The notes under the pieces: model-generated
What the model saw: only the letters and a program-made list of their open reading frames with translations
The model's database searches: none
What the model was told of the DNA's origin: nothing
Shown: positions 1-32,517 of the stretch, piece after piece
How positions within the stretch are numbered: position 1 is the first letter of the stretch
Layout: each line of letters begins with the position of its first letter
Made by a program: the position numbers and the translations under genes
NCBI GenBank assembly: GCA_025937755.1
Contig: JAICQR010000014.1
Coordinates: 1-32,517 of the forward strand
Direction of reading: 5' to 3'
DNA: 32,517 nt
Source: Gemmatimonadales bacterium
GTDB taxonomy: Bacteria > Gemmatimonadota > Gemmatimonadetes > Gemmatimonadales > GWC2-71-9

Positions 1-1271
1 AGCGTCGAGAGCACCAGGTGGCCCGTGAGCGCGGCCTTGATCGCGATGCCGCCGGTCTCCAGGTCCCGGATTTCGCCGATCATGATGATGTTCGGATCCT
101 GCCGCAGGAACGCTCGCAGCGCCGCCGCGAAGCTCAGCCCGATCTCGTTCCGCACCAGCACCTGGTTGATGCCACCGAGGTTGTACTCGACCGGATCCTC
201 GGCGGTCATGATGTTCACTTCATTGGTGTTGATCCGCTGCAGACAGCTGTAGAGCGTCGTCGTCTTGCCCGATCCCGTCGGTCCCGTCACCAGCACCATC
301 CCGTAGGGATTCAGGATGGCCTTCATCAGGTCGGCCTCCGCCTTCGGCTCGAAGCCGAACTTCTGGAGGTCGAGCGTGAGGTTGCCCTTGTCCAGGATAC
401 GGAGCACGATCTTCTCGCCGAACAGCACCGGCAGGGTCGAGACCCGGAAGTCGATGACCCGCGAGCCCATCTTCAGCTTCAGCCGGCCGTCCTGCGGCAC
501 CCGCCGCTCGGCGATGTTCAGGTGCGAGAGGATCTTCACCCGGCTGGTCAGTGCCGCCTTCATCTTGAACGGCGGCTTCATGATCTCCTGCAGCGCGCCG
601 TCGATCCGGTACCGCACCCGGATTTCGTGCTCGAACGGCTCGATGTGGATGTCGCTCGCGCCCCGCTGCACCGCGTTCTTGAGAATGCCCTCGACCAGCT
701 TGACCACCGGCGCGTCATCGATCTGCGCCTGGGTGGCCAGTTCCTCTTCCTCTTCGTCGACCACCTCGACGTCGTCGCCCTGCTCCTCGAACTCCTTGAG
801 GATGTTCTGGAACTGCTGGTCAACTGCGTTGCCGTAGTGCTTGTCGATCAGGGATCGCAGGGTGAACTCGCCCGCGAGCACCGGGAAGACATCGTACCGG
901 GTGATGAACTTGAGGTCGTCCACCAGCCCCAGGTTGGTCGGGTCGGCCACCGCCACCGTCAGCGTCCGGCCTTCTCGCTTGAGCGGCAGCACCACCTGCT
1001 TCGACGCAACGTCGGGCGGAATCAGCCGCAGGATCCGGGCGTCCACCTCGAATCGGCTCAAGTCCACCGCCGGCATCCGGTACTGCCGCGCCAGCAGCCG
1101 GGTCACGTCCAGCTCGGTGGCAAACCCCAGCTTGACCACCGCCAGCCCCAGCCGCGACTTGGAGGCCTTCTGCTCGGCCAGCGCCTGGCCGAGCTGATCA
1201 CGCGTGATCAGCCCTTCCTGGAGCAGGATCTGCCCGAGCTTCTCCGTCTGCTGGGCCGCCGCAGTCGCCAT
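1..1271 (-). CDS. pilB: Type IV pilus assembly ATPase PilB (GspE/PulE family), 3' end cut by window edge
   Basis: This is the cytoplasmic hexameric ATPase that powers type IV pilus extension. The open frame runs off position 1 without a stop, giving 423 codons. The N-terminus (LGQILLQEGLITRDQL, about residues 12-27) and a MshEN/GspE_N domain (to about residue 150) are followed by an acidic linker (VVDEEEEEL). The core then shows the ASDIHIEP motif, Walker A GPTGSGKTTT near residue 330, the Asp-box region TAEDPVEY and Walker B NIIMIGEIRD near residue 394. The His box and any zinc-binding cysteines would lie beyond the window. An in-frame ATG 16 codons upstream (position 1319) is possible, but that stretch has AT-richer third positions like non-coding DNA, so 1271 is preferred. 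Neither start has a convincing Shine-Dalgarno. It lies 86 bp downstream of a co-oriented comEA-like gene, which suggests a pilus/competence pairing. Family assignment is very secure; PilB rather than GspE is an inference. Confidence 0.93.
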   Translation of the reverse strand, partial: MATAAAQQTEKLGQILLQEGLITRDQLGQALAEQKASKSRLGLAVVKLGFATELDVTRLLARQYRMPAVDLSRFEVDARILRLIPPDVASKQVVLPLKREGRTLTVAVADPTNLGLVDDLKFITRYDVFPVLAGEFTLRSLIDKHYGNAVDQQFQNILKEFEEQGDDVEVVDEEEEELATQAQIDDAPVVKLVEGILKNAVQRGASDIHIEPFEHEIRVRYRIDGALQEIMKPPFKMKAALTSRVKILSHLNIAERRVPQDGRLKLKMGSRVIDFRVSTLPVLFGEKIVLRILDKGNLTLDLQKFGFEPKAEADLMKAILNPYGMVLVTGPTGSGKTTTLYSCLQRINTNEVNIMTAEDPVEYNLGGINQVLVRNEIGLSFAAALRAFLRQDPNIIMIGEIRDLETGGIAIKAALTGHLVLST

Positions 1272-1357
1272 TGCTGATCCGAAAAGGGAATTGCCAAGGA
1301 GCCCGAAGGCCGCACTCATAGCCAGCCACGGGCCAGACCGCAGAGCCTTGCACCCCC

Positions 1358-1996
1358 TCAGCGTACGTCCAGACGGGGACGCAACTTGGCCACTGTTGCC
1401 GGGCCTATTCCGGGCACCTTCTCCAGGTCATTGATGCTCGCAAATGACCCATGCGCCTCGCGATACGCCACGATGGCCCGGGCCCTTCCGGGCCCTATAC
1501 CCGGCAAACCGGCCAGGTCATTGGCTGAAGCGGAGTTGAGTTGCAGAATCGGGGCCGAGGGACCCACTCCCGAAGGGGAATTGGGGGGTCGCTGCCCCCC
1601 CACGCTTCCAACCGTGCCCGAGAGCCGGACCATCTCCCCTATCCGCCCCAGCGTCGCCTCGCCCACCCCAGGCACTGAATCCAGCCCCGCCAGCGACCCG
1701 AACGGTCCGTGCTCTGTCCGGTACTCCACGATACGGACCGCCAGTGACGGTCCCACCCCCGGCAACCGGTCAATCTCCCGCGCTGGCGCAAGGTTGATAT
1801 CCACCAGTTCCCCCGGCGCCAGCGGCTCGGCGACCCGCTTGGCACTGTCACGCTGGGCGGCGACCGAGGCCTCGTCTGCCCTGAGGATCGTGATACCGCC
1901 CGGTGCATCGCCGGGGTCGAGCAGCCACCAGCGCACCCCCTGCCCCGCGACCGCGAGGGCGAGGAGGATGACGACGGCACGATGGTCAGAAGACAT
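1358..1996 (-). CDS. ComEA-like membrane-anchored helix-hairpin-helix DNA-binding protein
   Basis: The 212-residue protein has one N-terminal membrane segment (about residues 7-25, VVILLALAVAGQG then VRWWLL) and two ComEA-type helix-hairpin-helix modules. The first spans about 66-125, with RLPGVGPSLAVRIVEYR and SVPGVGEATLGRI. The second spans about 153-208, with GLPGIGPGRARAIVAYR and KVPGIGPATVAKL. ComEA proteins bind double-stranded DNA outside the inner membrane and, with a type IV pilus, pull it in during natural transformation. Typical ComEA has one such domain; the tandem copy joined by a G/P-rich linker (about 128-150) is less common. The gene precedes pilB on the same strand. A 14-bp inverted repeat sits 2 bp before the ATG and there is no clear ribosome binding site. 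The family is secure; a role in competence is inferred. Confidence 0.85.
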   Translation of the reverse strand: MSSDHRAVVILLALAVAGQGVRWWLLDPGDAPGGITILRADEASVAAQRDSAKRVAEPLAPGELVDINLAPAREIDRLPGVGPSLAVRIVEYRTEHGPFGSLAGLDSVPGVGEATLGRIGEMVRLSGTVGSVGGQRPPNSPSGVGPSAPILQLNSASANDLAGLPGIGPGRARAIVAYREAHGSFASINDLEKVPGIGPATVAKLRPRLDVR

Positions 1997-1998
1997 GC

Positions 1999-2012
1999 GC
2001 CCAAGTTTGGGC
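1999..2012 (-). promoter_or_regulatory. Inverted repeat abutting the comEA-like start codon
   Basis: GCCCAA-GT-TTGGGC has 6-bp arms around a 2-bp centre and ends 2 bp before the ATG at 1996. It occupies the place where a ribosome binding site would be expected. It could be a repressor operator or a small RNA stem at the start codon, or chance. No -10/-35 pair is convincing upstream of it. Confidence 0.25.
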
Positions 2013-2160
2013 TAGGTAAGGGGCGGGCGCTAACCTTGGGAATGCAAGAGAAGGCGAAATAACGGGCGGTCGAATCGAGCGAGGACGGGCGGCTGAGGCT
2101 AGATGGACGGTCGCATCAGGCAGCTACCCGGCGCGGCACTTCGATGGGCGGTCGGGGCGT

Positions 2161-2514
2161 TCAGACTTTGAGCGATTGATAGAGCTTCCACGTCATGCGA
2201 GCGGCAGCGTCACGCTGACGTTCCACCACCTTCCATTCGTCGGAACTCAGGATCCCGAGGTCCCGCGCCAGCCGCAGCAGATAGCCGACCTCCGACAGCG
2301 AGCCAAGCGAAGTATCCAAGTACTTTCTAAGCTCGCCCGAACCTCGCTTGGCGTAACCCTCCACGATATTGTTGGGCGCCGACACGGCTGCGCGTCGAAT
2401 CTGGGAGATCATGCCGTAGCGCTCCCGGTCGGGCCACCTGTGAGTCACCTTGTGAATGGTCAGCGCCAGTTCGTGGCAAAGTTGCCAGGCCAGTAGCCGC
2501 TCGTATGGCTTCAT
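2161..2514 (-). CDS. Four-helix-bundle protein, S23/23S rRNA intervening-sequence (IVP) family
   Basis: This 117-residue all-helical protein opens with MKPYERLLAWQLCHELALTI and contains YGMISQIRRAAVSAPNNIVEGYAKRG-type sequence, the hallmark of the S23/IVP four-helix-bundle family (usual length about 110-130). Members were first seen in insertions in 23S rRNA genes but are mostly found as free genes; they form pentamers and their function is unknown. ATG 2514 was chosen because the family starts at this motif; an in-frame TTG at 2559 would add 15 unconserved residues. The gene stands alone, with 164 bp downstream and about 220 bp upstream that hold nothing recognisable. Codon third positions are visibly less GC-rich than in neighbouring genes, which hints at transfer. 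Confidence 0.85.
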   Translation of the reverse strand: MKPYERLLAWQLCHELALTIHKVTHRWPDRERYGMISQIRRAAVSAPNNIVEGYAKRGSGELRKYLDTSLGSLSEVGYLLRLARDLGILSSDEWKVVERQRDAAARMTWKLYQSLKV

Positions 2515-2733
2515 GCTGACTATCTGCCACCGTCCAGCAAACCTGCCTAACCACTGCAACGCGGGCCTGACCAGAAATCAGCAAGAGACCTCCAGAGACC
2601 GCCCGGCAGAGCTTCGCGGCTCCGCAACACCGCTGCGCGACCGCCGGTAATAGCGCCATGCAACCGGAATGACGCGATGCGACCGCCAGTCCGAACGCCG
2701 GCCACAGGTGGGGCATGGTGTGACCGCCCTGAC

Positions 2734-3681
2734 TCACATCGCTTCAACCGTCGCAATGACTTCCAGCGCCACCGTCCCCACGATCCCCAGACTCTCGGCG
2801 CTGATCTTGTCCATCGTGTCTTCCGGCGTGTGCCACCAGGTGTTGCCCGGACCATACGAGAAGTCCACCACGTCGATCGCCCGGATGCCGCCCCTCTGGA
2901 GTTCCACGTGATCATCGGTGAGGCTCATGCCCTCGTGTCCCACAAACACCGACGAATAGCCGGCATTGGCCGCTGCGTTCCACACCAGGTCCACTACTTC
3001 GGGCGCGCCGATCAGCGAGTTGCCCTCGCGCTGGAGCCGCAGGTCCCGGTCGCCCACCATGTCGAACAGCACCGCGAACAGTGGTGGCGGGGTCAGCTGG
3101 TTGGCGGCGTAGTATCGGCTCCCGATCATCACGTCGACTTGGGGCCGCGCCGAGAAATCGCCGTAGTCCTCGCCGTCCACGAACAGCAGGTCCACCCCGA
3201 CAGACGGCGGGATCAAGTCGAGCGCATCGGCCACGCCCAGCAGCACTGCCACACCCGACGCGCCGTCATTGGCGCCCGGCACCGGAACGTCCTGCAATTC
3301 CGGCACGGCTGCATCCGACATCGGGCGCGTGTCCCAGTGCGCCAGCAGCAGGATCCGCCGCGTCGCCGAGGGATTGAATTGCGCCAGGAAATTCACCATC
3401 GGCAGCGACTCACCCGCCTGGGTCACATGGGTCCAGCGCTGGGTGAGAACCGTGTCCGCCTTGGTCCGAAGCAGGCTGTCGAGCCACCCGGCCATTGCCT
3501 CGTGACCTTGCTGGCCCGGCACCCGCGGTCCGAAGGCCACCTGGGTGCCGGCGTACTGCAGTGCCTGCCCCCCGTCGAACGACCGGGGATTGACCAGTGT
3601 CGAGTCGTCGCATGCGATTGCGCCGGCCGCGAGCAGCGTGACGAGAAGGGCCATCGGCGCCCACCTCCGGGGAATGGTCAT
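2734..3681 (-). CDS. M28-family lipoprotein, glutaminyl-peptide cyclotransferase-like
   Basis: This 315-residue exported zinc enzyme has a lipoprotein-type signal with Cys24 (LLAAGAIAC). The M28 core is complete: LLLAHWDTRP (H115, D117), PGANDGASG (D139), FVDGEDYG (E171 as base, D172), LFDMVG (D207), a TDDHVELQRGG segment and WWHTPEDTMDKIS (W283-H284). The Trp-His pair, the DGED...GSRYYA spacing and the DDH segment match secreted glutaminyl cyclases (one zinc, with D/E/H ligands) more than generic M28 aminopeptidases. Glutaminyl cyclase would convert N-terminal Gln of exported proteins to pyroglutamate. Its ATG overlaps the sprA stop (ATGA), and GGGAGA lies 6 bp upstream as a ribosome binding site inside sprA, so translation is probably coupled. 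M28 membership is near certain. Cyclase rather than aminopeptidase activity is an inference, helped by the Q-after-signal-peptide pattern in this window. Confidence 0.85.
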   Translation of the reverse strand: MTIPRRWAPMALLVTLLAAGAIACDDSTLVNPRSFDGGQALQYAGTQVAFGPRVPGQQGHEAMAGWLDSLLRTKADTVLTQRWTHVTQAGESLPMVNFLAQFNPSATRRILLLAHWDTRPMSDAAVPELQDVPVPGANDGASGVAVLLGVADALDLIPPSVGVDLLFVDGEDYGDFSARPQVDVMIGSRYYAANQLTPPPLFAVLFDMVGDRDLRLQREGNSLIGAPEVVDLVWNAAANAGYSSVFVGHEGMSLTDDHVELQRGGIRAIDVVDFSYGPGNTWWHTPEDTMDKISAESLGIVGTVALEVIATVEAM

Positions 3682-6600
3682 CGCAGGTCTCCCGCGAAGA
3701 GCCGCAGCTCGAAGCTGACGGTCATGTAGATGGTCGAGATCCGGCGACTCAGGTGTGACGCATCATTGAGCAGATAGCCGAAGTCCAGTCCCCCTCGCAG
3801 GAGGTCGGCAAGGTCGGTCGCGAAGCTCGCCGACACTTCCCGGCTGGTGGTGTTGCTGATGATCGAGCAGCCGTCGGTATCCGGCCGGTCCAGACATGTT
3901 GTGCCCTTGTCAGAGCGGAACGTCAGCGACGAGGAGATCCGCTTCCGGGTCCTGCTCACCGACTGCGGCAGCCGGAAGGACCAGTTCAAGGCTCCGGACA
4001 GGTTGCGCGAATCAGACTCTGTGATGGTGCCGTTGTTCTCGCTCGACTGCCCGTTGTCCGTGAGTCGCAGCGTGAGGCCGACCCCGTTCCGGAAACCCAG
4101 CTGGAGGTCCGGCATGAACGAGCGCGACTCGATTGCACTGGTAAGGGTGGAGTTGCCCGACACCGGCTGGACCGTCGTGCCCGAACGGTTGCGCCATGTG
4201 GTCCCCAGCGACATCAGCGTGAGTGGGCCGCCGCGGAATGCCTGCGACCACCGCAGCGACGTGGTCGGCCACTCGGTCTGATCGGTGTGGATCTCGCGCC
4301 GGAGTCCGCCGGCAAGCTGATAGCGGATCGCCTCGGTCTGGCTGGCGCCGAGCGAGAAGGTGAGTCCGAACGGCAGATCCGCGCCGGTAGTGACCGAGCG
4401 CGTCAGCGTCGTGCCCGCACCCAGCGCATTGGTGCCGAACTGCCCGAGGAAGTGCTCCATCCCGCCCATGGCAAACTGGTAGCCGAGCGTGGGTTCGAAC
4501 GCCGCGAGGTCGAACGTCGACGTCCGGGTCCGGCGCTGCGTCAATTCCAGCGGGCGGAGCCGCGCCAGGGCGCGCCCGAGGCCGGCACTGTCACCCAGCG
4601 TGAGCGTCACCAGTTGACCAAGGTCAACCGACGCGCCCAGCTCGGTCGACTGGCTGTTGTTGAGCGTCTGCGGCAGCACGAACCCGCCCAGCGTATCACC
4701 GTCGATCTGGACCGGCGGCCGGCTGGTCAGACTGCGCGAGAGGGTGAAGCCGGACCGCCGGACGTATCGGGGCCGGAGCCAGCTCGAGATGCGAGGTGCC
4801 AGCTGGAAGGTGCTGCTCAGTTGCCGGTCGCGCTCGACGCCCACGTCCATTCCCAGGAATCCCCGCCGGGAGGCGCCGGCCAGCCGGCCTATCGCGGTCG
4901 AATCGCCGTAATGCCGCAGGTCCCTGGTGCTGGTCATGTCCAACCCCAGCGTCAGCATGCCGAGCGGCTGCCAGCTCATGCCGGCCGAATTGCGCCAGAC
5001 GTGATTGAGCGTCGTGGTGGGCGCGATGAGGCTGTCCACGTCGCGTGCAATCGCCACCTGGAAGGCCGTGAGTTCGCCCCGGTCCCGCACCAGTCCGCTG
5101 GAGAACCTGACATTGCTGGGAGCGATACCCAGCCGCGTCTGGCCCAACGCTCGATCCAGTTCAGTGCCGCGGAGGAAGCCCGGCACCAGCGGGCTTAGAT
5201 CCACCACCGGGCCGGCCCGGCCAAGCAACAGGTTGTAACCGACCGAGACATTTGCCGAATTTGCATTCGACTCGCTTAGTTCGGTTTGCGATGAGCCCCG
5301 GATCAATCCGAACCCGATCGTCAATGGGTCGATCAGGCCGCGCACCAGCCAGTTGGAACCCCGGCGCGACCGGCGAAGTGCCACTTGATAGCTCGCGTTC
5401 CACGACTTGGGCTTCCGTAGCGCAGCGAGCGAACTGCCCCGGATGTCGGTGCCCGTGATCAGCGTCGGGTCCACTGACGCCCGGGTAAAGCTGACGGTGG
5501 CCGGCATCGCAATGCCGAGCGACGGCGGCAGGAACCGGTCCAGCCGCCAGGTGCCGGCCACCCGCATGTCGTCGGTGGTCCGGAAGGTCGGCCGGTTGCC
5601 GATCTGCCGGAAATGGCCGTCCTGCTTCACAAACGACACCGAGATGTCGCCCACGTCCGAGGCGACCAGCCGCGCGTCCAGCGCCAGTGCCGCGCCTGCC
5701 TCCGACACGGGCTGGGTGAGCCGGATGTCGTCGATCCACACCTCGGCTTCGTCCAGCGGCCCGAAGTCTCCCACCCGGTACAGTCCGGCGCTGAGTTCCT
5801 GCACCGATGCCAGATTCGGCGGATTGATGCCGGGACTCGCCACCTGGATCATGTACGGGCCGTCGCACGCGACGTAGGCACCGGGCTCGCCACCGCACTC
5901 GGCGGCGCCCGATGGTGCCTCCCCGCTGAGCCAGCGTTGCTCGACGCTGGCGCGGAGCTCGCGCCACACCTCGAGGTCGATGACCATCTCCGGCTCCCAG
6001 GTGGTGGTCAGCGCCGGCGCACGGTAGAGGTAGAAGTTGCGATCATCGCTGCCCAGCTTCACGAACGCCTGGAGGTCACCCCGCTCCCAGCCGTCGCCGT
6101 AGCCCCGCGTCCACACCCGCAGCTCGCGGTAGTTGAGCAGGTTCTGGGCACCAGCCGGGAATCGCAGGTAGGCTTCCGCCCGCTCATTCACCTGCAGGCC
6201 TCGCGCGATGACCCGAAGCGACTTCTCGTTCACCTGGGTGCCCAGCTGGTTCTGGCCCGCATTGCGGTCGTTGAGCGAGCCGCGCACCCCTGGCGGGGAC
6301 TGATAGTTGACTTCGACGTTCTCGGTGGAGACGGTGGCGGTGAGCACCTCGCCATGCGGCTGTCCAATTGCGCCCGACAGCCCGGCGATCGGACTCTCCG
6401 CCCGCCGTGACCATGGAGCACCTACCAGCCGAAGCCGGCTCAGGGCAAGCCGCGCGACCACGTCCTCGCCATCGTCGGGAGGGGCCACAAAGGTGACTCG
6501 CAGATGCTGCACCAGTCGCAGGTTGGGAGCACCCAGCGAAATCGCAGCATCGCTCCGGAGCGGTATGCGGTAGAGCACAAATCCCGCCGGCCGGCCGCCC

Positions 6601-9600
6601 GCGTCCATGATCTGCAACCCGCGGCCGGGGACGATGTAGGTGCTGTCACCGATCGGCACCACGTAGCGCATCACGCTTTCGCCAGCACCCGTCGCGTTGA
6701 GCAGGTTGTCACCGTTGAGATCCTCGGTGTCCAGCACGCCGTTGCCGTTGCTGCACCGCGAACTGAGGTCGCCCCAGGGAAAGACCAGCACTTGTGCGGT
6801 CAGGAGTCGTTGACAGAGCGGCAGCTGCTCCACCTGCTCGCCGTTCACCGCGATCGTATCAGGTCGGTCGCCCAGGATGCCGATGTCGTCGGTCGAGGCA
6901 TTGAAGATGCCGTCGGCGCCTCGCTCGGTGTCCAGCTTGCCCTGCCCCACCAGTTGCCGCCCGGTAAACACGGTATCGCTGCCGGTCGTCACCAGCGCCG
7001 TCGGTGCAATGCCCACCGCGTCCTCGTTGACGGTGCCGAGATCGATCACCAGCTGCAGCCCGGCCGAGTCGGCGCTGTGCAAGCCAGACTGGTAGACGTA
7101 GAACTCGAGATACTCGGTGCGCGACAGATCGAGGCCGGTGGGACTCAGCGAAGTGACGAACGACCGCCACCTGGGTTGGAGGGGCCGCGGCTCGAAGGAC
7201 CACGCCGACGACCGGTCGGGTCGCACGAAACCACCGGCGGTATCCGCATGGAAGGTGGTCCACAGCACTGTCTCGAACTGGTCGCCGCTCCCGGCCAGCA
7301 CGATCGTCGTGTCGATGTCCTGCGGCCGCAGCTGGACGGTGCGCCCGTCCGGACCTGGCACCAGGTTCTGCCACGTCATCTGCACTGCGTCGTCCGGATT
7401 GAAGGCGCCGATCCCCAGAGAAGGATCGAGGCCATCGGTCGACTGCGGGGCGGACGCGAAGCGCCAGTTGGTTTCCCGCAGTGATACCGCGATGGCCTGG
7501 TCGCTGTCGAACTCCTCCAGATAGGCCGCGCCCGACCGATTGGGGTCCGGTTTCGAGATCGCGAGTTCGGCGTTGATGTCCAGCCGGGACGGCGCCGTGG
7601 AGGTGCCGCTCACCACCCGGTTGAGCATGCGAGTGATCGCATCCGACTGGAAATGCAGATCGGTGACGATCCCGCCCACCATGTTGGCCGAGGCCTCGAA
7701 GCCGAGTTGCGGGCGATTGTACGCCGAAGCTTCGCGCTGGAACACCCCGACCAGGTTGACCGAGCCCATTCGCCCCAGCGAATACCGCGACGTCAGCCCC
7801 ATGATCGTGGTGGGAGCGATCGCAAAGAGGTCCTGCTGCTCGAACCGTGCCCGGACCGTTCCGGCGCCTGCGCCGAAGAGCGCTTCCGGATTGCTGAACG
7901 TCAGCAGGCCCGAGAGGTAGTCGATGCTGTAGTCCACGCCCCGGACCAGGAGGCGGTTGTTGACCTCGATCTGCTCGCTCTCCTCCTTGATCTGGATGGC
8001 GCCGAGGTCGAGTCTCGATCGGTCGGTGCCTGAGGCCGCCGAGTACTGGAGGCGGAACTGGAAGCGCGAGGGTGGACCCTGCGAGGAGAGCACCAGATAG
8101 AGCGGCGTGCGGTAGAGCGAGTCGGTGACTTCAACCGGGGTCAGCCGCGATGGATCGGCGAACGGCGTCAGGTGCGGCATCACCACGTAGGATTCCCGGA
8201 TCACGTCTTCGGCACCAGGATCGCGCGATCGGGGAAACAACCGGTTCTCGCGGTCGAAGCGCGCGGGATCGGTCGGCACGGCGATGTCGAGCTGCGCCAG
8301 GTAGGTCGGCGCGCCGCCGGCCGGCCGTTCCGACCGGTTGAGCGAGATCGCAACCTCCAGCGACGAGCGGTCGAGATCGCTGCCTGCCACCCGGTATACC
8401 TGGCGCATCTCGTGCCGGAATGTGCCGGATGAAGGCCCGCGCCGGGGCTCCACAATCAGCTCCAGCGAGTCGATCTCGGCGGGCCGGTCTGCGCTCGGGA
8501 ACGACCCGACAGGATCGCCACCCACCGTGGTGTAGCTGACGGCCAGATAGTCGTTCGGATCCAGCTTCGATGCCAGCGCGAACCAGAGCCCGCCCGGCTC
8601 GACGTAGTAGTCGCGCCCGGGAACCAGCAGCTCCCACTGCACACCCTCATCCGGCTGCGCCACGCCGACCACCTGGGAGGGATCGGCGCTGTTCCTCGCA
8701 TACGCCTTCACCCCGCCGATGATCGGGGTGGCGCTACTGCCTCCGAGCGCCGCGCGGTAGCGATACACCCGAACCTCCTGGGGTCGCTGGAGCGCCGGCA
8801 ATGCGGCGGCGTCGACGTTGAGAATGTCGATGGCCGGATAGCCCGACAGCCGGGTCGGATCGACCACCCAGTAGAACCGGCCCGACTCGAAGTCCACGTC
8901 GCGCAGCAGCCGGTCCTGGGGCACGCGGGTCGACTCGCCGCCGATCTGGAACACCCGCTCGCCTACCGAACTTCCCTTCTGGGTCGCGAAGAGCGCCTGG
9001 AACTGGAGCGGACCCACATCGAACAGGCCGTTGATACCGAAGTTGGAGCTGGGAACCGCCGCCGTCAGGAATCTCGAGGCAGGAGGACGGAAGGTGACCG
9101 TACCCACTTCGAGGCGGCGGATGATCTCGTCCTGCAACCCCTCGTAGTAGACCTGAATCAGGTTATTGGCGCTGAAGTCCCGCTGCGACTGGAAGTCCAC
9201 AGTGACGTGGACCCGCTGCCCCAGAAGCCCCGCCGCCCGGACATCGATGAAGTTGTCCAGCCGGGGCGCCCGGATGCGTCCACCACAATTGGAATTCGGA
9301 TCCTGCAGCTCGAAGGCGGTGCACCGCTCGTTCTTGACCCGCTCGGTCCGGATATCGAGCGACGCTTGGCCATCGATGGCGAGGTCGGCATACTTCCGGT
9401 CGATCCCCAGCAGTGACGGGCGCTCGGGTGCCGCCGTCGAATCGGCTGCACCACGGCCATAGATGGCAAATGCCCGGAGGGTTCCTGCCCGGACCCGGCG
9501 CGCCGAGTCGAGCGCACTCGACATCGCACTGTCGAACGCCACCAGACTCCGGGGGGCGCCCAGCCAGGGCGCCCGCACAGCATCGGGCGTGTCGAACTGG

Positions 9601-9728
9601 AACCGGGGCAGGTCGAACGTGGCACTGGCGCGCGGCAGAGAGTCAGGCACCTGCGCCTCGAGGGCGGACGCCAGCGAAAGGGACAACATCAGGATCAAGC
9701 CGGCGGAAAGGCTTCGCGCCACGCTCAC
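3678..9728 (-). CDS. sprA: SprA-family outer-membrane translocon protein (type IX secretion SprA/Sov)
   Basis: This 2016-residue protein has a signal peptide ending ALEA|Q (A25/Q26 from the GTG at 9728). SprA/Sov of Bacteroidetes forms a very large outer-membrane barrel that carries T9SS cargo across. SprA signatures are visible: LDPNDYLAVSYTTVGGD (about residue 395), AAYLEEFDSDQAIAVSLRET followed by NWRFASAP (about 730-760), the calcium-loop-like NGNGVLDTEDLNGDNLLN (about 990-1005), and LNYRELRVWTRGYGDGWERG followed by DLQAFVKLGSD (about 1195-1235). The long C-terminal half is amphipathic, barrel-like sequence. It is shorter than Flavobacterium SprA (about 2400). The frame stays open upstream to 9800 through a promoter-like region; GTG 9728 was chosen because the signal peptide follows directly. 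No Shine-Dalgarno is seen. The stop overlaps the cyclase start, and lptF diverges upstream. Confidence 0.9.
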   Translation of the reverse strand: MSVARSLSAGLILMLSLSLASALEAQVPDSLPRASATFDLPRFQFDTPDAVRAPWLGAPRSLVAFDSAMSSALDSARRVRAGTLRAFAIYGRGAADSTAAPERPSLLGIDRKYADLAIDGQASLDIRTERVKNERCTAFELQDPNSNCGGRIRAPRLDNFIDVRAAGLLGQRVHVTVDFQSQRDFSANNLIQVYYEGLQDEIIRRLEVGTVTFRPPASRFLTAAVPSSNFGINGLFDVGPLQFQALFATQKGSSVGERVFQIGGESTRVPQDRLLRDVDFESGRFYWVVDPTRLSGYPAIDILNVDAAALPALQRPQEVRVYRYRAALGGSSATPIIGGVKAYARNSADPSQVVGVAQPDEGVQWELLVPGRDYYVEPGGLWFALASKLDPNDYLAVSYTTVGGDPVGSFPSADRPAEIDSLELIVEPRRGPSSGTFRHEMRQVYRVAGSDLDRSSLEVAISLNRSERPAGGAPTYLAQLDIAVPTDPARFDRENRLFPRSRDPGAEDVIRESYVVMPHLTPFADPSRLTPVEVTDSLYRTPLYLVLSSQGPPSRFQFRLQYSAASGTDRSRLDLGAIQIKEESEQIEVNNRLLVRGVDYSIDYLSGLLTFSNPEALFGAGAGTVRARFEQQDLFAIAPTTIMGLTSRYSLGRMGSVNLVGVFQREASAYNRPQLGFEASANMVGGIVTDLHFQSDAITRMLNRVVSGTSTAPSRLDINAELAISKPDPNRSGAAYLEEFDSDQAIAVSLRETNWRFASAPQSTDGLDPSLGIGAFNPDDAVQMTWQNLVPGPDGRTVQLRPQDIDTTIVLAGSGDQFETVLWTTFHADTAGGFVRPDRSSAWSFEPRPLQPRWRSFVTSLSPTGLDLSRTEYLEFYVYQSGLHSADSAGLQLVIDLGTVNEDAVGIAPTALVTTGSDTVFTGRQLVGQGKLDTERGADGIFNASTDDIGILGDRPDTIAVNGEQVEQLPLCQRLLTAQVLVFPWGDLSSRCSNGNGVLDTEDLNGDNLLNATGAGESVMRYVVPIGDSTYIVPGRGLQIMDAGGRPAGFVLYRIPLRSDAAISLGAPNLRLVQHLRVTFVAPPDDGEDVVARLALSRLRLVGAPWSRRAESPIAGLSGAIGQPHGEVLTATVSTENVEVNYQSPPGVRGSLNDRNAGQNQLGTQVNEKSLRVIARGLQVNERAEAYLRFPAGAQNLLNYRELRVWTRGYGDGWERGDLQAFVKLGSDDRNFYLYRAPALTTTWEPEMVIDLEVWRELRASVEQRWLSGEAPSGAAECGGEPGAYVACDGPYMIQVASPGINPPNLASVQELSAGLYRVGDFGPLDEAEVWIDDIRLTQPVSEAGAALALDARLVASDVGDISVSFVKQDGHFRQIGNRPTFRTTDDMRVAGTWRLDRFLPPSLGIAMPATVSFTRASVDPTLITGTDIRGSSLAALRKPKSWNASYQVALRRSRRGSNWLVRGLIDPLTIGFGLIRGSSQTELSESNANSANVSVGYNLLLGRAGPVVDLSPLVPGFLRGTELDRALGQTRLGIAPSNVRFSSGLVRDRGELTAFQVAIARDVDSLIAPTTTLNHVWRNSAGMSWQPLGMLTLGLDMTSTRDLRHYGDSTAIGRLAGASRRGFLGMDVGVERDRQLSSTFQLAPRISSWLRPRYVRRSGFTLSRSLTSRPPVQIDGDTLGGFVLPQTLNNSQSTELGASVDLGQLVTLTLGDSAGLGRALARLRPLELTQRRTRTSTFDLAAFEPTLGYQFAMGGMEHFLGQFGTNALGAGTTLTRSVTTGADLPFGLTFSLGASQTEAIRYQLAGGLRREIHTDQTEWPTTSLRWSQAFRGGPLTLMSLGTTWRNRSGTTVQPVSGNSTLTSAIESRSFMPDLQLGFRNGVGLTLRLTDNGQSSENNGTITESDSRNLSGALNWSFRLPQSVSRTRKRISSSLTFRSDKGTTCLDRPDTDGCSIISNTTSREVSASFATDLADLLRGGLDFGYLLNDASHLSRRISTIYMTVSFELRLFAGDLR

Positions 9729-9767
9729 TCGGGACTGAAGGAGATGCGCCGTGGAGGGACGGTGCTC

Positions 9768-9796
9768 AATATAGCCATGGCCAGAAACCCTTACAA
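9768..9796 (-). promoter_or_regulatory. Candidate sigma70-like promoter for sprA
   Basis: On the minus strand TTGTAA (9796-9791) and TATATT (9773-9768) are separated by exactly 17 bp. This is the only good -35/-10 pair in the 84-bp gap between the divergent sprA and lptF. Transcription would begin near 9761, about 33 nt before the sprA GTG. This was matched by eye to the general consensus; promoter rules in this phylum may differ. Confidence 0.4.
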
Positions 9797-9812
9797 GCAA
9801 GGTACTTAGCTC

Positions 9813-11306
9813 GTGCCACTGCTCTCACGCTACGTGTTGGGACGGCTGGTGGCGCCCTTCCTGTTCGCGCTTGCCGCGCTCACCGGCTTCATGCTGCTGA
9901 GCCAGGTGGCCAAGCGCTTCGAGCAGCTGACGGGCAAGGGGCTCGGCTGGCAGGTCATCGCCGAGGTGTTCGGTCTCTCCCTGCCCTTCATCCTGGCGCT
10001 GACCATCCCGATGGCGGTGCTGGTCGCCGTGCTGTTCGCCTTCAGCCAGCTGGCGGCCGACAACGAAGTCACCGCCATGCGAGCCAGCGGCGTCAGCGTG
10101 GCCCAGTTGGTCGGCCCGGTACTGGTCGCCGCGCTCGCCATGACTGCTTGCACCTTTGTGTTCGTGGACCAGGTGCTGCCCCGCAGCAATACCCGGCTGC
10201 GGAATCTCTACTTCGACATCGCCCGCAAGAAGCCCACTTTCGAGCTCCATGAACAGATCATCAACGCCATTCCCAGTTCGAACTATTTCGTGCGGGCGGC
10301 CGGAATCGACCAGCGGCGCGGCATCATGCACAATGTTGCCATCTATGATCTCGAGGGACAGTGGAGCCGCCGGGTCATTTATGCCGACAGCGGCAGGATG
10401 GCGGTCTCCGCTGATGGCTCGGACCTGGTCCTCGAACTGCAGGTCGGCGAAGTCCACGAGTTCCCGGCGTCGGAACCGGCAGACTTTCGCCTGATCGGGT
10501 TCCAGTCGAACCGGGTCGTGCTCCATGATGTATATGACGAACTCCAGCGCAACACCGGCGCCGTCGTGCGCGGTGACCGCGAGATGAGTTCCTGCGAGAT
10601 GCTGGATATCGTGCGACAAGCCCGGCGGGAGGCCCGGCAGGCCGGCCGGGACCGCAGCGGCCTGCTGGAGCGCGACCTCCGCTACCTCGCGGGCGTGCCG
10701 GCCGCTGCTCCACCGTCGACCTCGCCCGAGCCCAGATCCGGCTACTGCGCCTGGCTCGACGCGCTGGGTCGCCTCGTGCTTCCTAGGACGGCCGAAGCGC
10801 AGGACAGCGCACAAGCTCCGGCGCGCGGGCTCAACCTCAAGTTGCCTGACTCTTCAGTGCGGCGGAGCCCACCCGCAGCGATGTCCACCTGGGGCGAAAT
10901 CGCGACCACGGTTTCCACCGCTGACTTCGCCGCGCGCCGCGCGGCCCAGTACGCGGTGGAGGTCCACAAGAAATGGGTCATCGCCGTCGCCTGCATTCCC
11001 TTCGCCCTCGTGGCCATCGTGCTCGCGCTGCGCTTCCCTCGCGGTGGCGTCGGGCTGGTCATTGGCGGAGCCATGGCCGTGTTCTCGGTCTTCTGGGTTG
11101 GGCTCACTGCCGGTGAAGCGCTCGCGGACAAGCATTACGTCGCGCCCTGGCTGGCCATGTGGAGCCCGATACTCATTCTCTCGACCATTGGGCTCGCGGG
11201 GCTGATGCTGGTGAGCCGTGAAATGGGTTCGACCCGGGGCGGCGACTGGGAAGAAGTGTCCCAGTGGTTCCGGGACCTTGTCCGGCGCCGGAAGCGGGCG
11301 GCCTGA
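9813..11306 (+). CDS. lptF: LPS export permease LptF/YjgP family (first of pair)
   Basis: This is an inner-membrane permease of the LptB2FG transporter, which extracts lipopolysaccharide and passes it to the periplasmic bridge. The 497-residue protein has N-terminal membrane segments at about 8-30, 50-75 and 98-118, with the family motif around NEVTAMRASGVS. A periplasmic beta-rich domain follows, then three C-terminal membrane segments (about 393-413, 418-438, 450-470). It is longer than usual (about 350-400): roughly residues 250-365 are an Arg/Ala/Pro-rich low-complexity insert before the last membrane bundle. Translation starts at GTG 9813, with AAGG about 12 bp upstream. The stop overlaps the next start (TGATG), so it forms a coupled operon with lptG. 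F and G assignments follow gene order and could be swapped. Confidence 0.88.
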   Translation: MPLLSRYVLGRLVAPFLFALAALTGFMLLSQVAKRFEQLTGKGLGWQVIAEVFGLSLPFILALTIPMAVLVAVLFAFSQLAADNEVTAMRASGVSVAQLVGPVLVAALAMTACTFVFVDQVLPRSNTRLRNLYFDIARKKPTFELHEQIINAIPSSNYFVRAAGIDQRRGIMHNVAIYDLEGQWSRRVIYADSGRMAVSADGSDLVLELQVGEVHEFPASEPADFRLIGFQSNRVVLHDVYDELQRNTGAVVRGDREMSSCEMLDIVRQARREARQAGRDRSGLLERDLRYLAGVPAAAPPSTSPEPRSGYCAWLDALGRLVLPRTAEAQDSAQAPARGLNLKLPDSSVRRSPPAAMSTWGEIATTVSTADFAARRAAQYAVEVHKKWVIAVACIPFALVAIVLALRFPRGGVGLVIGGAMAVFSVFWVGLTAGEALADKHYVAPWLAMWSPILILSTIGLAGLMLVSREMGSTRGGDWEEVSQWFRDLVRRRKRAA

Positions 11307-12388
11307 TGCGCCTGCGGCTGCTGGATCGCTACGTACTCCGGTCCTGGATCAGGCTTTTCCTGGTCACCGCTGTGGGCTTTCCGGTTGTCGCTGTGCTCAC
11401 CGAGATGGTGCAGGAACTCAACGACCTGCTGGGACGGGGCCTCACGGTTCGCCAGGTTGTGGTGAGCTACCTCTACGGCATCCCGGCCTGGGCCTCGATC
11501 GTCATGCCGGCCGCAGTGCTGTTCGCCACGATCTTCACCGTGGGCAACATGGCCCGGCATTCCGAGGTCACCGCGGCCAAGGCGGGCGGCGACAGTTTCA
11601 ACCGTCTGGTGGCTCCATTGTTCGTGGCCGCAATCGGGGCGGTACTGCTCGCTGTCGCGGTGGGCGAATTGGCCGTGACAGCCAGCGCCCGGCAGGTGGA
11701 ATTGCAGAAGGAGCCCGCGAGCCGGAATCCGTCGGGCAGATACAACTTCGTGTACCGGGCCGACGACGGCTGGGTCTTTGCTGTCCGCATGCTGGATGTG
11801 GCGGACGACGCCATGCGCGACATCGTGCTCGAACGTGCGGGAAGCGGTCCTGACTATCCCACCCTGGTGATCCGGGCCGACAGCGCCACCTGGAGTGATT
11901 CATCGGATGCGTGGACCATCTGGCAGGGCCAAAGCCGGGTGCTCCGCTCGCCCACCCAGCTTGCGACCTTTCTGTTCGACCGAATGGAACTCCACGCCAT
12001 GACCGGGCCGCCGGAATCGTACCTGGCCGAGAATCGCGATCCCAAGGCCATGCGCTACGCCGAGCTGGGACGCTACATCCAGTCCATGCAGCGGGCCGGC
12101 AACGCCTCCGGAAAGCTCGAGGTGCGCCGGGCCCAGCGCATCGCCATTCCGGCCGCCTGTCTCGTCATTGCCCTGTTCGGGGCACCGCTGGCCATGGCGG
12201 CACCACGCTCCGGTTCGGCCTTCGGCGTGGGGGTGAGCCTTGGCGCTACCATCATCTACATCCTGCTGGCGCAGATCGCCATCGCCATGGGTGACAGCGA
12301 CCTCTTCCATCCGGTCGTGCTGGCGTGGCTGCCCACGATCCTTTTCCTGCTGGCGGCGCTGGTGCTGCTCAACCGGGTGCGGTCGTGA
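11306..12388 (+). CDS. lptG: LPS export permease LptG/YjgQ family (second of pair)
   Basis: This 360-residue second permease of the LptB2FG complex starts RLRLLDRYVLRSWIRLFLVT. Membrane segments lie near residues 14-34, 55-80 and 100-120 (with NMARHSEVTAAKAGG, the counterpart of the LptF NEVTAMRASG motif). A periplasmic domain spans about 125-275 and three membrane segments close the protein. ATG 11306 shares its A with the lptF TGA, so the start is set by translational coupling; an in-frame upstream GTG at 11264 lies inside lptF and is unlikely. The length is normal for the family. No lptB, lptA or lptC is in the window. The gene ends within the first arm of the long inverted repeat that separates it from the convergent TonB receptor. 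Confidence 0.88.
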   Translation: MRLRLLDRYVLRSWIRLFLVTAVGFPVVAVLTEMVQELNDLLGRGLTVRQVVVSYLYGIPAWASIVMPAAVLFATIFTVGNMARHSEVTAAKAGGDSFNRLVAPLFVAAIGAVLLAVAVGELAVTASARQVELQKEPASRNPSGRYNFVYRADDGWVFAVRMLDVADDAMRDIVLERAGSGPDYPTLVIRADSATWSDSSDAWTIWQGQSRVLRSPTQLATFLFDRMELHAMTGPPESYLAENRDPKAMRYAELGRYIQSMQRAGNASGKLEVRRAQRIAIPAACLVIALFGAPLAMAAPRSGSAFGVGVSLGATIIYILLAQIAIAMGDSDLFHPVVLAWLPTILFLLAALVLLNRVRS

Positions 12389-12476
12389 GTGTGGGAGTGT
12401 AAGAGTGTGGGAGTCTTGGGCAGTGTGAATGCCTCCACACTGCCCAATACTCCAATACTTCCATACTTCAACACTC
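12387..12476. terminator. Long inverted repeat filling the convergent lptG/TonB-receptor gap
   Basis: The whole gap between the two convergent stop codons is one ungapped inverted repeat. Arms of 41 bp (12387-12427 and 12436-12476) match at 32 positions around an 8-nt loop. The inner 12 bp (TTGGGCAGTGTG / CACACTGCCCAA) are perfect. The left arm itself holds two copies of GTGTGGGAGT. Both stop codons overlap the outer ends. It most likely acts as a bidirectional terminator or protects 3' ends, although no long T-run follows the stem. The layout also fits a small dispersed palindromic repeat. Confidence 0.65.
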
Positions 12477-15400
12477 AGAAGGCGTACCGCAGCCCCATCT
12501 GCACCTGGTATGAATTCCCCAGCGCGCTGGTCACCTGGTAGCGGTTCTCCAGGTTGGCCGGGTCGAAGTTGAACACGGGGCGGTTGGTGCCCTCATCGAA
12601 GTCCACCATCTGGATCGGATCGTCCGAGTAGAACACGGTGCCGCCGATGGTCTTCACCTGGCCCCACTCGGAATCGAGCAGGTTGAGCAGGTTGAAGATG
12701 CCCACCTCGAACGTCAGCTCGTGGCCGTTCATGGAGGGCAGCGACTGCCGCACGCTCATGTCCAGGAACGTCTGCCAGGGATTGCGGCAGCTGTTCCGTT
12801 CCATCAGCTGGCCCCGCTGCTCGGCGAGGCATGACTCGCCGGCGATGAACTCGTCGAATGCCGCTGCCTGTTCCGCCGCGCTGACTTCCACCACCGCGCC
12901 GTCCATGATGTCAGCAAACTGCAGGTTGGCATCGGACACCCCGGTCGGGATGTAGATCGGGTCGTTGGTGTTGGTGCCATCGGCGTTGAGGTCACCCCGG
13001 CCACTGCTGCCGCCGGCGATGTAGGTGTACGGCTGCCCCGACTGCCCGGTGTACGAGAGCGAGATCTCGGTGCCGTACTTCTCCCACGGCGCGATCCAGG
13101 TTGCACCCAGCGACAGCCGGTGCGGCCGGTCGAACGAGCCGGTGGTGGCCCCGTCCTCGGTGTCGAGCCCGGACAGCGTCCGGCTATTGCGCCAGTTGGA
13201 GATCGCCCGGCTCGAAGTGAAGCTCTGGACGTCTTCCGCGTGGGAATAGGTGTACCCGGCTCGGAGCAGCAGGTTCGATCCGAAGCGCCGCTGCAGCTGG
13301 CCGGTCAAGCTGTACGAGTAGTTGTTGCTGGTATTGAGCAGCTCGTACACACCGCCGGAGAATGACGGGCCATAGATGCTGTTCACGTACTCAGGCTCGG
13401 CGTCGCCGTCGTCCTGGAACCCGCCGTAGAGCGTACGGCCCGTCGCATCGGTGCCCACCGGGCCGGCAAGGTTGCGGTTGATGATGAAGTAGTCGTCCAC
13501 ACCCTTGGTGTAGATGCCCTCGAGCGTGCCCACGATGCCACTGCCGAGCTGCTGGTCCAGCGCCAGGTTGACCCGCAGCACCCGGGGGAACTTGGTGTCC
13601 TCACCGATGAGATCCACCTCACCCACGAAGCCGCCCGGCTCGATCGCGGTGCCATCGGCACAGGCCTGCGGCGCCGGCAGCGTCGGGCTGAACAACGGGG
13701 CGTCCTCGTCCCGGCAGGTCAGCTGGCTGAACTTGAGGCCGGTGTTGGCATAGGCGTTCGACATCCACACGAATGCCGGCGCGCCGGCGAACAACCCGAC
13801 GCCACCCCGGACCTGCGATGTGCGGTCGCCCCGCAGGTCGTAGTTGAATCCGATCCGCGGCTGCCACATGACCTGGCCCGACGGGACATCGTGCGCCCCG
13901 AAATCGGCCGCCACCCGCGGATCGTACTCCGGATCGTCCGGGAACATGGGAATGTCCGCCCGGACGCCGTAGGTCAGCGAAAACCGGTCGCTTACCGTCC
14001 ACTGGTCCTGGGCGTAGAAGCCCAGGGTGTATGTGTTGAAGGAGGTCTCACCCGTCACGCCGCCACCCGCCGCGCCCGAGACGATGAGCTGGTTGGGGAT
14101 GCCGGCCTCGAAGTCGTCGAGGTTGCTGAACCGCCAGGCGCCGAAGGAAGCCTGCGCAAAGAGGTTGCGGACGTTGTAGAACTCGTTGCGGGTACCGATC
14201 GTCACCAGGTGGTTGCCGATCGGCGTGGAGAAGTTGTCGGTGACTTCCCAGAAGTCCTGGTCCAGCTCGTTGCCCTGGGAGAACTGCTCCGACCCGGCCT
14301 GGATCCGCGCCGGTCCCGAGTTGAGCGGATTGGTGAGGTTCTCGACCATCACCAGCGGCTGCACCACCGACGGATTGCGGCGGTCCCGGATGCTCTGGAA
14401 GCTCAGCCGGAACTCGTTGCTCGCGCCGTTGCCGAAGTTGGAGAACAGCTGGACCGATGGATTGTGGGTCTTGTTCTGGAACTTGTACGCCACCGAACTC
14501 AGGTCGAAGACCGGATTGTTGGGCGCGGTGGAGCGGCTGAAATTGTCGTCGGCCGCCTGATTGTAGCCGTAGCGGAACACCAGCCGGTTGCTGGTCCCCA
14601 CTTGCCAGTCTACCCGTGCCAGCAGGTTGGTCAGCGGGTTGCTGCGGTCGAAGATGTCACCATTGCCGGTCTCCAGCCCATACCCCTCCAGCAGGCTCAC
14701 GAACCGGTCATATTCTGCCTGGGTCACCGGCGCCGGGCTCTCGGTCGAGCCAAACGCAGGACCGAGCGCAGGCGCCGTGCGGCGGCTGAAGTCGCCGCTC
14801 AGGAAGAAGTGCGCCTTGTCCCGAATGATCGGCCCGCCCAGCGAGGCACCAAACTGGGACTGGTTGAATTCGCTGTCGCCCAGCGGGTCTCCGGCCAGCG
14901 CGTCATTGCGATAGGTGACGAACGCCGATCCCGAGAGATCGTTGGTGCCGCTCTTGGTGACCGCGTTGATCAGCGCGCCGGTAAAGTTGCCCTGGCGCAC
15001 GTCGTATGGCGCCAGCAGGATCTGGTACTCCTTGACCGCCTCGAGCCCCACCGCCCGTCCGCCCGCCTGGCCCCCGGTCTGCCCGGTGCGGCCCAGCCCG
15101 AACCGGTCATTGACCGTGGCGCCGTCCACCTGGATGGTATTGAAGCGGTTGTTCTGGCCCGCGACCGACACACCGCCGTCGTCGCCGTCGCGCACGCTCA
15201 CCTGGGGCGACAGCTTGACGAAGTCGGTGAAGTCCCGGTTCAGCGTCGGCAGCCGCCGGAGCACCGATTCGTCGATGGTCAACGACGTACCCTGGTGCGA
15301 AGGAGAGAAGATGTCCTTGTCCGCCTCACTTGCGACGACGATGTCCTCCAGCTGGACCGTGGTAGCGGCCAGCATGAAGTTCTGCCGGGTGGTCTGGCCG

Positions 15401-15708
15401 ATCGACATCCGGAGCCCCGAAGCCCGCTCCGGCCGGTAGCCGATGGCCCGGGCCACGACTTCGTATGGCCCGCCCGGCTCGAGGCCCTGGGCCAGGTAGA
15501 GCCCGTTTGCGTTGGTGGTGGCAGCCGTCCGGAAACCGGTCGGCAGATAGGTGATCAGCACCTGTGCATTGCCCAGCGGAGCACCCGCCGAGTCCTGCAC
15601 GTAGCCGCTGACGGCGCCGGTGGTGACACCCTGCGCCTCGAGACGGCCGGTCGCGGCCGCCGCGAACACCGCGAGCAGCGCTCCCGCCGTACGAATCCAT
15701 GACCGCAT
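12475..15708 (-). CDS. TonB-dependent receptor with N-terminal carboxypeptidase-regulatory-like domain
   Basis: This 1077-residue outer-membrane receptor has a signal peptide ending RLEA|Q (A25/Q26). A carboxypeptidase-regulatory-like beta-sandwich (about 30-115, VSGYVQDSAGAPLGNAQVLI) follows, then a TonB-box-like LEDIVVAS (about 118-125), a plug with FTDFVKLSPQVS and FNTIQVDGATVNDRFG, and a long barrel ending LRYAF with the terminal Phe typical of outer-membrane barrels. Such receptors use TonB energy to import an unknown ligand. ATG 15708 has AGGGG 6 bp upstream. The frame stays open to 16536, but that part is antisense to ctaA and was excluded. It stands alone, convergent with lptG and divergent from ctaA-ctaB. 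The substrate cannot be told from sequence. Confidence 0.9.
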   Translation of the reverse strand: MRSWIRTAGALLAVFAAAATGRLEAQGVTTGAVSGYVQDSAGAPLGNAQVLITYLPTGFRTAATTNANGLYLAQGLEPGGPYEVVARAIGYRPERASGLRMSIGQTTRQNFMLAATTVQLEDIVVASEADKDIFSPSHQGTSLTIDESVLRRLPTLNRDFTDFVKLSPQVSVRDGDDGGVSVAGQNNRFNTIQVDGATVNDRFGLGRTGQTGGQAGGRAVGLEAVKEYQILLAPYDVRQGNFTGALINAVTKSGTNDLSGSAFVTYRNDALAGDPLGDSEFNQSQFGASLGGPIIRDKAHFFLSGDFSRRTAPALGPAFGSTESPAPVTQAEYDRFVSLLEGYGLETGNGDIFDRSNPLTNLLARVDWQVGTSNRLVFRYGYNQAADDNFSRSTAPNNPVFDLSSVAYKFQNKTHNPSVQLFSNFGNGASNEFRLSFQSIRDRRNPSVVQPLVMVENLTNPLNSGPARIQAGSEQFSQGNELDQDFWEVTDNFSTPIGNHLVTIGTRNEFYNVRNLFAQASFGAWRFSNLDDFEAGIPNQLIVSGAAGGGVTGETSFNTYTLGFYAQDQWTVSDRFSLTYGVRADIPMFPDDPEYDPRVAADFGAHDVPSGQVMWQPRIGFNYDLRGDRTSQVRGGVGLFAGAPAFVWMSNAYANTGLKFSQLTCRDEDAPLFSPTLPAPQACADGTAIEPGGFVGEVDLIGEDTKFPRVLRVNLALDQQLGSGIVGTLEGIYTKGVDDYFIINRNLAGPVGTDATGRTLYGGFQDDGDAEPEYVNSIYGPSFSGGVYELLNTSNNYSYSLTGQLQRRFGSNLLLRAGYTYSHAEDVQSFTSSRAISNWRNSRTLSGLDTEDGATTGSFDRPHRLSLGATWIAPWEKYGTEISLSYTGQSGQPYTYIAGGSSGRGDLNADGTNTNDPIYIPTGVSDANLQFADIMDGAVVEVSAAEQAAAFDEFIAGESCLAEQRGQLMERNSCRNPWQTFLDMSVRQSLPSMNGHELTFEVGIFNLLNLLDSEWGQVKTIGGTVFYSDDPIQMVDFDEGTNRPVFNFDPANLENRYQVTSALGNSYQVQMGLRYAF

Positions 15709-15775
15709 GAATACCCCTGGAAATGAGGAAGGACTGCGAACCGGCTCCCGGCTCCGGGCAGGGGCTGGCGGGAGG

Positions 15776-15804
15776 AAAATCGCCAGCCGGAATCGGGGCG
15801 TCAA
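15776..15804 (-). promoter_or_regulatory. Possible promoter of the TonB-dependent receptor gene
   Basis: On the minus strand TTGACG (15804-15799) and GATTTT (15781-15776) are 17 bp apart, about 68 bp before the receptor ATG. The -35 is good and the -10 is weak. In the same divergent gap, TTGACA at 15845-15850 on the plus strand could serve ctaA-ctaB; with a 17-bp spacer it would put the start of transcription near the GTG, but its -10 (GTTCTT) is poor. Confidence 0.25.
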
Positions 15805-15879
15805 GCAGCCGGAAACCCGAACGAACGCGGCCTGCTCGCTCAACTTGACAAGCATTACGCCGGGTTCGTTCTTTCCCCC

Positions 15880-17820
15880 GTGAGAACCCCAAACAGCGAT
15901 TCGACCCGCACGCTGCGCCGCCTGGCGTGGACCGCCACTGGCCTCTCCGTCGCGCTCATCACCTTCGGCGGAATCGTCCGCATCACCGGTTCCGGCATGG
16001 GGTGCGGCGACCACTGGCCCCGCTGCAACGGCGCGTGGTTTCCGCCGCTCGACCTCCCCACCGCCATCGAGATCAGCCACCGCTGGATTGCCGCCCTGCT
16101 GAGCATCCTGATCGTCGCGGTGGCCTGGCACGCCTGGCGGCGTCACCGGAACAACCCGCGGCTGCTGCTCCCCGCCCTGCTGGCGCTGGTGCTGCTGATC
16201 GTCCAGGTGCTTCTGGGCGCAGTGACCGTCAAGCTCGAACTTCCGGCCGGGGTGGTCATCGCCCACCTCGCCAATGCCATGTTGCTGCTGGCGGCACTCC
16301 AGGTCACCGCATTGCGTGCCGCCGAGCCGCCCGGCCGCCGAGCCGCCGAGCCGCCGAGCCGTCACCGTTGGCATCCCCTGGTGCTCGCCACCGCCGGCCT
16401 CGGCTTCCTCGTCATCCTCCTCGGCGCCAACGTTGCGAATCTCAACGCCGGCTGGGTCTGTCCCGGATTTCCCCTCTGCCAGGGCAGCGGATTGCTGCCC
16501 CCCGACGTGCCCCTGGGTGCGCTGCACTGGATCCACCGGGTGCTCGCATTCCTGTTCCTCGGTGCCGTGGCTTTCCTCAGCGTGGCGATCTCACGCCGGC
16601 GGGACGAGGCCGCAGACCCGCTGCGTGCCAGCGTCAATGGCCTCCTCGGCGTTACCCTGCTGCAGGTCATCGTCGCGGCCACCATGGTCCTGCAGACCCT
16701 TCCCCAATGGCTCCGCGCTGCGCACCTGCTGGCAGGTACGCTGGTGTGGGTCGCACTGGTGCTGGTGGTTGCCCGCAGTCGCCAGACCCCCAGCGAGACA
16801 GCCGCCGAACCGCCGGCGTCGCCCGAGCCGCCACTCTCGGCTGAGCCGCCGAGCGGGCGAGCCGCCGAGCCGCCGCCGTCAGTATTTCGCGACCTGATTA
16901 CCCTGACCAAGCCTCGCATCATCTCGCTGCTGCTGGTGACTACAGTCTTCCCGATGTTCCTCACCGACCGGGGCATGCCGCCGCTCTCGCTGGTGCTTTG
17001 GGTGCTGCTGGGGGGCTACCTCATGGCCGGCGGTGCCAACGCCATCAACATGTGGTTCGACCGGGACATCGACACCCGCATGGTCAGGACGAAACTTCGG
17101 CCCATTCCGTCGGGCCGGATCTCGCCTGCCGCGGGCCTGGCGTTTGGTGTCGGCCTCGGTGCCGTGGCGTTCTTCATTTTCTACCGGTTTGTCAATTCGC
17201 TTTCAGCGTGGCTCGCGCTGGCCGGACTCCTGTTCTACGTGGTCATCTACACCATGTGGCTCAAGCGGTCGACCACCCAGAACATCGTGGTCGGCGGAGC
17301 GGCCGGTGCCTTTCCGCCACTGGTGGGCTGGGCCGCCATGACCGGCCGAATCGACCTCGCGGCCATCTATCTCTTTGCCATCATCTTCTACTGGACCCCG
17401 CCCCACTTCTGGGCCCTCGCGCTCATCAAGCAGCGCGACTACGCCAACGCCGGCGTGCCCATGATGCCGGTGGTGCGGGGCGAACAGCGCACCAAGGTCG
17501 AGATGCTGCTCTACACCCTGTTCCTGCTGCCGCTCACGCTCATGCCGTCGTTCTTCGGCGCGCTGGGGCCGTTTTATCTGGTGGCGGCGGCACTGCTCGG
17601 CGCCCGGCTGCTCTGGTACTGCATCAAGCTGCTGCGGGAAGACGGCGTGACGCCGACGGCGTGGAAGATGTACAAGTACTCGCTGCTCTACCTCGCGTTG
17701 CTCTTCGCGGCCATGGGCGTGGACCGCGCGCTCCCCTTCGAGCGCCCCCTCCGCGCCAGCAACATGCTGCCCCTCGGCCCGGCTGACAGCGTCCCGGCCA
17801 GTTCTTCACATGAACACTAG
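15880..17820 (+). CDS. ctaA-ctaB: Fused heme A synthase - heme O synthase (CtaA-CtaB)
   Basis: This 646-residue bifunctional inner-membrane protein converts heme B to heme O (CtaB part) and then to heme A (CtaA part) for cytochrome oxidase. Residues 1-300 are CtaA/COX15. All four heme-ligand histidines are present (H67 in EISHRW, H129 in IAHLAN, H219 in IHRVLAF, H282 in AAHLLAG), as are two cysteine pairs (C42/C49, C194/C200). Residues about 335-640 are the UbiA-type farnesyltransferase, with NMWFDRDIDTRMVRTKLRP (390-408) and YTMWLKRSTTQN. The halves are joined by an AEPP-rich linker (308-333), and a second AEPP stretch lies inside CtaA (147-159). Such fusions are known, for example in Thermus. 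GTG 15880 was chosen; no Shine-Dalgarno is seen. The ABC exporter follows after 32 bp. Confidence 0.93.
   Translation: MRTPNSDSTRTLRRLAWTATGLSVALITFGGIVRITGSGMGCGDHWPRCNGAWFPPLDLPTAIEISHRWIAALLSILIVAVAWHAWRRHRNNPRLLLPALLALVLLIVQVLLGAVTVKLELPAGVVIAHLANAMLLLAALQVTALRAAEPPGRRAAEPPSRHRWHPLVLATAGLGFLVILLGANVANLNAGWVCPGFPLCQGSGLLPPDVPLGALHWIHRVLAFLFLGAVAFLSVAISRRRDEAADPLRASVNGLLGVTLLQVIVAATMVLQTLPQWLRAAHLLAGTLVWVALVLVVARSRQTPSETAAEPPASPEPPLSAEPPSGRAAEPPPSVFRDLITLTKPRIISLLLVTTVFPMFLTDRGMPPLSLVLWVLLGGYLMAGGANAINMWFDRDIDTRMVRTKLRPIPSGRISPAAGLAFGVGLGAVAFFIFYRFVNSLSAWLALAGLLFYVVIYTMWLKRSTTQNIVVGGAAGAFPPLVGWAAMTGRIDLAAIYLFAIIFYWTPPHFWALALIKQRDYANAGVPMMPVVRGEQRTKVEMLLYTLFLLPLTLMPSFFGALGPFYLVAAALLGARLLWYCIKLLREDGVTPTAWKMYKYSLLYLALLFAAMGVDRALPFERPLRASNMLPLGPADSVPASSSHEH
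16321..16353 (+). repeat. GCCGAGCC-type repeat inside the ctaA half
   Basis: GCCGAGCCGCC-like units are repeated in a short stretch encoding RAAEPPGRRAAEPPS. It falls in the loop between the fourth and fifth membrane segments of CtaA, so the frame and core fold are kept. The same motif recurs at the CtaA/CtaB junction. Confidence 0.6.
16801..16876 (+). repeat. GAGCCGCC-type repeat at the CtaA/CtaB junction
   Basis: This is a degenerate run of GCCGAGCCGCC/GAACCGCC units encoding AAEPPASPEPPLSAEPPSG and then RAAEPP. It forms the linker between the heme A and heme O synthase halves. It is the same nucleotide motif and reading frame as the copy at 16321-16353. Confidence 0.65.
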
Positions 17821-17830
17821 GACGTGGTTC

Positions 17831-17860
17831 CCTTCGTGTCCTTCGTGTCTTCGTGGTGAA
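17831..17860 (+). repeat. CTTCGTG direct repeats spanning the ABC exporter start
   Basis: CTTCGTG occurs three times within 24 bp (17832-17838, 17841-17847, 17849-17855), followed by GTGAA. The unit fills most of the gap after the ctaA-ctaB stop and runs into the proposed GTG start of the ABC exporter. Very similar CTTCGTGTCTTCGTGGTGAA strings recur between genes in several environmental phyla (recollection, not searched here). Confidence 0.5.
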
Positions 17861-19661
17861 TACGAAGCGACGTAAGCTGCCTGCACCAGGCCGGCTCAAC
17901 CGGCTCTGGCCCCGCGTCCGGCCATACCGTGCCGGCCTGATCTGGGCCACGCTGGCGCTCCTGCTCAGCAGCGCCATCAGCCTCGCCTTTCCCCGCATTG
18001 TCGGCTTCCTGCTCGACGCCGCCTTCCAGCAGGGCAACCGCCAGTTGCTCGACCGCATCGCCCTGGGCCTGGTGGGCCTCTTCGTGGTGCAGGCGCTGCT
18101 CAACTACGCCCAGGCCTACCTGCTCTCCGCCACAGGCGAACGGGCGGTGGGAGGCCTCCGCCAGGAACTCTTCGGCAAGATGCTGGAGATGCCTGCCGGC
18201 TTCTTCGCCGAACGCCGCACTGGCGAGCTCATGAGCCGGCTCACCACCGACGTCGGCATGCTCCAGGGCGTGCTCAGCCATCAGATCGCCGAGTTCAGCC
18301 GCCAGGTCCTCACCCTGATCGGGGGCGTTGTCATCCTGACGCTGATGCAGCCGACCCTGGTGCTGACCGCCCTGGGCGTGGCGCCGCTAGTGGTGTTCGT
18401 CTCCATCGGATTTGGCCGACGCCTCCGGCGGATCACCACCGGGGTGCAGGACAAGGTGGCAGAAGCCACCGCCGTGGCCGAGGAGGCGGTTTCCCAGATC
18501 CGTACGGTGCAGAGCTTTGTCCAGGAGGATACCGAGCGGCAGCGCTACGGCAGCCGCATCAGCGAGGGTGTCGCGGTAGCGCTCCGGCGAGCGCACGTGC
18601 GGGGTGTCTTCTTCGGTGTGCTCACGCTGGCCAGCTTTGTCGGCATCGTGGTGGTGCTCTGGCAGGGCGGGCGGCTGGTGCTGGAAGGCAGCCTGACCGC
18701 GGGCGACCTCGTGTCCTTCCTGCTCTATACCATCTACATAGCCGCAGCGGTGGGGGCCCTGGCTTCGTTTTTCAGTTCGTATCAGGAGGCTGTGGGGGCC
18801 GCTGAACGGGTCTTCCAGCTGCTCGAGGCGCCGGTGGAAATCGCCTCGCCAGCGGATTCGCGGCCCCTGCCAAAGCCGATCCGTGGCGAAGTAGTCTTTG
18901 AAGACGTCTCATTCAGGTATCGCGACGACCCATCCAGTCCCCCGATCCTCGACCGGGTGTCACTCCAGGTCGCACCAGGTGAGACTGTCGCCATCGTGGG
19001 CCCCTCCGGCGCCGGGAAGACAACGCTGATGGCACTGCTCCCCCGCTTCTGGGATCCAACCGACGGGCGGGTATTGCTTGACGGATTGGACGTCCGGACG
19101 GTGGCGCTGCCGGCCTTGCGCCAGGCAATTGGAGTGGTGGCGCAGGAACCAGCGCTCTTCAGCGGCACGGTCGCCGAGAACATCGCGTATGGCCGCCAGG
19201 GCGCCAGCGCCGATGAGATCGAGTCGGCCGCCCGCGCCGCGCATGCCCACGAGTTCGTGTCGGCGCTGCCAGAGGGCTATGCCACTGTTGTGGGGGAACG
19301 GGGCGTCAAGCTGTCAGGCGGGCAGCGGCAGCGGATCGCGATCGCGCGGGCCGTGCTGACCGACCCGGGGGTGCTGATACTGGACGAGGCCACCAGCAAC
19401 CTCGACAACGAGAGCGAGCGGCTGATCGAGGCCGCGCTCGAGACCCTGCTGGTGGGTCGCACCACCCTGATCATCGCCCACCGGCTCAGCACCGTGCGGC
19501 GCGCCGATCGGCTGGTGGTGCTGGACGAAGGCCGGATCGTCGAGGAAGGCACCCACGCCGAGCTGCTGGGCCAGGGCGGGCTCTACGCCCGGCTGTACCA
19601 GCGGCAGTTCCGGGATGACGATACCATGGAGCTGAAGGGCGCGTTGCCCGAACCGGGATAG
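17853..19661 (+). CDS. MsbA/ABCB-type ABC exporter, fused membrane and ATPase domains
   Basis: This 602-residue half-transporter would act as a homodimer or heterodimer in the inner membrane. Six membrane segments lie within about residues 25-320. The coupling-helix region contains MPAGFFAERRTGELMSRLTT (about 113-132), where family members usually have FFD. The nucleotide-binding domain spans about 345-585, with Walker A GPSGAGKT (383-390), Q-loop VAQEP, signature LSGGQ (488-491 region), Walker B VLILDEAT with E512, and H-loop H543. All catalytic residues are intact. The substrate is not predictable; lipid A flipping (MsbA), lipids or drugs are all possible, and lptFG in the neighbourhood is only weak support for an envelope role. 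The start (GTG 17853 or 17856) lies inside a dispersed-type repeat and is uncertain by a few codons. It is probably co-transcribed with ctaA-ctaB. Confidence 0.9.
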   Translation: MVNTKRRKLPAPGRLNRLWPRVRPYRAGLIWATLALLLSSAISLAFPRIVGFLLDAAFQQGNRQLLDRIALGLVGLFVVQALLNYAQAYLLSATGERAVGGLRQELFGKMLEMPAGFFAERRTGELMSRLTTDVGMLQGVLSHQIAEFSRQVLTLIGGVVILTLMQPTLVLTALGVAPLVVFVSIGFGRRLRRITTGVQDKVAEATAVAEEAVSQIRTVQSFVQEDTERQRYGSRISEGVAVALRRAHVRGVFFGVLTLASFVGIVVVLWQGGRLVLEGSLTAGDLVSFLLYTIYIAAAVGALASFFSSYQEAVGAAERVFQLLEAPVEIASPADSRPLPKPIRGEVVFEDVSFRYRDDPSSPPILDRVSLQVAPGETVAIVGPSGAGKTTLMALLPRFWDPTDGRVLLDGLDVRTVALPALRQAIGVVAQEPALFSGTVAENIAYGRQGASADEIESAARAAHAHEFVSALPEGYATVVGERGVKLSGGQRQRIAIARAVLTDPGVLILDEATSNLDNESERLIEAALETLLVGRTTLIIAHRLSTVRRADRLVVLDEGRIVEEGTHAELLGQGGLYARLYQRQFRDDDTMELKGALPEPG

Positions 19662-19668
19662 AATTCGC

Positions 19669-19711
19669 CCGCCCCGCCGCATTGGCGTGGCGGCAGGGCG
19701 GACCACATTTT
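19669..19711 (+). terminator. Terminator-like hairpin after the ABC exporter
   Basis: CCGCCCCGCCGC (19669-19680) pairs with GCGGCAGGGCGG (19690-19701) at 11 of 12 positions around a 9-nt loop. ACCACATTTT follows. It starts 8 bp after the exporter stop, so it is a plausible end for the ctaA-ctaB/ABC transcript. The T-run is short. Confidence 0.55.
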
Positions 19712-19776
19712 CAACCTGGACTGCCGTGCAGACTCCTCGCCTATCGCGGTCCTGCCACCCTGACACCTGGAACCTC

Positions 19777-21162
19777 ATGCGTTTGTGCCATCGGCAATCT
19801 CTCGCAATCCTGCCGGCCGCTGCCATGCTTGTTGCCGCCTGCTCGGCCGACACGGTCGCACCACGAGTGCCCGTCTTCCTTGCGTCGACCGTCTCGGCCA
19901 TTCCCGAGAACAACCTCTCGACCCTGGTCTCCGTCAAGGCAGGAGGATACGACAGTGCCAGCGTCCGCTACTGGGCTGCCGGTTCGGAGGCGTTGGCCAC
20001 GCCGGCCTTCGAGTTTGCGCCGGACAGCATCGCGACGGTTCCCGTGCTCGGGCTCGCCGCGACGACTGACTATCAGATAGAGACCGTGCTCTATCTCGAG
20101 AACGAAGCTCTTGCGGTCGACACCGCCTCGTTCGAGACCGGACCGGTACCGGACTGGATTCCGGCTATTGGCGCCGCCGGCTCCGACACCACGGCGGGCT
20201 ATCTCGCAATTTCCCTTCCTGATGGAGGGGTCATCGTCGACAATACCGGACGTGTGGTGTGGTACGCCTACCTTCCCGCCGGTGTACTGAACACGTTTCA
20301 GGTGCATGCCAACGGCACGTACACTCTGCGTGACACCCCAGGTACCATCCATGTGCTGAACCTGATCGGCGAGCGCATCGGAACCGTGGAATGCGTTGGC
20401 TATCCCACTCGCTTTCACGACGTGATGATCCTGCGTGATGGCAGTGCCTGGGTCATGTGCGACGACCAGCGCACAATGGACCTGTCGGGCCTGGGAGGAC
20501 ACGCCGACGCCAGCGTCTCGGCCACGGTGATCCAGCACCTGTCGCCCAGCGGGCAAGTGCTTTTTGAGTGGAATGCGTTTGATCACTTCGACATCACTGA
20601 CCTGCCCGCGGATTCACGCACTGGCGTCGGGGTCAATTTCACCCACGGAAACGCCCTGGAATTGGACGTGGACGGTAATATCCTTGCCTCGTTCCGGAGC
20701 CTCAGTGAGATCACCAAGATCAACGCCACGACCGGCGAGGTGATGTGGCGGCTGGGCGGGCTTGCCAATGAATTCACTTTCATCAATGACCCCAAGAACG
20801 GATTCCAGCGGCAGCACGGCGTACGGCTCGCCGGGCCCGGTCAGATCCAGCTGCTCGACAACGGCGAGGAGGCACCGAGCCGTCTGGCCCGGTACCTGAT
20901 CAACCCGGTCCAGAAGACGGCGCTGCTCGTGACGTCCTTCGTGGATGCGCCGACGACCTTCACGGTGGTCGGCGGCGGAACGGACTATTATCCCAACGGC
21001 CACGGTGTGGTCAGCTTCGGCCAGGCAGGGCGGGTCGTGGAAGTGGATGCGGCGGGCAACCGGGCGTGGGAACTGACCGGGCTGGATGGCACGTATGTGT
21101 TCCGCGCGGAGCGCCTGGCCAGCCTCTACACACCAGTCACGCTCGCCAGAGCTGGTCGGTAG
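19777..21162 (+). CDS. Arylsulfotransferase (ASST)-family lipoprotein
   Basis: This 461-residue exported lipoprotein has a signal ending MLVAAC (about Cys22). An N-terminal Ig/fibronectin-like segment (about 30-115) is followed by a six-bladed-propeller-like region with ASST family motifs. These include NFTHGNALELDVDGNILASF, SEITKINATTGEVMWRLGG, FQRQHGVRLAGPGQIQLLDN and YPNGHGVVSFG. Periplasmic ASSTs move sulfate between phenolic compounds using a histidine intermediate. Several His positions match (THGN, RQHG, NGHG), but I cannot confirm the catalytic set. The start is ATG 19777, directly before the lipoprotein signal; the open frame back to 19687 overlaps the upstream terminator. It is a single-gene unit, closed by a strong terminator. 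Fold assignment is good; the true substrate is unknown. Confidence 0.82.
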   Translation: MRLCHRQSLAILPAAAMLVAACSADTVAPRVPVFLASTVSAIPENNLSTLVSVKAGGYDSASVRYWAAGSEALATPAFEFAPDSIATVPVLGLAATTDYQIETVLYLENEALAVDTASFETGPVPDWIPAIGAAGSDTTAGYLAISLPDGGVIVDNTGRVVWYAYLPAGVLNTFQVHANGTYTLRDTPGTIHVLNLIGERIGTVECVGYPTRFHDVMILRDGSAWVMCDDQRTMDLSGLGGHADASVSATVIQHLSPSGQVLFEWNAFDHFDITDLPADSRTGVGVNFTHGNALELDVDGNILASFRSLSEITKINATTGEVMWRLGGLANEFTFINDPKNGFQRQHGVRLAGPGQIQLLDNGEEAPSRLARYLINPVQKTALLVTSFVDAPTTFTVVGGGTDYYPNGHGVVSFGQAGRVVEVDAAGNRAWELTGLDGTYVFRAERLASLYTPVTLARAGR

Positions 21163-21189
21163 TCGCAGCGGTTGTCGAGCCCCTGAACG

Positions 21190-21226
21190 CGCAACGCCCC
21201 GGCATGGTCGCCGGGGCGTTGCGTTT
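21190..21226 (+). terminator. Strong rho-independent terminator after the ASST gene
   Basis: A perfect 14-bp stem, CGCAACGCCCCGGC (21190-21203) with GCCGGGGCGTTGCG (21210-21223), has a 6-nt loop and is followed by TTT. It sits 27 bp after the ASST stop and 30 bp past the stop of the convergent lipoprotein gene, so it may serve both directions. Only the plus side has the T-run. Confidence 0.8.
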
Positions 21227-21255
21227 GCGGGTAGAGCCTGGACTTCCTGTCCAGC

Positions 21256-22308
21256 TCAGGGCGCCGGAATCGGTATGCCGGTCACCTCGATATAGTAGTA
21301 CGTGGGCGCGCCCGAGTAGATGAAGTTGTAGAGCACATACGTTCCCGGCGTCACGAACGTGTACTCCATGATCTCGGGATTGTTGGTGGTCCCGGCGGAG
21401 GCCAAGGCCGTGTTGCATCCGTCATCGCAAAGGACGACGTCAACGTCCGCCGACCCACCCCAACCGGCGGCGATCTCCAGCCGGGTGTTCGGCTCCGTGG
21501 TCACGATCCGGTAAAACTGGTCGGTTCCTCCGACGAAGTCGATCGTCGTGGTGGTTTCACCGAGCGCCGGCGCGCTGATGATCGGCGCGGTGTTGGGATC
21601 GTCCGAGCCGGCCAGCCCGCCTGCGGCGAGGGCGACAGTCTCCTGGTTCTCGAACGGAATGCTCAGGCTCGGGTGATAGCCCGGGGTGACGTCAGAGACG
21701 GTGAGCGGTCCAGCCGAACCCGGGAAGGACCGGAAGTCGATGGATGACCCGTCCGCGGCAACTGAGAGGATTTCGGCGTCTCTGTCACCGATCTGGAACG
21801 AGATCTCGGACGTCGGTGCGAAGGTGAAGCCCTCAGGTGCCGTCAGCGTCACGACTTCGTTGATGGCGGGATTGGTGTTCGACAGCGTACCCGCGAGCAC
21901 CTCCGGAAGCACCACGACGGTCACCGTTTCGGTGAATTCGCCGGCGCTGACCTCGAAGGAGGTGCTGGCCAGGTCCTCGCCAGTGACCAGCAGGCGAAGT
22001 TCGTGGTTGAAGGTGTTGTACACCAGTTCGCCGTTGGCGTTGTAGATCGGCCGGAAGCCGGAGTCGGCCACGACCGAAATGCCGGTGCCCACGGCGCCGA
22101 TGCTCACGGGCGCGTCGAGCGCGCCACCCTGCTGGTCAACGGTGCGAACCAGGAGGGTCTTGACCTCGCCCTGCTCGATGAACATGGCTTCCGGATCCAC
22201 GACCAGCCGGGTCGCATCGCCGCCTTCCACGGCAGTCGATTCCGTGTTGCACGCCCAGAGAGTGGCGGAAACGCCGAGCAATACCATACCACGCAGGTAA
22301 CGCTTCAT
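21256..22308 (-). CDS. Lipoprotein with Ig-like N-terminus and PPC-like C-terminal domain
   Basis: This 350-residue protein has a lipoprotein signal with Cys at about 20 (TLWAC). An Ig-like segment (about 30-140, LVVDPEAMFIEQGEVKTLLV) and a middle beta-rich region precede a C-terminal domain (about 275-345, FYRIVTTEPNTRLEIAAGW through GTYVLYNF). That last domain resembles bacterial pre-peptidase C-terminal (PPC) beta-sandwiches, which aid secretion or substrate binding of exported proteins. No catalytic domain is seen and the function is unknown. ATG 22308 has GAGGTG 6 bp upstream. It is the last gene of the minus-strand run from the right end, 79 bp after the GWxTD gene, and likely ends at the shared hairpin near 21200. 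Confidence 0.75.
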   Translation of the reverse strand: MKRYLRGMVLLGVSATLWACNTESTAVEGGDATRLVVDPEAMFIEQGEVKTLLVRTVDQQGGALDAPVSIGAVGTGISVVADSGFRPIYNANGELVYNTFNHELRLLVTGEDLASTSFEVSAGEFTETVTVVVLPEVLAGTLSNTNPAINEVVTLTAPEGFTFAPTSEISFQIGDRDAEILSVAADGSSIDFRSFPGSAGPLTVSDVTPGYHPSLSIPFENQETVALAAGGLAGSDDPNTAPIISAPALGETTTTIDFVGGTDQFYRIVTTEPNTRLEIAAGWGGSADVDVVLCDDGCNTALASAGTTNNPEIMEYTFVTPGTYVLYNFIYSGAPTYYYIEVTGIPIPAP

Positions 22309-22387
22309 GACTGGCACCTCATTCCGATCGAAAATGTGGACACGCTTTCGGAGCGGCGTCTGCGCGGCACGTCCTGCGCACGACCGG

Positions 22388-23875
22388 TCAAGAGCCGGCC
22401 CCGGGACCACCATAGAAATCCACCCCAAGGAACAGACCAGCATCACGCACACCGTACTCGGTAATGATCTCCCGCCAGTGCGGAAGTCCGTTCTCGCGGT
22501 TGTCGTTGGTCTGGATCAGCTTGAACGCTCCAAACCCGGTCTGGTCCGCGAAAATGTAGTAACGTGACCGCCCCCTCGTGTATCGCCACACTTCGTAGGG
22601 CGGCGCCTCTCCCGTTGGCACCCGGCGAAGCCTGTCATCCGGCGCACCGTACTTCGTGTAGATCCGGCCCCGGTCGGTTTTCCATCCGGGTTCCTGGTCG
22701 CCGCGGCCCACCCTGTACTGGTCGTTGGCGTAGGCCACCGCGCCGTAGAACCGGATGCGCTCTTCGTTTACCGGCGTTTCCGGGGTCTGGTCCAGCTTGC
22801 CCCAGAAGTCGGTGAGAAACCTCCGCTTGGCACTGACGGTGAGTTCCTTGAAGTTCCGGAGCTCCCGTCCGCTGGCGATCAACTGCAGCGGCTCGGCCAT
22901 TGAGTCGAGTTGCGCCTCATCCATCGCGGCGAAGTATTGCTCGTCGCTCACCTGCCCCGGCATCCGTGGCGCCGCCATCTGCACCTGGGCCATCGTCTCC
23001 TGCAGTCCGGCCATGGTGAACGGCGCAGACCGCTCACTGGTGGTGCCATTCACCCCGACTTCAACCTTCAGCCAGTACCGACCTTCGGGCAGCCCATCCA
23101 GATCCAGCCTGCCCTTCACGATGCCCCCGCCAGGCGCAAGCCGGATCGGCTCTGGCGCTGTCTTCAGGATGTTGCCTCCCGCCTCGTTGGTTACCGCCAC
23201 CGACATGGTACCAGCGGCTTCCGCATCCGAGGTGGTGTACGTCTCCATGAAGTAGAACGCCGTCGTGCGCAGGGGCGTCACTCGAAGCTCGGCCGTGGGC
23301 ACAAGCAGCGTGTTGCCCCATCGGATCTCGCCCGGGGCCGGAACGCTGTCCGTTGCCCCCGCCACCCGCATGCTCGGTGACAGCAGCAGGTCGCTCGCCG
23401 GCGGAATCGAGTCGTACCCCTTGATGGTGGCGCTCTTCGTCAGGGTCGCGCCCGAAGCACTGTCTCGTACTTCGATCTCCAGCGTGTACGATCCCGGCGT
23501 GACGCCGAATTCCATCATCTCCAGGCCAACCGCGCCTGGAACCTTCATTTCGACCGCGACATGCTGCGTCCAGGTCTGGGGCTCGGGCAGCAGCGACAAT
23601 CCTGAACTGTCGAGCACCCGCGCGGTGACGGTGTAGACCAGCTGCGGCTCGGCGGTCGCTGCCGCGGCCTGCAATCGCGAGTACGGAACTTCAAAGAAGG
23701 CCCTGACTCGCGTCTGTCCTTCAGCTGCACGGTAGTAACGTACGGTGCGCAGCTTCAGGGTATCCTGGTCCTGGACCTGCGCCGTCAGCGGCACGGCAGG
23801 AGTAGCCAGCGCAATAACCGCCAACAGATTCAGCATGCAACGCATTCGAATTCCCGGAATAAGTCTTGTCGTCAT
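22388..23875 (-). CDS. GWxTD domain-containing exported protein
   Basis: This 495-residue protein has a signal peptide ending PLTA|Q. A middle beta-rich region (about 40-300) precedes the C-terminal GWxTD domain (about 350-470), with RRFLTDFWGKLDQTP, the name motif in EPGWKTDRGRIYTKYGAPDD, PYEVWRY and YYIFADQTGFGAFKLIQT. GWxTD proteins are common in FCB-group and Acidobacteria genomes and have no established function. Two starts are possible: ATG 23875 (used here) or ATG 23845, which puts the start right before the hydrophobic signal core and has GGGA 7 bp upstream. It lies between the PorV/PorQ-like gene and the PPC lipoprotein, all on one strand, so it is probably part of the same envelope operon. 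Confidence 0.87.
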   Translation of the reverse strand: MTTRLIPGIRMRCMLNLLAVIALATPAVPLTAQVQDQDTLKLRTVRYYRAAEGQTRVRAFFEVPYSRLQAAAATAEPQLVYTVTARVLDSSGLSLLPEPQTWTQHVAVEMKVPGAVGLEMMEFGVTPGSYTLEIEVRDSASGATLTKSATIKGYDSIPPASDLLLSPSMRVAGATDSVPAPGEIRWGNTLLVPTAELRVTPLRTTAFYFMETYTTSDAEAAGTMSVAVTNEAGGNILKTAPEPIRLAPGGGIVKGRLDLDGLPEGRYWLKVEVGVNGTTSERSAPFTMAGLQETMAQVQMAAPRMPGQVSDEQYFAAMDEAQLDSMAEPLQLIASGRELRNFKELTVSAKRRFLTDFWGKLDQTPETPVNEERIRFYGAVAYANDQYRVGRGDQEPGWKTDRGRIYTKYGAPDDRLRRVPTGEAPPYEVWRYTRGRSRYYIFADQTGFGAFKLIQTNDNRENGLPHWREIITEYGVRDAGLFLGVDFYGGPGAGS

Positions 23876-23937
23876 TCATTTCGGCCAGTCGGCCGGCACT
23901 GTGTAAGACGAGCGACCCATCCGGCGATGGACAGCTT

Positions 23938-23972
23938 CCCGTCCGGCGCCAGCCAAGCTGGCACCGGACGGG
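23938..23972 (-). terminator. 15-bp GC-rich hairpin after the PorV/PorQ-like gene
   Basis: The arms 23938-23952 and 23958-23972 enclose a 5-nt loop. The DNA has one mismatch, but in minus-strand RNA it is a U-G wobble, so all 15 positions pair. The stem begins 7 bp after the PorV/PorQ-like stop. No U-run follows, so partial termination or 3'-end protection is more likely than full termination. Confidence 0.5.
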
Positions 23973-23979
23973 TCACTGC

Positions 23980-25110
23980 TTACCAGCCCAGGCTGAACGT
24001 GAAGAAGTTGGTGCCTCCCAGTACGCCCATGTACCGGAACGCGTAGTCGAGGCCGATGGCAAAGTTCCCCGCCTCATAGTTCAGGCCGCCACCAACCGCA
24101 ACACCCTGGTAACGCTCCTCATCGTCCAGCGCGGTCTCGTTGGTCACGAGATCGATGTTGTTGGCTGGAGCGTGGCTGTAGCTCGCCCGCAGCCCGAACC
24201 CGAACCCGCTGCCACCCAGACGGCTGGACGCCCACTCCGACCCGAAGGAGAAGCCGGCGCTGTTGCTGGTCATCTGGTTGAAGTCGCCCATCAGCGTCAG
24301 CCGGCTGGTCTCGGCCGCGATGAGGTCGTAGGCCAGCGCCACCCGGAACGTCGTGGGCAGCGGGAAGTCCTTGGTCCGGAACTGGCCCGGCTGCGGCAGG
24401 CTCGGCACTTCGTCCTCACCCGGCAGCGGCGTGCGCGGACCACCGGTGTTGAGCGCGTCGCCGCTGTACTTCAAGTTGGTGCCCAGGTTGGCGAGCACGA
24501 ACGCGAACTTAATCGGGTGATTGTTAAGCGCCGCGTGGAAATTGGTGCCGAAGTCGAGGGCGAACGCGGTACCGCTTGCGTCACCCAGGTTGTCGGCGAT
24601 GACCTTGCCCGTGATACCAGCCGAGAACCGGTCGGAGAAGTTCGAGGCCAGGGTGAGGCCGGCGAACGTCTGGTTGACCGAGTACCGGGCGCCGGTGCCA
24701 TCCGGCTGGTCGGCGGTGTAGACCGGCTGGTCTCCGAATCCGAAGGTGCCGATCTGCGCGCCGAACGTCGTGGTCCCGCCGCTGAAGGGGAAAGCCACGC
24801 CGGCCCAGCTGTAGCGGGTGTCCGCCACATACTCGTACGTGCTGACCATGGCCGAGGGCCGCGACATCAGGGCCGCGCCGGCCGGGTTGTAGTACAGAGC
24901 GCTCGCGTCGGTCGAGATGGCCGGGTAGGCCCCGCCGAGTGCTACGCCCCGGGCGCCGGCGCCGAACAGCAGGAACTCCGCTGCCGTGGTGCCGTAGCCC
25001 GTGTTGTCCTGGTTCGAATCCTGGTTCGACTCCTGCGCCGCGAGTGCCGCGGGCAGGAAGCCCAGGAGCGCCACGACCAGGGCGAAGCGAGGTGCATTGA
25101 ACTGACTCAT
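23980..25110 (-). CDS. PorV/PorQ-family outer-membrane beta-barrel protein
   Basis: This 376-residue protein has a signal peptide ending ALAA|Q (A25/Q26). The family signature follows: FLLFGAGARGVALGGAYPAI then ALYYNPAGAAL (about 40-80). The rest is alternating barrel strands ending FFTFSLGW with a terminal aromatic. PorV in T9SS sits at the SprA gate and takes CTD-bearing cargo to the attachment complex; PorQ works in the sortase complex. Related FadL-like barrels also occur without a known T9SS role. ATG 25110 has AGGA 5 bp upstream. It directly follows the gene for the CTD-bearing large protein (58-bp gap). The family is secure; choosing PorV over PorQ or a paralogue is not possible from sequence alone, so no symbol is given. 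Confidence 0.85.
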   Translation of the reverse strand: MSQFNAPRFALVVALLGFLPAALAAQESNQDSNQDNTGYGTTAAEFLLFGAGARGVALGGAYPAISTDASALYYNPAGAALMSRPSAMVSTYEYVADTRYSWAGVAFPFSGGTTTFGAQIGTFGFGDQPVYTADQPDGTGARYSVNQTFAGLTLASNFSDRFSAGITGKVIADNLGDASGTAFALDFGTNFHAALNNHPIKFAFVLANLGTNLKYSGDALNTGGPRTPLPGEDEVPSLPQPGQFRTKDFPLPTTFRVALAYDLIAAETSRLTLMGDFNQMTSNSAGFSFGSEWASSRLGGSGFGFGLRASYSHAPANNIDLVTNETALDDEERYQGVAVGGGLNYEAGNFAIGLDYAFRYMGVLGGTNFFTFSLGW

Positions 25111-25135
25111 AAGCTTCCTATCTCCTGGATGTGGA

Positions 25136-25159
25136 GGAGAGCGGCGTGAACCGCTCTCC
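25136..25159 (-). other. Intercistronic RNA hairpin upstream of the PorV/PorQ-like gene
   Basis: Perfect 9-bp arms (GGAGAGCGG / CCGCTCTCC) enclose a 6-nt loop between the large-cargo stop and the PorV/PorQ-like ribosome binding site. There is no T-run. It could block 3' exonucleases or adjust expression between the genes. Confidence 0.45.
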
Positions 25160-25168
25160 CCCTCTGGG

Positions 25169-28100
25169 CTACTGGGCAAAGTTCACGATGGTGAACCGGC
25201 CGACCCGGCGGGCGTCGCCCGCCTCGATGTGATAGAAGTACACGCCGCTCGCGACCACCTGGTTGTTCCGGTTCAGCAGGTTCCAGGTGGCGGTTCCGTC
25301 CTTGGTGATCGTGTTGTGCTCGATGACCTGGACCAGAATGCCGCTGGACGAATAGATCCGGATCGTCGCCGCGGTCGGCAGGTTCACGAACTGGAGAATC
25401 TTGTTGTCCGTGGTCTGCTCGTACTCGTTGGTCACGTAGTACGGATCCGGCACCGTGTGCACCCGGTCGAGATCGGCGAGCGTCGGAGCTGCGACCTGGT
25501 TGACAACGTCGTAGCTCAGCCGCACCTCGGCGCCGACGGCGGACATGGTGCGCGGCCGTTCGGTGAAGATGTAATCACCCTCATCGCCCGCCGGCCCACC
25601 ACGACCGTTGTTGATTGCCCCGATGTACGACCGCATGGTCCAGACCGTGCCGTCGGCCGGAAGCGCCGGCATCTGGAAGAAGAAGATGTTGCCGGCCAGG
25701 TACATCGCGAACCCGGGTTCCGGCGCCACCGTGGAGCTGGTGACATTGCCGGCACCCCCGAACGTCAGGGCCATGCTCCCGAGTTCCGCCGTCTGGCTGA
25801 GCTGGAACGGGGTTGCCGCTCCGCAGGACCAGATGGCCTGCAGGTCATTGATGGGAGCGACACACCCGAAGTCGGCGATTGTCAGGACGCCGGGACGGGT
25901 GTCGGCCGAGCCGGCCGCCGCGCCCGCACTGGTGTTGAGAATGCCCCAGCTCCCGGCGGCATCGGTGCGGAACGGCACCACCACGTCGTGGGTCGCGTCG
26001 ATCACCGAGTCCACCACGCCGGCTTCGCCCCAGTACACGTTGAAGTCCGCGGCGCGCACTGCTGCACCCAGGGCACCGTAGAAGTTGCGGGTGCCGGCCC
26101 CGGACATGGTGTAGTACGCCCGGTGCTCGTGAACCACAGTGACTCCGGTCAGCTGGCCGGCATTCCTGGGATCCCCGGTCGGCGGCGCGCCCGCATCCCA
26201 CTTGTTGTTGCCGGGCGCGGTCGGATTGTCCATCGTCTCGTTGTTTGCCGGCGACGGACCATCGAACCAGCGTGCACCGTTGTAGCTGCAGGTGCCGTTG
26301 GGGTCGGAGGATCCGGCGTCGAACCCGGGCGCGTTGTTGGCGCAGCCACGAGCAAACGTGTTGGTGTAGTAGTTACCCGCCAGGTCCATTGAATACCCTG
26401 CCGCCAGTTCGGTTGCGGGGTTGACGCCGAACTGGGCCGCCAGGGTCGGATCGGGCTTGGTGAAGAAGAACGACTTGCTGTCGCTGTGGGTCCCATCGAA
26501 CGCATCCTGGTCGATGGTCGAAACCAGGTGGAACTCGGTCGGCCCCGGATTGATCGTGAAGTAGTAGTTGGCCGGGATCGCATGGTAGCCATTACCCAGG
26601 CTCAGGCTGTCGAGCCGGATGGCCAGCGCTCCCGACTCACTGATCAGCTCCTGCGCGAAGCCGACAATTTCGGGCTCCACCGAGTTCGCAGGCGGGAACG
26701 GCCCGCTGAACTTGCCGGTCGTGGGATCCAGGGTGGGCACGCCATTGTCCGGCGCGGGACCCGAGCGTCCCCAGACCGCCGTCGAGAAGGTGGTGGAGTA
26801 CGTCTGGTTGGACGCCACCGGACCCGGGGTGACTGCCCGGGTGATGCGGGGCGACTCAAGGCTCGACGGGCCTGATGCGAACGAGTTGAAGTCGAACGCC
26901 GTCACCGAGTAGAAGTAGCGGAAGTTGTTGCGCACCGCCCGATCCACATAGATGAACGGCAACCCCGTGTCTTCCAGTGCCGGGAAGCCCGAGGCTCCGC
27001 CGGTCAGCGCCGTGTCCGCGATCAGGTTGAATGCGGTGCTGTCGGCCAGCACGGTCCGCCCGCCGGTCTTCACCTGGATCAACTCGCCAACCAGCGGCAC
27101 TTCATAGGAGATTGTTCGCTCAACACCGGGCTGGAACTCCAGCGGGTCATAGGCCGCCGGGCAGTCGGTGAAGACGCCCAGATCGGGTGCGCAGGTGTTG
27201 ACCGGATTGACGCTCCCGGTGAAGTCCTCGATGAAGGTGCCGGCGTAGTCGTACTGCGCCAGCAGCGTCAGTGAGTTGGGGGCGTCGACCCGGCCCCGAT
27301 AGACCCGATATCCCTCCACGTCAAACTGGCGATAGTTCGGGTCGTACAACGCGTTGATCTCCGGCGCGCCGCCGCCCTCTGGAGTGACGGTCGGCTGCGA
27401 GGCGACAGTGAAGTACGCGTCGCCGCTGGTCTCGGAGACCGAGGGACGCCACAGGACCGTCACCTGCTCGTCACCCGGGACCAGGAAGAACTCCGGCGAC
27501 TCCGGTGCGAACGGCAGCAGGAACTTGAAGTCGAATACCTGCTGGGCCACGTTGGCCTTGCCCAGGAGCGAACCCGGGACGACGGTGTACTCGCCCTGCT
27601 GGGCGATGCCGTCACTGTTGTTGTCGTTGTAATCCAGGAAGCCGGCCAGCGAGTCCACCATGTTGGCACCTGAGGTGGCGAGCTGGGTCGGGCTGGCAAA
27701 CCGAAGCGGGTCGCCCGGCTTCTGGTCGCCACCCGGGATGAACGACGTGACGGCCACCGGCGGCGCGAAGATATACGCCACCACGATGGTGCCGAACTGC
27801 CCCGGCGCCAGCGTCAGCGCCGTCGAGCTCTGGAAGAACCGCATGTCGTCCCGGTCGCCGTTGTTGATGTAGCAGAGCCGGGTGATCTGCGGCGGACCCT
27901 GTTCGCACGGCGCGTCGCCGGCAGCCGGGTTGATGTTGCCCGACAGGTAGCGCCACAGCTGGGTGGTGTTCCGGGCGTCGCCGAAGGAGCCGCCGTTGAT
28001 GGTGTTGGAGAACAGGTTGATCTCACCAGCCCCGGTCGGGCTGGACAGGTACTTCACGCCCACGAAACCCACGCCCGGGAAGAACGGCGGTGCAAAGATG

Positions 28101-29059
28101 CCGGGATCGAAGGTCCAGCCTGGCGGCTGGCCGAAGGAGGCCTCGTAGGTGTTGCCCAGCGCGAACGGAAGCTGCACGCTGGAGTAGTTTTCGCCCGCGT
28201 CGCCCACGTCCATGTCGGCGCCGAACGCGGCGTACATGTCGGTGATGGTATACCCGGCGTCGGGCAGGTCGATCCCGAACGCGGCATTGTTCAAGGCATG
28301 GAAGTCATTGGCCCGCGCGATCATCAGCTCGCGCATGCCGGGCCGGATGCCGGCGTAGTCGGCCTCGTTCAGCGAGGTGATGTTGTAGAACGTGTACGTG
28401 AAGTAGATGATGTCTTCATTACCCGTGGGATAGTTCCATCCCATGCCGCGCTGTTCTACCGCGATGCCCAGCGGGTGCGGACGGCCGGAAGCCTGTCCCG
28501 GGTTGCCTTCCCACGAGACCCACCACACGTCGCCCTGCGAGGCAACCTTGCGCCCCTGCAGCAGTGGAAAGTAGAGGTCGGCTACCGCGTCGCCTTGCGG
28601 GACGAAGGCCGCGTCGGGCCACGCGGTGAGGTCCTCGGGATTCTGCGAGTTGTAGATCGGCTCGACCTGGAGACCGTGCTGCGTGGTGCCCTTGGGGTCG
28701 AAGAAGAAGCCGCCCGTCGTGTCGCCGGCCCACGGGTTGCCAGCGCTCGCCGGATCGATGATGCCGGCGATCTGGAGACCCGAGTTGAAGACGTACTGGT
28801 CTGCCGTGCCCTTGGGCCAGAAGCCGCCGCCGATGGTGGACGAGTTGTTGGAGTCCACGCAGACTTCGCCGGTCGTGGCGAGGCCGCAGTAGACCCGGTT
28901 GACCGTGATGGCGCCGAGGCTTCGGGCAAACAGCCGGAACCCGCGCGGCTTGGCGCCCGCCTCCGGAACGGCGCTCGCCACGCCCGGCAGCACCGCCACC
29001 AGGGCCAGGGCGAGAAGGCCGCCGATCAGCGCTCCCCTCTTACTGAAACGTGAGTGCAT
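25169..29059 (-). CDS. Large exported protein with C-terminal FlgD-like/T9SS type A-like sorting domain
   Basis: This 1296-residue protein has a signal peptide ending VASA|V (A30). No enzymatic domain is recognised. Residues about 35-450 are Gly/Asn/aromatic-rich sequence of a type seen in large surface proteins of FCB bacteria. About 523-610 resembles a fibronectin III module (DEQVTVLWRPSVSE then VEGYRVYRG). The last 90 or so residues (VPDPYYVTN, ILQFVNLPTAATIRIYSSSG, ATWNLLNRNNQVVASGVYFY, GRFTIVNFAQ) closely resemble the FlgD-like T9SS type A C-terminal domain, which directs cargo through SprA and PorV. ATG 29059 has GAGAGG 5 bp upstream. It sits between a TonB receptor and a PorV/PorQ-family gene. 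It is the only signal-peptidase-I substrate here without Gln at +1. Surface or secreted location is inferred. Confidence 0.85.
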   Translation of the reverse strand: MHSRFSKRGALIGGLLALALVAVLPGVASAVPEAGAKPRGFRLFARSLGAITVNRVYCGLATTGEVCVDSNNSSTIGGGFWPKGTADQYVFNSGLQIAGIIDPASAGNPWAGDTTGGFFFDPKGTTQHGLQVEPIYNSQNPEDLTAWPDAAFVPQGDAVADLYFPLLQGRKVASQGDVWWVSWEGNPGQASGRPHPLGIAVEQRGMGWNYPTGNEDIIYFTYTFYNITSLNEADYAGIRPGMRELMIARANDFHALNNAAFGIDLPDAGYTITDMYAAFGADMDVGDAGENYSSVQLPFALGNTYEASFGQPPGWTFDPGIFAPPFFPGVGFVGVKYLSSPTGAGEINLFSNTINGGSFGDARNTTQLWRYLSGNINPAAGDAPCEQGPPQITRLCYINNGDRDDMRFFQSSTALTLAPGQFGTIVVAYIFAPPVAVTSFIPGGDQKPGDPLRFASPTQLATSGANMVDSLAGFLDYNDNNSDGIAQQGEYTVVPGSLLGKANVAQQVFDFKFLLPFAPESPEFFLVPGDEQVTVLWRPSVSETSGDAYFTVASQPTVTPEGGGAPEINALYDPNYRQFDVEGYRVYRGRVDAPNSLTLLAQYDYAGTFIEDFTGSVNPVNTCAPDLGVFTDCPAAYDPLEFQPGVERTISYEVPLVGELIQVKTGGRTVLADSTAFNLIADTALTGGASGFPALEDTGLPFIYVDRAVRNNFRYFYSVTAFDFNSFASGPSSLESPRITRAVTPGPVASNQTYSTTFSTAVWGRSGPAPDNGVPTLDPTTGKFSGPFPPANSVEPEIVGFAQELISESGALAIRLDSLSLGNGYHAIPANYYFTINPGPTEFHLVSTIDQDAFDGTHSDSKSFFFTKPDPTLAAQFGVNPATELAAGYSMDLAGNYYTNTFARGCANNAPGFDAGSSDPNGTCSYNGARWFDGPSPANNETMDNPTAPGNNKWDAGAPPTGDPRNAGQLTGVTVVHEHRAYYTMSGAGTRNFYGALGAAVRAADFNVYWGEAGVVDSVIDATHDVVVPFRTDAAGSWGILNTSAGAAAGSADTRPGVLTIADFGCVAPINDLQAIWSCGAATPFQLSQTAELGSMALTFGGAGNVTSSTVAPEPGFAMYLAGNIFFFQMPALPADGTVWTMRSYIGAINNGRGGPAGDEGDYIFTERPRTMSAVGAEVRLSYDVVNQVAAPTLADLDRVHTVPDPYYVTNEYEQTTDNKILQFVNLPTAATIRIYSSSGILVQVIEHNTITKDGTATWNLLNRNNQVVASGVYFYHIEAGDARRVGRFTIVNFAQ

Positions 29060-29098
29060 TGCGTCCTCTCCGAATGAAATAGCGAGGAGTGGGCTCCA

Positions 29099-29123
29099 GC
29101 CAGCCGTGATCGTCACGACTGGC
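29099..29123 (-). other. Intercistronic RNA hairpin between TonB receptor and large cargo gene
   Basis: The arms 29099-29109 and 29113-29123 enclose a 3-nt loop. One DNA mismatch (29104/29118) becomes a U-G wobble in minus-strand RNA, giving 11 continuous pairs. It lies 21 bp after the receptor stop, with no T-run. Confidence 0.45.
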
Positions 29124-29144
29124 CGAAGTCCGCCTCCGGAGACA

Positions 29145-32100
29145 TCAGAAGTTCAGCTCGAAGCCCAGCCGCATGCGGCGGCCGTCACCGAGGAAGGCAT
29201 ACTCTCCGCTGCCGACCTCGTATGAAGCGTTGGCAATGCGCTCCTGCTCAGCCACGGTCAGCAGGTGGTCACCGTCGCCCCACCGCTCTTCGGCCCGGAT
29301 CATGTAGATGCAGCTCGGAGCGCCACCACGACCCTGGGTCGTGACATAGCTGGCACAGCCGGCGTTGCCTGCACCATCAAACCGGAAGTCGATGTCGCCA
29401 TTGTCCAGCATGATGCCGTTGGCATTGGCTTCGGACGTCCAGCTGTCGAACTGGTCGTTGATGGTCCGTTCGCGGTCCAGGTCGCTCACCACGTCGTCCG
29501 TGGTGACGAAGACCTGCAGCACGTTGCGGAAGTTGAGGATGTTCCGCACGTCGAGGTAGGCCGTCAGGTCCAGCCCGCCCAGCGCGAGGCCCTTGGTGAA
29601 GCGCAGGTCAAACTGCTTGAACCCCGGCAGCCGGGCGGTGTTGAGCCCGCCCTCGAAACCGCCCCGCGCGCAGACGCTGCCGCTCAGGGTGCTCTCGTTG
29701 CCGCCGTCATCCTCGCACTTGGTGTACGCGGTGCCGCTGGCAAACCGGAACGTTCCGAACACTCCGAAGTCCCGCAGCAGCGAGCCGACCGTGGTGCCTT
29801 CCTGGAAGTCGCTCGGGAAGGCAACCGAGAACGCACCGGCAAGGTTATGCGGCCGGCTGAGGTCGGTGGCCGCGGTGGCCTGCGGCGGCGGCTGGTTGCC
29901 GCCCGACAGTGCGTTGAGCACCCGGGAGCCGAACCGGAGGTACGTGTTCGGGTCCGAGCCGGTGTTCTTGGCCGACGAGTAGCTGTAGGCAATGGTGCCG
30001 TTGAAGATGCTGCCGATCCGGCGGTCAAGGCGCACGTCCAGGCCGCGCGAGTTGCCGAAGTCGAAGTTGGTGAACTCGCGCAGGTCGGCCGAGGCATTCA
30101 GCCGGATCGGATCCCGGCGATTGACCAGCCGAGCCGTCGCGTCCGACAGCTTGTCCTTGTTGTAGGCCGCCACGTCCAGCACCATGTCATCGCTGAAGGC
30201 GTGCCGGATGCCGAACTCGAAGGTGACGCTCTTGCCGAAGTCCAGATCCGAACCGTACGAGTGGTTCGTGTTGGTGGCCGACAAGTCGGTGTTGATGCCC
30301 GCGAAGATCAGCGAGAAGTCCGGGGTCTGCACCTGGTGCGCGTACGAGAGCCGGAAGTTGGTCCGGTCGGTCACCGGGAACGACACCTGGATATGCGGGC
30401 TGATGTAGTCGTGCCGCGCATCCTGCACGAAGGTCACCAGCGGCAGGTCGGTCCCGTTCAGGTTGTACACACCGTCCGCGTCGCTGTAGCTGTAGATCCG
30501 CGGGAAGCGATGGTACTCGCCGAAGTTCGGATTGGCCTGGCCGCCGCTGCCGGGAATGAACCGCAGCGTGTCGAGCGCGTAGGGACGCTCGGCCTTGGTG
30601 TTGTAGGTGTCGTAGCGCAGGCCACCCACCAGTACCACGTCGCCCAGGTCGAGACGATCCTCGATGAACGCGTTCCAGCGGATGGGCTTCTCGAAATACA
30701 CGTCGAAGAAGGCCTGGCTGGTCAGGGAGTGGTCGTAGTGCCTGGTGTCATACCAGGTGTGCTCACCGCCCAGCTTGACCCGGTTGTAGCGATCCAGCTG
30801 CCAGTCCACCGTCGCCTTGGCAATCAGGCGGTTCTCGGTGCTGATGTTCAGCGTGCCGCTGCCCGGCCCGGTCTCGGAGCCGCCCAGCGAGCCGAAGCCG
30901 CTGTTCCGGTACTGATTCACCGAGTTGTACTGGTCCGGATTGAGCGCGTCGTACGCCGCCCGGCGGGTCCCCAGCCGGTTGAACTTGGCGTTGTTGAGCA
31001 GCGTGGTGTCAAGCGGGAAGCTCTCGAGGTCGAACATGAAGTCCAGCGGCGTGATCATGAAGCCGCCGAAATTGTCCCGGGAGCCCAGCTCCGCTTCCGC
31101 CGTCAACGGGAAGCTGTTGAGGTTGCGGTCCTGCTGGTATGAGACGCTCGCGTCCAATGCCAGTGCGCGCTCAGCCGACTTGGACAGGTTCTGGGTCCAG
31201 TTCAGCTGGTACACCCGGCTCCAGTCCCGGTTGGCCCGAATGGTGGTCAGGTCGGTATTGGTGGTGATGCCACCCCGCGCCTGCCCCTGGCTGGCCAGCA
31301 CCAGCGCCGAAATCCGCGAACCCGTGCCGAACGAGTAGTTCAGCTTGCCCTGGACATTGTACGAGCTGCTGGCGTTGCGCGGATTCCGCGCGTTGCCACA
31401 CTCAGCACCGTAATTGTTGGCGATGTCCTCGTTGGTGCTGTTGGCGAACAGGTCGCACCGGCCCCGGGCGATTGCCAGGTTGTACACGTCCACCTGGGTC
31501 GTGTCCGACGTCGGGGTGCCCGGCGCCAGCGGAACGGCAACCGTCGTGTCCACACCGGCATAAATGAACGACGGATGGTTCTCGGAATCGGTCCCGCCGA
31601 AGCTGGTCCGGTTACCGGTGATCGCGCCCGCCAGATAGAACGTCAGGCCACCCATCAGCGGCCCGCCGATACCGGCGTTGATCCGGTTGTAGCCGACGCT
31701 CTGGGTGCTCGGGAACGGCTCATCGGTTTCCCAGCCCACCGCGCCATTGAAGGCGGTCGAGGAGCCGGTCTTGGTCACGATGTTGATGATGCCCGACTGG
31801 GCATTGCCGTATTCCGATGACGAGGCGCCGGTGGTGACCGACGCTTCTTCGAAGCCGCTCTTGGAAACTTCGATGCCGCCACCCACGCTCATGAGGAACG
31901 TGCCGCGGTTGCCCGGCGAGGTCGGCACGCCATCGACATACGTCGCCGCCTCGTCCGTCCGGCCGCCGCGAATGGAGATGGTGTTGCCCGATCCGGAGGC
32001 CACGACGCCCGGCTGCAACGTCAGCACCTGGCTGATGTTGTCCACCGGGAGCGCATTGGTGAACTCACCACTGATGCGCTGCCTGGTCGTGACTTCGTCG

Positions 32101-32501
32101 CGCGGGACCAGCGGTTGATCGCTGGTGACCACGATGTCCTCGATGACCACCGTGGACGCCGTGAGGTTGAAGTCGTTGGACGCGGTCTGGCCGGCCAGCA
32201 CCCGGACCCCGTCCGTCCGAACCGCGCGGTAGCCGATGAAGGCGGCGCGCATCGAGTACGTGCCAGCGGGCACGTTGTTCATGAAATAGTAGCCCTGGGC
32301 ATTCGAGAGGGCGCTGAACGCCGACCCCACGATAGTGACCTGGGCATTCGCGATGGGCGCGCCCGCCTCATCGCGGACCCTGCCCTCGACTTTACCAGTC
32401 GCCTGGGCCGCGAGCGCCGAGGCGCCGAGACCGAGCGCGACTGCCGCGAGCGCGCAAGCGCGCGTAACGCGAGCGAAGGCTCTGACACAGCTTTGCTTCA
32501 T
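29145..32501 (-). CDS. TonB-dependent receptor with carboxypeptidase-regulatory-like domain (first gene of right-hand operon)
   Basis: This 1118-residue outer-membrane receptor has a signal peptide ending ALAA|Q (A32/Q33). A carboxypeptidase-regulatory-like domain (about 36-118, VEGRVRDEAGAPIANAQVTI) is followed by a TonB-box-like IEDIVVTS (about 124-131). The plug contains QVLTLQPGVVASG, ISIRGGRTDEAATYVDGVP and SGIINIVTKTGS, and the barrel ends RLGFELNF. ATG 32501 has GGAGG 9 bp upstream near the window edge; an in-frame TTG at 32516 is less likely. The promoter would lie outside the window. The large CTD protein follows after 85 bp. In FCB genomes such receptor/cargo/PorV-family trios recur, which suggests a shared envelope role rather than simple siderophore uptake; the ligand is unknown. 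Confidence 0.9.
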   Translation of the reverse strand: MKQSCVRAFARVTRACALAAVALGLGASALAAQATGKVEGRVRDEAGAPIANAQVTIVGSAFSALSNAQGYYFMNNVPAGTYSMRAAFIGYRAVRTDGVRVLAGQTASNDFNLTASTVVIEDIVVTSDQPLVPRDEVTTRQRISGEFTNALPVDNISQVLTLQPGVVASGSGNTISIRGGRTDEAATYVDGVPTSPGNRGTFLMSVGGGIEVSKSGFEEASVTTGASSSEYGNAQSGIINIVTKTGSSTAFNGAVGWETDEPFPSTQSVGYNRINAGIGGPLMGGLTFYLAGAITGNRTSFGGTDSENHPSFIYAGVDTTVAVPLAPGTPTSDTTQVDVYNLAIARGRCDLFANSTNEDIANNYGAECGNARNPRNASSSYNVQGKLNYSFGTGSRISALVLASQGQARGGITTNTDLTTIRANRDWSRVYQLNWTQNLSKSAERALALDASVSYQQDRNLNSFPLTAEAELGSRDNFGGFMITPLDFMFDLESFPLDTTLLNNAKFNRLGTRRAAYDALNPDQYNSVNQYRNSGFGSLGGSETGPGSGTLNISTENRLIAKATVDWQLDRYNRVKLGGEHTWYDTRHYDHSLTSQAFFDVYFEKPIRWNAFIEDRLDLGDVVLVGGLRYDTYNTKAERPYALDTLRFIPGSGGQANPNFGEYHRFPRIYSYSDADGVYNLNGTDLPLVTFVQDARHDYISPHIQVSFPVTDRTNFRLSYAHQVQTPDFSLIFAGINTDLSATNTNHSYGSDLDFGKSVTFEFGIRHAFSDDMVLDVAAYNKDKLSDATARLVNRRDPIRLNASADLREFTNFDFGNSRGLDVRLDRRIGSIFNGTIAYSYSSAKNTGSDPNTYLRFGSRVLNALSGGNQPPPQATAATDLSRPHNLAGAFSVAFPSDFQEGTTVGSLLRDFGVFGTFRFASGTAYTKCEDDGGNESTLSGSVCARGGFEGGLNTARLPGFKQFDLRFTKGLALGGLDLTAYLDVRNILNFRNVLQVFVTTDDVVSDLDRERTINDQFDSWTSEANANGIMLDNGDIDFRFDGAGNAGCASYVTTQGRGGAPSCIYMIRAEERWGDGDHLLTVAEQERIANASYEVGSGEYAFLGDGRRMRLGFELNF

Positions 32502-32517
32502 GGAAACGTCCTCCAAA

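Follow-up and report, generated by a model that had tools for sequence, protein, structure and literature searches.

The Q-rule of Bacteroidetes describes glutamine at position +1 of signal-peptidase-I substrates, and these N-terminal glutamines are cyclised by PgQC (PMC5837995, PMC10653852). Together with TfQC and BtQC, PgQC (PG_2157) belongs to the bacteroidal type II glutaminyl cyclases (QCs), lipoproteins of the M28 fold with Asp/Asp/His zinc ligands and a catalytic Glu. Residues distinguishing QCs from two-zinc aminopeptidases have been described, and a pocket Phe (PgPhe294) was termed conserved in type II QCs (PMC7948796). The bacterial type II fold is also found outside Bacteroidota, in the QCs of Fimbriiglobus ruber and Acidobacteriales (PDB 7d1b and 7d18). 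The same reaction is proposed for the type I (plant-type) glutamine cyclotransferases (PF05096), beta-propeller proteins of an unrelated fold; plant-type QCs occur in some Bacteroidetes too, and one of them was able to replace PgQC (PMC10653852).

In 2023 the Q-rule was called exclusive to Bacteroidetes (PMC10653852). As the Q-rule and type IX secretion coincide in that group, a connection between them was discussed in 2018, although the data of that study argue against it (PMC5837995). Gemmatimonadota are mentioned in neither paper, and a search of the openly accessible literature for a glutaminyl cyclase or Q-rule in this phylum gave nothing relevant among the results listed.

A probable type II QC gene overlapping sprA in a conserved block

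We analysed a stretch of 32,517 nucleotides from a Gemmatimonadales bacterium (GCA_025937755.1, contig JAICQR010000014.1, positions 1-32,517), referred to as the window. It carries the following features, in which the gene for an M28-family protein, hereafter the window QC, lies directly downstream of sprA.

3..1319 (-): PilB/GspE-like ATPase of type IV pili or type II secretion, with a Walker motif; cut by the window end
1358..1996 (-): helix-hairpin-helix (HHH) protein (ComEA-like / T2SS K-like), PF12836; the next gene of the conserved block
2734..3681 (-): M28-family lipoprotein, 315 aa, PF04389 (101 bits), predicted type II QC
3678..3681 (-): ATGA, read 3681..3678, the sprA TGA sharing bases with the QC ATG
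3688..3693 (-): GGGAGA within sprA, likely ribosome-binding site of the QC gene, 6 bp from its ATG
3678..9728 (-): sprA, SprA/Sov-type outer-membrane translocon, GTG start, 2016 aa, TIGR04189
9813..11306 (+): lptF/lptG-type permease, PF03739, divergent from sprA; a flank of the block with conserved position
11264..12388 (+): second lptF/lptG-type permease, PF03739

The TIGR04189 SprA profile matches the sprA product with 424.8 bits (cut-off 200). Both junction elements reported in the preliminary description, the ATGA overlap (3681..3678) and the GGGAGA motif 6 bp ahead of the M28 ATG (3693..3688), are present. A −4 overlap by itself is common in bacterial operons. Among 22 distinct loci read, and with starts yielding a lipobox preferred at junctions where several starts were possible, the −4 overlap occurs in 11 and an abutting or 1-bp overlapping arrangement in 4, so that sprA and QC overlap or abut in 15; the others have a gap of 8-200 bp (5 loci) or a 2.5-kb insertion (2 loci).

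In a survey that sampled the phylum evenly with 150 genomes, SprA was found in 106 and the M28 QC in 107. Both genes lie on one contig in 54 genomes, and in 52 of these QC has the same orientation as sprA and lies downstream of it within 5 kb; a further 19 genomes have the two on separate contigs and 3 more could not be placed. The adjacency is therefore not peculiar to this contig. The gene order of the block is lptF-lptG divergent from sprA-QC-HHH-pilB. No SprA flanks any of 80 named Bacteroidota QC genes within up to 10 kb on each side, even though SprA is present in 20 of the 21 genomes searched from that set. As far as searched, the sprA-QC arrangement is a Gemmatimonadota one; PgQC is encoded instead in the PG_2157-2159 operon.

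In the window a 23S rRNA intervening-sequence protein (four-helix) is inserted between the QC and HHH genes (2161..2559, -). An open reading frame at 18..1277 (+) was rejected as a conserved gene, since it is antisense to the pilB/gspE-like gene. Elsewhere in the window, a single frame (15880..17820, +) encodes an apparent fusion of CtaA (heme A synthase) and CtaB (heme o synthase).

The M28 protein has the signature of a type II QC

The residues proposed earlier as QC hallmarks, namely W283-H284, the GED centre (G170-E171-D172) and the DDH segment (D256-D257-H258), are all found in the M28 protein. The sites of interest are as follows.

3610..3621 (-): lipobox AIAC; the lipidated Cys24 precedes Asp-Asp
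3265..3267 (-): Asp139, a predicted ligand of the zinc, with Gly140 next to it; aligned to PgQC Asp149-Gly150
3166..3171 (-): Glu171, predicted catalytic residue, and Asp172, predicted zinc ligand, from the PgQC alignment
2908..2916 (-): Asp256-Asp257-His258; mostly Ser-Asp-His in M28 paralogues
2830..2835 (-): Trp283-His284, His284 being the third predicted zinc ligand; aligned to PgQC Trp298-His299

By alignment, D139, D172 and H284 match PgQC D149, D183 and H299, and E171 matches the PgQC catalytic Glu. The pair D139-G140 is of QC type; the aminopeptidase type has Asn or Asp after the bridging Asp, and M28 paralogues in the window's genome and in other Gemmatimonadota genomes carry D-N or D-D, EE and mostly SDH. 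Within DDH, the Asp that precedes Asp-His corresponds to human Asp305. The Trp ahead of the zinc His (PgTrp298) is kept in the window QC; in some relatives, and in PDB 7d18, the pair is H-H. Nearly all QC homologues read have a lipobox.

Two bacteroidal features are missing. In place of PgQC Trp193 the Gemmatimonadota alignment has an aliphatic residue, which puts the window QC outside the bacteroidal subgroup and in its sister clade. In the 23 aligned Gemmatimonadota QC sequences, the loop that carries PgPhe294 is either shorter or lacks the Phe. This loop is also absent from the F. ruber structure 7d1b, which is titled glutaminyl cyclase and has the same short DFxYxxWH segment as the window QC, so Phe294 is not defining for the wider type II family. 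Judged from these alignments, the lack of Trp193 and Phe294 marks a non-bacteroidal subgroup of QCs and does not rule out a cyclase function.

Comparisons beyond single residues agree with this placement. The best PDB matches (6qro, 4fuu, 3tc8 and 6qql; E 4e-50 to 1e-45) are QCs or close homologues from T. forsythia, B. thetaiotaomicron, P. distasonis and P. gingivalis, and the best named aminopeptidase outside the QC clade follows at E 3e-9. A maximum-likelihood tree, which covered QCs and paralogues and left out animal QCs and named aminopeptidases, gathers the Gemmatimonadota QCs into one group (94/93) adjoining the bacteroidal QCs (100/99); the two are joined at 97/94, separate from the M28 paralogues of aminopeptidase type. 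Identity to the bacteroidal QCs is 33-41%, and to 7d1b and 7d18, by structure alignment, 29-30%. An AlphaFold model was built with 40 sequences (pLDDT 93.3, pTM 0.92), and the top 50 Foldseek matches of this model are all QCs or close homologues, the first 13 being bacterial (TM about 0.8-0.9) and animal QCs coming next. Taken with the lipobox, sequence, tree and predicted structure bear out the earlier view of a QC-like lipoprotein and argue strongly for a type II glutaminyl cyclase and against an aminopeptidase.

Glutamine is enriched after signal-peptidase-like sites in Gemmatimonadota

We compared the rate of Gln after the motif [AVSTGLI]x[AGS] in signal-peptide c-regions with that in the mature chains of the same proteins. 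Signal peptides came from a crude home-made predictor that was given at most about 200 kb of each genome, and the comparison picks no cleavage site, so that it differs from a true per-protein cleavage-site prediction. In the window's genome, Gln follows 21.8% of c-region sites against 3.4% in the mature chain (OR 7.9, p 3e-13), and 26 of its 41 signal-peptide proteins (63%) have a site followed by Gln; the same script gave 43% for Bacteroidota and 13% for E. coli. The pooled enrichment is 5.2-fold in Gemmatimonadota (p 5e-45), similar to the 5.6-fold of Bacteroidota. All ten sampled Gemmatimonadota genomes show it, nine significantly, and there was no significant enrichment in E. coli (OR 0.9) or S. 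meliloti (Sinorhizobium; OR 1.6). The excess peaks at +1, with smaller excesses at +2 and +3, compatible with signal peptides that have several overlapping sites. Window proteins with Gln at such a site are SprA, the PorV-family protein, a GWxTD protein and a TonB-dependent receptor. The predicted signal peptide of SprA ends in SALEA|QVPD, which would make SprA itself a Q-rule substrate.

The type I enzyme is found preferentially where the M28 QC is missing. It is present in 33 of the 43 genomes without M28 QC and in 14 of the 107 with it (OR 0.046, p 1e-13). Counted by genus, the sole correction for relatedness that was applied, the anti-distribution is weaker (9/16 genera without M28 QC against 10/59 with it, p 0.003). 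A QC of either type is thus found in 140 of the 150 genomes and neither in 10, where the M28 proteins found are of aminopeptidase type. In the genomes read, the type I gene is located elsewhere than in the sprA block, and all five type I proteins with readable N-termini, from one genus, have a lipobox (FGAC or FAGC). One genome (G032) combines a type I QC with an M28 QC homologue that has lost its catalytic residues (L134, 8082-8978). The plant-type enzyme able to replace PgQC is a close precedent for such an exchange (PMC10653852).

These data bear on whether the bias reflects a cyclase at all. Drift or a preference of the signal peptidase could instead account for the +1 Gln, in which case cyclisation would be uncatalysed and the QC would act on only a few proteins. 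Consistent with this, the bias is kept in three of the sampled genomes that lack both known QCs (G034, G125 and G141; pooled OR 7.7, p 5e-13) and is thus not tied strictly to a known cyclase; in these three it may reflect a third cyclase, assembly gaps or uncatalysed cyclisation. However, a QC is present in nearly all of the genomes surveyed, genomes with one of its two unrelated types tend to be without the other, and Bacteroidetes need the QC that cyclises such termini (PMC5837995, PMC10653852). We therefore regard preference or drift as unlikely, and favour a cyclase that serves the glutamine termini generally.

sprA and the QC gene are separable

Coupling of the two genes had led the preliminary description to propose that pyroglutamate formation is part of the SprA export route. 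The QC would then be a dedicated component, modifying SprA or its cargo at the translocon, with translational coupling setting their ratio. The tight junctions (15/22 loci) and the adjacency (52/54 genomes) speak for this proposal, as does the Gln with which the window SprA and several relatives begin. Two further genes of the window may be relevant here.

23980..25179 (-): PorV/PorQ-family barrel, NF033709 (139.6 bits)
25169..29116 (-): protein of 1315 aa, its C-terminus matching the T9SS type A sorting domain TIGR04183 at 1.5 bits over the cut-off

The first overlaps the second, which lies upstream, by 11 bp, and the two are a possible SprA shuttle and cargo. In G001, from another family, we counted 33 sorting-domain and 25 PorV-family matches; in most of the 12 Gemmatimonadota genomes searched, sorting domains are rare. 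The SprA/Sov translocon is common to this locus and the type IX secretion system, but a search of these 12 genomes for the motor protein GldM (TIGR03517) gave no match, the window's own genome being only 80% complete, as against four of four Bacteroidota; most of the 12, which include G000, G001 and G012, have SprA.

The proposal is not borne out by the distribution of the two genes. They occur together in 76 of the 150 genomes, with 75.6 expected by chance, while 31 genomes have only QC and 30 only sprA. In eleven sprA-less genomes read, QC still lies between lptF and the usual downstream neighbours, sprA alone being gone. Conversely, in G019 and G017, which have a type I QC, and in G141, which has neither QC, the HHH gene comes directly after sprA, where QC would otherwise stand; in G070 two other genes occupy this place. 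In the complete genomes G069 and G075, which carry both genes, they are more than 1 Mb apart. Since co-occurrence is at chance level and each gene has been lost singly from the same block, the neighbourhood does not show joint function. Moreover, the Gln bias is general to signal-peptidase-I substrates and extends to a sprA-less genome (G129), the Bacteroidota QC flanks described above lack SprA, and N-terminal Gln was reported to be no generic sorting signal in P. gingivalis (PMC5837995). We thus consider a dedicated role in the SprA route quite improbable; the sprA-QC partnership is conserved, but its function is unproven.

Discussion

The reading that we hold to be very probably correct is that of a type II QC, anchored to the membrane on the periplasmic side, which is encoded by the M28 gene, serves a general Q-rule in Gemmatimonadota and is not dedicated to SprA. 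Signal peptidase I would cleave exported proteins so that many or most of them begin with glutamine, which the lipid-anchored QC, using one zinc, would convert to pyroglutamate at the membrane; pyroglutamate would in turn shield the N-terminus against aminopeptidases. Of this scheme, we infer the cyclase activity, the single zinc, the inner-membrane site and the protection from aminopeptidases. SprA would be one substrate among many, and the overlap with sprA would reflect co-expression within a conserved block, with QC standing outside the SprA machinery. An unrelated type I QC appears to have taken over the role in other Gemmatimonadota lineages.

It is highly improbable that the protein is instead an aminopeptidase of the M28 family with exported peptides to trim: the M28 fold and the peptidase or aminopeptidase labels in Pfam and in some PDB entries of close relatives would suit it, but the D-N/EE/SDH signature of the paralogues is missing, tree and structure search place the protein with proven QCs, and it tends to avoid genomes with a type I QC.

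The enzyme is therefore of an expected kind in an unexpected phylum. It shares with the bacteroidal type II QCs the lipoprotein M28 fold, the zinc ligands, the catalytic Glu and the D-G and DDH motifs, but forms a separate sister clade, sits in the lptFG-sprA-HHH-pilB block and belongs to a phylum outside the published Q-rule. We think it probable, with somewhat less assurance than for the role of the enzyme itself, that the Q-rule is phylum-wide in Gemmatimonadota and genetically separable from SprA, with two unrelated lipoprotein cyclases repeatedly displacing each other and a third, putative cyclase in a few genera.

The findings argue for annotating such proteins as glutaminyl cyclases instead of aminopeptidases. 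Within Gemmatimonadota there are lineages with sprA but without this QC, with this QC but without sprA, and with an unrelated QC instead. Such lineages let the role of pyroglutamate, in secretion or in general protein stability, be tested by comparison.
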